Origin: Cognatazoarcus halotolerans
Lineage (GTDB): Bacteria; Pseudomonadota; Gammaproteobacteria; Burkholderiales; Rhodocyclaceae
DNA: 64,000 bases
Assembly: GCF_009800965.1 (NCBI RefSeq)
Contig: NZ_WUAF01000002.1
Coordinates: 356,299 to 420,298 of the forward strand
Reading direction: 5' to 3'
Part shown: piece by piece, positions 1 to 64,000 of the stretch
How positions within the stretch are numbered: the stretch's first letter is position 1
Layout: each line of letters begins with the position of its first letter
Notes under the pieces: generated by a model
Database searches by the model: none
Seen by the model: the letters and a program-made list of their open reading frames with translations, nothing else
What the model was told of the DNA's origin: nothing
Program-made: the position numbers and the translations under genes

Positions 1-748
1 GGAGGCCACAACCAGCTATCTGGTCCAGCACCTCCAGAAGCTCTACAAGGAAGGGGCCCTCAAGGGGCTCGTGCTCGATCTGCGGAACGATCCGGGAGGC
101 CTTTTGCATGGAGCCGTTGGCGTATCGGCAGCCTTCCTTCCGCCGAACCAACTCGTGGTCTCGACGGATGGGCGTACCGAGGACGCCAAGCGCCGCTACC
201 TTGCATCGCCGGACGACTATCTGCGGGGTACTCGCACCGATGTTCTGCACGATCTCCCCGATGGGGTCAAGGATGTGCCGATGGTTGTGCTGGTGAACGG
301 TGGTTCCGCATCGGCGTCCGAGATCGTCGCGGGTGCCTTGCAGGATCATAAGCGGGCCGTGATCATGGGAACGTCAACGTTTGGCAAAGGTTCGGTTCAG
401 ACCATTCTGCCGCTCAATAACAGCACCGCGATCAAGCTCACGACCGCTCGTTATTACACGCCCAGTGGCCGGTCGATCCAGGCCAAGGGCATCGAGCCGG
501 ACATCGTCGTAGCGGAAACGCCGGATGGTCCGGCACCGGACCGGATTCGGGAGGCCGATCTCGTTGGTCACCTTACCAACGACAAGGATGCGGAGGCGGG
601 TGCCACCAAGTCACCGGATGTCGAGTCCAAGCATGACGATGCGGACGCACCGGCTGCGCGCTTTGAGTTTGCGGGTCCTGATGACCGTCAGCTGTCGCAG
701 GCCATAAGTCTTCTCAAGGGTCTTCAGATCATCCAGAATAAACACTGA
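1..748 (+). CDS. ctpA: S41 family C-terminal processing peptidase, C-terminal part (5' end outside window)
   Basis: The reading frame is open from base 2 to a TGA at 746-748, so this is the C-terminal part of a gene that starts left of the window. The translation shows S41 protease core motifs: LDLRNDPGG, the nucleophile serine region GSASASE, and FGKGSVQ, which carries the catalytic lysine of the Ser-Lys dyad. These enzymes are periplasmic, usually carry a signal peptide and a PDZ domain (neither visible here), and trim C-termini of envelope proteins. After the core is an acidic, low-complexity tail of about 70 residues ending near LKGLQIIQNKH, typical of proteobacterial CtpA. An internal GTG at 71 is not a credible start because conserved sequence continues upstream of it. 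A small unknown gene follows after 23 bases. Confidence 0.93.
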   Translation, partial: EATTSYLVQHLQKLYKEGALKGLVLDLRNDPGGLLHGAVGVSAAFLPPNQLVVSTDGRTEDAKRRYLASPDDYLRGTRTDVLHDLPDGVKDVPMVVLVNGGSASASEIVAGALQDHKRAVIMGTSTFGKGSVQTILPLNNSTAIKLTTARYYTPSGRSIQAKGIEPDIVVAETPDGPAPDRIREADLVGHLTNDKDAEAGATKSPDVESKHDDADAPAARFEFAGPDDRQLSQAISLLKGLQIIQNKH

Positions 749-771
749 GTTGTATCGGAGGCGGGAGCATC

Positions 772-1227
772 ATGCGGCGGGAAACGGCCTACAAGCTTGC
801 GGGACGACGGCACGATCAGCATCACGGTGTCGTTGTGTCTGGATTGCAGAAAGAGCGTGAAATCCGCTTCCGCCCCTTGCCTCCGAATCAGGTTGAGCAG
901 GCGGCACTGGCACTGCGCGCGCTGCGCGGTCTTGCCGTGCGTCCCGGTACCCGGCCACGTTCTCTGCTCGTATCCTATTCGATCCTTGATTATTCACTGG
1001 AGTTGATCGAGCAGGCCCTGACTGATGCCGGCTTCCATCTCGATAATGCCTTGTATGTCAAGCTCGTGCGTTCCCTCGTCTATTACGTGGAAAGCACACA
1101 GCGACATAATCTGAGCTCCCCCGAGCGATTGATCAAGAAGTCGAACGAGGTGTATGTGAAGGTCTATGATCAGCACCCGCACGGCGATCACGATGAAACA
1201 CCGCAAGAATTGCGCGAATACAAATAA
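772..1227 (+). CDS. Conserved-looking hypothetical protein, 151 aa
   Basis: I do not recognise this gene. The ATG at 772 is preceded by GGAGG at 758-762 with about 10 bases of spacing, which supports the start. The product is soluble, basic at its N-terminus, and lacks a signal peptide or membrane segment. The middle, roughly residues 43-85, has an alternating pattern (PRSLLVSYSILDYSLELIEQALTDAGF) that resembles one beta-alpha-beta unit of the heavy-metal-associated ferredoxin-like fold, but there is no CxxC metal site. The C-terminus is charged and His/Asp/Glu-rich. It sits between the ctp peptidase and moeB on the same strand with short gaps (23 and 60 bases), so co-transcription is likely. 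The function is unknown. Confidence 0.72.
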   Translation: MRRETAYKLAGRRHDQHHGVVVSGLQKEREIRFRPLPPNQVEQAALALRALRGLAVRPGTRPRSLLVSYSILDYSLELIEQALTDAGFHLDNALYVKLVRSLVYYVESTQRHNLSSPERLIKKSNEVYVKVYDQHPHGDHDETPQELREYK

Positions 1228-1287
1228 GAGTCCTGTCGGGGGATTGAGCCCTGCCTCGGCGTCTCTTTCGACCGGACTGCATCATCG

Positions 1288-2040
1288 ATGACGGATCAGG
1301 AACTGCTGCGCTACAGCAGGCACATACTGTTGCCGGAAATCGATATCGAGGGGCAGCAGGCAATCCTGGATTCTCGCGTATTGGTCCTTGGCGCCGGGGG
1401 CTTGGGCTCGCCTGCGGCAATGTATCTCGCAGCTGCCGGGGTCGGTACGATCGTGCTTTGCGACGGCGACATCGTTGACCTTACCAACCTGCAGCGTCAG
1501 ATACTGCATGTCGAAGAATCGGTTGGCGTTGCCAAAGTGATCTCGGGGGCACGGAGCCTCACGCAGCTCAACCCTCATGTAAAGGTCGAGAGCCTTGGCG
1601 TTCGACTCGAGGGGAGTGCGCTTGAAGAGCAGGTTGCATCCGCAGACGTGGTGCTGGACTGCAGCGACAACTTTGCCACGCGTCATGCCGTGAATCGTGC
1701 CTGCGTGAGGTATCGCAAGCCCCTCGTGTCCGGTGCAGCCATCCGCTTTGATGGTCAACTGGCCGTGTTCGATGCGCGCAGGGCGGATAGCCCCTGTTAT
1801 CACTGCCTCTTTCCGGAAGGAGAGGATGTCGAGGAAGTACGCTGCGCGGTGATGGGCGTGTTTGCGCCGCTGACGGGAATCATCGGCACCAGCCAGGCTG
1901 CGGAAGCACTCAAGCTCGTGGGTGGTTTCGGTGAGGCGGCAGTGGGGCGGTTGCTGCTGCTCGATGGTCTGGCGATGGAATGGCGAAGCATTCGACTTGC
2001 ACGCGATCCCGACTGCGCGGTTTGCGGCGGTGAGCGCTGA
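1288..2040 (+). CDS. moeB: Molybdopterin-synthase adenylyltransferase / HesA-MoeB-ThiF family
   Basis: This 250-residue E1-like enzyme adenylates the C-terminal glycine of MoaD (or ThiS) so that it can be thiolated. Visible are the nucleotide-binding GAGGLGSP near residue 36, the D-x-D-x-V-D-x-x-N-L-x-R-Q segment (CDGDIVDLTNLQRQ), and two zinc-binding CxxC pairs (CYHC near 172 and CAVC near 244). Length and the absence of a rhodanese domain fit MoeB rather than longer MoeZ-like fusions. A MoaD ending in Gly-Gly and a MoaE are encoded 38 kb away in this window, which favours MoeB over ThiF, although one enzyme could serve both. No strong ribosome-binding site precedes the ATG. The gene converges on ribD with only 7 bases between stop codons. 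Confidence 0.9.
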   Translation: MTDQELLRYSRHILLPEIDIEGQQAILDSRVLVLGAGGLGSPAAMYLAAAGVGTIVLCDGDIVDLTNLQRQILHVEESVGVAKVISGARSLTQLNPHVKVESLGVRLEGSALEEQVASADVVLDCSDNFATRHAVNRACVRYRKPLVSGAAIRFDGQLAVFDARRADSPCYHCLFPEGEDVEEVRCAVMGVFAPLTGIIGTSQAAEALKLVGGFGEAAVGRLLLLDGLAMEWRSIRLARDPDCAVCGGER

Positions 2041-2047
2041 GCTTCGA

Positions 2048-3142
2048 TCAACTCCGCCAGCGCGCGACGATGCGGAGATCTTCACCTATCTGCCGAATGT
2101 CGTGGAAATTCAGTTTTTGACGCGCTTCAAGTGAGTCGATCTCCGGAAGGTTGAACGCCCCCAAACCGTCCGGGCCGAGCAAGGACGGCGCCAGATAAAG
2201 CACGAGTTCATCGACACAAGCCTCGCCGACGAGTGATCCGTTTAGCCCGAAGCCGGCTTCCACGAGTAGTTCGTTGATGCCGCGATCGGCAAGCAGGTGC
2301 ATGAGCGCCGGAAGGTCTACCTTCCCCTGAGGGTTGGGTAGCTCGACAATTTCTGCCCCCCGGGCTTCAAGCCGATTGCGACGCCCCGGCTCGGCGCTGG
2401 CACAAGCTATCAGGGCACATTGTCCTTCGAGGATTCTGGCCTCGGGAGGGGTTTCCAGCCTGGCGTCAACCACGACTCTCAGCGGCTGTCGAATTGTATC
2501 GATCGCACGCACAGTGAGTTGGGGGTCGTCGTCTCTGACAGTGCCGATGCCGGTCATGATCGCACAACTCCTGGCCCGCCAGCGGTGGCCGTCTCTGCGC
2601 GCATCGGGACCCGTGATCCACTGGCTGATGCCGTTTGCGAGTGCGGTGCGACCATCAAGGCTGGTGGCTGCCTTAAGCCGTACCCAGGGGCGATTGCGCG
2701 TCATTCGCGAAACGAAACCGATATTCAGTTCGTGTGCCGATTCTTCGAGCAATCCGCATGTGACGTTGATGCCCGCCTGGCGGAGCCGCTCAAGGCCCCT
2801 ACCGGATACCTTCGGGTTTGGATCACGCATTGCGCTGATTACGCGGAGGACCCCGGCCGCAACGAGTGCATCGGCGCAGGGCGGCGTACGTCCGTGGTGG
2901 GCGCACGGCTCAAGGGTGACATAAGCGGTCGCGCCTCGCGCCCGCTCGCCGGCTGCCGCGAGCGCATGCACTTCGGCGTGAGCTTCTCCTGCGCGATGAT
3001 GCCATCCCTCACCCACGATCTGACCATCGCGAACGATGACGCAGCCGACTCGCGGGTTGGGCGAGGTCGTCAGCAGACCCCGCTCGGCCAGACGCAGGGC
3101 CCGGGCCATGAAAGCGTGATCAGCGGCGGAGAAATCCGGCAT
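2048..3142 (-). CDS. ribD: Bifunctional riboflavin biosynthesis deaminase/reductase RibD
   Basis: The 364-residue protein catalyses two consecutive riboflavin steps: deamination of the pyrimidine from GTP-cyclohydrolase II, then NADPH-dependent reduction of the ribosyl side chain. The N-terminal cytidine-deaminase-like domain (about 1-145) has the zinc ligand and catalytic motif HAEVHAL and the two-cysteine motif PCAHHGRTPPC. The C-terminal reductase domain (about 150-364) contains RPWVRLKAATSLDGRTA, typical of RibD/RibG. It is the third gene of the glyA-nrdR-ribD set, 13 bases after nrdR, the classical proteobacterial order. The Shine-Dalgarno before the ATG is weak, so translation may be partly coupled to nrdR. 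Confidence 0.97.
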   Translation of the reverse strand: MPDFSAADHAFMARALRLAERGLLTTSPNPRVGCVIVRDGQIVGEGWHHRAGEAHAEVHALAAAGERARGATAYVTLEPCAHHGRTPPCADALVAAGVLRVISAMRDPNPKVSGRGLERLRQAGINVTCGLLEESAHELNIGFVSRMTRNRPWVRLKAATSLDGRTALANGISQWITGPDARRDGHRWRARSCAIMTGIGTVRDDDPQLTVRAIDTIRQPLRVVVDARLETPPEARILEGQCALIACASAEPGRRNRLEARGAEIVELPNPQGKVDLPALMHLLADRGINELLVEAGFGLNGSLVGEACVDELVLYLAPSLLGPDGLGAFNLPEIDSLEARQKLNFHDIRQIGEDLRIVARWRS

Positions 3143-3155
3143 CGTTTGTATGGGG

Positions 3156-3632
3156 TCAGGTCTTGCTGGCGCGACTTGCTCGCGGTCGGGAGATCTCGCG
3201 GATCACTTCTGAGAATTCGTCTACGTCTTCGAAATTCCGGTATACCGAGGCGTAACGGATGTAGCCGACCTTATCGAGTTTACGTAACTCCCGCATGACC
3301 TGCTCTCCGAGCTGCTTGGACGGCAATTCACGTTCGCCCAGGGAAAGCAGGCGCTCTTCGATGCGGCTGACCGCAGCCTCGACGCTCTCGACCGTTACCG
3401 GGCGCTTGCGTAGAGCCAGTTTCATGCTCGCCAGCAGCTTGTTGCGATCGAATTCGGTACGGCTGCCGTTGCGCTTGATGATCTGCGGCATCTTGAGATC
3501 GATGCGCTCGTATGTGGTAAACCGTTTGTCGCAGCGCATGCAGCGCCGTCGCCGACGAACGGTGTCTCCCTCCTCATTTTCCCGGGTGTCGGTCACCTGG
3601 GTGGAGAGCTCGCCACAGAAAGGACACTTCAT
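3156..3632 (-). CDS. nrdR: Transcriptional repressor NrdR
   Basis: NrdR represses ribonucleotide reductase genes by sensing ATP/dATP. The 158-residue sequence starts with a zinc ribbon (MKCPFCGE, then CMRCDKRF near residue 31), followed by an arginine-rich stretch and an ATP-cone domain ([18 protein letters not shown] onward). Length and domain order match the family. The ending [11 protein letters not shown] is a basic tail. The gene lies between glyA and ribD; a 12-bp perfect stem-loop occupies the glyA-nrdR gap, which could make nrdR and ribD expression differ from glyA. I saw no convincing NrdR box in the window, so its targets are probably elsewhere. Confidence 0.97.
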
Positions 3633-3660
3633 CCGGGTTGTTCCATACGCGATGCATATG

Positions 3661-3692
3661 CTCCGTGGGGAATCACAGCGTTCCCCACGGAG
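3661..3692 (-). terminator. Perfect 12-bp stem-loop between glyA and nrdR (no U-tract)
   Basis: CTCCGTGGGGAA (3661-3672) and TTCCCCACGGAG (3681-3692) are exact reverse complements around an 8-base loop. The structure begins 6 bases after the glyA stop codon on the minus strand. No T-run follows in either direction, so it is not a standard intrinsic terminator; an attenuator, RNA-processing site or 3'-end stabiliser for glyA mRNA are the options. Confidence 0.6.
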
Positions 3693-3698
3693 CGGTGA

Positions 3699-4949
3699 TC
3701 ACTTGCCGTAAACCGGGAAGCGGGCGCAGAGTTCCGCTACCTTTGCACGAACGCCGGAAATCACTGCTTCGTCATGGGGCGCATCAAGGACGTCAGCAAT
3801 GAGGTGGGCGATCTTTTCCGCTTCGATCTCGGTAAAGCCGCGGGTGGTCATGGCCGGCGAACCGATCCGGATGCCGGAGGTCACGAACGGTTTCTCGGGA
3901 TCGTTGGGAATGCTGTTCTTGTTGGTGGTAATGTGGGCGCTTCCGAGAACGGCTTCGGCTTCCTTTCCCGTGATCTTCTTCGCCCGCAGGTCGACCAGGA
4001 AGACATGGCTTTCGGTCCGGCCGGATACGACTCGCAGACCACGCTCCTCTCCGAGCACACGTGCCATGACGCGTGCATTGGCGAGGACCTGTTCCTGATA
4101 GCGCTTGAATCCAGGCTCCAGTGCTTCCTTGAACGCAACCGCCTTGGCGGCGATGACGTGCATCAGGGGGCCGCCCTGAAGGCCCGGGAAAATGGCCGAA
4201 TTGATTGCTTTTTCGTGTTCTGCCTTCATGAGGATGATGCCGCCCCGCGGCCCGCGCAGCGTCTTGTGCGTGGTTGACGTCACCACGTCGGCATGCGGCA
4301 CCGGATTGGGATAGTAACCAGCAGCAATAAGGCCCGCGTAGTGGGCCATGTCGACCCAGAAAATCGCACCGATCTCTTTGGCGATTTTCGCGAAACGTTC
4401 GAAGTCGATGCGCAGAGAGTACGCAGAGGCACCGGCAATGATGATGCGCGGCTTGTGCTCGCGTGCGAGCCGCTCCATGGCGTCGTAATCGATTGCCTCG
4501 TTGGCATCGAGACCATACGCGACCACATTGAACCATTTGCCGGACATGTTGAGCGGCATCCCGTGGGTGAGGTGCCCCCCTTCGGCAAGGCTCATGCCCA
4601 TGATGGTATCCCCGGGTTTTGCAAATGCCATGAGGACGGCCTGATTCGCCTGGGAGCCCGAGTTCGGCTGGACGTTCGCGGCCTCCGCACCGAAGATCTT
4701 CTTTATCCGGTCAATTGCCAGCTGCTCGGCGATATCCACGTACTCGCAGCCACCGTAATAGCGCTTGCCCGGGTACCCTTCCGCGTACTTGTTGGTGAGT
4801 TGCGATCCCTGGGCTTCCATGACCGGGGCGCTCACATAGTTCTCGGACGCAATCAGTTCGATGTGATCTTCCTGGCGACGATTTTCTGCCTGGATTGCGG
4901 ACCAGAGTTCCGGGTCGGCCTGGGCAATGGTGCTCTGCTTGGAAAACAT
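3699..4949 (-). CDS. glyA: Serine hydroxymethyltransferase
   Basis: GlyA converts serine and tetrahydrofolate to glycine and 5,10-methylene-tetrahydrofolate using pyridoxal phosphate. The 416-residue sequence from [16 protein letters not shown] matches the usual bacterial length. Visible are [12 protein letters not shown], the PLP lysine motif [14 protein letters not shown] (about residue 225), and the C-terminal [14 protein letters not shown]. The frame extends 21 codons further upstream, but that extension covers the likely promoter and does not look like GlyA, so the ATG at 4947-4949 is preferred. It is the first gene of glyA-nrdR-ribD. Confidence 0.97.
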
Positions 4950-4986
4950 GGCTTCGTGTGCTCGAAATAGGCTGAAATAAACGCGG

Positions 4987-4995
4987 ATAGTATCA
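4987..4995 (-). promoter_or_regulatory. Putative extended -10 promoter for glyA
   Basis: Read on the minus strand this is TGATACTAT, i.e. TG-N-TACTAT, close to the extended -10 consensus TG-N-TATAAT. It ends 37 bases before the glyA ATG and lies in the 83-base gap after the histidine phosphatase gene. The upstream TTGCGG is only 14 bases away, so the -35 contribution looks weak. Confidence 0.4.
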
Positions 4996-5032
4996 CGCGA
5001 CAATGGCCGCAAGCTGCTTCAGATGGCGCGCC

Positions 5033-5671
5033 TCAGGTATTCTGCAGCTCGTCGAGTGCGACGCCAAGATGACCCTGCTGGGCCCAGGCCTCGAGGTGCC
5101 AATCCTCGTCCCGTCGCACGATCCAGTTCAACGCGGCGTTCGGAATTGCAAAATCGCGTTCGGCCATCAGGGGCGTGTTCGTAGCGAGTCGGTGGGCGAT
5201 ATCGAGTACGCCCCCGTGCGTGACGATCAGGATCTGTCTTCCGGGGTGCTGGTCTGCGATTGCCAGGAGCGCTTTTCCGATCCGTTTCGAAAACGTATCC
5301 AGGCTTTCTCCTCCCCCGGGGATATCAAACCCGGTGTCGCGCGCCATGAAGCGCGCGTAGGCTTGGGGATGGCGCTCGGCTGCTTCGTTGTAGGTCAGTC
5401 CCTGAAAGTCGCCATAGTGTCGTTCCCGCAGGCTGGCAGCGGTGTGTATCGGAAGACCGGATGCCGCTGCCACCGCTCGGGCCGTTTCGTTCGCGCGCGC
5501 AAGATCGCTGCTGTATACCGCGTCGAATTCGTGCCCCTTGAGCGCACGGGCGGTGGCAAGGGCCTGAGCCCGCCCGCGGGCATTGAGCGAAACGTCCAGA
5601 TGTCCCTGCAGCCGACGCTCGACATTCCAGTCGGTCTCACCGTGGCGGACGAGGCAAAGTCGCGTCCTCAT
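5033..5671 (-). CDS. Histidine phosphatase family protein (phosphoglycerate-mutase-like)
   Basis: The 212-residue protein begins MRTRLCLVRHGETDWN, with the LVRHGET phosphohistidine motif of branch-1 histidine phosphatases. A second catalytic histidine is in ILIVTHGGVLD near residue 150. These cofactor-independent enzymes include GpmB-type phosphatases, CobC alpha-ribazole phosphatase and broad sugar-phosphate phosphatases; the sequence does not discriminate among them, so no symbol is given. The start at 5671 is preceded on the minus strand by GGGAG with good spacing; a longer frame to 5788 lacks family sequence. It lies 83 bases upstream of glyA on the same strand. Confidence 0.88.
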   Translation of the reverse strand: MRTRLCLVRHGETDWNVERRLQGHLDVSLNARGRAQALATARALKGHEFDAVYSSDLARANETARAVAAASGLPIHTAASLRERHYGDFQGLTYNEAAERHPQAYARFMARDTGFDIPGGGESLDTFSKRIGKALLAIADQHPGRQILIVTHGGVLDIAHRLATNTPLMAERDFAIPNAALNWIVRRDEDWHLEAWAQQGHLGVALDELQNT

Positions 5672-5852
5672 CGAAACTCCCGGGTACGCGCAGCCGAAGG
5701 TGCTGCCTGGCGCGTACGTCTTGTTGGAGGGGTTTAAGCGTTTCCCCTGATTTATGGAATTGCCGAGGCGTCCATAATGCGAAGCCAAGCGGCCAGCCGG
5801 GGCTCGCCCCTGCCCGTGGCGGTCATTGTAATCGGTAGAGGAGACTCAAAAG

Positions 5853-6425
5853 GTGTCATTCCTAATAAGGCTTTCGGGCTGGATCGACTGGCTCAACGAA
5901 CGGATTGGCCGGGCGAGCATCTGGCTGGTCCTGTTCGCCACTCTCATCAGTGCGGGCAACGCACTCAGTCGCTATGGGTTCAGTCTGAGTTCGAATGCGA
6001 TGCTCGAAGTTCAGTGGTATCTCTATTCGGCCGTGTTCTTGCTTTGCTCCGGTTACACGTTCATGCGTAACGAGCATGTCAGGATCGATCTGGTCTCAAA
6101 TCGAATGAGCGCCAGGGGCAGAAACTGGGTAGACATCGTGGGAATCGTGGTTTTTCTGCTACCCGTGGCGATGATGATCGTGTGGATGTCCTGGCCATCG
6201 TTTGTCGATTCCTACATGACCAACGAACAGTCATCCAACGCGGGTGGCCTTGTCCGCTGGCCCGTCCGCTTATTGATACCGGTTGGTTTTGCGCTGCTGG
6301 GGATCCAGGCGGTGTCGGAGCTGATCAAGCGCATTGCATTCCTCACGGGTCATGGTCCCGACCCGATCGCGCCCAGCGCCCATGCGCCCGTTGAAATTCC
6401 GGGACAACCGGGAGCCGACAGATGA
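5853..6425 (+). CDS. dctQ: TRAP transporter small permease subunit (DctQ type)
   Basis: The 190-residue protein shows four hydrophobic segments (roughly residues 17-38, 50-68, 92-112 and 138-158) and the DctQ pattern around SRYGFSLSSNAMLEVQWYLYSAVFLL and YTFMRNEHVRIDLV. In TRAP systems this subunit partners the large permease to import organic acids with sodium. The start is GTG at 5853, supported by GAGGAG about 10 bases upstream. Its last bases overlap the start of the large subunit (ATGATG at 6422-6427). The sequence is closest in style to the mannitol/chloroaromatic-type TRAP group, by recall only. No periplasmic binding-protein gene is adjacent. Confidence 0.9.
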   Translation: MSFLIRLSGWIDWLNERIGRASIWLVLFATLISAGNALSRYGFSLSSNAMLEVQWYLYSAVFLLCSGYTFMRNEHVRIDLVSNRMSARGRNWVDIVGIVVFLLPVAMMIVWMSWPSFVDSYMTNEQSSNAGGLVRWPVRLLIPVGFALLGIQAVSELIKRIAFLTGHGPDPIAPSAHAPVEIPGQPGADR

Positions 6426-8038
6426 TGCAGTTCGTGATCGACAACATGGCGCCCCTGATGTTCGGGTCGCTGGTGTTCTTCCTGCTCAGCGGTTTTCCAG
6501 TGGCTTTCGCGCTTGCGGCCAATGGACTTTTCTTCGGTTTTGTGGGTATCGAGCTGGGATTGCTGACGCCAGCACTGCTGCAGGCACTGCCGGAACGTGT
6601 TCTGGGCATCATGACCAACGATACCTTGCTCGCGATCCCGTTCTTTACCTTCATGGGCATCATCCTGGAGCGTAGCGGGATGGCCGAGGATCTGCTCGAA
6701 TCGGCGGGGCAGTTGTTCGGGCCGATCCGCGGGGGTATCACCTACGCCGTTATTATCGTGGGGGCGCTCCTTGCCGCGACGACCGGCGTGGTGGCTGCTT
6801 CGGTCATCTCGATGGGCCTTATTTCGCTTCCGGTAATGCTGCGTTATGGCTATTCGCGCGAGGTGGCGTCAGGCGTCATCTGCGCATCGGGAACGCTGGC
6901 CCAGATCATTCCTCCGTCGCTCGTCCTGATCGTTCTCGCCGATGTGCTGGGCGTCTCGGTGGGCGATGCCTACGCGGGGGCGATCCTTCCTTCGATGCTG
7001 CTGGTCGTCATGTTGATCGGCTACATAATGATTCTGTCGATCTTCAAGCCGGACATGGTGCCGGCGCTTCCACCCGAAGCGCGCACCCTGCGCGGCGGGG
7101 CGCTGGCAAGGAGTGTGCTGGTGGCAATGCTTCCACCAGTCGTGCTGATCTTCCTTGTGCTGGGCACGATCTTCATCGGTCTTGCCACACCAACGGAAGG
7201 TGGCGCGATGGGCGCCACGGGGGCGCTCGTCCTGGCTGGCGTGCGACGTCGTCTGTCCTTGGTGGTGGTGCGCGGTGCACTGGAAACGACCGCCAAGCTG
7301 GCAACCTTCGTGATGTTCATCCTGATCGGTTCCACCGTTTTTGCTCTCACCTTCCGGGCGGTGAATGGTGACCTCTGGGTGGAGCATCTGTTCAGCCTGG
7401 TTCCCGGCGGACAGATCGGCTTCCTGATCGTGGTGAGCCTACTGGTGTTCGTGCTCGGCTTCTTCATCGATTTCTTTGAGATAGCCTTCATTCTGTTGCC
7501 GCTGTTCGGGCCGGTCGCCGAAAAGCTCGGAATCGACATGGTGTGGTTCCTGGTTCTTGTCGGCATGAACATGCAGACTTCTTTCCTTACCCCGCCATTT
7601 GGCTTCGCGTTGTTCTATCTTCGAAGCGTGGCGCCCGTTTCCGACTACGATGACGCCGTTTCGGGCAAACGAATAGGCGGCATCAAGACCGCAATGATCT
7701 ATCGCGGTGTCATTCCTTTCATCGTCATTCAGTTGATTGCTCTTGCCGTGATCTTCATCTTCCCCGAGTTGGTATCAGCCGAACTCGATCCGAAGAAGAA
7801 AATCGATCTCGACAAGATAGAAATCAATGTCGATAGCTACGATACGGGTGGTGGCGGAGGATATGGTGCAGGCTACGGTGGCGGCGCGCCGGGTTATGCC
7901 TTGCCCGAACCGGCGATTCCGGGAAGTGAAGGCGATGCGCCCGCGACGCCCCCGGCGGAGGAGAGTGCTGCACCTGCCGAGCCGGATCCGAACCAGATGC
8001 TCATGGACGCTCTCAAGGAAGGTGCGGAGAAGAAGTAG
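6422..8038 (+). CDS. dctM: TRAP transporter large permease (DctM type) with Gly/Pro-rich C-terminal extension
   Basis: DctM carries the transport path of TRAP transporters. The 538-residue protein has a dozen or so hydrophobic segments and typical stretches such as TNDTLLAIPFFTFMGIILERSG and ASGTLAQIIPPSLVLIVLADVLGV. Most DctM proteins are about 430 residues; here the membrane part ends near residue 455 and is followed by a soluble tail of about 80 residues, first DPKKKIDLDKIEINVD, then a Gly/Tyr-rich patch, then Pro/Ala/Glu-rich sequence ending GAEKK. The tail is unusual and has no recognised domain. The first bases overlap dctQ. A bidirectional terminator follows the stop by 16 bases, so the operon is only two genes. 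Confidence 0.92.
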   Translation: MMQFVIDNMAPLMFGSLVFFLLSGFPVAFALAANGLFFGFVGIELGLLTPALLQALPERVLGIMTNDTLLAIPFFTFMGIILERSGMAEDLLESAGQLFGPIRGGITYAVIIVGALLAATTGVVAASVISMGLISLPVMLRYGYSREVASGVICASGTLAQIIPPSLVLIVLADVLGVSVGDAYAGAILPSMLLVVMLIGYIMILSIFKPDMVPALPPEARTLRGGALARSVLVAMLPPVVLIFLVLGTIFIGLATPTEGGAMGATGALVLAGVRRRLSLVVVRGALETTAKLATFVMFILIGSTVFALTFRAVNGDLWVEHLFSLVPGGQIGFLIVVSLLVFVLGFFIDFFEIAFILLPLFGPVAEKLGIDMVWFLVLVGMNMQTSFLTPPFGFALFYLRSVAPVSDYDDAVSGKRIGGIKTAMIYRGVIPFIVIQLIALAVIFIFPELVSAELDPKKKIDLDKIEINVDSYDTGGGGGYGAGYGGGAPGYALPEPAIPGSEGDAPATPPAEESAAPAEPDPNQMLMDALKEGAEKK

Positions 8039-8054
8039 AGTAGTGGTACATGTG

Positions 8055-8086
8055 AAAAACGGCTCCGGAATGTCGGGGCCGTTTTT
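8055..8086 (+). terminator. Bidirectional intrinsic terminator after dctM and the CoA lyase gene
   Basis: AAAAACGGCTCC and GGGGCCGTTTTT form a stem (nine perfect pairs AAAAACGGC/GCCGTTTTT) with T-runs in both directions. It lies between the dctM stop at 8038 and the stop of the convergent lyase gene at 8138. Confidence 0.88.
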
Positions 8087-8137
8087 CATTTGCCGATTGC
8101 TTTCAAGGCCGGGAGCATGTTCGGGGCGAGATCCCGA

Positions 8138-9130
8138 TCAAGGAAAAAAGCGCGCTGCAATTCCCGTTTCAAGCTCGACTCCGGTTGCCCGTGCGCGTTT
8201 GAGGAGTTCCCAATAGTAGCGATACGAAGCCCGGTCGTGGAGCTTGCCGGCGTGCTGGATGGGGCCCCAGTCGGCATCCTGGGCGGCACACACTATTTCG
8301 GCCGCCTCGCTGACCTCCCGGAAATCCGGGCGCATTGCGTCGAGGATCGGCTGGATCTGATTCGGGTGAATGCTCCACATTCGCATGTATCCGAACTCCC
8401 GTCGGGCACGTTCCGCATCGTGGCGAATGTAGTCGATGTCCTTGAGTTCAGTAGTCACGTTGTGTGACGGCACGACCCCTGCGCCAAGCGCGGCGGCCGA
8501 GATTTCACATTTTGCACGCACGATAAGTGGATGCTCGAACTGACCCGGGCTGCGCATCGCCGAGCCAGGAATCGCGCCGTGGTGTGCGCTGACGAAATCC
8601 ATAAGACCGAAGTCGATCGATTCGACGCCCGGCAAGGCCGCGATTTCCCGGACATCGCGCAAGGCGCCGTGGGTCTCGATCAGGACGTGCACTGGTATTC
8701 GCGTCCCGATGCCGTGCGCGGTCTCGAGGGAGTGCAGTGTGTCGAGTTGTTGTCTGACATCGGCGGCGCTTCGGGGTTTGGGAAGCGTCACGAATGCCAA
8801 CCTGCTGCCGGCCCTGGCAAGGAGGATGTTGAGGTCGTCTTCCCAGTGGGGGTGAGTTATATCGTGGATCCTCACACCCATGCGTCCGTAGAGATTGCCA
8901 GGGTCTGAAATGAGGTCGGCACACAGATGCGCATGGTCTGCCTCTGCGCCGGCTCGCGCACCGTCCTCGCAATCACAGGTGATATCGAAGTAGGGGCCGA
9001 TTTCTTCCTGGAGCCGCATTGCTTTGCGGATCAGTTTTTCACTGCCGGCGTAGTGATCAACCGCCGGTAGAATCGGAAACGCTGCTTCTCCCTGGAAAAG
9101 GATGGTTTCGGGGTGCATCCTTTGCGGCAT
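8138..9130 (-). CDS. HpcH/HpaI-type CoA ester lyase (citrate-lyase-beta / malyl-CoA lyase-like)
   Basis: The 330-residue protein belongs to the CitE / malyl-CoA lyase branch of the HpcH/HpaI superfamily, which cleaves or forms 3-hydroxyacyl-CoA thioesters such as malyl-CoA, citramalyl-CoA or methylmalyl-CoA. Visible features are the metal-site region ITCDCEDGARAG (about residue 51), HVLIETHGALRDV with the conserved glutamate, and SIDFGLMDFVSAHHG. AGGAG precedes the ATG. It lies 86 bases downstream of mdh, past a strong terminator, so it either has its own promoter or depends on read-through. Co-location with malate dehydrogenase suggests a C4/glyoxylate-type substrate; this is inference, and the exact substrate cannot be read from the sequence. 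Confidence 0.85.
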   Translation of the reverse strand: MPQRMHPETILFQGEAAFPILPAVDHYAGSEKLIRKAMRLQEEIGPYFDITCDCEDGARAGAEADHAHLCADLISDPGNLYGRMGVRIHDITHPHWEDDLNILLARAGSRLAFVTLPKPRSAADVRQQLDTLHSLETAHGIGTRIPVHVLIETHGALRDVREIAALPGVESIDFGLMDFVSAHHGAIPGSAMRSPGQFEHPLIVRAKCEISAAALGAGVVPSHNVTTELKDIDYIRHDAERARREFGYMRMWSIHPNQIQPILDAMRPDFREVSEAAEIVCAAQDADWGPIQHAGKLHDRASYRYYWELLKRARATGVELETGIAARFFP

Positions 9131-9164
9131 GACGGCTCCTTGCTTTGTCCTCGAGTGCTGGACG

Positions 9165-9190
9165 AAAAACGGGGGCGTTTCCGCCCCCGT
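9165..9190 (-). terminator. Intrinsic terminator downstream of mdh
   Basis: On the minus strand a 9-bp perfect GC-rich stem (ACGGGGGCG / CGCCCCCGT, loop GAAA) is followed by TTTTT. It starts 27 bases after the mdh stop and ends before the CoA lyase gene, separating the two transcription units. Confidence 0.88.
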
Positions 9191-9216
9191 TCGTGACAGG
9201 CATGCAATGCCAGGTA

Positions 9217-10209
9217 TCAGGCGAGAAGGTCTTTGACGCCTTCGCGTTCTTCGAGCAGTTCGTTCAGGGTGTGAGTCATACGCTCACGGGAGAATTCGTC
9301 GATCTCGAGGCCCTGGACGATCTTGTACTCACCGTTTTCGGTAGTGACCGGGAAGCCGTAGATGATGCCTTCGGGGATGCCATAGGATCCATCGGAAGGA
9401 ATGCCCATGGTGACCCATTCACCGTTCGAACCCAGTACCCAGTCGCGAATGTGGTCGATCGCAGCATTGGCCGCCGACGCTGCTGAAGACAGGCCACGCG
9501 CCTCGATGATCGCAGCACCACGTTTGCCAACGGTGGGCAGGAACACGTCGCGGTTCCATGCTTCGTCGTTCACCAGGCCCTTCACGCCGTCTCCGTTCGA
9601 GGTGCAGAAACGGTAATCGGCATACATCGTGGGCGAATGGTTGCCCCATACGACCAGATTCTTGAGGCTCGACACCGCGCGACCGGTTTTGCCCGCCAGT
9701 TGCGAGAGCGCGCGATTGTGGTCGAGGCGCAGCATGCCGGTGAAGTTCTTGTCGGAGACGCGACCAAACTTCTTGGCGGTTTCCTTGGCGATGTAGGCAT
9801 TGGTGTTGCAGGGATTACCCACAACCAGCACCTTGCAGTCGGGAGCCGCGTGCTGACCGATCGCCGCACCCTGTACGGTGAAGATCTTGGCGTTTTCGGT
9901 GAGCAGATCCTTCCGCTCCATACCGGGGCCGCGCGGGCGGGCGCCGACCAGAAGAGCGACGTTCGCATCCTTGAACGCGACATTGGGATCATCGGTCGCG
10001 ATCATGCCCGCGAGCAGCGGGAAAGCGCAGTCCTCAAGCTCCATCATGACGCCTTTCACGGCCTTCTGTGCCTGAGGAAGGTCCAGCAATTGGAGAATCA
10101 CGGGCTGGTCCTTGCCAAGCATTTCGCCGCTGGCAATGCGGAACAGCAGGCTGTAGCCGATCTGGCCGGCGGCGCCGGTGATGGCAACGCGAACGGGGGC
10201 TTTACTCAT
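9217..10209 (-). CDS. mdh: Malate dehydrogenase
   Basis: Mdh interconverts malate and oxaloacetate with NAD in the TCA cycle. The 330-residue protein has the Rossmann motif [23 protein letters not shown] at its N-terminus, the [10 protein letters not shown] substrate region, the catalytic histidine in [13 protein letters not shown], and the R-x-R loop [18 protein letters not shown]. This is the cytosolic-MDH-like bacterial family common in betaproteobacteria. GGGAG precedes the ATG. It is transcribed divergently from a GntR regulator and the sdh operon, and has a near-consensus promoter. Confidence 0.97.
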
Positions 10210-10313
10210 TTTTTGGTACTCCCTCTCTCAAAAGGCGGTGGCTTGAAAATTCGCTGGCGACTGGGCGCGGCGCAACGGCGGCAATATTGCACCGCGACGC
10301 CGACGGCGCAAGG

Positions 10314-10342
10314 ATGTTAGGAGCAAAGAAAAGTCCTGTCAA
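10314..10342 (-). promoter_or_regulatory. Near-consensus sigma70 promoter for mdh
   Basis: On the minus strand: TTGACA (10342-10337), a 17-base spacer, then TAACAT (10319-10314). The -35 is perfect and the -10 matches 4 of 6. It lies about 105 bases upstream of the mdh ATG, leaving a long leader. Confidence 0.65.
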
Positions 10343-10355
10343 TTCATGTATTTTG

Positions 10356-10367
10356 TCTTATATAAGA
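10356..10367. promoter_or_regulatory. 12-bp perfect palindrome, candidate GntR operator
   Basis: TCTTATATAAGA is a perfect 12-bp palindrome in the divergent region between mdh and the GntR regulator. It is 13 bases upstream of the mdh -35 and about 50 bases upstream of the regulator ATG, and includes a plausible -10 (TATAAG) for the regulator gene. HutC-type GntR proteins bind short A/T-centred dyads of this kind; assignment to this regulator is inference. Confidence 0.45.
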
Positions 10368-10416
10368 TAGAAGAGGGCTGATAGACTCTCGCGGATTTTT
10401 GTGCTGAAATATTGCA

Positions 10417-11145
10417 ATGCCTCAAGAGTCGCCAACCTTCAGCCCCCTTTACCGGCAGATCAAGAACCTGATCATTCAGGCACTTGAGGCGGGTGAGTGG
10501 CGTCCAGGGCAGGCAATCCCGAGCGAGCAGGAACTCGCACTGCGCTTCAGCGTGAGCCAGGGAACGGTGCGCAAAGCGGTTGACGAGATGGCTGCTGAGA
10601 ACATGCTCGTGCGAAAACAGGGGAAAGGTACGTTCGTCGCGTCCCACAACGACCCACGCTCCCTTTTCCGTTTTCTCAGGTTGGTGCCGAATGACGGCGA
10701 TCTGTCTCATCCCGATAGCGTACCCCTGGAGTGCTGGAAGGCCAAGGCCGGACAGGAAGCGTCGCGGATGCTGGGCGTGGATGTGGGTGCTCCCATCATA
10801 ATCGTTCGTCGTGTGCTCAGGTTTTCCGGCGTTCCGGTAGTGGTCGATGAGATCTATCTGCCCGGCGAGATCTTTCAAGGCCTTTCTCTGGAGCTGCTGC
10901 AGAGTTGGAGCGGGTCTCTTTACAGTCTTTTCGAGTCGCGCTTTGGTTTGCGCATGATCCGTGCCCAAGAGCGGATCCGTGCGGTCGCGGCTGATCGGGC
11001 GACCGCCGAGACCCTCAGGGTCAGCGAGTCCACACCGCTCCTTTCGGTCGAGCGGGTGACCTATACGTATGGCGACAAACCGGTCGAATGGCGGCGGGGG
11101 CTGTACCTTACCGCGAACCATTTCTATCTGAATGAGTTGAGTTGA
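10417..11145 (+). CDS. GntR family transcriptional regulator with UTRA effector domain (HutC subfamily)
   Basis: The 242-residue protein has an N-terminal winged helix (about 10-75: PLYRQIKNLI, RPGQAIPSEQELALRFSVSQGTVRKAVDEM, KQGKGTFVA) and a C-terminal UTRA ligand-binding domain (about 95-240) with PIIIVRRVLRF, VDEIYLPGEIFQGL and the ending YLTANHFYLNELS. Its position directly before sdhCDAB and divergent from mdh suggests control of the TCA cluster in response to a small organic acid; this is inference. The 12-bp palindrome upstream is a candidate site for autoregulation. The gap to sdhC is 99 bases and holds a separate -10 candidate. Confidence 0.93.
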   Translation: MPQESPTFSPLYRQIKNLIIQALEAGEWRPGQAIPSEQELALRFSVSQGTVRKAVDEMAAENMLVRKQGKGTFVASHNDPRSLFRFLRLVPNDGDLSHPDSVPLECWKAKAGQEASRMLGVDVGAPIIIVRRVLRFSGVPVVVDEIYLPGEIFQGLSLELLQSWSGSLYSLFESRFGLRMIRAQERIRAVAADRATAETLRVSESTPLLSVERVTYTYGDKPVEWRRGLYLTANHFYLNELS

Positions 11146-11175
11146 TTGGCGTCAAGTAAGGCTGTGGTAAGCGTT

Positions 11176-11181
11176 TATACT
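11176..11181 (+). promoter_or_regulatory. Candidate -10 element for the sdh operon
   Basis: TATACT lies 64 bases upstream of the sdhC ATG in an A/T-rich stretch. No good -35 is seen at 16-18 bases upstream, so the promoter may need an activator. GGGAGAA is the ribosome-binding site before sdhC. Confidence 0.35.
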
Positions 11182-11244
11182 TTAAGTTTTTATGTGGGAG
11201 TGAAGCGGAGTCAGGTTTTCCGCGGATTTTGAGGGAGAATATAA

Positions 11245-11634
11245 ATGTCAGAAGTGACTGTGAGAAAGCAGCGCCCGAAGCATCTGGCGTTGAACGAGAT
11301 CCGGCTTCCATTGCCGGGTTTTGTTTCGATCCTGCACAGGATCAGTGGTGCAGGGCTGTTTCTTTGCCTGCCTTTGTTGCTAGCGCTCTTCGGCAATAGC
11401 GTCGGTTCTCCGGAATCGTTCGCCGCCTACAAGGAAACCGTCGGTAATCCCTTCGTGAAGCTGATCCTGTTCGGATTGTTGTGGGCCTACCTCCACCATT
11501 TCTGCGCCGGCATTCGTTTCCTGTTGCTCGACATGCACAAGGGCTTGGATCTTGCGGCCGCCCGCAACAGCTCGAAGATCGTTCTTGTCGTCAGCATTGC
11601 GCTGACCCTGATCATTGGAGTGAAGCTATGGTAA
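11245..11634 (+). CDS. sdhC: Succinate dehydrogenase cytochrome b556 subunit
   Basis: SdhC is one of two membrane anchors that bind heme b and quinone in complex II. The 129-residue protein has the family motif LPGFVSILHRISG, three hydrophobic helices, and the heme-ligand region LHHFCAGIRFLLLD. GGGAGAA gives a strong ribosome-binding site. The 3' end overlaps sdhD by 7 bases, indicating translational coupling. Confidence 0.96.
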   Translation: MSEVTVRKQRPKHLALNEIRLPLPGFVSILHRISGAGLFLCLPLLLALFGNSVGSPESFAAYKETVGNPFVKLILFGLLWAYLHHFCAGIRFLLLDMHKGLDLAAARNSSKIVLVVSIALTLIIGVKLW

Positions 11635-11975
11635 GTCGCATTGTCGTTGGCGCGCACTACGGTTTCCGCGACTGGCTCGGCCAGCGCGTAACCGCTGTTT
11701 TCATGGCGCTCTATACCGTGATCTTCGGCATCAACGCATTGATGCTGCCCGAGATGAGCTACGAAGCCTGGAGTGGCATGTTTGCTGGCGGCTTCATGCG
11801 CTTCATGACCTTCCTCTTCTTCCTGGCGCTCTTCTATCACGCCTGGGTTGGTGTTCGTGATATCTACATGGATTACATCAAGCCTGTCGGCATTCGTCTC
11901 GCGCTGCATGTAATCACCCTGTTTCTGCTCATCGGTTATGCCGGCTGGGCTGCCCGAATTCTCTGGAGGCTGTAA
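11628..11975 (+). CDS. sdhD: Succinate dehydrogenase hydrophobic membrane anchor subunit
   Basis: The 115-residue second anchor of complex II begins MVSRIVVGAHYGFRDWLGQRVTAV, typical of SdhD, with three membrane helices and a heme-ligand histidine in FYHAWVGVRDIYMDY. The frame is open further upstream (to 11481), but that part lies inside sdhC and is not family sequence; the start at 11628, overlapping the sdhC stop, is the usual arrangement. sdhA begins immediately after its stop codon. Confidence 0.95.
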   Translation: MVSRIVVGAHYGFRDWLGQRVTAVFMALYTVIFGINALMLPEMSYEAWSGMFAGGFMRFMTFLFFLALFYHAWVGVRDIYMDYIKPVGIRLALHVITLFLLIGYAGWAARILWRL

Positions 11976-13769
11976 GTGAAAGTCGCCAAGCGTACTTTTG
12001 ACGCCGTAATTGTCGGCGCTGGTGGTGCAGGCCTGCGAGCCGCACTGCAACTCTCAGAGTCCGGCATGAAAACTGCCGTTCTGACCAAGGTGTTCCCGAC
12101 CCGCTCGCACACCGTGGCGGCCCAAGGGGGTGTAGCCGCTTCGCTCGGCAACTCGACGGAAGACAACTGGCACTGGCACATGTACGACACCGTCAAGGGG
12201 TCGGACTGGCTGGGAGACCAGGATGCGATCGAGTTCATGTGCAAGAAGGCCAATGAGGTTGTGGTCGAACTCGAGCACTACGGCATGCCGTTCGACCGCA
12301 CCGATGACGGGAAAATCTATCAGCGTCCGTTCGGCGGGCACTCGATGAACTACGGCCAGGCACCGGTCATGCGTTCCTGCGCCGCTGCCGACCGCACCGG
12401 TCACGCCATGCTTCATGCGCTGTACCAGCGCAACGTGCGGGCAAATACCCAGTTTTTCGTGGAGTGGATGGCGCTCGACCTGATCCGCGATGCCGATGGT
12501 GATGTGCTCGGCGTGACTGCCATGGAAATGGAAACCGGTGAGGTTTCGATCTTCCACGCCAAGGCCACCATCTTCGCAACCGGCGGAGCCGGCCGCATCT
12601 ATTTCAGCTCGACCAATGCCTTTATCAATACCGGTGACGGTGTCGGCATGGCGGCGCGCGCAGGCGTTCCGCTCGAGGATATGGAATTCTGGCAATTCCA
12701 CCCCACAGGCGTTGCCGGCGCGGGCGTGCTCATTACCGAAGGTGTGCGGGGCGAAGGCGGCATCCTGCGAAACAGTTCCGGCGAGCGCTTCATGGAACGC
12801 TATGCGCCGAACCTCAAGGATCTGGCCTCGCGTGACGTGGTGTCGCGGGCAATGACGACCGAGATCAATGAAGGGCGTGGCTGCGGGCCGGACAAGGATC
12901 ACGTGCTGCTCGACATCACCCATCTGGCGCCGGAAAACATCATGAAGCGCCTGCCCGGCATTCGTGAGATCTCGATCCAGTTCGCAGGCATCGATCCCAT
13001 CAAGGCTCCGATCCCGGTGGTGCCGACCTGTCATTATCAGATGGGCGGTATTCCCACCAACTACAAGGGTCAGGTCGTGGTACCGCAGGGCGACAACAAC
13101 AACGTACCCGTGCGTGGTTTCTATGCCGCGGGTGAATGTGCCTGTGCCTCGGTGCACGGTGCGAACCGCCTCGGTACGAACTCGCTGCTCGACCTGCTGG
13201 TGTTCGGCAAATCTGCGGGCGAGACCGTGGTGGAAGACTTTGAGGCGGGCAATCTGTCGCTCAAGCCACTGCCCGATGACGCAGCCGACGTGTCGCTGGC
13301 ACGCCTCGCACGTCTGGAAAATCAGACCAACGGCGAGAGCGTCCATGAGGTTCGTCTGGCAATGCAGCGGACCATGCAGAAGCATGCCGGTGTGTTCCGT
13401 TTCAACGATCTGTTGAAGGAAGGCGTAGAAGCCATCAAGGCGGTCGCCGAGCGCGCCAAGAACACCGAGATCGGTGACAAGTCCAAGGTCTGGAATACGG
13501 CGCGGATGGAGGCTCTGGAACTCGATAACCTCATCGAGGTAGCGAAGGCCACCATGATCTCCGCCGAGGCTCGCAAGGAGTCGCGCGGCGCGCATGTGCG
13601 CGACGACGCGCTCGACAATGCGGAAACCCCGAACGGTCGTGACGATGCCAACTGGCTGAAGCACACCTTGTGGTATTCCGAGGGCAACCGCCTGGCTTAC
13701 AAGCCGGTTAACCTCAAGCCGATGTCCGACGATGTCGAGCCGATCGCGCTCGCCAAGCGTACATATTGA
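11976..13769 (+). CDS. sdhA: Succinate dehydrogenase flavoprotein subunit
   Basis: SdhA oxidises succinate using covalently bound FAD. The 597-residue protein shows the dinucleotide site [12 protein letters not shown] near residue 11, the covalent-FAD histidine in [13 protein letters not shown], and active-site segments HPTGVAGAG and [18 protein letters not shown]. It starts with GTG at 11976, directly abutting the sdhD stop codon, and the region upstream is fully used by sdhD, so no other start is reasonable. It is part of sdhCDAB-sdhE-gltA. Confidence 0.98.
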
Positions 13770-13788
13770 TGCGCGAGGAGAATTCACG

Positions 13789-14499
13789 ATGACCAAACGT
13801 ACCGTTCAATTCAAGATCTACCGCTACGATCCGGACAAGGACGACAAGCCTTACATGCAGGACATCAGCGTCGAGCTCGAGGCCTCCGACAAGAAGCTGC
13901 TCGACGCCATCACCCGTCTGAAGGTGAAGGACGACACCCTGTCGTTCCGTCGCTCCTGCCGGGAGGGTGTTTGCGGTTCCGATGCGATGAACATCAATGG
14001 CAAGAACGGTCTTGCCTGCCTGACCGATGTTGACAGCCTGCAGCAGCCGATCACGCTCCGGCCGCTGCCGGGATTGCCGGTGATCCGCGATCTGGTCGTG
14101 GACATGACGCAGTTCTTTAAACAATATCATTCGATCACGCCATACCTGATCAACAACGAACCTGCGCCTGAGCGTGAACGACTGCAGACGCCGGAAGAGC
14201 GCGAGGAACTCAACGGATTGTATGAGTGCATTCTGTGCGCGTGCTGTTCGACCTCGTGCCCATCGTTCTGGTGGAATCCGGACAAGTTCGTCGGGCCGGC
14301 GGGGCTGCTGGCTGCATATCGCTTCATTGCCGACACCCGGGACCAGGCAACATCGGAACGCCTCGACAACCTCGAGGACCCGTATCGCCTGTTCCGTTGC
14401 CACACCATCATGAACTGTGTCGACGTCTGTCCGAAGAGCCTCAACCCCACGCGGGCTATCGGCAAGATCAAGGACATGATGCTGCGCAGGGCCATATGA
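13789..14499 (+). CDS. sdhB: Succinate dehydrogenase iron-sulfur subunit
   Basis: SdhB passes electrons from FAD to quinone through three Fe-S clusters. The 236-residue protein has the [2Fe-2S] cysteines in SCREGVCGSDAMNINGKNGLAC, and the 4Fe-4S/3Fe-4S cysteines in CILCACCSTSCP and CHTIMNCVDVCPK. CGAGGAG before the ATG at 13789 supports this start over a longer frame. Its TGA overlaps the ATG of sdhE (ATGA). Confidence 0.98.
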   Translation: MTKRTVQFKIYRYDPDKDDKPYMQDISVELEASDKKLLDAITRLKVKDDTLSFRRSCREGVCGSDAMNINGKNGLACLTDVDSLQQPITLRPLPGLPVIRDLVVDMTQFFKQYHSITPYLINNEPAPERERLQTPEEREELNGLYECILCACCSTSCPSFWWNPDKFVGPAGLLAAYRFIADTRDQATSERLDNLEDPYRLFRCHTIMNCVDVCPKSLNPTRAIGKIKDMMLRRAI

Positions 14500-14732
14500 G
14501 CATCAATCGGGGACGCGTTCGCTGGCATTGTCGTCGGGCCCTTCTGGAACTCGACATCGTCTTCGAGCGTTTCCTCGCGCGGGATTTTGATCGTCTTGAC
14601 GACGATCAGCTGGCCAACCTCATGGAGTTGCTGCAACTCGAAGACCATGACCTGTGGGCCATGGTCAACGGCAGCAAACCCTGCGAGGTCGAGCGCTGGC
14701 AGGGTTTGATCGGCTTGCTGGGTCGGAATTGA
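14496..14732 (+). CDS. sdhE: FAD assembly factor SdhE
   Basis: The 78-residue protein is of the SdhE/YgfY family that helps flavinylate SdhA. The pattern RVRWHCRRALLELDIVFERFL, followed by an acidic helix (LDDDQLANLMELLQLEDHDLWAMV), fits the family in length and order. The usual R-G-x-x-E motif reads R14-A15-L-L-E18 here, so the glycine is replaced by alanine. The start overlaps the sdhB stop (ATGA), the standard location for this gene between sdhB and gltA. Confidence 0.9.
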   Translation: MSINRGRVRWHCRRALLELDIVFERFLARDFDRLDDDQLANLMELLQLEDHDLWAMVNGSKPCEVERWQGLIGLLGRN

Positions 14733-14802
14733 TCCGGCAAGGCGATTGCCAGGGAGCAATACAAGAAAGAGTCATCAACGGGGAAACTGATAGGGACGAA
14801 TC

Positions 14803-16098
14803 ATGACGACTGAACGTAAGGCCACGCTTTCTGTCGACGGCAAGACCGTCGATTTCCCGGTACTGACCGGCACGCATGGGAACGATGTGATCGACATCCG
14901 CACACTGGGCGGGAAAACCGGTCTTTTCACCTACGACTCCGGTTTTCTGTCCACGGCGAGTTGTCAGTCCAAGATCACCTTTATCGATGGTGACAAGGGC
15001 GAACTCCTGTATCGCGGCTACCCTATCGAGCAACTCGCCGAGCAGTGCAACTTCCTCGAGGTCGCATATCTGCTCAAGAACGGCGAACTGCCGAATGCTT
15101 CCGAAAAGAGCACGTTCGAAAACACCATCAAGAATCACACGATGGTGCACGATCAGATGACCAAGTTCTACTCGGGCTTCCGCCGCGATGCGCACCCGAT
15201 GGCGGTCATGGTCGGCGTGGTTGGCGCGCTGTCGGCCTTCTACCACGATGCCTTCGACTTCTCCGATGCCGAGCACCGCAACGTCTCGATCAACCGTCTG
15301 ATCGCCAAGTTGCCGACGATTGTTGCAATGGCCTACAAGTACAACATGGGCCAGCCGTTCATGTATCCGCGCAACGATCTCGACTACACCGCGAACTTCA
15401 TGCACATGATGTTCGGCACACCGTGCGAGAAATACGAGCCCAATCCGGTGCTCGTGCGTGCGCTCGACGTGATCTTCACCCTGCATGCCGATCACGAGCA
15501 GAATGCGTCGACCTCGACCGTCCGCCTGGCCGGTTCGTCCGGAGCCAATCCGTTTGCTTGCATTTCCGCGGGTATTGCCTGCCTATGGGGCCCGTCGCAC
15601 GGCGGCGCCAACGAGGCCTGCCTCAACATGCTCGAAGAAATCGGCGATGTCTCGCGCGTGGCCGAGTTCATCGCGCGCGCCAAGGACAAGAACGATCCGT
15701 TCAAGCTGATGGGCTTCGGTCACCGCGTCTACAAGAACTTCGATCCGCGCGCGAAGCTCATGCGCAAGGTCTGCTACGAAGTGCTGACCGAGTTGGGACT
15801 CGAAAACGACCGACTCTTCAAGCTTGCCATGGAACTCGAGAAGATCGCACTCGAGGATCCGTACTTCGTCGAGAAGAAGCTCTATCCCAACGTCGATTTC
15901 TACTCGGGCATCGTCCAGAAGGCACTCGGCATCCCGACCTCGATGTTCACCTGCATCTTCGCCCTTGCGCGTACGGTGGGCTGGATTACCCAGTGGGAAG
16001 AGATGATCACCGATCCCGAATACAAGATCGGTCGTCCGCGCCAGCTCTATATCGGTGCCGCGCGGCGCGATGTCACACCGATCGAGCAGCGCGCCTGA
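14803..16098 (+). CDS. gltA: Citrate synthase (type II, hexameric)
   Basis: GltA condenses oxaloacetate and acetyl-CoA. The 431-residue length and N-terminal domain ([26 protein letters not shown]) match the NADH-regulated Gram-negative enzyme. Catalytic residues lie in [35 protein letters not shown] and VDFYSGIV. It is preceded by a 70-base gap after sdhE and followed by a strong terminator, closing the sdh transcription unit. Confidence 0.98.
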
Positions 16099-16139
16099 CG
16101 CGTGCACGGGGGAGGAGACAAGTCCGGAGCGCTGCATGC

Positions 16140-16169
16140 GGGATGGCCCCAACGGGGTCGTCCCTTTTT
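16140..16169 (+). terminator. Intrinsic terminator after gltA
   Basis: An 11-bp stem (GGGATGGCCCC pairing with GGGGTCGTCCC, two G-U pairs), loop AAC, is followed by TTTTT. It lies 42 bases after the gltA stop. Confidence 0.9.
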
Positions 16170-16253
16170 CTTATCGCGTGATTCCGGCAGCGTTTCCAGC
16201 CTGCTCTTGCAGGCACACAACAACATGTATATGAAGAAATCCAGGTGGCTTTC

Positions 16254-19079
16254 ATGATGAAGCAACTCTTCAGCAGCTCTCATCTTTTCGGCAGCAATGC
16301 CCCATTCATCGAGGAGCTCTACGAGACCTACCTCGAGAATCCGGACGGGGTGTCCGAAGAATGGCAGCAATACTTCGATAGTTTGCAGAACACCCCGGGC
16401 GCTCAGCGCGACGTCGCTCACTTCCCGGTGATCAATGCCTTTGCGGACATGGCCAAGCGCGGCCCGACCCGTGTAATTTCGGGCGGCAGCGACAAACGTC
16501 AGGTCAGCGTCCTGCAGCTTATCAACGCCTATCGCTTTCTCGGCAACCGCTGGGCCAATCTCGATCCGCTCAAGCGCACCGAGCGTCCGGAGATTCAGGA
16601 GCTCGAGCCTTCCTACTATGGCCTTACCGAGGGTGACCTGAACGCGACCTTCAATGTCGGATCGTTCAGCGGCTTCTCCGGTGATCAGGCCTCGCTTCGC
16701 GAGATTCTCGAAACGGTCCGCCAGACCTATTGTGGTTCGATCGGATCGGAGTACATGTATATCTCCGACATCGCGCAGAAGCGCTGGATCCAGGCGCGTC
16801 TCGAATCGGTGCGTGGCACGCCCACCTACTCGGCAGACCAGAAGAAGCGCATATTGGAGCGCCTCACGGCTGCCGAGACCCTCGAGAAGTATCTGCATAC
16901 CAAGTATGTTGGCCAGAAGCGCTTCTCGCTCGAGGGTGGAGAAAGCACCATCGTCTCGATGGATGAGCTTATCCGCGTCGCCGGTGCGAGCGGCGTCGAA
17001 GAGATCGTCGTGGGTATGGCCCACCGTGGTCGCCTCAACGTGCTGGTGAATACACTTGGCAAGCTTCCGAAGATGCTGTTTGCTGAATTCGAAGGCAAGG
17101 CCGGTGGCGACCTCACCGCCGGCGACGTCAAATATCACATGGGTTTCTCGAGCGATGTGATGACCAGCGGTGGGCCGGTGCACCTGACCCTGGCCTTCAA
17201 CCCCTCCCACCTGGAGATCGTCAACCCGGTGGTTGAGGGTTCCGTGTACGCGCGTCAATTGCGTCGCGGAATCGTCGAGGGCAAGGCCAAGGTTCTTCCA
17301 GTGCTCATCCACGGTGACTCGGCGGTGGCCGGGCAGGGCGTGAACCAGGAGATGCTGAACTTTTCGCAGACCCGGGGCTATGGGACCGGTGGCACCGTTC
17401 ATATCGTCGTGAACAACCAGATCGGCTTTACCACCTCTGATCCGCGCGACTATCGTTCCTCGCTGTATTGCACCGACATCTTCAAGATGGTCGAGGCACC
17501 GATCTTCCACGTCAATGGGGACGATCCTGAAGCGGTGGCCTTCGTCACCAAGCTTGCGGTCGATTTCCGCCAGGAGTTCAAGCGCGATGTGGTCATCGAC
17601 CTGATCTGCTTCCGCAAGCTGGGGCACAACGAGGCCGACGAGCCGATGGTGACCCAGCCGCTGATGTACAAGAAGATCGCAAAGCATCCGGGTACCCGCA
17701 AGCTATACGCCGATCGCTTGGTCGGCGAGGCGGTGTGTACCGATGGCGAACCGGAGGAATTCATCCGCAGCTATCGCGATCATCTCGATCGTGGCGAGCT
17801 GCTTGCCAATCCGGTGCTTTCTGGCCACAAGCGCAAGTATTCCGTCGATTGGGCACCGTACCTCAACAAGAAATACACCTCGAGCGCAGATACCAAGGTG
17901 CCGCTCGCCGAGCTCAAGCGGCTCGCCAAGTCGATTACTACGATGCCCGAGGGCTTCACGCTGCATCCCCGGGTTGCCAAGATCAACGCCGATCGCGTTG
18001 AAATGGGCGAAGGCAAGCTACCGCTTGACTGGGGCATGGGCGAGAATCTCGCCTACGCGACCCTGGTCGTTCAGGGCTTCGGCGTGCGCATTTCCGGTGA
18101 GGACGTCGGGCGCGGCACCTTCTTCCACCGCCATGCGGTCATGCACGATCAGAACCGGGAGAAGTTCGACCACGGCATCTACGTTCCGCTCAAGCATATC
18201 CGCGACGGTCAGGCAGACTTTCACGTTTACGACTCGGTGTTGTCCGAAGAGGCCGTGTTGGCGTTCGAGTATGGCTACTGCACCACGGAGCCCGAGCAGC
18301 TGGTGGTGTGGGAGGCCCAGTTCGGTGACTTCGTCAACGGTGCACAGGTGGTGATCGATCAGTTCATCAGTTCCGGCGAGGCGAAATGGGGCCGTCAGTG
18401 CGGCCTGGTGATGCTGCTGCCACACGGTTTCGAGGGGCAGGGTCCGGAGCACTCGTCGGCACGTCCGGAGCGTTTCATGAACCTGGCCGCTCAGATGAAC
18501 ATGGAGATCTGCGTCCCCTCCACGCCGGCACAGATCTTCCACGTGCTTCGCCGCCAGATGGTCCGCAGGCAGCGCAAGCCGCTCGTGATCATGACGCCGA
18601 AGTCGCTGCTGCGCCACAAGGACGCAACTTCATCGCTTGACGAATTGGCGAAGGGTTCTTTCCAGACGGTGATCGGAGAGATCGACAAGGTCGATGCCAA
18701 GAAGGTCAAGCGCGTTCTGATCTGCTGCGGCAAGATCTACTACGAACTGCTCGCACATCGTCGCGCCAACGATATCAAGGACATGGCGATCGTCCGCCTG
18801 GAGCAGATGTATCCGTTCCCTGCCGAGGAGTTCGCGGCGGAGATGGAGAAGTATCCGAATGCCAAGGAGATCGTGTGGGTTCAGGAAGAGCCCCGCAACC
18901 AGGGTATGTGGTACTGGCTGTCGTCGCGTCAGCATCTGGACAACGTCATCGGCACCAAGCGTCGCTTGCTGCTGGTGTCGCGCCCGGCTGCTGCGTCGCC
19001 GGCGGTCGGCTACTACGCGATGCACAATTTGCAGCAGAAGGCGGTTATCGAAAACGCCTTTGGCGAAATCAAGGCCTGA
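16254..19079 (+). CDS. sucA: 2-oxoglutarate dehydrogenase E1 component
   Basis: The E1 subunit decarboxylates 2-oxoglutarate with thiamine diphosphate and passes succinyl to the E2 lipoyl group. The 941-residue protein has the N-terminal E2-binding peptide LFGSNAPFIEELYETYLENPDGVS, the substrate region VGMAHRGRLNVL, the ThDP motif ending in FVNNQIGFTTS-like sequence (HIVVNNQIGFTTS), and the C-terminal transketolase-like part. AGGTGG five bases before the ATG at 16254 favours this start; an in-frame GTG at 16245 overlaps that ribosome-binding site. It begins the odhA-odhB-lpd unit 84 bases after the gltA terminator. Confidence 0.97.
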   Translation: MMKQLFSSSHLFGSNAPFIEELYETYLENPDGVSEEWQQYFDSLQNTPGAQRDVAHFPVINAFADMAKRGPTRVISGGSDKRQVSVLQLINAYRFLGNRWANLDPLKRTERPEIQELEPSYYGLTEGDLNATFNVGSFSGFSGDQASLREILETVRQTYCGSIGSEYMYISDIAQKRWIQARLESVRGTPTYSADQKKRILERLTAAETLEKYLHTKYVGQKRFSLEGGESTIVSMDELIRVAGASGVEEIVVGMAHRGRLNVLVNTLGKLPKMLFAEFEGKAGGDLTAGDVKYHMGFSSDVMTSGGPVHLTLAFNPSHLEIVNPVVEGSVYARQLRRGIVEGKAKVLPVLIHGDSAVAGQGVNQEMLNFSQTRGYGTGGTVHIVVNNQIGFTTSDPRDYRSSLYCTDIFKMVEAPIFHVNGDDPEAVAFVTKLAVDFRQEFKRDVVIDLICFRKLGHNEADEPMVTQPLMYKKIAKHPGTRKLYADRLVGEAVCTDGEPEEFIRSYRDHLDRGELLANPVLSGHKRKYSVDWAPYLNKKYTSSADTKVPLAELKRLAKSITTMPEGFTLHPRVAKINADRVEMGEGKLPLDWGMGENLAYATLVVQGFGVRISGEDVGRGTFFHRHAVMHDQNREKFDHGIYVPLKHIRDGQADFHVYDSVLSEEAVLAFEYGYCTTEPEQLVVWEAQFGDFVNGAQVVIDQFISSGEAKWGRQCGLVMLLPHGFEGQGPEHSSARPERFMNLAAQMNMEICVPSTPAQIFHVLRRQMVRRQRKPLVIMTPKSLLRHKDATSSLDELAKGSFQTVIGEIDKVDAKKVKRVLICCGKIYYELLAHRRANDIKDMAIVRLEQMYPFPAEEFAAEMEKYPNAKEIVWVQEEPRNQGMWYWLSSRQHLDNVIGTKRRLLLVSRPAAASPAVGYYAMHNLQQKAVIENAFGEIKA

Positions 19080-19122
19080 AGCCGTTCAATAACCAAAGCC
19101 CAAAGTACAAGAGGGAGAAAAA

Positions 19123-20316
19123 ATGCTGATCGAAGTCAAAGTGCCGCAGTTGTCCGAATCCGTTTCCGAAGCCACGCTGGTGAGCTGGCACAAGAAGGAA
19201 GGCGATGCCGTATCGCGCGACGAAAACCTGATCGATATCGAGACCGACAAGGTCGTGCTGGAAACGCCCGCACCTGCGGATGGCGTGCTGGTCAAGATCG
19301 TCAAGCAGGGTGGTGACAGTGTGACTTCGGGCGAGCTGATCGCCCAGATCGACACCGAAGCCAAGGCCGCAGCCGGAGCCGCTGCGCCGGCCGAAAAGCC
19401 TGCCGCCGCCCCGGCCGCCACCGCACCCGCACCTGCCACGGCGGCGCCGACCGCTGCCGAAGGGGCTGCCAGCCCCGCCGCGCGGAAAATCCTTGCAGAG
19501 AAGGGCATCGCCGCCGACGAGGTGAAGGGCTCCGGTCGCGGTGGCCGTATCACCAAGGAAGATGCGGTTGCGGCCCAGCCGAAGAGTGCCCCGGCCGCCC
19601 AGGTGGTCGACGGTGAGCGTCCCGAGCAGCGCGTGCCGATGACCCGCTTGCGTGCGCGCATCGCGGAGCGGCTGCTGCAATCGAAGAACGAAAACGCCAT
19701 CCTGACCACCTTCAACGAGGTGAACATGGCGCCGGTCATGGCGCTGCGCAAGCAATATGGTGAGAAATTCGAGAAGGCCCATGGCGTGCGTCTCGGTTTC
19801 ATGGGCTTCTTCGTGAAGGCCGCCGTCGCAGCCCTCAAGAAGTTCCCGATCCTCAACGCCTCGGTCGATGGCAGCGACATCGTCTACCACGGCTATATCG
19901 ACATCGGCATTGCGGTCGGTTCGCCGCGTGGTCTGGTGGTGCCAATCCTCCGTGACGCCGATCAGATGTCGATTGCCGACATCGAGAAGAAGATCGCCGA
20001 ATTCGGCAACAAGGCGAAGGACGGCAAGCTCACCATGGAAGAGCTCTCGGGCGGCACCTTCTCCATCTCGAACGGTGGCGTGTTCGGTTCGATGCTGTCG
20101 ACGCCGATCATCAACCCGCCGCAGTCGGCAATTCTCGGTATCCATGCCACCAAGGATCGCCCGGTTGTCGAGAACGGGCAGATCGTGATTCGCCCGATCA
20201 ACTATCTGGCCATGTCTTACGACCATCGAATCATCGACGGTCGCGAGGCGGTGCTCGGCCTGGTCACCATGAAGGAAGCGCTTGAAGATCCGGCCCGCCT
20301 GATTCTCGACGTCTGA
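19123..20316 (+). CDS. sucB: 2-oxoglutarate dehydrogenase E2 component (dihydrolipoyl succinyltransferase)
   Basis: The 397-residue E2 core has one lipoyl domain (lipoyl-lysine in ETDKVVLE near residue 44), an Ala/Pro-rich linker (about 82-110), an E3-binding domain ([12 protein letters not shown]), and the acyltransferase catalytic domain with [13 protein letters not shown] near the C-terminus. One lipoyl domain and this catalytic motif are typical of succinyltransferase rather than acetyltransferase E2s. GGGAG precedes the ATG. It lies between E1 and E3 genes, 43 and 91 bases apart. Confidence 0.98.
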
Positions 20317-20330
20317 TTCTGAAGTGACCT

Positions 20331-20386
20331 GAAAGGGGGAGGGCGGCGGCGCGGGCGTGATCCGGCGCGACGTACTTCCCCCTTTC
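20331..20386 (+). other. Intra-operon stem-loop between odhB and lpd
   Basis: GAAAGGGGGA (20331-20340) is an exact reverse complement of TCCCCCTTTC (20377-20386); the 36-base loop is itself GC-rich. No T-tract follows directly. It may partly stop, process or stabilise the transcript between E2 and E3. Confidence 0.45.
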
Positions 20387-20407
20387 GTCAAGCAAAGGAA
20401 GAACAAA

Positions 20408-21841
20408 ATGGCTGACAAGCAATTCGATGTACTGGTAATCGGTGGCGGTCCTGGCGGCTACGTTGCCGCGATTCGCGCCGCACAACTTGGCTTCAAGACC
20501 GCCTGTGCGGAGTCCAATCCCTATGCCGACCCGAAAGGCGAGCCGCGTCTCGGCGGCACCTGCCTGAACGTGGGGTGTATTCCCTCCAAGGCATTGCTCC
20601 ATACCTCGCACCTCTTCGAGGAAACGCAGCATGCATTTGCGGCGCAGGGCATCAAGGTGAAAGGTGACGTCTCGATTGACGTGCCGACGATGATCGCCCG
20701 CAAGGCCAAGGTGGTCGATCAGCTCACCTCAGGCATCAAGGGCCTGTTTAAGAAGAACAAGGTCACCTTCCTGGCCGGGCACGGCAGCTTCGTCGGCAAG
20801 GGCGAGGGGGGGTGGCAGGTCAAGGTCGGCGAGGAGACCGTCGAGGCGAAGCAGGTCATCGTCGCAACCGGTTCGACCGCTCGCCACCTGCCGGGAATCC
20901 CGGTGGACAATACACTCGTCTGCGACAACATCGGCGCCCTCGAACTCAGCGAGGTGCCCAAGCGTCTCGGGTTGATCGGATCCGGCGTGATCGGCTTGGA
21001 AATGGGGTCGGTGTGGCGTCGCCTGGGTGCCGAGGTGACCATTCTCGAAGCGATGGACAGCTTCCTCGGCGCGGCTGATCAGGATGTCGCCAAGGAGGCC
21101 CAGAAGGTCTTCGTCAAGCAGGGGATGGACGTCAAGCTCGGCGTCAAGGTCGGCAAGGTCACGCCGGCAAAGAACAAGAAGTCGGTCACCGTCGAGTACG
21201 AAGACAAGGACGGTGCCTCGAAGGCGGTATTCGACAAGCTGATCGTGTCGGTCGGCCGGGTGCCCAACACCGCCGGACTGAACGCCGAGGCTGTCGGCCT
21301 CAAGATCGATGAGCGTGGCTTTGTCGTGGTTGACGATCACTGCAAGAGCAACCTTGACGGTGTGTGGGCGGTCGGCGATGTGGTGCGTGGTCCGATGCTG
21401 GCCCACAAGGCGATGGAAGAGGGCGTGATGGTCGCCGAGCTCATGGCGGGTCAGGCAGGGCACTGCAACTTCGACACCGTGCCCTGGGTGATCTATACCA
21501 GTCCGGAGATCGCGTGGGTCGGAAAGACCGAGCAGCAACTCAAGGCCGATGGTATCGAATACCGTACCGGCAAGATTCCTTTCCTCGCGAACGGACGCGC
21601 GCTCGGGACCGGCGATACCACTGGTTTCGTGAAGATGCTGGCCTGCGCCAAGACCGATCGCATCCTCGGTGTGCACATCATCGGCGCCAACGCGTCCGAG
21701 TTGATTGGCGAAGCCGTTGTGACGATGGAGTTCGGTGGCGCATCGGAGGATCTGGCGCGTATCTGCCATGCGCACCCGACGCTCTCCGAAGTGGTCCACG
21801 AAGCCGCCCTCGCGGTCGATAAACGTCCCCTGCATTTCTGA
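20408..21841 (+). CDS. lpdA: Dihydrolipoyl dehydrogenase (E3)
   Basis: E3 reoxidises the lipoyl group with FAD and NAD. The 477-residue protein starts [21 protein letters not shown] (FAD site), contains the redox disulfide [16 protein letters not shown], the NAD site [17 protein letters not shown], and the C-terminal active-site dyad [17 protein letters not shown] precedes the ATG at 20408; an upstream in-frame ATG at 20357 lies inside the stem-loop region and lacks family sequence. It is the last TCA-cluster gene. Confidence 0.98.
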
Positions 21842-21856
21842 TCGGGACGTGATCAG

Positions 21857-21908
21857 GCGATTGCTCGCGCGCCGGCCTGCAAGCTTGCCGCTGCCCGCGA
21901 TCAATCGC
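21857..21908 (+). other. Imperfect stem-loop between lpd and zapE
   Basis: GCGATTG-C-TCGCG pairs with CGCGA-T-CAATCGC (12 pairs, one mismatch); the loop contains a 10-bp palindrome GCAAGCTTGC (21879-21888). It may mark the 3' end of the odhAB-lpd transcript, though no T-run follows. Confidence 0.3.
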
Positions 21909-21937
21909 CGCTTGATACAGCAATTCGCAGCACGAGC

Positions 21938-23050
21938 ATGCCACATCGCATACTGAACGTTTCCGAGAACGGAATGATCGAGGCCTACGAGGCCTTGCTC
22001 AAGACACGAGGCTACAAATCCGACCCGGCACAACGTTCGGCAGCCCAGCGATTGCAGGGCATGTATTCCGAGCTGATCGGTTTCAAGGCGGCTCGGCAAA
22101 GCACGTTCAAGCGGCTATTTACCCGCCCAGGGGTACCGCGCAGCCTCTACTTCTGGGGTGGTGTCGGTCGCGGCAAGAGCTTTCTCATGGATTGCTTTTT
22201 CGATGCCGTGCCATATCGGCGCAAGCGCCGTGTTCACTTTCATGCCTTCATGCAGGAAGTGCATGCCGACCTCAAGACATTCAGCCAGGAGCCCGATCCG
22301 CTGATCAAGGTGGCGGAGCGAATCGCCCGCAATACCCGGCTGCTATGCTTCGATGAATTCCACGTTTCGGATATCGCCGACGCGATGATGCTCGGCAGAT
22401 TGCTCGAGGCACTTCTCGCACGCGGTGTGATATTCGTGATGACTTCGAACTATCCGCCCGACGGCCTGTATCCGAACGGCTTGATGCGGGTGAATTTCCT
22501 GCCGACCATCGAAATGATGAAGCGGCGCTTCGAGGTGTTTGAACTCGACCACGGCGTCGATTACCGCTTGCGCACCATGGAGAAGATGGAAACCTTCCTG
22601 GTACCGGCCGGCGAGGAAGCGGATCGCAAGATGGCGGTCGATTTCCGCCAGATTGCCGCGCTCGAGGGCGAGGCTGGGACGATCAGCGTGCTGGGGCGCG
22701 AGATCAAGGTTATCCGGGAAGCGCCGGGCGTGGCGTGGTTCCATTTTGATGACCTCTGCCGGAGTGCGCGGTCGCAGAATGATTACCTCGAGATTGCGCG
22801 GGAACATCACACGGTGATGATTTCGGGCATACCCAGAATGAGTGCCGGCGAGGCGTCGGAGGCAAGGCGCTTCACCTGGCTGATCGATGTGCTTTACGAC
22901 CACCGGGTCAAGCTGGTCGCAAGTGCTGCGGTCGAAGCACACGATCTGTACCGTGAAGGCCACAACGCGCATGAGTTCGTGCGTACGGTGAGTCGTCTCA
23001 TCGAGATGCGTTCCCGCGAATATCTCGCCGAGGCTCACCGCACGGACTGA
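21938..23050 (+). CDS. zapE: Cell division ATPase ZapE (AFG1 family)
   Basis: ZapE is a P-loop ATPase that interacts with FtsZ during division. The 370-residue protein has Walker A GGVGRGKSFLMD (near residue 73), Walker B LLCFDEFHVSD, the sensor stretch VIFVMTSNYPPDGLYPNG, and AFG1-family sequence to the C-terminus (LVASAAVEAHDLY). The start could also be the internal ATG at 21974 (MIEAYEALL); the first 12 residues are not conserved in my recollection. It is the last gene before a convergent gap with gspN. Confidence 0.93.
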   Translation: MPHRILNVSENGMIEAYEALLKTRGYKSDPAQRSAAQRLQGMYSELIGFKAARQSTFKRLFTRPGVPRSLYFWGGVGRGKSFLMDCFFDAVPYRRKRRVHFHAFMQEVHADLKTFSQEPDPLIKVAERIARNTRLLCFDEFHVSDIADAMMLGRLLEALLARGVIFVMTSNYPPDGLYPNGLMRVNFLPTIEMMKRRFEVFELDHGVDYRLRTMEKMETFLVPAGEEADRKMAVDFRQIAALEGEAGTISVLGREIKVIREAPGVAWFHFDDLCRSARSQNDYLEIAREHHTVMISGIPRMSAGEASEARRFTWLIDVLYDHRVKLVASAAVEAHDLYREGHNAHEFVRTVSRLIEMRSREYLAEAHRTD

Positions 23051-23079
23051 ATTGCTTTGTGCTCTCGATCGCACTGCGC

Positions 23080-23100
23080 CCTCCGGCTTGCCGCCGGAGG
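23080..23100. terminator. 8-bp stem-loop between convergent zapE and gspN
   Basis: CCTCCGGC and GCCGGAGG pair perfectly around a 5-base loop in the 63-base gap between zapE and gspN. No T-tract is present on either side, so it is only a possible bidirectional end structure. Confidence 0.4.
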
Positions 23101-23113
23101 CCGGTCGGAGCGT

Positions 23114-23857
23114 TCAGTTGAAATCGATTCTCACGCGTTTCGGATCGGCGGTCGGAAACGCGTAACCGTCCATGACGTTCGGCAGGCGGCCGACGATGGC
23201 TTCCGGGCCCGAGACCTGGCCGCGAAATCGGGGCTGGCCCTGCGCGTCCCAACCGCCCTTGCCATCGATCCGTATATCGCCGCCGAGCGTGTTTACTTCG
23301 AAACTACCCAGCCTGCCTCTTGCCTCGGCATCGATCTCGTAATCGCCAAATCGCTGTTGCGGCAATAGATCGACGCCTGCATCCAGCCAGGTCAATCTGG
23401 CCGTCCCGTGGCATTCCTGATTCCAGCCGCAGGTGACGCCGTTACTCTCGATTCTCAGCACCCCCCGCCAGCCCGCGCGCGCGATCGGCGATGGCAAGGA
23501 GTCGAGCAATGCCCTGAGCGGCGCATCCAGGGCCGCGCGAGTGACTGACATGCCGGTCGGCCCCAGCGTGACGCGCAGCACCGTCTGTCCGGCTTCTTCA
23601 AGACGCCAGCCAATGCTTGCGCCCGTGAGATCGAGTTCGCTTGCCCAGGTGCCGGAAAGCCACGGCTGGGCGCTGCGCCCATCGGGCGACAGGCTGACGA
23701 AGACACCGCTGCCATGCCACACGGTGCCGCTTGTATGCATGAGCCGCAGACGCCCGTCGGTCGCCCGCGCGAGCACGCGATCCATCAGGCTTGCCGGTGC
23801 CATGGTCACCGCGATCGAAAGAACCAGCGCGGTGACGAGCAGTAGACGTTTCCACAT
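23114..23857 (-). CDS. gspN: Type II secretion system protein N
   Basis: The 247-residue protein has one N-terminal membrane helix (MWKRLLLVTALVLSIAVTMA) and a periplasmic region with GspN features (GTVWHGSG near residue 45, then the AIVGRLPNVMDGY ending). GspN is an accessory inner-membrane component of uncertain role found in a subset of type II systems. It is the last gene of the gspC-N operon, 10 bases after gspM. Confidence 0.88.
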   Translation of the reverse strand: MWKRLLLVTALVLSIAVTMAPASLMDRVLARATDGRLRLMHTSGTVWHGSGVFVSLSPDGRSAQPWLSGTWASELDLTGASIGWRLEEAGQTVLRVTLGPTGMSVTRAALDAPLRALLDSLPSPIARAGWRGVLRIESNGVTCGWNQECHGTARLTWLDAGVDLLPQQRFGDYEIDAEARGRLGSFEVNTLGGDIRIDGKGGWDAQGQPRFRGQVSGPEAIVGRLPNVMDGYAFPTADPKRVRIDFN

Positions 23858-23867
23858 GGCCGGCGTG

Positions 23868-24347
23868 TCAGCGGGTTGCGGTGGGCGTCAGCAAACCCTC
23901 CACCCCGATCTTGTCGCCGGCCACCCGCAGGGACATCTCGCCGACCTGCAGTTGCTGCTGGGACTGCATGCTGGCAAGCCAGTCGAGCAGGGCTGTGGCC
24001 TGCACTGTCCCGGAGATGCGCAAACCGTTGGTATCGGTGTCGATGACCAGGTCGAGTTCGCGTGCCGTGGCCGCGGCACGAGCCGCTTGCGTGCGGACTG
24101 CGAGCGTCGCCGCCGCCGGCGGCGTCAGACGGCGCAACTGGGCGAGTTCCTCTGCGTCCGCCTGCATTCTGGCCAGTTCCGCTTCAGCGGCTGGGAGACG
24201 CTTGTCGAGGCGGGCGCGTTCGGAGAAGGACCATTCGGCGAGGAGCAACAGCAGCGTCGTGGCGATCACGACTGTTGCAATACCGATCAGCCGGCGCTCA
24301 CGTGGATTGAGTGTGGCGAGGCGGGCCTTGAGTTGGGTCACGATCAT
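23868..24347 (-). CDS. gspM: Type II secretion system protein M
   Basis: The 159-residue inner-membrane assembly protein has a short cytoplasmic start (LATLNPRERRLIG), one helix (about 20-38), and a periplasmic ferredoxin-like domain rich in alanine. RERRLI before the helix is typical of GspM. It partners GspL in the inner-membrane platform. The start overlaps the gspL stop by 4 bases. Confidence 0.9.
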   Translation of the reverse strand: MIVTQLKARLATLNPRERRLIGIATVVIATTLLLLLAEWSFSERARLDKRLPAAEAELARMQADAEELAQLRRLTPPAAATLAVRTQAARAAATARELDLVIDTDTNGLRISGTVQATALLDWLASMQSQQQLQVGEMSLRVAGDKIGVEGLLTPTATR

Positions 24348-25555
24348 TGCGCCACCTCGCGGCTAAGGGTCAATCGTGGCGATTGTCCGTCACTGAATAC
24401 GGCCCGGAGACCGCGGCTGGCGAGCCGCTCGCCGAGTACCGCCCGTTGCTGCGCATCGAGGCCAGGCACGGCGAGTTCGAGTCTATGGTTGGCATAGCGC
24501 AGATCGGTCACCGAATTGCGCGCTTCGACGCCGCGTGCCTCGCCGTAGGCCGCGAGCAGTGCCAGCAGGTCGTCGTCGCTCAGACGGCCGTTTTCCGAGC
24601 GCTTGAGATTGAGCTGACGGGCGAGCTGTGCCGCAGGTGCGATCGCGGGGGTATTCGGCACGGCGGTGACGAAGATCCTGTGCATGCGCTCTTCGATACC
24701 GGAAAGTCGCGATTTCTGCCACAGCACCTCGCCCAGCGTTGCCAACAGGAGCGTCGAGGCCGCAGCGGCTGCCAGCAGTGCCGGCTTGCGCAGCCACGCA
24801 AAGGCGCCGGCACCGCCTGCGCGTGAGGCGAACTCGTCGTGCAGCAGATTATGTGCGCCGGCTGTGTTCTGCCACCACAGGTAGGGAGCGCCACTGCGCA
24901 GCGCAGTACCGGGCAAGGCGGTGTCGTGATCGAGCGGGGAGGCGTTGACGCCGGGGGCAAGGTGCAGCACCACGGCTTCGGGCGCGCGGTTGGCCGCTCG
25001 GGCGGCAGCCAAGGCATGTTCGACGATCGGCAGGGCTTGCGACAGCGGTCCGTCGATCACCTCGCCGGCCGCTTCATGCCTCAGCAGCACGACTTCGTCG
25101 CGCAGCGAAAGGCTCCAGTTCGCGTTGCTGGCGGGCGCCGTCTCGATTTCGGCATAGACAGCCGACGGCTGGCGCCCGATCGCCTCGAGTTGCGCGACGA
25201 GGGCACGCAAACGATCGCGCCCGACTACCAGTACCGCCGCGAGCACGCCGTCGTTTCGCGTTTCGCGTGCAATGACTGTCAGGTGCTGGCTATCGGGTTC
25301 GCGCAGCAAGCGGTCTTCGAGCGCGTAGCCGAGCAGCCGGGCCTCGTCGCGGCGCGCGCCCTTGGGCAGACGGGCCTCATGCCATATGCACTGGGCACCG
25401 CCGAGGATCACTTCGCAGCGCGCGGCGGCCGGCCAGTGCCGTGGTTCCGACTGACCTTCTGACAGTGGGCGGTTGCCTTCGTCGAGCAGCACCCACGAGG
25501 CAGCGGGTGACTGGGGCCAGTTTTCGTCGAGAAGAAGGAGGAGGCGGTTACTCAT
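24344..25555 (-). CDS. gspL: Type II secretion system protein L
   Basis: GspL links the secretion ATPase GspE to the membrane platform. The 403-residue protein has an actin-like cytoplasmic domain (about 1-240, LLGYALEDRLL and VVLHLAPGVN), one membrane helix (about 270-288, LLAAAAASTLLLATLGEVLW) and a periplasmic ferredoxin-like domain with the typical VTDLRYANHRLELAVPG. The start at 25555 overlaps the gspK stop by 4 bases (ATGA); ten additional in-frame codons upstream lie inside gspK. Confidence 0.93.
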   Translation of the reverse strand: MSNRLLLLLDENWPQSPAASWVLLDEGNRPLSEGQSEPRHWPAAARCEVILGGAQCIWHEARLPKGARRDEARLLGYALEDRLLREPDSQHLTVIARETRNDGVLAAVLVVGRDRLRALVAQLEAIGRQPSAVYAEIETAPASNANWSLSLRDEVVLLRHEAAGEVIDGPLSQALPIVEHALAAARAANRAPEAVVLHLAPGVNASPLDHDTALPGTALRSGAPYLWWQNTAGAHNLLHDEFASRAGGAGAFAWLRKPALLAAAAASTLLLATLGEVLWQKSRLSGIEERMHRIFVTAVPNTPAIAPAAQLARQLNLKRSENGRLSDDDLLALLAAYGEARGVEARNSVTDLRYANHRLELAVPGLDAQQRAVLGERLASRGLRAVFSDGQSPRLTLSREVAQ

Positions 25556-26523
25556 AGGATGCGTTGCCAAACAATGGTGGGCCATCGCTGCTGCCGATCC
25601 AGCAGCACTTCCATGCGGGCTACGGCGAGCCCGAAACGTGCGCGGCCGGTGGCGATGATATGGCGGCTGCGCACGTCGGCGACGGCCGGGTCGAAACCTT
25701 GAGCGCCTTCGGGCAGGCGCGCGTTGAAGTCTGCCACATCCTTGAACCAGGCGCGCTCGCGCTCGGCGACGAGGATGCGGGCTGCGTCGAGATTGAGGTC
25801 GGGCAACATCGCGTGGAGCACTTCGGCGGAGGCGGTGTTGACGTTCAGTTTCGAGGGCGCGGGCAGGGCTGCGATGAATGGCTTGAGTCGCGCCACCAGC
25901 TGCGCGTCGAAACCGGGTACCTGAAGCAGCTCGTCCTCGTGGGCGAGTTGCGCATTGGGCGGTAGCGCATGCGATCCGGCGGAGCCCATCGCGCTGCGCT
26001 CGTCACCACGGGTCAGCCTGGAGACGCTGTCCGCATCCATCCAGTCGAGCAGGTTCAGGGTGGCCGCGGTGGCTTCGGCATTGGAGACGCCGACCGATTC
26101 GAGCAGTCGCACGAAGGCTGCGGCCGCGTCCTCGTCCGCGTCTTCGCCGACCACGAGATTGTTGAGATTGAAACGGCCGGACACATCCCGCAGTTCGCCG
26201 CTGACCTCGCCTTCTTCGACGGGCGTCGGCGGTACCTTCACCGCCCAGGTTTCGCCCAGGTGATCGACCGTATTGCTGCCGAAATCGTCCGCCAGCACGT
26301 TGCGGCCCCAGTCAACCGCCGCGCGTGCCAGCCAGCGTGCCTGTGACTGGTCGTGCCGGCCGGCCAGCGATTCGAGGCTGATGCCGTAGTTGCCAACCAG
26401 GGCCGAGGCGATCCCGGCCACCAGCGCCACGGTCAGCAGGGCGGTGATCACCGCCGCACCGCGCTGGTGGCGCCGGCGGCCCGATTCAGCGCAGCGCGAT
26501 GAGGCGCGTGACGGTGCCGACAT
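25552..26523 (-). CDS. gspK: Type II secretion system minor pseudopilin K
   Basis: The 323-residue minor pseudopilin has the leader and hydrophobic helix QRGAAVITALLTVALVAGIASAL, a large periplasmic domain with SGRFNLNNLV-like sequence (DVSGRFNLNNLVVGED), and two helix-hairpin-helix-like repeats (KLNVNTASAEVLHAML). It lacks the +5 glutamate of other pseudopilins, as usual for GspK at the pilus tip. The likely ATG at 26521-26523 overlaps gspJ by 38 bases; the longer frame upstream has no family resemblance. Confidence 0.92.
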   Translation of the reverse strand: MSAPSRASSRCAESGRRRHQRGAAVITALLTVALVAGIASALVGNYGISLESLAGRHDQSQARWLARAAVDWGRNVLADDFGSNTVDHLGETWAVKVPPTPVEEGEVSGELRDVSGRFNLNNLVVGEDADEDAAAAFVRLLESVGVSNAEATAATLNLLDWMDADSVSRLTRGDERSAMGSAGSHALPPNAQLAHEDELLQVPGFDAQLVARLKPFIAALPAPSKLNVNTASAEVLHAMLPDLNLDAARILVAERERAWFKDVADFNARLPEGAQGFDPAVADVRSRHIIATGRARFGLAVARMEVLLDRQQRWPTIVWQRIL

Positions 26524-27058
26524 GCGCGAGCTCCAGTTCAAGTTCCACCGCCTGCGGCAGCAGATCGGTCCGGGTATTGTCGGGTGGCCAGCTGTCGAGC
26601 CGGCGGCCCTGGAAGACGAAACGCCAGCGCACCCGCCGGACGTCATCAATCAAGGTGTCGATCTCAGGTTCACCGTCCGCGATGCGCGCCGGCCAGCGCA
26701 GCCATTCGAAGCGCCCCTCTTCGAAGCGGTAAGCCACACGCATGACGCGCTGGCGGCTACCGTCGGCCACCAGCATCTGCAGTTCGTTATCGATGCCCGG
26801 CAGGCGGATCAGCTGCATCGCCGGTGTCGCCCCGGTGTTGGGCAGACTTTCGGGCGCGTTGCTCTGCAGCAGGTCGCTTTCGACACGTTGCATCGCTCGC
26901 CCGAGTACCCGCCAGCGCTCGAGTTCGTCCGACACGCGCGTTTCATGCATGCTCATCTGGCTCAATGCGCGGTAAGACAGCAAGCCGAGGATGGCAAAGA
27001 CCGCGAGCGCGACCATCAACTCGATCAGGGTGAGGCCATGCGCGCGCCTTCGATTCAT
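26486..27058 (-). CDS. gspJ: Type II secretion system minor pseudopilin J
   Basis: The 190-residue pseudopilin has the prepilin motif HG-LTLIELMVALAVFAILGLLSYRAL right after a short basic leader, with the +5 glutamate present. The body matches GspJ (SQMSMHETRVSDELERWRVLGRAMQRVESDL). It forms the pseudopilus tip with GspI and GspK. The start overlaps the gspI stop by 4 bases. Confidence 0.94.
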   Translation of the reverse strand: MNRRRAHGLTLIELMVALAVFAILGLLSYRALSQMSMHETRVSDELERWRVLGRAMQRVESDLLQSNAPESLPNTGATPAMQLIRLPGIDNELQMLVADGSRQRVMRVAYRFEEGRFEWLRWPARIADGEPEIDTLIDDVRRVRWRFVFQGRRLDSWPPDNTRTDLLPQAVELELELAHVGTVTRLIALR

Positions 27059-27432
27059 TGCAGCGGCTGCACGGCGAAGCCCGACAGCGAGCTCAGCGAT
27101 CGATGGCCGTCCTCATCGAAGACAGTGACGTCGACCCGCCTGAAGAGCGGATTGGGCGTGCCCTTGACTTCTTCACGCCACTGGAAGCGCTGACCAGCCT
27201 GCTCGGCCTCGCCCTCGTTGCGGCCGAGTGGCGGAAAGGTGCCCGCAGCGCGCAGTTCGGCGAGACGGTTCTGCGCCACCCAGTCGGCCAGCAGACGCTC
27301 GCGCAATCCGTCGGCCGAACCCGTCGTCGCACCCACCGCGCGGAATGCTGCGCTCAGCGCAATGGCGAGGATCGCCAGCGCAACCAGGGTTTCGAGCAGG
27401 GTAAATCCCCGAACGCGCGCTTGGCGAATCAT
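27055..27432 (-). CDS. gspI: Type II secretion system minor pseudopilin I
   Basis: The 125-residue protein has the prepilin peptidase motif RG-FTLLETLVALAILAIALSAAFRA with the +5 glutamate, and a short globular domain with WVAQNRLAELRA, characteristic of GspI. Overlaps of 4 bases with both gspH and gspJ indicate tight coupling. Confidence 0.95.
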   Translation of the reverse strand: MIRQARVRGFTLLETLVALAILAIALSAAFRAVGATTGSADGLRERLLADWVAQNRLAELRAAGTFPPLGRNEGEAEQAGQRFQWREEVKGTPNPLFRRVDVTVFDEDGHRSLSSLSGFAVQPLQ

Positions 27433-27938
27433 GGCGCCGCCTGCGGTAGCGCTGTCAGCGAAACCGCGCCGGTGGGGCGGCCGACGAGGTTCCAGCGGCC
27501 GGACGGAGTGCTCAGCTCGAGCGTGAATTCCGGCGGCGTGGTACCGAACACCAGACGCGGCGTGGCCGACTGATCCTGCCCTTCGACGATCAGCCTGCCG
27601 CGTACCACGTCATCGGGCAGCAACTTTTCCGCGAACACGGGCGGATCGATCAACGGGCGCCAGTTGCCGTCGGTCTCGAAGGCCGAGAAGCGGTAGCCGT
27701 CCGCGATGAATTCAACGGCGATCGGCTGACCGCGCACCGAGGCGCGCTCGGCCGTGGCTTCGAGCACCAGACGCAGCCGCTCGACCGCACGGCTTGCCTC
27801 GCGACCCTGTACCGCATCGAGCGCCACGCCGATACCGGTCGCGGTAAGGCCGATGATCACCAGCACCACCATCACCTCGATCAGGGTGAACCCGTGCGTT
27901 CTCAGGGCCGGGTGGTGCGGGTATGCGGGCATCGGCAT
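27429..27938 (-). CDS. gspH: Type II secretion system minor pseudopilin H
   Basis: The 169-residue protein has a 16-residue leader ending THG, then [19 protein letters not shown]. The body (EASRAVERLRLVLEATAERASVRGQPIAVEF) is characteristic of GspH, which connects the tip complex to the major pseudopilus. It lies 9 bases after gspG and overlaps gspI by 4. Confidence 0.93.
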   Translation of the reverse strand: MPMPAYPHHPALRTHGFTLIEVMVVLVIIGLTATGIGVALDAVQGREASRAVERLRLVLEATAERASVRGQPIAVEFIADGYRFSAFETDGNWRPLIDPPVFAEKLLPDDVVRGRLIVEGQDQSATPRLVFGTTPPEFTLELSTPSGRWNLVGRPTGAVSLTALPQAAP

Positions 27939-27947
27939 TGCCCGGAA

Positions 27948-28433
27948 TCAGAGGTTCCAGGAGCCGATGTCGGCATCGACACCTTCGCCGCCGCTGGCGT
28001 TGTCCGCGCCGTAGCTGAAGACGTCGATCTCGCCCTGGATTCCGGGGTTTAGATACTGGTACGGGCTGCCCCACGGGTCGTTGGGGAGCTTCTCGAGATA
28101 GGCTTTCCAGTTGTCCGGTACCGGCGGGGTCGAGGGTTTCTGTACCAGGGCCTGCAAGCCCTGCTCGGCGGTGGGGTAGCGACGATTGTCGAGCTTGTAG
28201 AGTTTGAGCGCCTGCATGATCGCGCCGATGTCCTGTTTGGCCGCGACCACCCGGGCTTCATCCGGCCGGCCAAGTACCCGCGGCACGATCAGTGCGGCCA
28301 GGACGCCGAGAATCACGATCACGACCATGACTTCGATGAGGGTGAAGCCGTGCTGCATCGCTTGCGTAGCGCGATGTCCCGCTTTGGGCGACGGGCGAAG
28401 CGCGGCTGCACGGTGACGGGCGTTTTGTTTCAT
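27948..28433 (-). CDS. gspG: Type II secretion system major pseudopilin G
   Basis: GspG forms the piston-like pseudopilus. The 161-residue precursor carries a long 29-residue leader ending QHG, then [31 protein letters not shown], and the conserved C-terminal block [17 protein letters not shown] with the calcium-site region [20 protein letters not shown] precedes the distal ATG. An internal ATG at 28358 would leave only a 4-residue leader, so the longer form is preferred. Confidence 0.96.
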
Positions 28434-28512
28434 CTGGCTATCCTTGGTTTTGATTTCCCGATCCAGCGTTCGGGCAGTGATGGTTCCATTGGTTGCTGAT
28501 GACCATTTCTGC

Positions 28513-29715
28513 TTACCGCAGCAAGGTATTGATCTCGATGATCGGCTGCATCACCGCCAGCACGATGAGCAGCACCATGCCACCCATTGCCAGCAGCAAC
28601 AGCGGCTCGAGCAGACTGGTGAGCGTAGCGGTGCGGTTTTCGACTTCCTGTTGTTGCAGGCGGGCGGCCCGGTCGAGCATCTCGCCGAGGCGGCCGGTGG
28701 CTTCGCCGTTGGCGATCATGTGCACCAGCAGCGGCGGAAACTCGCGCGTCGCGCCCAGCGCGCGCGCCAGCGACTGGCCTTCCCGCACCTTGTCGGTGGC
28801 CTCGCCCACGGCGTCCTGCAGCGGCAGCATGGTGAGCACCTGGCGGCCGGCATCGAGTGCCGAGAGCAGCGCCACGCCGCTGCCCGCGAGGATCGACAGG
28901 GTCGCGGCGAAGCGGGTCGCGTCAAGGCTCTTGAGGTGACGCCCGATCAATGGCAGCCGAAGCAGCCGGGCATGCCATTGCCGTCGCACCGCCTTGCTGC
29001 GCAGCGCGAAGTGCGCGGCCAGGCCGGCTCCGGCCGCACCCAGCACCATCAACCAGCCCCAGTTGCGCAACAGGTCGCTGAGCAGGATCAGCGCGCGGGT
29101 GAGCCATGGCAGGGCCTGCTTGCTCTGCTGGAAGACGGTCACCACCTGGGGCACCACGTAGGTCATGAGGCCGATCACCACGAGCAGCGCGACTGCCGCG
29201 ACGATTGCCGGATAGAGCAGGGCCTGCAGGGTCTTCTGGCGCAGGCCGCTGCGCCGTTCGAGATAATCGGCGAGCTGATTCATCACGGTGGCCAGTTCGC
29301 CGGATTTCTCGCCTGCCGCTACCGAGGCGCGGTAGATCATCGGGAAGGCCTGCGGAAAGCGGTCGAGTGCCGCGCGCAGGCTGTAGCCGGAGAGAATTTC
29401 GGAGCGCACGCCGGCGAGGAGCTGACGCTGACCCTCGCTGTCGGCCTGCTCGATGAGCGCCGCGAGTGCCTGCTCCACTGTGAGGCCCGAGGCCAGCAGG
29501 GTGGCCCATTGACGTGTCAGCAGAGTGAGGTCGGAATCACGCAAGCGTCGGCGCCGCACCGCCTTGCCGGCGCTATGGCTGACGCTTGCCACATCGACCG
29601 GAAACAGGCCGCGCTCGCGCAACATGCTGCGGGCGGCGCGGCCGGTGTCGGCCTCGAGGACCCCCGAGGTTTCCTTGCCTGCACTGTCGAGAGCGCGGTA
29701 ACGGAAAGCGGTCAT
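28513..29715 (-). CDS. gspF: Type II secretion system inner membrane protein F
   Basis: The 400-residue platform protein has two GspF domains (about 70-190 and 273-395), each followed by hydrophobic helices, and the conserved sequence [21 protein letters not shown] at the N-terminus. GAASGEKSGEL-like sequence ([24 protein letters not shown]) and its second-copy equivalent [17 protein letters not shown] show the internal duplication. A 79-base gap separates it from gspG, the longest inside the operon. Confidence 0.96.
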
Positions 29716-29737
29716 GAGCGTGCCCGTACGACGTTCA

Positions 29738-31207
29738 TCAGTCGCGGGTGACCCGCAACAATTCTTCGGGGGAGGTCAGGCCCGCGGCGAGCAGGCGCAA
29801 GCCGTCTTCACGCAGGCTGCGCGCGCCGGTCGCGCGAGCGTGTTCGCGCAGTTCGCTCTCGTCTGCGCGATTGTGGATCTGCCGGCCGAAGGTATCGTCC
29901 ACCGTGATCAGCTCGTAGATGCCGGTACGTCCGGCATAGCCGGTGTGGCCACAGGCCGGGCAACTGTCGGCGATGCTTACCGTTTCCGGCGTGTGGGGCC
30001 CGAACAGTTCGCGGTCGGCGTCGTCCGCGCTGCGCGACTGCCGGCAACTGGTGCACAGTCGCCGTACCAGCCGCTGGGCCAGCACGCCGCGCAGGGTCGA
30101 GGCGAGCAGGAAAGGCTCGACGCCCATGTCGACCAGACGGTTCACCGCCGAGGCTGCGTCGTTGGTGTGCAGGGTGGCAAGCACGAGGTGGCCGGTGAGG
30201 CTGGCCTGAACCGCGATCTGGGCGGTTTCGAGGTCGCGGATCTCGCCGATCATGATCACGTCCGGGTCCTGACGCAGGATTGCCCGCAAGGCCTTGGCGA
30301 AGGACAGATCGATCTTGCTGTTTACATGAATCTGGCCGACACCGGGCAGATCGAATTCGACCGGGTCCTCGACCGTGACGATATTGAGCCGGCCGGCGTC
30401 CATGCCCTGCAGCGCCGCGTAAAGCGTGGTGCTCTTGCCGGAACCCGTGGGGCCGGTCACCAGCACGATGCCATGGGGTTGGCTGAGGAGCGTGGCGAAG
30501 CGGTTGCGGGTGTCGTCGGCCATGCCGAGTGCATCGAGGCCGAGCTGCGCGGCGCCCTTGTCGAGCAGGCGCAGCACGATGCGCTCGCCATGGGTGGTGG
30601 GCAGGGTCGACAGGCGCACGTCGACCTGGCGGCCGGCGAGGCGCAGGGTGATGCGTCCATCCTGCGGCAGGCGCTTCTCGGCGATGTCGAGGTTGGCCAT
30701 GATCTTGATCCGCGAAGCCATCGCGGCGTGCAGCGCACGGTGCGGCCTGGCCACGTCGTGCAGCACGCCGTCACGACGGAAGCGCACGACCGAGCTGTGT
30801 TCGTAGGGCTCGATGTGTACGTCCGAGGCGCCATCCCGTACCGCCTGGGTGAGCAGTGCGTTGATCATGCGGATGATCGGCGCGTCGTCCTGCGATTCGA
30901 GCAGATCCTCGACCGGCGGCAGCTCGGTCATGAGCTGCGAAAGGTCGACCTCCTGGCCGACATCGGCGACCACCTCGGCGGCGCTGCCGTCCTGCTGGCT
31001 GTAGGTTTCGGCAAGCCGGGCCTCGAAGGCGCTGCGGCTGATCGACTCCACGTTGAGCGGCAGACCGAGTGTCCGGCGCAGTTCGGTGAGCGCGGCGAGG
31101 TTGCCGTCTTCACGCAGCAGCACGTCGGCGCTCTCGCCACCGGCCCCGACCAGCAGCACACCGTGCGCCTTGGCGAAGCCGTAGGGGATGTTGATGCCGC
31201 CGCTCAT
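29738..31207 (-). CDS. gspE: Type II secretion system ATPase E
   Basis: GspE powers pseudopilus assembly. The 489-residue protein has the N-terminal GspL-binding region, Walker [14 protein letters not shown] near residue 250, the Asp box, Walker [16 protein letters not shown], the His box [12 protein letters not shown], and the tetracysteine zinc site CTSC ... CPAC near residue 400, followed by [11 protein letters not shown]. Its start overlaps the gspD stop by 4 bases. The zinc site separates it from many PilT-like ATPases. Confidence 0.97.
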
Positions 31208-33345
31208 GGCAGCACGGTGCCGCGCTCTTCCACGGGTGCGGGTGGCGTGCTGCGTTCGTCCCGGTGCGGGGTCAGATCGCGGGTACGCGGCACCGCTGGA
31301 GCGGGCGAGTCGATCGGCGGCAGTTCAGCCGGACTGCGTTCCTTCCGGAGCAGGGTGTCGTCGCCGACGACGCCGCGCTGCTGGCCGATGACATAGTCGT
31401 AGCGCGAATTGGTGATGCCGGAATAGCTCTCCTTGCTGCGCAGGATCACGGGGCGCAGGAACACGACCAGATTGGTCTTGCTGCGCTTGCGGCTGTCATA
31501 GCGGAAGAGATTGCCGGCGAGCGGGATGTCACCGAGCAGGGGTACCTTTTCCTCGCCGGATTCGTAGCTGTCCTCGACCAGACCGCCGAGGGCGATGATC
31601 GCCCCGTCGTCGATGAGCACGGTCGACTCGATGCTGCGCTTGTTGGTGATCGGTCCGGCGTTGTCGATGCTGCCGACCACGGTCGACGCTTCCTGGTAGA
31701 TCTGCAGGCGCACCACGCCGCCTTCGGTGATCTGCGGTTTGACCTTGAGCGTCAGACCCACGTCCTGGCGCTCGATCGTCTGAAAGGGGTTGGCCGGCGT
31801 GGTGCCGCCGCCGGTGTTGGTGTACTGGCCGGTGATGAAGGGCAGGTTGCGGCCGATCACGATCTTGGCTTCCTCGTTGTCGAGGGTGACCAGGTTGGGG
31901 GTGGACAGGATGTTGGTCTTGGCGTCGGTCTCGAGGAAGCGTGCCAGCACGCTGAGGTTGAGGATCTCGGTACCGTTGGGCAGGGTCAGGGTGCCGCTGC
32001 CGACCAGGAAATTGAGACCGCCACCAACCGAGGTGGGATCCGCCGAGATGCCGAGGATGTTCGAGCCGCCCGTCTTGCTGCCGAAGTTGGTGCCACCGAA
32101 TACCGTGGTCTTGCCGCTTCCCGTCGGGGTATTGGCGCTCTGCCACTGAATGCCCCATTCGGCCGCACGTTCAGCCGTGATCTCGGCGATCAGCGCCTCG
32201 ACGTAGACCTGGGCACGACGCCGGTCGAGCTGCTCGATGACGTGGCGCAGGTTGTTGTAGATCGCTTCGGGGGCGGTGATGATCAGGGCGTTGCTGAGCG
32301 GGTCAGCCTGGATGATGCCGCCGCCGCTGGTCGCCGCGGGAGTACCGGTCGATGCGTTGCTCGAGCTGCTCGTGGCTGATCCGACGGACAGCCCGCCCTT
32401 GTTTTCGCTGGCGGAGAGCGGTCGGCTGGATTCGACCATCGAACTCGAGGTGTCACCCGACAGCACCGCCCGCAGGGTGTCGGCAACGCGGGTTGCTTCC
32501 GCATTCTTGAGATAGACCACGTGGATGTTGCCGCCGGCGCCCGGACGGTCCAGCGAGGCCACGAGTTGCCGCACCGCCGACAGCCTGGACGGGCTGCTTG
32601 CGCGCACCAGCAGCGCGTTGGTCCGTGCATCCGGGACGATCGACACATCGTTGCCGGGATCAGCTGCAGCACCGGGCGCGCTGAGGCGGGTGCCACCGGT
32701 AAGCAGCTTGGAGAGCGTTCCCGCGATGTCGGCCGCGGCGGCGTGCTTGAGCTCGATGACCTGGAGGTCGCCCTGTGGCACGTCGACCGAAGCGATGATG
32801 CGGGCGATGCGCTCGACGTTGTCGGCGTAATCGGTCACCACCAGCGCGTTGTTCGAGGGGTAGGCGGAGACCGTGTTGTTGGGCGAAATCAGCGGACGGA
32901 TGACCGGTACCATCTGGGCCGCCGATTCGTTCTGCAGGGTGAAGACCTGGGTGACGATGCCGGCGCCCCGGTTATGCCTGCTGCCACTTCCGACCGGCAC
33001 CGCGTGGAGTTTTGCGTCCGCTTCGGGGACGATCTTCGTCACGCCCGAGGACTCGACTGCGGTATAGCCCTGCAGGCGCAGCGCGGAGAGCAGGATGTCA
33101 TAGGTCAGCGCCTTGGCCACCGGCGTATTCGTGACGATGTTGAGGTTGCCCTTGACCCGCGGGTCGATCAGGAAGTTGCGCCCGGTGATCTTGCCGATCG
33201 CCTTGATGACCGCGTCGATCTCGGCATTCGCGAAATTGAGCGAAACCTTGTCGCCGTCGGTCGACGGTTGGGCGGCAACGGGTAGTGCCAGGGACGCCGC
33301 GAGTAGCAGGGCGCTCAGGCGCTTGAGGGGTTGGGTCATCGGCAT
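31204..33345 (-). CDS. gspD: Type II secretion system outer membrane secretin D
   Basis: GspD forms the outer-membrane channel. The 713-residue precursor has a signal peptide ([20 protein letters not shown]), N0-N3 domains ([22 protein letters not shown], then repeated [14 protein letters not shown]-type units) and the C-terminal secretin domain with [15 protein letters not shown]. The ATG at 33345 overlaps the gspC stop by one base (TGATG). The frame stays open far upstream, but that part is antiparallel to nothing conserved and lies inside gspC. A Pro/charged tail after the beta domain ([19 protein letters not shown]) may be the pilotin-contact S region; no gspS is seen. Confidence 0.96.
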
Positions 33346-33923
33346 CAGTTCTCTTCGGTGTCGGAGAGGGCGGCTCGCGCCGCATTTTCGGAGGCTCTGG
33401 GCTGGACGTCGGATGGCTCTGCTGCCACGCCGGCCGGCAGGATGCCGCTTACCGGCGTGACAGGCAGGCGGATCTCTTCGGTACTGCCGCCACGTTCTAT
33501 CTCGATGCGGTCGGCGAGGATTCGTTTCAACCTGCGGCCCGGGCTGATCTCGTCGCCGACGGCATAGGTCGAGAGCTTGCCGCCAGTGCGCAGCATGACA
33601 AAGCCGCTTCCGCCCACGAAGCCCGTCGCGAGACCGACGACCTCGATCGGCAGGCTCGGTGCCAGCGCCGGTCTGTCGGCCGCGAGCCGGTCTTTTCCAC
33701 CAAGCAGTTGCTGGCCGATGATGCGTTGTGCCGCGGCCCGTGGATCGGTGTCCGTCTTGAGCGGCAGCGCAGCGTCGTCCGGCGCGCTGAAGCGCCAGAA
33801 GAGCGTGGCCGTGACCCAGGCCGTAAAGCAGAGCGCCGCGAGCCATGCGAGTGCCGGCATGGTACGCCGTATCGCACTGCTGGCGAGGAGGCGGGAAAGG
33901 GCTTGGCCTGTGGGCGATGTCAT
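33345..33923 (-). CDS. gspC: Type II secretion system protein C
   Basis: GspC couples the inner-membrane platform to the secretin. The 192-residue protein from MTSPTGQALSRLL has one membrane helix (about 25-45, ALAWLAALCFTAWVTATLFWRF) and a homology-region domain (LVGLATGF-like VVGLATGFVGGSGFVMLRTGGKLSTYAVGDEISPGRRLKRI) that binds the GspD N0 domain. The C-terminus is short, without a PDZ or coiled-coil domain. It is the first gene of the operon; the frame is open to 34043, so a start at 34004 is possible but less likely. Confidence 0.92.
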   Translation of the reverse strand: MTSPTGQALSRLLASSAIRRTMPALAWLAALCFTAWVTATLFWRFSAPDDAALPLKTDTDPRAAAQRIIGQQLLGGKDRLAADRPALAPSLPIEVVGLATGFVGGSGFVMLRTGGKLSTYAVGDEISPGRRLKRILADRIEIERGGSTEEIRLPVTPVSGILPAGVAAEPSDVQPRASENAARAALSDTEEN

Positions 33924-34052
33924 GAACGCGATATCTGACTCGGTTGATGGCGGGCTGCCGGAAAGAGGTCTTTTTACCAGAAAGGTGGCCGATTGTAGCC
34001 GCATGGTGGTCGGGTTCGCTTGCCGATGGCCGCATCGGCGCAATCGGGCAGG

Positions 34053-34086
34053 CTGTCAAAGCACTGTCACGAAGCCTCGTTAAGCT
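34053..34086 (+). promoter_or_regulatory. Pho box and -10 element upstream of the PhoX-like gene
   Basis: CTGTCAA (34053-34059), AGCA, CTGTCAC (34064-34070) is a two-repeat Pho box: 7-bp repeats with 11-bp periodicity, near the enterobacterial PhoB consensus CTGTCAT. Exactly 10 bases later is TAAGCT (34081-34086), the spacing seen in the E. coli phoA promoter. A 115-base leader follows, with a 7-bp dyad at 34125-34140. Confidence 0.75.
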
Positions 34087-34201
34087 CTCGCGTCGCTAAC
34101 GCCCCGCGGGTAGTTCGAGCGCCCTGCGGCACCTGCCGCATCGTGCGGCCAACGGGCACACCCCGACCCCATCCCCTGACCCCATAAGGATTTCGGAAAT
34201 C

Positions 34202-36130
34202 ATGAGTCAACAGATCGATACTGGCCGCCGCCGCGCCTTGAAGCTCCTTGGCGGAGCGCCACTGCTGCCGATGGCATCGGGTTTCGCCGGCGCATCGACC
34301 CTGATGCTTGCCGGCTGCGGCGGTAGTTCCTCTTCGCCTGCAGCCCTGGTCGTCGATTCGGTGAGCTTTACCTCGATGGCTGCCCCCACGTTGGCCGATG
34401 CGGCCGCAATGGCCACCACCAGCGTCGGTTCCAGCATGGTCGTGAACTATACGAACGGCACCACCAAGACCTTCACGCTGGGCTACGAGCCGTACTTCAT
34501 CACGGGCGACATGGTTGCCGACGGGGCAGGCGGCACGACCCTCGCGGGCGGCTATTACGACATCAACGGCAATCCGATCAAGGACGCCAACGGCAAACAG
34601 TTCTACTCCGACTGCCCGGACGGTTCCAGCCTGCTGACCCTCGACAATCCGACTGTGTCGGGTGTGACCGGCAACACCGTGTTTGCCGTGGTGCAGTTCG
34701 AATACACCAGCCGGAATGCCGCGGGCGATTCGATGTACGGCAAGCTGCCTTCGCCGATCGCCGTGCTGACCCTGGACCAGGACAAGAAGACCGGCCAGCT
34801 CAAACTCGTGAAGTACCACAACGTGGATACCAGCGGGGTGCACGGGTTGTGGATCACCTGTGGCGCCAGCCTCTCGCCGTGGGGTACGCACCTGTCGAGC
34901 GAGGAGTATGAGCCGGACGCCACCGTCGCAGCGAGCGATGCGCAGTTCCTGGCCTACAGCCAGAATCTCTACGCCAATGCCCTGGCGGTGGCCAATCCCT
35001 ACCACTACGGCCACATGCCCGAAGTGACGGTGAACCCCGACGGCACCGGAAGCATCGAGAAGCACTACTGCATGGGCCGGATCTCTCACGAACTGGTGCA
35101 GGTGATGCCCGACGAGCGCACCGTGCTGATGGGTGACGATGCAACGAACGCCGGCGTGTTCATGTTCATTGCCGACACCGCGCGGGATCTCTCCGCAGGC
35201 GTCCTTTACGTTGCCAAATGGACCCAGACCTCGCCCGTCGGAGGCCCCGCGGGTGGCGCAGGGACACTCCGCTGGATCAAGCTCGGCCACGCCACCAGCG
35301 CCGAGATCAGGGCGCTTGCCGACGTCCTCGGCGCAGCGGACATCGTTGACGTGAAAACGGCCGATCCTGCTGATGCCAGCTACACGAAGATCGGTTTCGG
35401 CGGCAAGAGCAACTGGGTGAAGTTCGTTCCCGGTCAGGAGAAGGCCGCCGCCTTCCTCGAGACCCACCGTTACGCAGCCCTCAAGGGCGGCAGCCTCGCC
35501 TTCACCAAGATGGAAGGGGTGACGGTGAATGCTGCCGACAAGAAGGCCTATCTGGCGATGAGCCGCATCGAAAAGACCATGACCGATGGCACCACCGATG
35601 TGAATGTGGCCAAGATCACGGCTGGCGCCGTTTACGAGCTTGCCCTGGCCGGCGGCCAGACCGATCTGGACGGGGGCGCGATCGACAGTGCATGGGTGCC
35701 GGTCGACATGGCGGCAGTGGCCGAACTCGTCGGCGAAGATCTCGCCACGCCCGACGCGCTCGGCAACACCGCGAACGCCGACAAGATCTCCAATCCGGAC
35801 AACCTCAAGTTTTCCGAAGAGCTGCGTACGCTGTTCATCGGCGAAGACAGCGGCCAGCACGTCAATAATTTCCTGTGGGCCTTCAACGTCGATACCCGCG
35901 CGCTGTCCCGCATCCTTTCCTGCCCGGCGGGTGCGGAGTCCACCGGGTTGCAGGCGGTCGATTCGATCAACGGGTTCACTTATATCAACAGCAACTTCCA
36001 GCACGCCGGTGACTGGTCCTCGCTTCACGCGGTGGTCGAGCCGACACTGGCGCCGCTGATCGATGCCAACTACAAGGATCGCTTCGGCGCGGCGGTGGGT
36101 TATATCACCGGCATGCCGGCATTGGGCTGA
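34202..36130 (+). CDS. phoX: PhoX-like alkaline phosphatase family protein (DUF839), Tat-exported lipoprotein
   Basis: The 642-residue protein starts with a twin-arginine signal (TGRRRALKLL, arginines 9-11) and a lipobox LAGC with Cys39, so it should be exported folded by Tat and lipidated. The mature part resembles PhoX/DUF839 enzymes, calcium/iron-dependent phosphatases: SPWGTHLSSEEYEPDA near residue 222, MGRISHELVQVMPDERTVLMGDD, then NPDNLKFSEELRTLFIGEDSG near the C-terminus. The gene is divergent from the gspC-N operon, is preceded by a Pho box, and is followed by a terminator, so it is a single-gene, phosphate-starvation unit. Specific activity is not provable from the sequence; an esterase-like relative is possible. 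Confidence 0.87.
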   Translation: MSQQIDTGRRRALKLLGGAPLLPMASGFAGASTLMLAGCGGSSSSPAALVVDSVSFTSMAAPTLADAAAMATTSVGSSMVVNYTNGTTKTFTLGYEPYFITGDMVADGAGGTTLAGGYYDINGNPIKDANGKQFYSDCPDGSSLLTLDNPTVSGVTGNTVFAVVQFEYTSRNAAGDSMYGKLPSPIAVLTLDQDKKTGQLKLVKYHNVDTSGVHGLWITCGASLSPWGTHLSSEEYEPDATVAASDAQFLAYSQNLYANALAVANPYHYGHMPEVTVNPDGTGSIEKHYCMGRISHELVQVMPDERTVLMGDDATNAGVFMFIADTARDLSAGVLYVAKWTQTSPVGGPAGGAGTLRWIKLGHATSAEIRALADVLGAADIVDVKTADPADASYTKIGFGGKSNWVKFVPGQEKAAAFLETHRYAALKGGSLAFTKMEGVTVNAADKKAYLAMSRIEKTMTDGTTDVNVAKITAGAVYELALAGGQTDLDGGAIDSAWVPVDMAAVAELVGEDLATPDALGNTANADKISNPDNLKFSEELRTLFIGEDSGQHVNNFLWAFNVDTRALSRILSCPAGAESTGLQAVDSINGFTYINSNFQHAGDWSSLHAVVEPTLAPLIDANYKDRFGAAVGYITGMPALG

Positions 36131-36186
36131 ATCGCGGTTTGAACGAGCGTCCCGAACGAGGACGCGAGCGCTACGCTGGACCGTTC

Positions 36187-36214
36187 CGGGCCCGCCACAA
36201 GGTGGGCCCGTTTT
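36187..36214 (+). terminator. Intrinsic terminator after phoX
   Basis: CGGGCCCGCC and GGTGGGCCCG form a 10-bp stem (one G-U pair) with loop ACAA, followed by TTTT. It starts 57 bases after the phoX stop. Confidence 0.85.
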
Positions 36215-36270
36215 CCTTGGTCGGGCGAGTGCGGTGATATGATCCGCCGCGCATCTGAACGGATCCTGTC

Positions 36271-38238
36271 ATGTCGAATCTCGCGGACCATTTCTCTGAT
36301 CAGGGCTCCCTGGCCCGCGCCATTCCCGGTTTCAGCGCCCGCCCGCAGCAGGTCGAGATGGCTGCGCGGATCGGCGATGCGCTGCGCGAGCACCGGGTGC
36401 TGGTGGCAGAGGCCGGCACCGGTACCGGCAAAACCTTTGCCTACCTGGTTCCAGCCCTGCTGGCCGGCGGCAAGGTGATCATTTCCACCGGCACCAAGAC
36501 GCTGCAGGATCAGCTGTTCAAGCGCGACCTGCCCACCGTGCGGGCGGCGCTCAGGGTACCGGTCGACGTGGCCTTGCTTAAGGGGCGCGCCAACTATGTG
36601 TGTCCTTATCACCTCGAGCGCAATGGGCGCGACGGGCGCTTCCAGACGCCGCAGGATGCGGCCGACCTGCGGGTGATCGCACGCTTCGCGCAGATCACCC
36701 AGAGCGGCGACAAGGCCGAATGCGCGGAGGTGCCCGAGGACTCGGCTGCCTGGTTGTCGGCCACCTCGACCCGCGACAACTGCCTCGGTCAGGAGTGTCA
36801 GTACTACAAGGATGACTGCTTCGTGCTCAAGGCCCGCAAGCGCGCCATGGAGGCCGACGTGGTGGTGGTCAATCACCATCTGTTCTTCGCCGACGTGATG
36901 TTGCGCGACGAGGGCATGGGCGAGCTGCTGCCGGCGGCCAACGCGGTGATTTTCGACGAAGCGCATCAGCTGCCTGAGACCGCCAGCCTGTTCTTCGGCG
37001 AGAGTGTCACCACCTCGCAGCTGCTGGAGCTCGCGCGCGACACCCGCTCCGAGACGATCGCCGCGGCGCGCGACTTCGTGGCCCTGATCGACGCAACCCG
37101 GGCGCTCGAGAAGGTTGCGCGCGACCTGCGGCTCGCGGTCAAGGCCGAGAACGCCCGCTTCGGTTACGCCCAGATGCTCGAGAACGAGGAATTCATGAAG
37201 GCGGTCGAGGCGCTCGGCAGCGAACTCGACCGCTTTCATCAGCTCGTCGAGAGCCAGGCGGAGCGCTCCGAGGGACTCGCGAACTGCCTGCGGCGGACCG
37301 AGGAGATGCAGGCCCGACTGATCGCCTGGCGAGCGCCCGAGGCGCCGGAGCTGATCCGCTGGGTCGAGGTATTTACCCAGTCGCTGGCGCTCAATGCCAC
37401 GCCGCTGCATGTTTCCGATGTGTTCCGCCGCCAGATGGGCAATCAGCCCAAGTCCTGGATCTTCACTTCTGCGACGCTCGCCATCGGGTCGGATTTCTCG
37501 CACTACCTCAACGAGATGGGCCTGTCGCAGCTGGACCCGCCAGCCGACACCGCGGTATGGGGCAGCCCGTTCAACTATGGCGAGCAGGCCATGCTCTTTG
37601 CACCGCAGGGCATGCCCAACCCGAATTCGCCCGACTACGTGGAGCGGGTCGCCGAGGTGGCTTTTCCGCTGATCCGCGCCGCGCAGGGTCGCACCTTCGT
37701 GTTGTGCACCTCGCTGCGGGCAATGCGGCGGATCCACGAGCTGCTGGCAGAGCGCATGGCCCGCGAGCAGCTGGCCTTGCCGATGTTGCTGCAGGGCGAG
37801 GGTTCGCGCAGCGATCTGCTGGCCCGTTTCCGCCGGCTTGGTAATGCGGTGCTGATCGCCAGTCAGAGTTTCTGGGAAGGCGTGGACGTGCCGGGGGATG
37901 CCCTGTCAGTGGTGGTGATCGACAAGCTGCCGTTTGCCCCGCCGGACGACCCGGTGCTCGCGGCGCGGGTCGAGTATCTCGAGAAGAAGGGGCTCAACCC
38001 GTTCTTCGTGTATCAGCTGCCGCGCACCGTGATCAACATGAAGCAGGGGGCCGGGCGGCTCATCCGCACTGAGCAGGATCGCGGCGTGCTGTGCATCTGC
38101 GACCCGCGCATGATCGACAAGCCCTACGGCAAGCGGGTGTGGCGCAGCCTGCCGCCGATGCGGCGCAGCCGCGAGGTGGCGGAGGTGGTGAGCTTTCTCG
38201 AACAGTTGCCGGCACCTGCGACGACGGCAGGCGCTTGA
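36271..38238 (+). CDS. dinG: DinG/YoaA-type ATP-dependent helicase with Fe-S cluster
   Basis: This 655-residue superfamily-2, XPD-like 5'-3' helicase has Walker A EAGTGTGKTFAY at residues 47-58, cysteines 111, 171, 176 and 183 placed as in the XPD-type Fe-S domain, the DEAH box (VIFDEAHQLPE near residue 230), and C-terminal motifs SQSFWEGVDVPGDALSVVVIDKLPF and QGAGRLIRTEQDRGVL. The overall pattern is nearer to E. coli YoaA than to DinG itself. These enzymes unwind forked or damaged DNA in repair. It is followed by a 108-base gap before mobB. Confidence 0.93.
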   Translation: MSNLADHFSDQGSLARAIPGFSARPQQVEMAARIGDALREHRVLVAEAGTGTGKTFAYLVPALLAGGKVIISTGTKTLQDQLFKRDLPTVRAALRVPVDVALLKGRANYVCPYHLERNGRDGRFQTPQDAADLRVIARFAQITQSGDKAECAEVPEDSAAWLSATSTRDNCLGQECQYYKDDCFVLKARKRAMEADVVVVNHHLFFADVMLRDEGMGELLPAANAVIFDEAHQLPETASLFFGESVTTSQLLELARDTRSETIAAARDFVALIDATRALEKVARDLRLAVKAENARFGYAQMLENEEFMKAVEALGSELDRFHQLVESQAERSEGLANCLRRTEEMQARLIAWRAPEAPELIRWVEVFTQSLALNATPLHVSDVFRRQMGNQPKSWIFTSATLAIGSDFSHYLNEMGLSQLDPPADTAVWGSPFNYGEQAMLFAPQGMPNPNSPDYVERVAEVAFPLIRAAQGRTFVLCTSLRAMRRIHELLAERMAREQLALPMLLQGEGSRSDLLARFRRLGNAVLIASQSFWEGVDVPGDALSVVVIDKLPFAPPDDPVLAARVEYLEKKGLNPFFVYQLPRTVINMKQGAGRLIRTEQDRGVLCICDPRMIDKPYGKRVWRSLPPMRRSREVAEVVSFLEQLPAPATTAGA

Positions 38239-38346
38239 CCGGGCTTCGGCGCCCGCCGCTTGATCCACTTCGTGAGTTCGCGGACGGTGCATGTTGTATC
38301 CTCGGGCGCTTGATCATCCGATGCGGCACCCGGCCGCCGTGTTTGC

Positions 38347-38844
38347 ATGAAAGTATTCGGCATCGCCGGTTATTCGAATTCCGGCAAGACGACCCTGATC
38401 GAGAAGCTGATTCCCGTATTCAATCGACGTGGCCTGCGGGTATCGGTCATCAAGCATGCGCACCACGGCTTCGACCTCGACCGGCCGGGCAAGGACTCAT
38501 GGCGCCACCGCGAGGCAGGCGCAACCGAAGTGATGATGCTCTCCTCGGATCGCTGGGTGCTGATGCACGAACTGCGCGGCGCCGAGGAGCCCAGCCTGGA
38601 CCAGCAGCTGGCGGTCCTGTCGCCCTGCGATGTGGTGCTCATCGAGGGTTTCAAGGCCGCGCCGGTTCCCAAGATCGAGGTGCACCGTCCGTCGCATGGC
38701 AAGCCGCCGATCTATCCCGACAACCCCTTTGTGGTGGCAGTGGCGACCGATGCCGAGCTGGAACTTGGGCTGCCGCGACTGGATCTGAATGATCCCGAGG
38801 CAATTTCCGATTTCATCCTCTCCTACCAAGAGTCCGCACGATGA
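38347..38844 (+). CDS. mobB: Molybdopterin-guanine dinucleotide biosynthesis adapter protein MobB
   Basis: The 165-residue GTP-binding protein has the P-loop GYSNSGKTTLIEKL at its N-terminus, KHAHHGFDLDRPGKDSWRHREAGA, and VVLIEGFKAAPVPKIEV, all standard for MobB. It assists guanylation of molybdopterin. It overlaps moeA by 4 bases, and the set mobB-moeA-moaD-moaE forms one operon. Confidence 0.96.
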   Translation: MKVFGIAGYSNSGKTTLIEKLIPVFNRRGLRVSVIKHAHHGFDLDRPGKDSWRHREAGATEVMMLSSDRWVLMHELRGAEEPSLDQQLAVLSPCDVVLIEGFKAAPVPKIEVHRPSHGKPPIYPDNPFVVAVATDAELELGLPRLDLNDPEAISDFILSYQESAR

Positions 38845-40043
38845 ACGCTCCGATGCTCAGTTTCGACGAGGCCCTGGCGCGGCTGCTCGCAGGCGCAAGA
38901 CCGCTTGCCGGGGTCGAGGAGGTCGATACCTTCGATGCCAACGGGCGCGTGCTCGCCCGAGATCAGATCTCGACCATCAACGTGCCGCCGCACGACAACT
39001 CCTCGATGGATGGTTACGCGGTGCGTGTCGCGGATGTTTTGGAGGCCGGCGTGCGTCTGCCGGTCGATCAGCGCATCCCCGCTGGCAGCGTCGGGCATTC
39101 GCTCGCGGCCGGTACGGCAGCGCGGATCTTTACCGGGGCGCCGGTGCCGGCCGGTGCCGATGCGGTGGTGATGCAGGAGCTGTGCGAGCGTGATGGCGAT
39201 GATGTGATCGTCAATCATCGGCCGCGTGCCGGGGAGGCGATCAGACTGCGCGGCGAGGATATCTCGGAAGGGCAGGTGATCCTGCCGGCGGGTACGCGAA
39301 TCGGCCCTGCCGAAGCCGGTCAGCTCGCCTCGGTCGGTCTGGCGCGCGTGCCGGTGTTCCGGCGGTTCCGCGTGGCCTTGTTTTCCACCGGCGACGAACT
39401 CGCGATGCCCGGCGAGGCACTGCGCGAGGGCGCCATCTACAATTCGAACCGTTATGTGCTCAGGAGCCTGTTGACGAATCTCGGGTGCGAGGTGGATGAC
39501 CTTGGCATCGTCGAGGACACGCTGGAGGCAACCCGCGCCGCCTTGCGGCGTGCGGCCGCCTGCGATCTGATCGTGACCTCGGGCGGGGTTTCGGTGGGCG
39601 AGGAGGATCACGTCAAGCCGGCCGTCGAGGCCGAAGGGCGACTCGAGATGTGGAAGATCGCGATCAAGCCGGGCAAGCCGCTGGCCTTCGGGCGAGTCGG
39701 CGAAGCGGCTTTCATCGGCTTGCCGGGCAATCCGGTATCGGCGCTGGTGACCTTCCAGATGCTGGTGCGTCCGTTTATCCTGCGGAGCCAGGGCGTCGCT
39801 GAGGTGATGCCCCGCGCCCAGCTGGTCCGGGCAGGGTTCGCCTGGACCCGTCCCGATCGCCGGCGCGAGTTCCTGCGCGCGCGGGTTGATGCAGAGGGTA
39901 CGCTGGCGCTGTATCCGAATCAGAGTTCCGGGGTGCTGACTTCGTGCGTGTGGGCTGATGGCGTCATCGACAACCCGCCCGGTGTGGCGATTGCCGAGGG
40001 TGACGTGGTGCGATTCATTCCGTTTTCCGAGTTGTTGTACTGA
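38841..40043 (+). CDS. moeA: Molybdopterin molybdenumtransferase MoeA
   Basis: MoeA inserts molybdate into adenylylated molybdopterin. The 400-residue protein has VPPHDNSSMDGYAVR near residue 50, IFTGAPVPAGADAVVMQE, VALFSTGDELAMPGEAL, and GLPGNPVSALVTFQM, the standard domain order. It overlaps mobB by 4 bases and is separated from moaD by 5. Confidence 0.97.
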   Translation: MNAPMLSFDEALARLLAGARPLAGVEEVDTFDANGRVLARDQISTINVPPHDNSSMDGYAVRVADVLEAGVRLPVDQRIPAGSVGHSLAAGTAARIFTGAPVPAGADAVVMQELCERDGDDVIVNHRPRAGEAIRLRGEDISEGQVILPAGTRIGPAEAGQLASVGLARVPVFRRFRVALFSTGDELAMPGEALREGAIYNSNRYVLRSLLTNLGCEVDDLGIVEDTLEATRAALRRAAACDLIVTSGGVSVGEEDHVKPAVEAEGRLEMWKIAIKPGKPLAFGRVGEAAFIGLPGNPVSALVTFQMLVRPFILRSQGVAEVMPRAQLVRAGFAWTRPDRRREFLRARVDAEGTLALYPNQSSGVLTSCVWADGVIDNPPGVAIAEGDVVRFIPFSELLY

Positions 40044-40048
40044 CTGCC

Positions 40049-40303
40049 ATGAAATTCAAAGTGCTCTATTTCGCAAGTCTCAGGGAATCGCTCGGCAAGG
40101 CGGAGGAACTGGTCGAGGCACCTTCCGGGGTGTCGAGCGTGGCCGCGCTGCAGCGCTTCCTCGCCGAGCGCGGAGAAGGCGTGCCCGCGCTGGCGCGGGG
40201 CCGTAACGTGCGCGCGGCGGTTAACCAGGTGATGGTGAAGGACGATGTGGCGATCGCCGACGGCGACGAGATCGCGTTCTTCCCGCCGGTGACCGGAGGT
40301 TGA
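40049..40303 (+). CDS. moaD: Molybdopterin synthase sulfur-carrier subunit MoaD
   Basis: The 84-residue ubiquitin-like protein begins MKFKVLYFASLRESLGKAEE and ends in VTGG, the C-terminal Gly-Gly that is adenylated by MoeB and converted to a thiocarboxylate. One base separates its stop from the moaE ATG. Confidence 0.97.
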   Translation: MKFKVLYFASLRESLGKAEELVEAPSGVSSVAALQRFLAERGEGVPALARGRNVRAAVNQVMVKDDVAIADGDEIAFFPPVTGG

Positions 40304-40304
40304 G

Positions 40305-40778
40305 ATGAGTGTCAGTGTTCAGGAGGCGGATTTCGATCCGGGTCGGGAGGCCGAGCGGCTATCGGCCGGCCGCGACGATGTCGGTGCGCTGGCAACATTT
40401 ACCGGACTGGTTCGCGCCGACAAGCAGAATGGTTCGCAGGGCAGCGATGTGCAGGCGATGACGCTCGAACACTATCCGGGGATGACCGAGAAGGCACTTG
40501 AAGCCATCGTCGTCGAAGCGCGCTCACGCTGGCCCGCGATACTCGGGGTGAGGGTCATTCACCGCGTCGGCAGGCTCGCGCCCGGCGATCGGATCGTTTT
40601 CGTTGGCGTCGCCGGTGCGCACCGCGGCGAAGCCTTCGCCGCCTGCGAGTTCATCATGGATTACCTCAAGACCCGCGCACCTTTCTGGAAGAAGGAAGAC
40701 ACCGCCGAAGGGGGGCGCTGGGTGGATGCCCGTGACAGCGATGACGAGGCGGCCGGGCGCTGGTCGGTGCCGGACTGA
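40305..40778 (+). CDS. moaE: Molybdopterin synthase catalytic subunit MoaE
   Basis: MoaE with MoaD converts precursor Z (cPMP) to molybdopterin. The 157-residue protein has GALATFTGLVRADK, LEHYPGMTEKAL, HRVGRLAPGDRIVFVGVAGAHRGEAF, and the catalytic lysine motif APFWKKED. A GAGATGAG context gives the start right after moaD. The operon ends with a bidirectional terminator. Confidence 0.97.
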   Translation: MSVSVQEADFDPGREAERLSAGRDDVGALATFTGLVRADKQNGSQGSDVQAMTLEHYPGMTEKALEAIVVEARSRWPAILGVRVIHRVGRLAPGDRIVFVGVAGAHRGEAFAACEFIMDYLKTRAPFWKKEDTAEGGRWVDARDSDDEAAGRWSVPD

Positions 40779-40810
40779 GCGAGGCGGTGCCGCACGGACA
40801 GACGGACATG

Positions 40811-40837
40811 AAAAAGGCGCCCCGCGGGGCGCCTTTT
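40811..40837. terminator. Bidirectional terminator between moaE and phasin gene
   Basis: AAAAGGCGCCCC and GGGGCGCCTTTT are exact reverse complements separated by two bases. It provides a T-run in both directions and serves both convergent genes. Confidence 0.9.
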
Positions 40838-40856
40838 CAATGACCGGGAGGCCGGC

Positions 40857-41369
40857 TTACTTCTTGCCCTTCGGAGCCGTCATGCTCGAGAAGGCCTGGA
40901 AGGCATCGGTCTGGGCGCGGGTCATCTGCTCGAAGGCGGCACGGGCCGTTTCCATTGCGCCCTGGATCGAGCCCATGGCGTTCTGATCGGTGATCGGCAT
41001 GCCCTTGAACATCTTCTGCATGGCTTCGAAGACGTCGGAGCCGCCGGAGGTCAGTTGCTCGCTCACCAGACGACCGAATTCGGATTGGGTCTTGGTGGTG
41101 ATCTCGGCGATCTCACGTGCGCATGCGAGCATCTTTTCGGTGGTGACCTGCGCATACTTGCTGCGCAGACCGAGCGCTTCCTGGGGATCCTTCACCGAGG
41201 TCAGGGCCTGGGCGTTCTGAACGCCTTCTTCGAACAGGTCCTTGGCGGTCTTGACCTGGAGTTCCATGATGCGCTGGGAGTTCTCGATCGACATCTGGGC
41301 GAGGCGCATCGCGGCCTCGAGGTTCTTTTTCTGAAGCTCGTTGAACTGGTCCTGTTGCTTGGTAGCCAT
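40857..41369 (-). CDS. phaP: Phasin family protein (PHA granule-associated)
   Basis: The 170-residue all-helical protein (NELQKKNLEAAMRLAQMSIENSQRIMELQVKTAKDLFEEG) matches the betaproteobacterial phasin pattern. Phasins coat polyhydroxyalkanoate granules and control their size. There is no signal peptide; the sequence is amphipathic and rich in Ala, Gln and Met, ending with a basic KGKK. A PHA-type acetoacetyl-CoA reductase is encoded 4 kb downstream. TGC/GCA dyads 65-80 bases upstream of the ATG may bind a PhaR-type repressor. Confidence 0.92.
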   Translation of the reverse strand: MATKQQDQFNELQKKNLEAAMRLAQMSIENSQRIMELQVKTAKDLFEEGVQNAQALTSVKDPQEALGLRSKYAQVTTEKMLACAREIAEITTKTQSEFGRLVSEQLTSGGSDVFEAMQKMFKGMPITDQNAMGSIQGAMETARAAFEQMTRAQTDAFQAFSSMTAPKGKK

Positions 41370-41432
41370 TTACTGCCCTCCATACTCGGTTTGGTGTCTG
41401 AACGAGGCACTGCTCCCGCTGCTGCAGACCCC

Positions 41433-41449
41433 GGTGCGTTGCACCGCAA
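41433..41449 (-). promoter_or_regulatory. Overlapping TGC/GCA dyads, candidate PhaR operator for phaP
   Basis: GGTGC-GTT-GCACC (41433-41445) and TTGC-ACC-GCAA (41439-41449) are overlapping perfect dyads, with further TGC/GCA words on both sides (CTGCAG at 41422-41427, ATGCAA at 41451-41456). PhaR repressors recognise TGC/GCA dyads in front of phasin genes. The site is 64-80 bases upstream of the phaP ATG. Confidence 0.5.
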
Positions 41450-41620
41450 TATGCAAGGGTCCATTACTGCCTCGGCGTGGAACATAGCACATCGAAGCGC
41501 AAGTGCGGGCAAGAAATTAGGGTTTTCACCAATTTCAAACGGTCGTTTGCTGCGGTGCGCAATGAATTGCTCGTTCATCGTTGGGTGCGCACCGCGATCG
41601 GTCTTCCGGAGGCGAGGCCA

Positions 41621-41645
41621 TTGAAAAACATAGGTGCGCCCCCAC
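41621..41645 (+). promoter_or_regulatory. Sigma32-type heat-shock promoter for clpB
   Basis: TTGAAA (41621-41626) and CCCCCAC (41639-41645) match the RpoH pattern CTTGAAA-N11-16-CCCCAT, spacer 12-13 bases. The predicted start would give a leader of about 30 bases to the clpB ATG. Confidence 0.7.
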
Positions 41646-41683
41646 TTCGGAAACAACCCTGACCTTACCAAGGATTTGCGACC

Positions 41684-44275
<2,592 letters not shown>

Positions 44276-44294
44276 AGCGTCACGGGCGATCGGG

Positions 44295-44320
44295 CACGGG
44301 GCCGGTAGACTGGCCCCGTG
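44295..44320 (+). terminator. Stem-loop after clpB, possibly terminator
   Basis: CACGGGGCC and GGCCCCGTG form a 9-bp perfect stem with an 8-base loop, followed by TCTTCTTGTT, a T-rich but interrupted tail. It begins 20 bases after the clpB stop. Confidence 0.6.
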
Positions 44321-44344
44321 TCTTCTTGTTCGAGATCGCTTCGC

Positions 44345-45214
44345 GTGACCGTGCTGCGCCTTTTGCTGTTCCTGCTGTGCTTGCCCGCCCTGGCCTTTGC
44401 CCAGGCGGGTAGCCTGTTCCCGGACGAGGCGCCGGCGGTGGCGCGTCTGCTCGACGACGGAATTGCGGCGCAGGCGCTCGGTAGCGAGGCGGGCGCCGAG
44501 GCACGCTTCTGCGCTGCCGCCAGGCTCGGCAGCGTGGAAGGGCAGTACCGCCTCGGCAAGCTCTACCTAGAGCGCAGGCGCAAGCGGGCCGACGAAGCGC
44601 TGATCGCGACCACGCTGCTTTCCTTCGCGGCTCAGCGTGGTCACCGCGACGCGCAGCAGCTGCTGGTGAATCATCGTCCGGGCCGCATCGTCACGCCGGG
44701 GTGTTTCGATCAGCCTCTGGCGCTGGCCGATCTCCCACCGGTAAATCGCGTAATTTCGGCTGCCGAGGCGCAGCGCTACGTCGAGGCGCTGCCGTCGGAG
44801 CGGCGCCGGCTTGCGCACCTTGTGCAGCGGCTGGCGCCGCGCTTCGGTGTCGATCCGCGCCTGGCGCTGGCCATCGTACGCAACGAGTCTGGCTTCGACC
44901 CGTCTGCGCGCTCTCCCAAGGACGCGCTGGGGCTGATGCAGTTGATCCCCGCCACGGCCGAACGCTTCAACGTCGCCGATCGACTGGATCCGGAGCAGAA
45001 CGTGCGTGGCGGGCTCGCCTACCTGCGCTGGTTGCTTGCCACCTTCGACGGCGACATCGCCCTGACCGCTGCGGCCTACAATGCCGGCGAGGGTACGGTG
45101 ATGCGCTACGACGGCGTACCGCCGTATTCCGAGACCCGTCAGTATGTGCAGCGGGTGCTGAGCTTCTACGGATCCGGCCAGCATATGCGCCCGGCTGGCA
45201 GGCGCGATACCTGA
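44345..45214 (+). CDS. Lytic transglycosylase SLT-domain protein
   Basis: The secreted protein (289 residues from the GTG at 44345) has a signal peptide (VLRLLLFLLCLPALAFAQA), a Sel1/TPR-like helical part (EGQYRLGKLYLERR, LLSFAAQRGHRDAQQLL, about 55-105), and a C-terminal SLT domain with catalytic glutamate in VRNESGFDPSARSPKDALGLMQL, and AAYNAGEGTV. It cleaves peptidoglycan glycan strands. The frame also has a GTG at 44318, but that codon lies inside the 3' arm of the clpB stem-loop, so the later GTG just before the signal peptide is preferred; neither has a strong ribosome-binding site. Confidence 0.87.
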   Translation: MTVLRLLLFLLCLPALAFAQAGSLFPDEAPAVARLLDDGIAAQALGSEAGAEARFCAAARLGSVEGQYRLGKLYLERRRKRADEALIATTLLSFAAQRGHRDAQQLLVNHRPGRIVTPGCFDQPLALADLPPVNRVISAAEAQRYVEALPSERRRLAHLVQRLAPRFGVDPRLALAIVRNESGFDPSARSPKDALGLMQLIPATAERFNVADRLDPEQNVRGGLAYLRWLLATFDGDIALTAAAYNAGEGTVMRYDGVPPYSETRQYVQRVLSFYGSGQHMRPAGRRDT

Positions 45215-45420
45215 TCCGCCACGGTCTGTCGCACCGATCCGGCCTGACTGCTGGACGATTCACGATTCCCTCCCTGTTGATGCTGTCGTATGCTGGGCGA
45301 GCTCCTGCCCTGAACGCGCCGCACGGTCATCGGCCGATGCGCTGATTTCCTCGGCATGAGCGAGACGCCCGTTACACGGCGTCAGGCTGCATCCAGAAGA
45401 CCAACAACGGAGACAGATAT

Positions 45421-46170
45421 ATGAGCGACAAGCAACGCGTGGTACTGGTCACCGGCGGCATGGGCGGGCTGGGCGAAACCATCACCACCAAGATGGTCGA
45501 TGCCGGTTACAAGGTCGTGGTGACCTACTCGCCGGGTAACAACAAGCATGCCGACTGGGTGGCCGACATGAAGGGCAAGGGTTACGACGTGATGGCCGTG
45601 CCCTGCGACGTGGCGGATTTCGATTCCTGCGCGGCGGCCGTGGCCGAAGTACGCAGCAAGGTGGGGGAGGTCGACGTACTGGTGAACAATGCCGGCATCA
45701 CCCGCGACATGACTTTCAAGAAGATGGACAAGGCGAACTGGGATGCGGTGATCCGGACCAATCTCGACAGCCTGTTCAACATGACCAAGCAGGTTGCCGA
45801 CGGAATGGTCGAACGCGGCTGGGGCCGGATCATCAACGTCTCGTCGGTGAACGGCTCGAAGGGGGCGTTCGGACAGACCAACTATTCGGCGGCAAAGGCG
45901 GGGGTGCACGGCTTCACCAAGGCGCTGGCGCTGGAAGTGGCGCGACGGGGGGTCACGGTCAATACGATCTCGCCGGGCTATATCGGCACCAAGATGGTGA
46001 CCGCCATTCCCAAGGAAGTGCTCGATAGCAAGATCCTGCCGCAGATACCGCTGGGGCGACTCGGTGAGCCGTCCGAGGTCGCGGGGCTGATCATCTATCT
46101 GGCCTCCGAAGAGGCCGCCTTCGTTACCGGTGCGAATATCGCCATCAACGGCGGGCAGCACATGCAGTGA
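45421..46170 (+). CDS. phaB: Acetoacetyl-CoA reductase (PhaB-type)
   Basis: PhaB reduces acetoacetyl-CoA to (R)-3-hydroxybutyryl-CoA with NADPH for polyhydroxyalkanoate synthesis. The 249-residue short-chain dehydrogenase has VTGGMGGLGETI, NNAGITRDMTFKKM, the catalytic serine in NVSSVNGSKGAFGQTNYSAAKAG with Tyr and Lys, and the ending TGANIAINGGQHMQ, all typical of PhaB. GGAG precedes the ATG. phaA and phaC are not adjacent; the phasin gene lies 4 kb upstream. Confidence 0.95.
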   Translation: MSDKQRVVLVTGGMGGLGETITTKMVDAGYKVVVTYSPGNNKHADWVADMKGKGYDVMAVPCDVADFDSCAAAVAEVRSKVGEVDVLVNNAGITRDMTFKKMDKANWDAVIRTNLDSLFNMTKQVADGMVERGWGRIINVSSVNGSKGAFGQTNYSAAKAGVHGFTKALALEVARRGVTVNTISPGYIGTKMVTAIPKEVLDSKILPQIPLGRLGEPSEVAGLIIYLASEEAAFVTGANIAINGGQHMQ

Positions 46171-46177
46171 TGCAGCG

Positions 46178-46206
46178 ACGGGCAACCGGGGTTCCCGGGT
46201 GCCCGT
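46178..46206. terminator. Stem-loop between convergent phaB and EamA gene
   Basis: ACGGGCA-A-CCGGG, loop GTT, CCCGG-G-TGCCCGT: 12 pairs with one mismatch. It lies 8 bases after the phaB stop and before the convergent EamA gene. No clear T-run, so its efficiency is uncertain. Confidence 0.5.
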
Positions 46207-46212
46207 GCACAA

Positions 46213-47097
46213 TCACACCTTGTGAGAAGCGACGCCTTTGCTGCCCAGTGCGATCATTGCACCGGCGAGGCCGATGACGCCGATTCCCGTCAGCGCAAGG
46301 CGATCCGGAAAATGGCCGAAGATCAGCCAGCCGGCCAGTGTCGCCCAGGCCAGTTGTACATACAGGATCGGCGCAAGCGTGGACGCGGAGGCTTCCCGAA
46401 AGGCGCGGATCAGCAGGAAATGTCCAGATCCGCCATAGACGCCGAGCGACAGTAGCAAGGCCGCGTCGACAATGGTGAGGCTCGGCCCGCCCCAGATCCA
46501 CGGCAGCGAAACGCTCATGCATACGGTTCCGACCAGGGCGGTATAGAAAAGCATCGTCACCGGGTGCTCGGTCGGAGAGAGTTTGCGCGTGGTGATCTGA
46601 TAGAAGGCATAGCAAACCGCTGCGGAAAAGGCCAGTACCACGCCCTCCGGCACCAATCCGCTGCCCGGCCGCGCAATCAGGATCACGCCGCCGAATCCCG
46701 TGGCGATGGCGATCCAGCTTCTGGCTCCCACCTTTTCGCCCAGCATCGGGCCAGCCAGCAGTGTGACCAGCAGCGGCGCAAGAAAGACGATGGCAGTCGT
46801 CTCGGCGAGCGGCATGTGCTGCAGCGCCGACATTGCGAAGAAGGTGGTGCATAGCAGGAGCAGGGCGCGCACGATCTGGTAGCGCCAGCGACTGCTGGCT
46901 ACTAGCCGCGACCGCATGCCAGGTCCGAGTACCACCAGCATCATCAAGAAGTGGGTGAGGTAGCGCGCCCACACCAGCATTGGCACCGGCCAGCGGCTGC
47001 CGAGGTACTTGACCGTGGTGTCGAGCATCACGAAGAGCACGAGCGCGCCCATCAGCAGCGCGATCCCCCTCAACGGGCTCTGGGTCTCAGGGGGCAT
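46213..47097 (-). CDS. EamA/DMT family transporter
   Basis: The 294-residue integral membrane protein has ten hydrophobic segments in two repeats of the EamA domain (about 10-140 and 155-285), with family features such as ALLMGALVLFVMLDTTVKYL and AETTAIVFLAPLLVTLLAG. Members export amino acids, purines or other metabolites; the substrate is not predictable. It lies 25 bases downstream of the TetR regulator on the same strand, so the two may be co-transcribed. Confidence 0.9.
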   Translation of the reverse strand: MPPETQSPLRGIALLMGALVLFVMLDTTVKYLGSRWPVPMLVWARYLTHFLMMLVVLGPGMRSRLVASSRWRYQIVRALLLLCTTFFAMSALQHMPLAETTAIVFLAPLLVTLLAGPMLGEKVGARSWIAIATGFGGVILIARPGSGLVPEGVVLAFSAAVCYAFYQITTRKLSPTEHPVTMLFYTALVGTVCMSVSLPWIWGGPSLTIVDAALLLSLGVYGGSGHFLLIRAFREASASTLAPILYVQLAWATLAGWLIFGHFPDRLALTGIGVIGLAGAMIALGSKGVASHKV

Positions 47098-47122
47098 TGA
47101 CTCTGCGGGGGCGATCGTCGGA

Positions 47123-48028
47123 TCAGCCCTCGACGCCTCCGCGCATCATGTTCACCATCATGTCGGCAATCTGCTGCGGACTGCGCTTGCCTTCGCGATA
47201 CCACACCGCTACCCAGTTCATCGCACCGAGCAGCGTCAACCGCAACAAGGTGCGATCGACATCCGGTGCGAGCGGAAGGCCCCCGATGATGTCGCGGAAG
47301 ACCAGCTCGTAGGCGCGGCGGTTGTCGGTGATCTTGTCGTAGAGTTCATGGTCGCCGATCATCGCCAGGCTGTGGCCGGTGATGCGGTCGACCGGCGAAC
47401 CCTCGACCATTGCCGAGACATGCACTTCGCAGGCCCGGCGCAGACTGTCCCACGGATCGCTTCCTTCCGCGGCAGCTTGCCTGACGCGCTCCATGACGCG
47501 CTGGAATCCTTCCCGGTGTATTGCCAGATATAGGTCTTCCTTGGCGGGGAAGTGGTGATACACCGAACCCGGCAACAGTCCCACGCTGCGGGCGATGTCG
47601 CGGATCGAGGTGCGATCGTATCCCTGGGCGGCAAAGCGTTCGGCCGCCACATGAAGAATGAGTGCATGACGGCTCGGCGTGTCGCCTTCGGCCGCACCGC
47701 CGGCGGAATTACCTGCTTCGCTCTCGTCCGCAACGACGCCGCTGGCGAGACGGGCGCTCAACTGGCCGCGTTCGAGCAAGCGTTGCTGCTCCGGCGTCAA
47801 TGCTTCGGGGACCCGGTCGGCGAGTGCCTGCAGGCGCTTGACCGCAGTCTCGAGATCGTGCCGTTGCCAGATGTAGCGAACGCCCGATGGCGAAATCCGT
47901 ATTCCGCGTGCACGAAGACGTTCGGCCACGGCGGCCTGACCGAGCGTCGGCTCGGTGCGGGCGAACTCGAGAATTGCTGACTCCGCATCCGGCGCGTCTT
48001 CCATCCCCTGTGCTGTGTGCTGGTTCAT
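47123..48028 (-). CDS. TetR family regulator with additional N-terminal helix-turn-helix domain
   Basis: The 301-residue protein has two potential DNA-binding parts. Residues about 17-65 (EFARTEPTLGQAAVAERLRARGIRISPSGVRYIWQRHDLETAVKRL) resemble the homeodomain-like helix-turn-helix of IS481/IS3-type transposases. After a linker (66-118), residues about 120-168 form a standard TetR helix-turn-helix (ALILHVAAERFAAQGYDRTSIRDIARSVGLLPGSVYHHFPAKEDLY), followed by a C-terminal ligand domain. Most TetR proteins are about 200 residues. The start at 48028 is preceded by AGGAA; the longer frame upstream runs through the intergenic promoter region. It is divergent from the livH catabolic operon, which it probably controls in response to a CoA thioester or acid. 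Confidence 0.88.
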   Translation of the reverse strand: MNQHTAQGMEDAPDAESAILEFARTEPTLGQAAVAERLRARGIRISPSGVRYIWQRHDLETAVKRLQALADRVPEALTPEQQRLLERGQLSARLASGVVADESEAGNSAGGAAEGDTPSRHALILHVAAERFAAQGYDRTSIRDIARSVGLLPGSVYHHFPAKEDLYLAIHREGFQRVMERVRQAAAEGSDPWDSLRRACEVHVSAMVEGSPVDRITGHSLAMIGDHELYDKITDNRRAYELVFRDIIGGLPLAPDVDRTLLRLTLLGAMNWVAVWYREGKRSPQQIADMMVNMMRGGVEG

Positions 48029-48178
48029 TGCTGCGGCATTCCTGCTGTCTGTCGATCGACGTGGCTGACCCCGAATGATAACCGGCGGCGCGCGACGGTG
48101 ATGCGTCGTCTCCGGACGGCCTTCCGCGGGCATGGAAGCGTGCGGCCATTTGTCCATTAAACTTTATTGGCCAAGTGT

Positions 48179-48207
48179 TTGACAAGTTAGTTTGTTCGGG
48201 CTACTGT
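48179..48207 (+). promoter_or_regulatory. Sigma70-type promoter for the catabolic operon
   Basis: TTGACA (48179-48184), 17-base spacer, TACTGT (48202-48207). The -35 is perfect. An 8-bp palindrome TTGGCCAA (48167-48174) sits 4 bases upstream and could be part of an operator. It is 112 bases before the livH ATG. Confidence 0.6.
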
Positions 48208-48318
48208 AGCACCGTCGTCGCTCGATCGACGACGTGGAGCACAGAGCGGCAGGAAGCCGCCAGCAACGGGTTCGCAAACATGGCAACCCGCTCGACCGGG
48301 GCGGGTGTGGAGACAAAT

Positions 48319-49356
48319 ATGGATTTACAGATAGCGATCCTGCTCGGGCAGGATGGCATTACCACAGGTGCGATCTACGCACTGCTGGCGCTGGCGCTGG
48401 TGCTGGTCTTCGCGGTGACCCGCGTAATCTTCATTCCGCAGGGGGAGTTCGTTGCCTTTGGCGCGCTGACGCTCGCCTCGCTGCAGGGCGGCAATACGCC
48501 GGCGACGCTGTGGCTGCTTCTGGGATGTGGCGTTGCAGTGGCTGCGGTGGATGGTCTGGCGGCAGTGCGGCGCGGCGATGCGCGTCGCCTGGTATCGATA
48601 CTGGGCTGGAACCTGGCCTATCCGCTGGCCCTCGCCGCCCTGTTCTACGCAAGCCAGCCGGGCGCCATGCCGATGTTGCTGCAGATCCTGGTGGCGCTGG
48701 CGATCGTCGTGCCGCTGGGGCCGATGATCTACCGGCTGGCCTTCCAGCCGATCGCCGAAGCCCCGGTGCTGATCCTGCTGATCGTCTCGGTGGCGCTGCA
48801 TGTCACCCTGGTCGGCCTCGGCCTGCTCTTCTTCGGTGCCGAGGGAACCCGTACGCCGGCCTTCTCCGATGCGCAGTTCGAACTCGGCTCGATCATGATC
48901 AGCGGGCAGCAGCTCTGGGTTGTCGGCACCTCCGCGCTGCTCATCGCAGTGCTCTACCTGTTCTTCGGGCGAACCATTTACGGCAAGGCCTTGCGGGCGA
49001 CCGCGATCAACCGTAACGGTGCGCGGCTGATGGGCTTCTCGCCGGTCTTCGCGGGCAAGCTCACCTTCCTGCTGGCGGCCTTCATCGGCGCCCTGTCGGG
49101 CGTGCTGATCGCACCGGTCACCACCATCTACTACGACACCGGCTTCCTGATCGGCCTCAAGGGATTCGTCGCCGCGATCATCGGTGGCCTCGCCTCCTAC
49201 CCGCTGGCTGCGGCCGGCGCGCTCACGGTCGGCCTGCTGGAGTCCTTCTCATCCTTCTGGGCGAGTGCCTACAAGGAGGTGATCGTCTTCACCCTGATCA
49301 TTCCGGTGCTGCTCTGGCAGTCGCTGACCAGCCACCACATCGACGAGGAAGAATAA
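48319..49356 (+). CDS. livH: Branched-chain amino acid-type ABC transporter permease (LivH)
   Basis: The 345-residue permease has the LivH start QIAILLGQDGITTGAIYALLALALVLVFAVTRVIFIPQGEFVAFGA, eight or more hydrophobic segments, and the cytoplasmic loop GKALRATAINRNGARLMGFSP that contacts the ATPase. GGAG six bases before the ATG at 48319 fixes the start; the frame is open to 48175 but that part contains the promoter. This HAAT family imports amino acids, urea, or aromatic and other organic acids. It opens the catabolic operon, with livMG 2 bases later. Confidence 0.93.
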   Translation: MDLQIAILLGQDGITTGAIYALLALALVLVFAVTRVIFIPQGEFVAFGALTLASLQGGNTPATLWLLLGCGVAVAAVDGLAAVRRGDARRLVSILGWNLAYPLALAALFYASQPGAMPMLLQILVALAIVVPLGPMIYRLAFQPIAEAPVLILLIVSVALHVTLVGLGLLFFGAEGTRTPAFSDAQFELGSIMISGQQLWVVGTSALLIAVLYLFFGRTIYGKALRATAINRNGARLMGFSPVFAGKLTFLLAAFIGALSGVLIAPVTTIYYDTGFLIGLKGFVAAIIGGLASYPLAAAGALTVGLLESFSSFWASAYKEVIVFTLIIPVLLWQSLTSHHIDEEE

Positions 49357-49358
49357 GC

Positions 49359-51227
49359 ATGAGCAAGCCTGATTCACGCCCCGCTTCGATCGCGCTGCCG
49401 GCAACAGAGCCCGTGGCCGGACGTCGCTTCGCCGGATTCGCCCCCGCACACGTGCTGGTCGCGTTCCTGCTGCTGGTCTCGCTGGCACCGGTGGTGCTGC
49501 CCGAGTTCTACGTCACGCTGCTGAACTACATCGGTCTTTACGCGCTGGTTGCGCTCGGCCTCGTACTACTGACCGGTGTCGGAGGCCTGACCAGCTTCGG
49601 CCAGGCCGCCTTCGTCGGCCTCGGTGCCTATACCACCGGCGTGCTCACGGCGTCTCCGGATCTGCCCGGCTGGCTTGCGTGGGCCGGCGGCTCGCCCTGG
49701 CTGGCGCTGGTGATCGGCCTCTTGCTCACTGCGCTGGTCGCGCTCCTGGTCGGCTCGCTGACCCTGCGCCTGTCGGGGCATTTCCTCCCGCTGGGCACGA
49801 TAGCCTGGGGCATCAGCCTGTATTTCCTGTTCGGCACCATGGAAACCCTGGGCGGGCACACCGGGCTGACCGGCATCCCCTCGATCTCGATCTTCGGCTG
49901 GGAGCTCGACGAGGGCCGCGAGATCTTCTACCTGATCTGGGTCTTCCTGCTTGCCGCGGTGCTGACCACCCGCAACCTTCTCGACTCCCGCGAAGGCCGC
50001 GCGATCCGCGCGCTCAAGGGCGGCATGGTGATGGCCGAGGCGATGGGGGTGAATACCTCGCGCTCGCGGATGGTCATCTTCGTCATCGCCGCGCTGCATG
50101 CCGCCGCGTCGGGGTGGCTGTATGCACACATGCAGCGATTCGTGAATCCGACACCCTTCGGTCTGCACATCGGCATCGAGTACCTGTTCATGGCGGTCGT
50201 CGGTGGCGCGGGTCAGGTGTGGGGCGCAATCGTCGGTGCGGGAATCATCACCGTCATGAAGCAGTGGCTGCAGGACTGGCTGCCCAAATTGTTCGGCGCT
50301 TCGGGCAACTTCGAAGTGATCGTGTTCGGCCTGATGATGGTTGTCATCCTGCACCGTGCCCGTGACGGCGTCTGGCCGTTGCTGGCAAAACTGGTGCCGG
50401 TGCGCGGTCAGCATATCGAGGTCGACGCCACGGCTGCCGCGCTGCCGCGCCGCGAGATGCCGGCACGTGGCGAACGCATCCTCGAGGCCCGCAAGGTGAC
50501 CCGGAAGTTCGGTGGCCTGGTGGCCAACAACGACATGAACCTGCATGTCGAGGCGGGCGAGATCCTGGCCTTGATCGGCCCCAACGGCGCAGGCAAGAGC
50601 ACCATGTTCAACCAGCTCTCCGGTGTCGATACGCCGACCTCCGGTGAGGTGCTGTTTCGCGGCAAGTCGATTGCCGGGCACGCCTCGCGCGAGATTGCCG
50701 GGCTTGGCATGAGCCGCACCTTCCAGCACGTGAAGCTGCTGCCCAAGATGAGCGTGCTCGAGAACGTCGCCATCGGCGCGCACCTGCGCGGCAGCGGCAG
50801 CGTGGTACCGGCCGCCTGGCGGCTCGAGCGTGGCGAGGAGGCGCGACTGATCGCCGAGGCGGCGCATCAGATCAAGCGGGTGGGGCTCGAGGAATACATG
50901 CACGAAGAGGCGGGCTCGCTGGCCCTCGGGCAGCAGCGAATCCTCGAGATCGCCCGTGCGCTGGCTTCCGATCCGTGCCTGCTGCTGCTCGACGAGCCGG
51001 CCGCCGGTCTGCGCTTCAAGGAGAAGGAGGCGCTCGGCGAGCTGCTCAGCAAGCTGCGTTCCGAAGGCATGGCGATCCTGCTGGTCGAGCACGACATGGA
51101 CTTCGTGATGGGGCTCGTCGATCGGGTGGTGGTGATGGAGTTCGGCCAGAAGATCGCCGAGGGCCTGCCGGAAGAAATCCAGAAAAACCCTGCCGTACTT
51201 GAAGCCTACCTGGGAGGCGTGGAATGA
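49359..51227 (+). CDS. Fused ABC permease-ATPase (LivM-LivG fusion)
   Basis: The 622-residue protein fuses two HAAT subunits. Residues about 30-340 are a LivM-type permease ([41 protein letters not shown]). After a short linker, residues about 370-622 are a LivG-type ATPase: Walker [10 protein letters not shown] near 407, Q-loop region [20 protein letters not shown], signature-like [16 protein letters not shown] (LALGQ instead of LSGGQ), Walker [13 protein letters not shown], and H-loop LVEHDMDFV. No stop or frameshift lies between the halves. The end overlaps livF by 4 bases. Confidence 0.93.
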
Positions 51228-51982
51228 ACACGATTGCACAACCGGTGCTTGAAGTGCGCGACCTGTGCGTTGCCTACGGCAAGGTCGAGGCGCTCACCAA
51301 CGCCAACATCCGCGTCGGCGAAGGCCAGATCGTCACCGTGATCGGTCCCAACGGGGCGGGCAAGACGACCATGCTGTCGGCTATCGTCGGGCTGCTCGAA
51401 TCGAAAGGGCAGGTGGCTTTCAACGGCCGGGTCGAGGTCAGCCCGGACGTCGAGCGGATGGTCGCCGGCGGCATGAGCCTGGTGCCCGAAAAGCGCGAGC
51501 TGTTTGGCGAGATGAGCATCGAGGACAACCTGCTGCTTGGCGCCTTTCATCGCTACCGCACCGGCAAGCGCGACCACGCCGAAACCATGAACGAGGTCTT
51601 CGAGCTGTTCCCGCGCCTCAAGGAGCGCCGCGCCCAGCAGGCCGGCACGCTGTCCGGCGGTGAGCGCCAGATGCTGGCGGTCGGCCGCGCCCTGATGGGC
51701 AAGCCGCGCCTGCTGATGCTGGACGAGCCAAGCCTCGGGCTGGCGCCGCTGATTACCCGCGAGATCTTCCGGATCATCGCCGAGCTGCGCAAGACCGGCG
51801 TCTCGATCCTGCTGGTCGAACAGAACGCCCGCGCCGCGCTGGCCGTCGCCGACTACGCCTATGTGCTGGAGACCGGCGGCGTGGCGATGGAGGGGCCGGC
51901 GCACGATCTGCGCGACGACCCGCGCGTGATCGAGACCTATCTCGGCCTGGGTGGAAAGCACCAGGACATGCTGGCGACCTGA
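51224..51982 (+). CDS. livF: ABC transporter ATP-binding protein (LivF type)
   Basis: The 252-residue ATPase has Walker A GPNGAGKTTML near residue 43, a Q-loop with SLVPEKRELFGEMSIEDNL, signature LSGGERQMLAVGRAL, Walker B LLMLDEPSLGLAP, and H-loop LVEQNARAAL, typical of LivF. It pairs with the ATPase half of the upstream fusion. A 152-base gap with a long stem-loop separates it from the binding-protein gene. Confidence 0.94.
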   Translation: MNTIAQPVLEVRDLCVAYGKVEALTNANIRVGEGQIVTVIGPNGAGKTTMLSAIVGLLESKGQVAFNGRVEVSPDVERMVAGGMSLVPEKRELFGEMSIEDNLLLGAFHRYRTGKRDHAETMNEVFELFPRLKERRAQQAGTLSGGERQMLAVGRALMGKPRLLMLDEPSLGLAPLITREIFRIIAELRKTGVSILLVEQNARAALAVADYAYVLETGGVAMEGPAHDLRDDPRVIETYLGLGGKHQDMLAT

Positions 51983-51991
51983 CATCGCCGG

Positions 51992-52033
51992 CGGCGACCG
52001 GAAGCAGGGACCTCCCGCCCGGCCCGGTCGCCG
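51992..52033 (+). other. Long stem-loop between livF and livK
   Basis: CGGCGACCGG (51992-52001) and CCGGTCGCCG (52024-52033) form a perfect 10-bp stem; the loop contains a smaller GGG/CCC hairpin. Such structures before binding-protein genes can protect or process the mRNA so that the binding protein is made in excess. Confidence 0.5.
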
Positions 52034-52134
52034 ATACAGAACCAGAAGGGCACAGCAAGCCCTCGAGGCGGTACCACGCCCCGGCCTCGCAGCAGGCCGG
52101 GATACACGAAATCAGAGGAGTCGAAGGAGCAAAA

Positions 52135-53277
52135 ATGAAGATCAAGCAACTCGCCGTACTGTGTTCAGCCGCAGCGCTGCTCGTCAGCCAGCCGGTACTC
52201 GCCGACATCAACGTCGGGGTGTCGCTGTCATCGACCGGGCCTGGGGCGGCCCTCGGCATTCCGGAAAAGAATGCGATCGCGCTGCTGCCTACCTCGGTCG
52301 GTGGTGAGAAGATCAACTACATCGTCCTCGACGACGGCACCGATCCGTCGGCTGCCACCAAGAATGCCCGCAAGCTGGTGACCGAGGACAAGGTCGACGT
52401 GCTGTTCGGATCGTCGGTCACGCCGGCGTCGCTGGCCATGGCCGAAGTTGCGGTCGAAAGCCAGACGCCGCTGATCAGCATGTCGCCGATCAACCTGCCG
52501 GCGGAAAAGAACGTGTGGGTATTCCGGACCCCGCAGCATGTCAACCTGATGGCCAGCGCGCTGGTCGAGCACATGAAGCTCAAGGGGGTGAAGACCCTCG
52601 GCTTCATCGGCTACTCCGATGCCTACGGCGAAGACTGGCTGGTCGGCATCAAGCCGATGCTCGACGCGGCCGGCATCAAGCTCACCAGCACCGAGCGCTT
52701 CAACCGCACCGATACCTCGGTGAACGGGCAGGTGCTCAAGATCGTTGCCAGTCGTCCCGATGCGGTGCTGGTGGTGGCCTCGGGCAGTCCGGCCGCTTTG
52801 CCGCAGAGCTCGCTGATCGAGCGCGGCTTCAAGGGCCAGATCTACCAGACCCACGCCGCTGCCAATCCTGGCTTCCTGAAGGTTGCCGGCAAGGCCGCCG
52901 AGGGCGTGATCATGCCGATCGGCCCGGTCGTGGTGGTCGACCAGATCGAGGATTCCCATCCCTCGAAGAAGATCGGCCAGGCTTTCGTCAAGGACTACGA
53001 GGCCAAGTACGGTGCCGGCAGTTTCTCGTCGTTTGCGGCCTATGCCTTCGATGCCGGGCTGCTCTTCAAGGCCGCCGTTCCAGCCGCGCTGAAAAAAGGC
53101 AAGCCGGGCACCCCGGAATTCCGCAAGGCTTTGCGTGACGCGCTCGAGACCGAAAAGGAAGTGGTCGGCACCGATGGTGTCTTCAACATGACCCCGACCG
53201 ATCACTTCGGCCTCGACGCACGTGGTCGTGTGCTGATCCGCGTTGATAACGGCGGCTACAAGCTGCTTGGCAAGTAA
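52135..53277 (+). CDS. livK: ABC transporter substrate-binding protein (LivK type)
   Basis: The 380-residue periplasmic protein has a signal peptide (MKIKQLAVLCSAAALLVSQPVLA, cleavage before DINVGV) and the type I binding-protein fold of the LivK group: VGVSLSSTGPGAALGIPEKNA, DDGTDPSAATKNARKLVTEDKVDVLFGSS, and GFIGYSDAYGEDW. Relatives bind branched-chain amino acids but also aromatic acids such as benzoate or coumarate; its place directly before an acyl-CoA synthetase argues for an organic acid. It starts 152 bases after livF. Confidence 0.93.
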   Translation: MKIKQLAVLCSAAALLVSQPVLADINVGVSLSSTGPGAALGIPEKNAIALLPTSVGGEKINYIVLDDGTDPSAATKNARKLVTEDKVDVLFGSSVTPASLAMAEVAVESQTPLISMSPINLPAEKNVWVFRTPQHVNLMASALVEHMKLKGVKTLGFIGYSDAYGEDWLVGIKPMLDAAGIKLTSTERFNRTDTSVNGQVLKIVASRPDAVLVVASGSPAALPQSSLIERGFKGQIYQTHAAANPGFLKVAGKAAEGVIMPIGPVVVVDQIEDSHPSKKIGQAFVKDYEAKYGAGSFSSFAAYAFDAGLLFKAAVPAALKKGKPGTPEFRKALRDALETEKEVVGTDGVFNMTPTDHFGLDARGRVLIRVDNGGYKLLGK

Positions 53278-53289
53278 GGAGGTGCAGCC

Positions 53290-55167
53290 ATGGAAACAGG
53301 TGCAATGGCAAAGGCTGCGTCAGGCGAAGAGATGTTCGTTGACCCGACGGTGCTGATCGAAGCCCGTGCGGACGGTACGCGCATCCTGCGCTCCGGCATT
53401 CCGCTGCCGGAAAACTACAGTCGCTGCGTGGGCGAGTGGCTTGAACACTGGGCGCGGGCTGCGCCGGAGCGCCTGTTCCTGGCCGAACGCGACAAGGACG
53501 GCGAATGGCGTCGGCTCACCTATGCCGACGCACGGCGCCGGGTGGTGGCGATCGCGACCTGGCTGCTGGGGCAGAACCTGTCGCCCGAACGGCCGGTGGT
53601 GATTCTCTCCGACAACTCGATCGAGCATGCGCTGCTGATGCTGGCGGCGATGCACATCGGGGTGCCCTCCTGCGCGATCTCGCCGGGCAATTCGCTGATG
53701 TCCACGGACCACGGCAAGCTCAAGGGCAATATTGAGCTGTTGCGTCCGGGTGTGATCTACGCCGATCCCATCGAGCGTTTCATGCCGGCGATCGAGGCGG
53801 TGCGGGACCTGCACAGCGGGGTGGTGGTGGCGGGCGGGGCGAGTGGCGTGGTGGATGGCACGATTCCGTTTTCCGAACTGGAGACGAATGCCAACGAGGC
53901 TGCGGTGATGTCGGCCTTTTCCCGCATCACGCCGGACACCATCGCCAAGTTCCTGTTTACCTCCGGTTCGGTGGGCACGCCCAAGGCGGTCATCAATACC
54001 CAGCGCATGCTGTGCTCGAACCAGAAGGCGAAGGAACTGATGTGGCCATTCCTTGCGTCGGAGCCGCCGGTTCTCGTCGAATGGCTGCCCTGGAGCCATA
54101 CCTTCGGCAGCAATCACGACTTCAACATGGTATTGCGCTGGGGCGGCTCCATCTATATCGATGAAGGCAAGCCGACACCGGCGGGTCTCGAGAAGACGAT
54201 CCGGAACCTCAAGGAAATCTCTCCGACGGTGTACTTCAACGTGCCGCGTGCCTACGACATGCTGGTGCCGGTGCTGCGGGCCGACAAGCAGTTGCGCGAC
54301 AACTTCTTCCGCCGGCTGAAATTCATCTTCTACGCGGGCGCCGCGCTGCCGCATCACCTGTGGGTTGCGCTCGAGGATCTGTCGGTCGAGGCGACCGGTC
54401 ACCGGATCCTGATGGTGTCCGGTTGGGGCTCCACCGAGACGGCACCGCTCTCGGCGGACAGTCACTTCCGCTCGGTACGCCCCGGGGTGATCGGGGTGCC
54501 GATTCCGGGCACTGCGCTCAAGCTGGTGCCCGCGGCCGACAAGATGGAAGTGCGCATCAAGGGGCCCAACGTCTTTCCCGGCTACTGGCGCCAGCCCGAC
54601 ATGACCGCCAACGCGTTCGATGACGAGGGCTACTACATGATCGGCGACGCGGTCGAGTTCGTCGACCTGGCCCACCCGACACGGGGGCTGCTCTTCGACG
54701 GTCGGGTCGGCGAGGACTTCAAGCTGCTGACCGGAACCTGGGTGCACGTCGGCTCATTGCGGGTGAGCGGCATCGACGCCATGAAACCGGTGGCCCAGGA
54801 CATCGTGGTGGCCGGTCACGACCGCGACGAGATCGGCTTCCTGGTGTTTCCCAACGTTCCCGAGTGCCGGGCCCTGTGCCCCGGGCTGCCGCCCGACGCG
54901 CCGGTCGAGCAAGTGCTCTCCAACCCGGCCGTGATCAACCAGGTGCGCGCCGGCCTGCAGGCGCTCAGGCAGCGCGGCGGGGGCACCTCCACCTATGCCA
55001 GCCGTGCCTTGCTGCTGGCGGAGCCGCCCTCGGTCGAGGCGGGCGAGATCACCGACAAGGGCTACATCAACCAACGGGCGGTGCTGAACCGGCGCAGCGA
55101 CCTGGTCGAGTATCTGTACGCGGATGTCCCGGACAAGACCGTCATCACGGTCCATTCCGCAGTCTGA
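53290..55167 (+). CDS. Acyl-CoA synthetase, feruloyl-CoA synthase-like
   Basis: The 625-residue ANL-superfamily enzyme would activate a carboxylic acid with ATP and CoA. The AMP-binding P-loop is FLFTSGSVGTPKAVI near residue 220, with SGWGSTETAPL near 378 and YYMIGDAVEFVD-type sequence near 450. The overall layout (IPLPENYSRCVGEWLEHWARAAPERLFLAER at the N-terminus, SLRVSGIDAMKPVAQDIVVAGHDRDEIGFLVFP, and the C-terminal ITDKGYINQRAVLNRR) recalls feruloyl-CoA synthases. AAGGAGG before the ATG is a strong ribosome-binding site. The true substrate is unknown; a phenylpropanoid or similar acid is likely given the downstream beta-oxidation genes. Confidence 0.9.
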   Translation: METGAMAKAASGEEMFVDPTVLIEARADGTRILRSGIPLPENYSRCVGEWLEHWARAAPERLFLAERDKDGEWRRLTYADARRRVVAIATWLLGQNLSPERPVVILSDNSIEHALLMLAAMHIGVPSCAISPGNSLMSTDHGKLKGNIELLRPGVIYADPIERFMPAIEAVRDLHSGVVVAGGASGVVDGTIPFSELETNANEAAVMSAFSRITPDTIAKFLFTSGSVGTPKAVINTQRMLCSNQKAKELMWPFLASEPPVLVEWLPWSHTFGSNHDFNMVLRWGGSIYIDEGKPTPAGLEKTIRNLKEISPTVYFNVPRAYDMLVPVLRADKQLRDNFFRRLKFIFYAGAALPHHLWVALEDLSVEATGHRILMVSGWGSTETAPLSADSHFRSVRPGVIGVPIPGTALKLVPAADKMEVRIKGPNVFPGYWRQPDMTANAFDDEGYYMIGDAVEFVDLAHPTRGLLFDGRVGEDFKLLTGTWVHVGSLRVSGIDAMKPVAQDIVVAGHDRDEIGFLVFPNVPECRALCPGLPPDAPVEQVLSNPAVINQVRAGLQALRQRGGGTSTYASRALLLAEPPSVEAGEITDKGYINQRAVLNRRSDLVEYLYADVPDKTVITVHSAV

Positions 55168-55183
55168 ATCAAGGAAAACGAGC

Positions 55184-55954
55184 ATGAGCGAACAACTCGT
55201 CAGAACGTCGCAAGACGGAAACATCTACACCATCGCGCTGGCCCGGCCGGCCAAGCGCAACGCAGTCAGCGATCGCCTGCTGGCTGCGCTGGAGGCGGCC
55301 TTCCTGGCAACGCCGGAGGGGACCCGGGCGATCATCCTGAGCGGTGACGGCAAGCATTTCTGTGCCGGCCTGGATCTCGCCGAGCACCAGCACCGCGAGC
55401 CCTTCGGTGTGATGCAGCATTCCCAGAGCTGGCACCGAATCTTCCATCGCATCCAGAACGGCGGCATCCCGGTCATCTCGGCCCTGCACGGCGCGGTGAT
55501 CGGCGGCGGACTGGAGCTGGCAACCGCCACCCACATCCGCGTTGCCGAGCCGGACACCATCTATCAGCTGCCGGAAGGCCGCCACGGCATCTTCGTCGGT
55601 GGTGGCGCCTCCGTTCGGGTTGCGAAGATCATCGGCCCGGGCCGGATGTGCGAAATGATGCTCACCGGCCGCATCCTCGATGCCGACGAAGGCCAGCGCC
55701 TGGGCCTGTCGCATTACCTGGTCGGCGAAGGCGAGAGCCTCGCCAAGGCCCAGCAACTCGCGGCGCGCGTCGCCGAGAACGCGCCGATGGCTAACTGGGC
55801 GATGTGCACCGCGATCGCCCGCATCGACAACATGGCGAGCGACGACGGCTTCTTTGTCGAGTCGCTGACCGCCGCACTCACCCAGACCAGCCCGGAAGTG
55901 GCCGAACGCATCGGCGCCTTCCTCGAGCGCAAAGGACAAGGACCCCGCACATGA
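55184..55954 (+). CDS. Enoyl-CoA hydratase/isomerase family protein
   Basis: The 256-residue crotonase-fold protein has the oxyanion-hole region HFCAGLDLAEH and the two catalytic glutamates expected for hydratases, in GGGLELATATHIRVA and LPEGRHGIFVGGG. Presence of both argues for a true hydratase, though related lyases share them. The start at 55184 follows AAGGAAAA. The end overlaps the thiolase start by 4 bases. It should hydrate the 2-enoyl-CoA made by the acyl-CoA dehydrogenase. Confidence 0.93.
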   Translation: MSEQLVRTSQDGNIYTIALARPAKRNAVSDRLLAALEAAFLATPEGTRAIILSGDGKHFCAGLDLAEHQHREPFGVMQHSQSWHRIFHRIQNGGIPVISALHGAVIGGGLELATATHIRVAEPDTIYQLPEGRHGIFVGGGASVRVAKIIGPGRMCEMMLTGRILDADEGQRLGLSHYLVGEGESLAKAQQLAARVAENAPMANWAMCTAIARIDNMASDDGFFVESLTAALTQTSPEVAERIGAFLERKGQGPRT

Positions 55955-57213
55955 GCACTTCGAACGCATTCGCCGCTTCCGAGGCGGCAGCCCTCTCCGC
56001 CACCTACGACGACATCTGGCTGGTGGCCGGCCAGCGCACCCCGTTTGCCGACTACAACGGCCCGCTGCGGGACGCCTCCGCCACCGATCTGGGCATCTGC
56101 GCCGCCCGCGCGCTGTTTGCCAGCAGCGGCATCCCGGCCGGTGAGGTCAACGCCATCATCGCCGGCAACATGGCCCAGTCGAGCTTCGACGCCTACTTCC
56201 TGCCGCGTCACATCGGGCTCTACTCCGGCGTGAATCCCAATGTGCCGGCACTGCTGGTCCAGCGGCTGTGCTGCACCGGCTTCGAGACCATCCTCAACGC
56301 CGCCGAGCACATCGCCCTCGGCAAGGCCAGCGTGGTGCTGGCGGTCGGAGCCGAATCGATGTCGCGAAACCCGGTGGCGGCCTACACCCATCGTGCGGGC
56401 TTCCGCATGGGGCAGGTCGATTTCCGTGACTTCCTGTGGGAAGCCACCAAGGACACCGCACCGGGCATCAGCATGGGTGACACCTCGGAGAACCTGGCCA
56501 AGCGCTACGGCATCAGCCGCGAAGAGGTCGATCGCTTTGCCGAGCGCAGCTTCGGCCGGGCTGCCGCCGCATGGGATGCCGGCTGGTATGCCGACGAGGT
56601 GTCGGCCGTGAGCAACGCCAAATGGGAGCTCGAAGGCTACAAGCCGCGCGGCATCAAGCTGGCAGACCGCCTCGAGACCTTTGCGCGCGACGGTCATGTG
56701 CGTGCCACCGCCTTCGAGACGCTGCAGAAGCTCAAGCCGGCCTTCGGCGGAGTGCAGACCGGCGGCAACAGCTCGGCTATCGTCGATGGCGCGGCGGCGG
56801 TGATCGTCGCGCGCGGCGACTGGGTGCGGGCCAACGGGCTCAAGCCGCTGGCGCGCATCGTCGGCGGTGCCGCGGTGGCCGTGCCGCCCGAGATCATGGG
56901 GATCGGCCCGGCGCCGGCCATCCGTGCCGCGGCAGCCAGGTGCGGCATCGCGGTCAGCGACATCGACCGCATCGAGATCAACGAGGCCTTCGGCGCCCAG
57001 TTCCTGGCCTGCCAGCACGAGCTCGGGTTCGACCCGGAGCGCGCCAACAGCCGCGGCGGTGCGATCGCCATCGGTCATCCGCTGGGCGCCTCGGGTGTGC
57101 GCCTGACCCACACCGTGGCCCGCCAGCTCAAGGCGGATGGTGTGCAGTACGGCGTCTCGTCGGCCTGCGCGGGTGGTGGCCAGGGTGTCGCCGTGGTGCT
57201 GGAAAACGTCTGA
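55951..57213 (+). CDS. Thiolase (acetyl-CoA acyltransferase)
   Basis: The 420-residue thiolase has the nucleophilic cysteine in [13 protein letters not shown], the [17 protein letters not shown] histidine motif, and the second active-site cysteine in [18 protein letters not shown]. It would release acetyl-CoA from a 3-ketoacyl-CoA. [11 protein letters not shown] is also present. Upstream in-frame sequence to 55804 belongs to the hydratase gene. It overlaps that gene by 4 bases and is followed by the dehydrogenase after 14. Confidence 0.95.
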
Positions 57214-57227
57214 ACGGAGCCTCGATC

Positions 57228-57995
57228 ATGAAAACCGAAAACAATACCTTCATCGTCACCGGCGGCGCCTCCGGTCTGGGGACTGCGACCGTGCGGGCGC
57301 TGCACGGGGCCGGCGCGAACGTGGTGATCGCCGATCTCAACACCGAGCAGGGCGACGCGCTGGTTGCCGAGCTCGGCAGCCGCGCGGCCTTTGCCCGCAC
57401 CAACGTCGCAGACGAAGCCGACGCGCAGGCGGCCGTCGCCCTCGCGGTGTCGCGCTTCGGCGGCCTGCAGGGCCTGGTGAGCTGTGCCGGCATCGGCAAC
57501 GCCGCGCGGGTGCTCGGCAAGGAAGGGCCGATGCCGCTCGAGGCCTTCAGCCGCTCGATCCAGGTGAACCTGGTCGGCACCTTCAACATGATCCGCATCG
57601 CGGCCGATACCATGGCCAAGGGCGAGCCGGGGCCGGACGGCGAGCGCGGGGTGATCATCAACACCGCTTCGGTGGCGGCCTACGACGGCCAGATCGGCCA
57701 AGCGGCCTACGCCGCCTCGAAGGGCGGCATCGTCGCGATGACGCTGCCGATCGCCCGCGAGCTGGCGCGCAGCGGCATCCGCGTGATGACCATCGCCCCG
57801 GGCCTGTTCCTGACGCCGATGATGCACACCCTGCCCGCCGAGGTACAGAAGTCGCTCGGCGAGGCGGTGCCTTTCCCGTCGCGGCTGGGCCAGCCCGAGG
57901 AGTTCGCACGGCTGGCGCTGTCGATCATCGACAACGTGATGCTCAACGGCGAAACCATCCGGCTGGATGGCGCGATCCGCCTTGCGCCCCGCTGA
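57228..57995 (+). CDS. Short-chain dehydrogenase, 3-hydroxyacyl-CoA dehydrogenase type 2-like
   Basis: The 255-residue SDR has NAD-binding [36 protein letters not shown] with the Ser-Tyr-Lys triad, and [11 protein letters not shown]; the late block [20 protein letters not shown] resembles human HSD17B10-type 3-hydroxyacyl-CoA dehydrogenases. It would oxidise the 3-hydroxyacyl-CoA between the hydratase and thiolase steps, replacing a FadB-type enzyme. GGAG precedes the ATG. Confidence 0.93.
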
Positions 57996-58015
57996 TCAGC
58001 CGGAGACTGGTAGCC

Positions 58016-59599
58016 ATGACACGATTCATCGAAGCCGGTGACGTCGCCCGGCTGATTCCCAACGGCGCCACCCTGTATTGCACCGGGATGGGTCTTGCCG
58101 GTTTTGCAGAGGAAGTCGCGAAGGCGGTTTCCGAAGCCTTCCAGAGCACCGGTCATCCCCGCGACCTGACGCTCTACCACGCCACCGGCGTGGGCAACGG
58201 GCGCGACCGGGGCGTTCACCATTTTGCCCATGAGGGCTTGCTCAAGCGCATCGTCGGCGGACACTTCGGCGTCGGTGGACCGAGCCTCATGAAGCTGATC
58301 ATGGAAAACCGCCTCGAGGCCTACAACATGCCCCAGGGCGCGCTGTGCAGGCTGCCGCGCGAGATTGCCGGGCGCCGGCCCGGCTTCATCACCCGGGTCG
58401 GGCTGGGTACCTTCGTTGATCCGCGTATCGAGGGCGGCAAGGTAAACGCCGCTGCGGTCGAGGACCTGGTCGAGGTGATGCACCTCGACGGCGAGGAGTG
58501 GCTGTACTTCAGGGCGCCGAAGGTGGATGTGGCCCTGATCCGCGGCTCGGTCGCCGACGAGAACGGCAACATCACCATGGAGCGCGAGGGTGTGCTGCTC
58601 GAGAGCCTGTCGGTCGCCCAGGCGGCCAGGGCGTGTGGCGGCATCGTGATCGCCCAGGTCGAGCATGTGGTCAAGGCCGGCTCGCTGCATCCGCGCGCCG
58701 TGACGGTGCCCGGCATCGTGGTGGACTACGTGGTGAAGGCCCGCCCGGAGAATCATCTGCAGACCATGAGCACCTATTACAACCCGGCCTACTCGGGGGA
58801 TATCAAGGTGGTGCGGGGTTCCCTGGCCAGCATGCCGCTGGACCCGCGCAAGATCATCGCGCGGCGTGCCGCAATGGAACTGACACCGGGCGCGGTGGTG
58901 AATCTGGGCATCGGAATGCCCGAAGGCGTGGCCGCGGTGGCGGCGGAAGAGCACATCGATCACCTGATGTCGCTGACGCTGGAGACCGGACCGATCGGTG
59001 GCGTGCCTGCAGGCGGCTTCGACTTCGGCCACGCCAGCAATGCCGACGCGGTGATCGAGCAGGCGGCGCAGTTCGATTTCTACGACGGCGGCGGCATCGA
59101 TGTCGCCTTCCTCGGGCTGGCCCAGACCGATGGAAACGGGAATGTGAACGTCAGCAAGTTCAGCGGCCGGCCGGTTGGTTGCGGGGGCTTCATCAACATC
59201 ACCCAGAACGCGAAGAAGGTGGTGTTCTGCGGCACTTTCACTGCTGGTGACTCCGATCTCGGCATCGAGGATGGAAAACTGGCCATCCGTAGCGATGGCA
59301 CGGGCTGCAAGTTCATGGAAGAGGTCGAGCAGATCACCTTCAGCGGTGATTACGCACGGCGAATCGGCCAGACCGTGCTGTATGTGACCGAGCGGGCGGT
59401 ATTCCGTCTCGGCGATGCGGGGGTCGAGTTGATCGAGATCGCCCCCGGTGTGGACCTCGAGCGGGACATCCTCGCCCACATGCGCTTCAAGCCGCTGATC
59501 CGCGATCTGACCCTGATGGACGTGGAAATATTCCGTCCCGAATGGCAGCGGCTCGGCGCATTGCTCGGACAGCGTCCGGCCGGCCGGGAGGCGCGATGA
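58016..59599 (+). CDS. Acyl-CoA:acetate/3-ketoacid-type CoA transferase (fused alpha-beta)
   Basis: The 527-residue protein is a family I CoA transferase with both halves in one chain: the alpha part (DVARLIPNGATLYCTGMGLAGFAEEVAKAV, GHFGVGGPSLMKLI) and, from about residue 280, the beta part (PLDPRKIIARRAAMELTPGAVVNLGIGMPEGVA) with the catalytic glutamate in SLTLETGPIGGVPAGG. Such propionate/acetate CoA transferases move CoA between acids without ATP. It could activate the substrate as an alternative to the synthetase or recycle CoA from a product. The stop overlaps the thioesterase start (ATGA). Confidence 0.92.
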   Translation: MTRFIEAGDVARLIPNGATLYCTGMGLAGFAEEVAKAVSEAFQSTGHPRDLTLYHATGVGNGRDRGVHHFAHEGLLKRIVGGHFGVGGPSLMKLIMENRLEAYNMPQGALCRLPREIAGRRPGFITRVGLGTFVDPRIEGGKVNAAAVEDLVEVMHLDGEEWLYFRAPKVDVALIRGSVADENGNITMEREGVLLESLSVAQAARACGGIVIAQVEHVVKAGSLHPRAVTVPGIVVDYVVKARPENHLQTMSTYYNPAYSGDIKVVRGSLASMPLDPRKIIARRAAMELTPGAVVNLGIGMPEGVAAVAAEEHIDHLMSLTLETGPIGGVPAGGFDFGHASNADAVIEQAAQFDFYDGGGIDVAFLGLAQTDGNGNVNVSKFSGRPVGCGGFINITQNAKKVVFCGTFTAGDSDLGIEDGKLAIRSDGTGCKFMEEVEQITFSGDYARRIGQTVLYVTERAVFRLGDAGVELIEIAPGVDLERDILAHMRFKPLIRDLTLMDVEIFRPEWQRLGALLGQRPAGREAR

Positions 59600-60015
59600 G
59601 CGTGCGCAACGTCTACCGCATGCGCATCGCCTTCAGCGATTGCGATCCGGCGCAGATCGTCTTCTTCGCCAACTACTTCAAGTGGTTCGACACCTCGGCC
59701 CGCGAGTTCTTCACTGCTTGCGGGGTACCCCAGTGGCGCGAGACCCAGGCCGAGCGCGGCATCATCGGTACGCCGCTGGTTGACGCCCAGGCGCGCTTCG
59801 TCAATTCCGCGACCTACGGCGAGGACATCGAGATCGAGTCCTGTGTCGAGGCGTGGCGCGGCAAGAGCTTCGTCATGCGCCACGTCGCAAGGCGCAGCGA
59901 CACGGTGTTGTGCGAAGGGCGCGAGGTGCGGGTTTTCGCGGTGCAGGATCCCGACAACCCGCTGCGCATCAAGGCGGTGCCGATACCCGAGGACTATCGG
60001 GCGATGTGCAGCTGA
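59596..60015 (+). CDS. 4-hydroxybenzoyl-CoA thioesterase family (4HBT) protein
   Basis: The 139-residue hotdog-fold thioesterase has the active-site region FSDCDPAQIVFFANYFKWFDTSAREFF, with the catalytic aspartate of the 4-hydroxybenzoyl-CoA thioesterase branch. Aryl-CoA thioesterases of this type release a free aromatic acid and CoA, useful to relieve CoA trapping. The start overlaps the CoA transferase stop by 4 bases. Confidence 0.92.
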   Translation: MSVRNVYRMRIAFSDCDPAQIVFFANYFKWFDTSAREFFTACGVPQWRETQAERGIIGTPLVDAQARFVNSATYGEDIEIESCVEAWRGKSFVMRHVARRSDTVLCEGREVRVFAVQDPDNPLRIKAVPIPEDYRAMCS

Positions 60016-60089
60016 TCCGTCTCACCGGGCGGGGCGGGGCGCGAGATTTGCCGCGGCCCGACCGCCCATTCAGGAATGCGAGGTGTTCA

Positions 60090-61886
60090 ATGTACGACTA
60101 CAAGGCCCCGTTGCGGGACATGCAGTTCATTCTTGCCGAACTGGCCGGGCTCGAGGAGATCGGCCAGCTTCCGGGTTGCGAGGATGCGTCGCCGGACCTG
60201 GTTTCGGCCATCATGGAAGAGGCCGGCAAGTTTGCCGCCGGTGTGCTGGCACCGATCAACCAGCAAGGCGACCTGCAGGGTTGCCGACTGGACGAGGACG
60301 GCTCTGTGCACACGCCGGACGGCTGGCAGTCCGCCTACGATCAGTTTTGCGAGGCTGGCTGGATGGGGCTGTCGCTGCCCCAGGAATTCGGCGGGCAGGG
60401 ACTGCCCAAGCTGGTGTCGACGCCGGTGTGGGAGATGTGGTTCTCCACCAACATGGCGTTCACGATGTTGCCCCAGCTCAACGTCGGTCAGGCAGAGGCC
60501 TTGCTGATCGCTGCCAGCGAGGAGCAGAAGCAGACCTGGCTGCACAAGGTGGTGAGTGGCGAATGGGCCAGCACCATGAACCTCACCGAGCCGCAGGCCG
60601 GCTCTGACCTTGCCGCCACCCGCACCCGCGCAGAACCGCAGGGCGACGGCAGCTACAAGCTGTTCGGCCAGAAGATCTTCATCTCCTATGGCGAGCACGA
60701 CCTGGCCCCCAATATCGTGCACCTGGTGCTGGCCCGTCTGCCGGACGCGCCGGCCGGGGTCAAGGGACTGTCGCTGTTCATCGTGCCCAAGTACCTGCTC
60801 GATGCCGACGGCAATCCGGCCGGGCGTAACGATGTGCGCTGCATCTCCATCGAACACAAGATGGGCATCCATGGCAGCCCGACGTGCACCCTGTCATTCG
60901 GTGACGGCGGGGGAGCGGTCGGCTGGCTGGTAGGCAAGCCCAACCGGGGTCTCGAAACCATGTTCATCATGATGAACGAGGCACGCTTCGGCGTCGGGGT
61001 GCAGGGCGCAGGGCTCGGCGAGCGGGCTTACCAGATGGCCCTGGGCTATGCCCGCGAACGGGTGCAGGGACGCACCATGGCAACCGGCGAGGGCAGCCAG
61101 ACGATCATCCATCATCCCGACGTCAAGCGAATGCTGCTGTCGATGCGCGCCCGGGTGATGGCGATGCGTGCCTTGTTGTACACCGCGGCCGGATGGTTCG
61201 ACATTGCCCATAAGCATCCCGATGCCGCGGTGGCGGACAGGCATCGGCGCTTCGTCGATCTGCTGATGCCGGTGGCCAAGGGATGGTGTACCGAGCTCGG
61301 CAACGATGTCTGCGACGACGCGATCCAGATCTTCGGCGGCATGGGATTCGTCGAGGAAACCGGTATCGCCCAGTTCTTCCGGGACGCTCGCATCATCACC
61401 ATCTACGAGGGCACCACCGGCATCCAGGCCAACGATCTGGTCGGTCGCAAGATCCTGCGTGAGAACGGTGAGACGCTGCGCGAACTGATTGCCGAGTTGC
61501 GGGCCACGGTGGCCGAACTCAGCAGTGACGGTGCGCTGGGCGAGATCAGTGATGCGCTTTCCGACAGCATCGATGCGCTCGAGTCGGCATCCGAGTGGAT
61601 TCTTCGCAATGGCCACGACCATCTTGCGGAAGTGTTGGCCGGCGCGGTGCCGTTTCTGTACGTGCTGGGTACCGTCTGCGGGGGCTGGCAGCTTGCCCGC
61701 GCTGCGCTGGCGGCAAAAAGGCGGCTTGGTTTGCCGGAGCCCGGCTACGATGGCGACTACCTGAAGAGCCTGGTCGAACTGGCGCGCTTTTACATGGCGA
61801 CGGTCGGCCCTCAGGCGGCCGCGCTGGCTGCTACGGTGCGAGAAGCCGGTGACGCGATGGTCCGCTTTCCGGTCGAGACCTTCTAG
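60090..61886 (+). CDS. Acyl-CoA dehydrogenase, long (DmdC/FadE-like) type
   Basis: The 598-residue flavoenzyme is of the ~600-residue acyl-CoA dehydrogenase group that includes DmdC. The N-terminus MYDYKAPLRDMQFILAEL, FAD/substrate part MNLTEPQAGSDLAATRT, and the catalytic glutamate in ITIYEGTTGIQANDLVGRKI are visible, followed by an extra C-terminal helical domain (about 470-598). It introduces the 2,3 double bond as first oxidation step of the pathway. A 74-base gap before it has GAGGTG as ribosome-binding site. It is the last gene of the operon; a perfect 16-bp stem-loop follows. Confidence 0.93.
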   Translation: MYDYKAPLRDMQFILAELAGLEEIGQLPGCEDASPDLVSAIMEEAGKFAAGVLAPINQQGDLQGCRLDEDGSVHTPDGWQSAYDQFCEAGWMGLSLPQEFGGQGLPKLVSTPVWEMWFSTNMAFTMLPQLNVGQAEALLIAASEEQKQTWLHKVVSGEWASTMNLTEPQAGSDLAATRTRAEPQGDGSYKLFGQKIFISYGEHDLAPNIVHLVLARLPDAPAGVKGLSLFIVPKYLLDADGNPAGRNDVRCISIEHKMGIHGSPTCTLSFGDGGGAVGWLVGKPNRGLETMFIMMNEARFGVGVQGAGLGERAYQMALGYARERVQGRTMATGEGSQTIIHHPDVKRMLLSMRARVMAMRALLYTAAGWFDIAHKHPDAAVADRHRRFVDLLMPVAKGWCTELGNDVCDDAIQIFGGMGFVEETGIAQFFRDARIITIYEGTTGIQANDLVGRKILRENGETLRELIAELRATVAELSSDGALGEISDALSDSIDALESASEWILRNGHDHLAEVLAGAVPFLYVLGTVCGGWQLARAALAAKRRLGLPEPGYDGDYLKSLVELARFYMATVGPQAAALAATVREAGDAMVRFPVETF

Positions 61887-61905
61887 CGGGAAGTGCGGTG
61901 TTGAA

Positions 61906-61941
61906 ACCCGTATTCGCCAGCGATGGCTGGCGAATACGGGT
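61906..61941. terminator. Perfect 16-bp stem-loop at the end of the catabolic operon
   Basis: ACCCGTATTCGCCAGC, loop GATG, GCTGGCGAATACGGGT. It lies 19 bases after the acyl-CoA dehydrogenase stop and 13 bases before the convergent hemerythrin stop. A short TTTC follows on the minus strand only. Likely a shared 3'-end structure. Confidence 0.75.
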
Positions 61942-61954
61942 GGAGCGATCCTTC

Positions 61955-62536
61955 TTACTTCGCTTCCGGCCCGAGTCCCATCGGTGCGGGCATCAGATTG
62001 ACCACCTTGCGGAACAGGTCGCGGAACTCCTTCTGCGTGCCGACGCCGACCAGCGGGTCAGCGTTGGAGCCGAAGGCCGAGTCGATCTCGGTCCAGTCCT
62101 CGGGCAGGAGCGATTTTTCGGCGAGCGGCAGGATGACATCCTCCTCCTTGCGCATGTGCTCCCACTGGAACTGCGTGTACTCGGCCATTGCCTTGGCAAA
62201 GGCATCGAAGCGCGAAGGGTCGCGCTCGTACTCCTGCAGGGCGGTCGCAACGCGCTGAATGAACTCGGGTCCGCAGCGGTGCTCGTCTTCGAGTTCGTCG
62301 AGCATCGGCGCGGCCGAGGGATCGCGTTCGCGCAGGGTGTGGTAGACGTACTCGTCCTCCTTGGGGTGATGCAGCTTGTCGGGGAAATCCTTGACGTAGG
62401 CGAGCATCGACTTGAACAGCGCGAAATCGGGCTTCTGCTTGCCGTCGCGAATCTGTCCGATCAGGTACTCCAGGCCACGCAGTACCGCGGCAAGGGCACG
62501 GTGCTCGTCCTTGATGATGGTGATGGCTTTGCGCAT
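61955..62536 (-). CDS. Hemerythrin-like domain protein
   Basis: The 193-residue four-helix protein carries the di-iron ligand set of hemerythrins: IIKDEHRALA (His 11), LHHPKEDEYVY (His and Glu), ELEDEHRCGPEF and WEHMRKEEDVILP. Proteins of this kind sense or bind oxygen, nitric oxide or iron. The tail after residue 155 is not typical. It lies 32 bases downstream of the livF-type gene on the same strand, so it may be its last operon member; the reason for the pairing is unclear. Confidence 0.92.
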   Translation of the reverse strand: MRKAITIIKDEHRALAAVLRGLEYLIGQIRDGKQKPDFALFKSMLAYVKDFPDKLHHPKEDEYVYHTLRERDPSAAPMLDELEDEHRCGPEFIQRVATALQEYERDPSRFDAFAKAMAEYTQFQWEHMRKEEDVILPLAEKSLLPEDWTEIDSAFGSNADPLVGVGTQKEFRDLFRKVVNLMPAPMGLGPEAK

Positions 62537-62568
62537 CGCAAACTCCTTGATTGTCTTGGTAGCCTTGT

Positions 62569-63285
62569 TCAGACGCCGAGCAGTCCGGACAGCGCCGGAT
62601 CGTCCGCGACCTTCGAGGCCGGGCCGGCAAGCTCGACCAGCCCTTTCTGCAATACCAGCGCGTTGTCGCTGTGCTCCAGCACGCGCCGGAAATCGCGGTC
62701 GACGATCAGCGTTGCGATGCCGCTGTCGCGAATGTCGCCGATCACGTTCCAGATCTCGTTCACGATCAGCGGCGCCAGACCTTCGGTGGCCTCGTCGAGA
62801 ATGACCAGGTCGGGCTGGGTCATCAGCGCGCGTCCGATCGACACCATCTGCTGTTCGCCACCGGAAAGTTGCGAGCCGAGGTTGGTGAGCCGTTCGGTGA
62901 GGCGCGGAAAGGTCTCGAGCACCCGTTCGTAGCTCCAGCCCCGGCTTGCTTCACGCGAGGGGCGGGCGGCCATGATGAGGTTCTCGCGCACGGTGAGATT
63001 CGGGAATACCCCGCGCCCCTCCGGCACGTAGGCGACGCCGCGGCGTGCCACCTCGTGCGGTTTGCTCTTCGAGACGTCGTGTCCGAACAGGTGGATCTGT
63101 CCATCCCGCTGGGTGACGTGGCCGAGAAGGGTGCGGATCAGGGTGCTCTTTCCCATGCCGTTGCGGCCGAGCAGGCCGACGGTCTCGCCACGGGCGATCT
63201 TAAGATCGATGCCGTGCAAGACGTGACTCGATCCGTACCAGGCATGGATGTTCCGGGCGTCGAGGATTGGATCCGTCGGGGCCAT
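62569..63285 (-). CDS. livF: ABC transporter ATP-binding protein (LivF type), second system
   Basis: The 238-residue ATPase has Walker A GRNGMGKSTLIR near residue 39, Q-loop RGVAYVPEGRGVFPNLTVRENL, signature LSGGEQQMVSIGRAL, Walker B LVILDEATEGLAP and a D/R-type H-loop (LIVDRDFRRVLEHSD) in which the usual LVEQ/H reads LIVDRDF; the normal His switch is therefore not obvious. One base separates it from the upstream livG-type gene. Confidence 0.92.
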   Translation of the reverse strand: MAPTDPILDARNIHAWYGSSHVLHGIDLKIARGETVGLLGRNGMGKSTLIRTLLGHVTQRDGQIHLFGHDVSKSKPHEVARRGVAYVPEGRGVFPNLTVRENLIMAARPSREASRGWSYERVLETFPRLTERLTNLGSQLSGGEQQMVSIGRALMTQPDLVILDEATEGLAPLIVNEIWNVIGDIRDSGIATLIVDRDFRRVLEHSDNALVLQKGLVELAGPASKVADDPALSGLLGV

Positions 63286-63286
63286 G

Positions 63287-64000
63287 TCAATGATCTCCCA
63301 GGTAAGCGGTCTTGACTTCGGGGCTGTTGCGAATGAAGTCGGGCGAGCCCGATGCGATCACCTGGCCATTGACCATCACCGTGATGCGATCGGCCGCACG
63401 GAAGACCGCGTCCATGTCGTGTTCGACCAGCAGGATCGCGTGATCGGGGCGCAGTTGTTCGAGCAGGGTCAGCATGCGTTCGGTCTCTTCGGCGCCCATC
63501 CCCGCGAGCGGCTCGTCGAGCAGCAGCACTTCCGGTCCGGTGGCGAGGCACATGGCGATCTCGAGCTGGCGTTTCTGGCCGTGGCTGAGCAGGCCGGCGG
63601 TACGATCGAGCGCGTTGCCGAGGCCGACCCGCACGGCCGCGTCGTGGGCCGCCGCGGTGCTGACTTCACAGCGCGCCGCGCTCTGCCACCAGGCCCACGG
63701 CGCGGGTTTGCGCGCCTGGGCCGCGAGCCGGCAGTTTTCCATGACGCTGAAGCTCGGGTAGATCGTGTTGCGCTGGTAGCTGCGGCCAAGTCCGGAGCGC
63801 GCGCGCTTGGGCTGGGACCAGTCGGTCACGTCCTGGCCGAGCAGCTCCACCTGTCCTTCGGAAGGCGGGAACTCGCCCGAGAGGATATTGATGAGCGTGG
63901 ATTTGCCCGCCCCGTTGGTTCCGATCACGGCGTGCAGGCTGCCGCGCTCGAGCTCCACCGACACCTTGTTGAGGGCGACCAGGCCGCCCCAGCGCCGCGT
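63287..64000 (-). CDS. livG: ABC transporter ATP-binding protein (LivG type), 5' end outside window
   Basis: The frame stays open to the right edge, so the N-terminus is missing; the visible start TRRWGGLVALNKVSVELERG precedes Walker A GTNGAGKSTLIN. Other motifs: Q-loop GLGRSYQRNTIYPSFSVMENC, signature-like LLSHGQKRQLEIAMCLA, Walker B VLLLDEPLAGMG, and H-loop LVEHDMDAVFRAAD. It belongs with the following livF as the ATPase pair of a second HAAT transporter whose permeases presumably lie to the right. An internal GTG at 63964 is not the start. Confidence 0.93.
   Translation of the reverse strand, partial: TRRWGGLVALNKVSVELERGSLHAVIGTNGAGKSTLINILSGEFPPSEGQVELLGQDVTDWSQPKRARSGLGRSYQRNTIYPSFSVMENCRLAAQARKPAPWAWWQSAARCEVSTAAAHDAAVRVGLGNALDRTAGLLSHGQKRQLEIAMCLATGPEVLLLDEPLAGMGAEETERMLTLLEQLRPDHAILLVEHDMDAVFRAADRITVMVNGQVIASGSPDFIRNSPEVKTAYLGDH

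Follow-up and report, generated by a model that had tools for sequence, protein, structure and literature searches.

The described regulator closest to the one reported here is PprR (EbN1_C30510) of Aromatoleum aromaticum EbN1, a TetR-like repressor controlling the 3-(4-hydroxyphenyl)propanoate gene cluster EbN1_C30520-70, where catabolite repression and an unknown activation mechanism are also involved; the accessible portion of that source mentions neither a second DNA-binding domain nor an operator (PMC9765128). MbdR of Azoarcus sp. CIB resembles the PprR type in being a TetR repressor of an anaerobic aromatic-acid pathway that is released by an aromatic acyl-CoA, 3-methylbenzoyl-CoA, but at 24.9 kDa it has the size of a TetR protein with one domain pair, and its 18-bp operator reads ATACN10GTAT (PMC4424350, available part). 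Two helix-turn-helices (HTHs) in one TetR-type chain are known from Mce3R of Mycobacterium tuberculosis, so an earlier, sequence-only reading of our locus goes slightly too far in its premise that known TetR proteins carry a single DNA-binding domain in each monomer; Mce3R differs from our protein, however, in consisting of two fused TetR units and binding a nonpalindromic operator, and no transposase-type domain is described in the available part of the source (PMC11667970).

Close solved structures of the TetR part of our protein are DarR, AibR (solved with isovaleryl-CoA and operator DNA), KstR2 and FadR, whose chains of ~190-231 residues leave no room for an extra domain of the size considered here. 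New transcription factors of eukaryotes are known to arise when a host protein takes over the DNA-binding domain of a transposase, and vertebrate transcription factors are further examples of host-transposase fusions. Eukaryotic F-box genes with a Tc1/mariner HTH, as far as the accessible text goes, also place a transposase DNA-binding domain on a host protein (PMC12062965). The fusion reported here is unlike the eukaryotic ones in being bacterial and in having as its partner a repressor that already possessed its own DNA-binding domain. For prokaryotes, the available portion of a review of mobile-element recruitment covers phage- and antitoxin-derived regulators and the origin of Cas1 and Cas9 from transposon enzymes, and names no transposase-derived transcription factor (PMC8987985). 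The class of regulator and its biological role (PprR, a phenylpropanoid repressor) are probably already known; our search of the openly licensed literature turned up neither a TetR protein with a fused IS481 domain nor an account of the captured transposase domain or of the composite operator.

Here we report on one gene in a 64,000-nucleotide stretch of the Cognatazoarcus halotolerans genome (the whole of this stretch is called the window). Our analysis confirms that 47123-48028 encodes a TetR-type regulator with an extra N-terminal domain, confidently folded in prediction and joined to the rest by a linker predicted to be disordered:

47123..48028, minus strand: PprR-like TetR regulator with a putatively transposase-derived N-terminal domain, open reading frame of 301 aa
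47744..47995, minus strand: IS481-transposase-type HTH and next helix, residues 12-95
47675..47740, minus strand: linker, residues 97-118, of low conservation, pLDDT <50 at residues 100-116
47519..47659, minus strand: TetR_N HTH, residues 124-170 (Pfam PF00440, E=5.3e-16, above cut-off)
47132..47461, minus strand: TetR_C_24, residues 190-299 (Pfam PF17932, E=8.1e-14, above cut-off)

The open reading frame and the TetR_N match bear out the sequence-only reading, which had described a 301-residue TetR regulator with an extra N-terminal segment. Pfam finds TetR_N as a single stretch, and a double TetR chain of the Mce3R type is ruled out, the second TetR unit being absent. In an AlphaFold2 model built with 60 homologues, helices of the N-terminal domain (N-domain) span residues 9-25, 31-40, 47-56, 62-72 and 79-95, and the disorder that the sequence-only reading had named as a reason to abandon its proposal is not predicted, residues 11-90 having block means of pLDDT of 85-97. 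Linker residues 100-116 fall below 50, the TetR fold begins at residue 120, and from residue 163 onwards the model contains only helices, bar single-residue strand marks, as in an all-helical C-terminal ligand/dimer domain. With its TetR_N HTH and this predicted all-helical C-terminal domain, the protein is a member of the TetR family. Foldseek matched the TetR part to TetR regulators (E down to 2.8e-8), and the nearest solved folds include acyl-CoA-responsive regulators. PDB 4ich from Saccharomonospora viridis is a 311-residue TetR protein whose TetR part begins only near residue 109, the chain that was searched comprising 193 residues only. Modelled by itself, the N-domain has helices nearly identical to those of the full-length model. 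Foldseek matched nothing to it below E=0.6; VIA-align 2 placed DNA-binding HTHs near the top, mixed with unrelated rows, among them FapR (Z 6.5, rmsd 2.2, 54 aligned), the Pax5 paired domain (Z 6.2, rmsd 3.7, 53 aligned) and ArgR (Z 6.1, rmsd 1.9, 54 aligned), all with Z-scores in a range that may reflect a mere common arrangement.

Sequence comparison identifies the N-domain as a homologue of the second DNA-binding domain and following helix of IS481-type transposases (NF033577; L077, L219, L221 and L224). It had earlier been likened to the HTHs of IS481/IS3 transposases and proposed for a domain search. With residues 1-116 alone as query, the NCBIfam IS481 model NF033577 matched residues 12-78 (E=4.1e-8, 33.1 bits; the cut-off for the whole protein is 224), HTH_32 matched residues 13-54 under its Pfam cut-off (E=3.6e-4, 21.5 bits, against 33.7) and the IS3 model did less well (E=6.6e-4); the IS481 side of the comparison is thus upheld and the IS3 side weakened. 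Chance does not account for this match: every one of the 60 homologues in the alignment hits the IS481 model with E<=1e-3. Along 78 residues the N-domain shares 49% identity with a DDE transposase at locus L077 (E=3e-19; hhalign probability 99.1), and the similarity spans the HTH and continues into the next helix, ahead of the DDE core there. That transposase, whose element is present as two identical 1,221-bp copies in one genome, carries HTH_29, HTH_32 (also below cut-off, 29.6 vs 33.7) and rve, and shares 12 of the 13 invariant N-domain residues, the exception, T61, being Ser there. In a putative recognition region, S46, G49, V50, R51, W54 and H57 are invariant or nearly so in the fused set, and 11 of 15 transposase-type sequences have all six residues. 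Unlike IS481 transposases, the window regulator is without the first HTH (HTH_29) and the DDE domain, rve being absent from its 301 residues at E<=10 (Pfam). Of what defines an IS481 transposase it has the second, HTH_32-type DNA-binding domain and not the integrase core; since only this part is kept, the captured piece would be the second half of a bipartite transposase DNA-binding region rather than a transposase.

The fusion is widespread among relatives. In the GTDB family, 34 of 199 genomes (14 of 68 genera, own genome included) match from query residue ~10-18 to the end, with 43-78% identity when the own genome is excluded, and all 38 loci from these genomes are fused, 25 of them having a protein identical to that of a named-genome locus. 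The best 80 of 351 relatives in named genomes comprise 77 fused and three unfused loci (L155, L156, L158); 76 of the 77 fused proteins are mutually distinct, and L119 is cut at a contig end within the N-domain. A recent insertion or a frameshift artefact is ruled out by these 77 of 80 named and 38 of 38 family loci. Fused hosts in this best-80 set are mostly Rhodocyclales, with Burkholderiales, Thiothrix and other Gammaproteobacteria as well, and include Azoarcus, Parazoarcus, Aromatoleum, Thauera, Zoogloea, Denitromonas, Rhodocyclus, Thiothrix, Thiolinea, Sedimenticola and Marichromatium. A class search with residues 1-184 in 143 genomes gave, besides the window, one full fusion (G272, the same gene as L106 and so no extra case) and one unfused relative (G285, 39%). 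A search with the N-domain matched 11 genomes out of 299 in the phylum; outside the own genome the open frames were of 141-381 aa and transposase-like where read, and no other regulator fusions of the N-domain were seen among these 11. None of the 642 plasmid records that matched covers 80% of the window protein.

Mean information per column in 39 sequences is 3.20 bits for residues 13-66 and 3.38 for the TetR HTH (119-168), with 2.86 for the ligand domain and 1.98 for the linker, and this near equality of the two HTHs argues that the N-domain is under strong constraint. In a tree of the N-domain (38 rows, 26 fused and 12 transposase), the fused rows lie on one side of a branch with support 90/82, recovered in 85% of bootstrap trees; in a tree of the TetR part (52 rows, 27 fused and 25 unfused), they again lie on one side of a branch (89/81, 90% of bootstrap trees), and on each tree the fused label needs one change. 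The fusion probably arose by one capture, which these supports fit but do not prove.

Divergent from the regulator, across 290 bases (48029-48318) if LivH starts at the chosen ATG at 48319 (its longest open frame starts at 48175), lies an operon:

48319..49356, plus strand: LivH-type permease (BPD_transp_2, Pfam), first gene of the divergent operon
49359..51227, plus strand: LivM-LivG fusion, permease and ATPase in one chain (BPD_transp_2 and ABC_tran, Pfam)
51224..51982, plus strand: LivF-type ABC ATPase (Pfam)
52135..53277, plus strand: LivJ-type binding protein (Peripla_BP_6, Pfam)
53290..55167, plus strand: acyl-CoA synthetase (PRK12582 model, 775.9 bits, cut-off 777), presumably feruloyl-CoA-synthetase-like
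55184..55954, plus strand: enoyl-CoA hydratase family (PRK08150)
55951..57213, plus strand: thiolase (acetyl-CoA C-acyltransferase)
57222..57995, plus strand: short-chain dehydrogenase
58010..59599, plus strand: CoA transferase, FadX-like
59602..60015, plus strand: thioesterase-like (4HBT_2, Pfam)
60087..61886, plus strand: acyl-CoA dehydrogenase

These genes suggest uptake and beta-oxidation of an aromatic acid bearing a side chain. Beyond the operon lie, on the minus strand, a 193-aa hemerythrin-domain protein (61955-62536; PF01814, E=4.3e-18) and a second LivF/LivG-like ATPase pair (62569-63964; ABC_tran in both, BCA_ABC_TP_C in the second). Of the 77 fused loci, 47 have at least one of LivJ, LivH and the ligase in the examined stretch, many stretches ending at contig ends. 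At locus L059, in a genome that we take to be Aromatoleum aromaticum EbN1, a fused regulator 58% identical to the window protein lies divergently to genes for LivJ, a ligase, a hydratase, a thiolase, a dehydrogenase and an acyl-CoA dehydrogenase; the six genes matched equal the number expected of C30520-70 if tags run in tens. The L059 regulator fits PprR, given this gene order and the assumed identity of the genome, and PprR homologue is accordingly the name that suits the window gene best. By its homology to the L059 regulator over the full length and the shared divergent LivJ, ligase and hydratase genes it fits the PprR type, with the difference that LivH, LivM-G, LivF, CoA transferase and thioesterase-like genes are extra in the window operon. 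The primary PprR paper is reportedly that of Vagts et al. 2021.

The intergenic region contains a candidate operator:

48158..48191, minus strand: candidate extended operator, 34 bp, left half consensus and right half degenerate
48186..48191, minus strand: left outer arm, ACTAAC
48177..48181, minus strand: left inner half-site, CAAAC, of the site type common to unfused relatives
48158..48163, minus strand: right outer arm position, AGTTTA here (degenerate; GTTAGT in some relatives)
48179..48184, plus strand: TTGACA within the operator, a possible -35 box for the catabolic operon

An exact ACTAACTTGTCAAAC stands at 48177-48191 on the minus strand, and the right inner half is GGCCA, a poor match. 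The window operator scores 49.4 bits with a matrix partly trained on this very site, the next best position in the window scoring -1.4. The pattern ACTAACTTGTCAAACNNTTG has one exact match in the window's genome, here, and two more at 3 mismatches, compared with 3 matches for its reversed control. TACTGT, which agrees with the -10 consensus at 3 of 6 positions, follows TTGACA by 17 bp; a promoter scan reported no promoter or terminator at its threshold.

New here is the tendency of fused regulators to have an extended candidate operator with outer arms. Upstream of these genes is a shared ACTAAC-TTGT-CAAAC, then N4, GTTNN, N4 and partly GTTAGT, giving a predicted operator of the form ACTAAC-N4-CAAAC-N4-GTTNN-N4-GTTAGT. 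The core, ACTAACTTGTCAAAC or a one-base-longer form with at most 2 mismatches, occurs upstream in the window, in 52 of the 77 fused loci and in none of the 3 unfused ones (together 53 of 81 regions), and in 0 of 1,600 scored regions of shuffled controls; counting against the reading proposed below, the core upstream of L085, L086, L113, L121, L140, L145 and L151 has 3-5 mismatches. The inner palindrome of the fused operators is the site found at unfused relatives, and the outer arms lie one helical turn further out. Many unfused relatives have the inner palindrome only (e.g., CAAACAATTGTTTG, CAAACATATGTTTG, CAAACGATTGTTAC), and a CAAAC-N4-GTTTG-type palindrome (8-10/10), likely the operator of this TetR subgroup, lies upstream of unfused L158, L161, L165-L170, L205, L207, L212, L213 and L215. 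Unfused relatives adjoin acyl-CoA genes in 12 of 13 annotated plasmid records (the exception being L214), the records of L206, L207 and L212, which carry no annotation there, being outside the 13.

When each arm was sought at a set distance from the best-scoring inner site and had to match at 5 or more of its 6 positions, an outer arm accompanied 38 of 66 fused sites and 0 of 21 unfused sites, from 78 and 24 regions scanned, the inner site being chosen by score alone and the consensus site being missed in some loci, the window included. The 78 comprise the window, 76 named loci (the 77 minus L119) and L204, a repeat of L106; when L204 and repeated sites are left out, at least one arm is present in 36 of 58 distinct fused sites vs 0 of 20 unfused, a contrast that is post hoc, the motif having been found first in the fused set, and that represents one evolutionary event, the rows being related and several unfused sites coming from one clade. 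The left arm occurs in 21 of these 58 sites, the right in 25 and both in only 10, a count in which the left arm of a second class, shifted by one base, does not figure. A stricter inner site gives an arm in 31 of 41 fused vs 0 of 13 unfused sites. Several of the unfused sites, those that reach an inner score of 7/10, are possibly not true operators; in L206, L207, L211, L212 and L215 the region stops where the match begins rather than at a known gene start.

When the right side was left free, the left arm paired best about centre 17.5, which is the inner dyad (mean 3.46/6, at least 5/6 in 9 of 28 sites; means of 0.64-2.79 at other centres). In the second class, formed by 14 of loci L138-L154 with the left arm one base further out, pairing was 5.67/6 at centre 18 (9 sites), with side peaks of 4.44 and 4.22 from a GTTAGTTAGT repeat. 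Seven members of this class that were measured have 13-15 residues between R87 and the TetR start, vs 31 in the window, a shorter linker that should still be enough for one helical turn (~34 A). A scan of the whole stretch of 22 fused loci located sites 1.7-3.7 kb from the regulator in L128, L132, L135 and L157 (34.7-47.4 bits), where the upstream regions are without the element; three of these four displaced sites stand directly before an enoyl-CoA-hydratase-like gene, and here, by position, the motif follows the regulated genes rather than the regulator's own start. Against the reading proposed below, no good site was found in the examined stretch of fused L083, L088, L108-L110, L114-L118, L133, L144 and L146. 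L108-L110 and L114-L118 (Aromatoleum and relatives) are paralogous fused regulators without an ACTAAC-type operator in the examined stretch, and most have beside them a ligase-like gene that shares only 24-26% identity with the ligase of the window.

Based on these observations, we suggest, at a probability of roughly 0.6, that the window gene is a PprR-type repressor with a captured IS481 domain, in which the TetR HTHs would bind inner sites and the N-domains the arms. The fusion, the IS481 homology, the conservation, the predicted fold and disordered linker, the recurrent neighbourhood and the extended operator are apparent at the level of sequence and prediction. An ancestor of the PprR-type repressor of phenylpropanoid (hydroxycinnamate/phenylpropanoate) uptake and beta-oxidation genes would have gained, at its N-terminus, the second DNA-binding domain of an IS481 transposase. 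One repressor dimer would then cover the extended operator, its two TetR HTHs holding the inner palindrome (CAAAC-N4-GTTTG type) and the transposase-derived domains, each on a flexible tether, reaching outward one helical turn to an ACTAAC/GTTAGT arm apiece; these contacts may add affinity and specificity, and arms 9-10 bp beyond the inner half-sites would lie on the same DNA face. As the -35-like TTGACA of the operon promoter is inside the operator, binding would block RNA polymerase. An aromatic acyl-CoA, the product of the operon's ligase, may release the repressor, as suggested by the fold neighbours AibR (isovaleryl-CoA), KstR2 and FadR and by the MbdR precedent.

A history in which the IS481 domain was joined once to a TetR repressor, the operator then evolving a second pair of half-sites to become a four-point, two-fold-symmetric composite across Rhodocyclales and some Gammaproteobacteria, has in our view slightly better than even odds. 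The sequence-only reading had offered two possibilities, a dimer touching DNA at four points or a separate site for the extra domain in the divergent region before the catabolic operon. Four half-sites about one dyad, the arrangement that a dimer would require if each subunit had two DNA-binding domains, do exist in part of the relatives and lend the first possibility indirect support, but with the right arm and right inner half degenerate, four equal contacts are not evident in the window; a conserved operator is indeed present in the divergent region, but as one composite site more likely than as a separate one. Only the left outer arm being intact, predicted binding in the window is probably asymmetric, and the extra domain probably either acts on one side of the operator or the right side tolerates degeneracy.

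The same long operator could instead accommodate two or more TetR dimers (a dimer-of-dimers), the arms being degenerate TetR half-sites and the N-domain doing nothing specific. The arm sequence CTAAC is one base from the inner CAAAC, so that arms may be extra TetR half-sites, and L145, L148, L150 and L151 have CTAAC/GTTAG at the inner half-site itself; the PDB relative that a sequence profile places closest, DarR, forms a dimer-of-dimers on DNA, a mode that the available part of the source also ascribes to several TetR-family proteins (PMC10636190). We nevertheless regard this arrangement as unlikely: where unfused relatives have this type of inner palindrome, the arms are missing (0 of 20 distinct sites), an outer arm and the inner half-site on its side have the same orientation, which leaves no inverted partner at N4 spacing, and the N-domain is conserved about as much as the TetR HTH. 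That conservation could in turn reflect a fold retained for protein contacts (dimer stability, RNA polymerase or another regulator) rather than for DNA, and some fused proteins do lack arms nearby; we consider this improbable, because S46, G49, V50, R51, W54 and H57 are kept as in 11 of 15 transposase-type sequences and the arms go with the fusion (36 of 58 vs 0 of 20). Least probable, and quite doubtful, is that the conserved DNA represents nothing more than the -35 and -10 boxes of two divergent, overlapping promoters, which enclose a short TetR operator of the ordinary kind. In favour of this, many members have in TTTGACAA, read on the operon strand, a good -35 sequence, and the right arm might reach into the -10 region of the regulator itself; against it, ACTAAC falls between the boxes of the operon promoter, the two arms are inverted relative to each other around the inner dyad and the whole element recurs in other gene arrangements (L128, L132, L135, L157). 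Part of the left-side conservation may nonetheless be promoter, since the TTGT that separates the arm from the inner site occurs on one side only and agrees with a -35 box.

Unfused relatives with a short palindrome and fused ones with added arms can be compared as a "before" and an "after", making the co-evolution of regulator and site following a domain gain directly testable, and the PprR group gains a concrete candidate operator. The ends of three IS elements have TGT at the tip and CTGACA further inward in common, and a comparison of these ends with the operator arms gave no clear match. TGTCA is found in the operator core too, and ACTACT, in both ends of one element, resembles the ACTACC of some operators; such short matches are, by rough estimate, expected by chance, and we give this likeness no weight. 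IS481-type elements with ends TGT...CTGACA lie at 2342-3562 of L077, 833-2093 of L221 and 796-1995 of L224, and 7-bp direct repeats flank several IS481-type copies (L077, L159, L221, L228, L234, L235).
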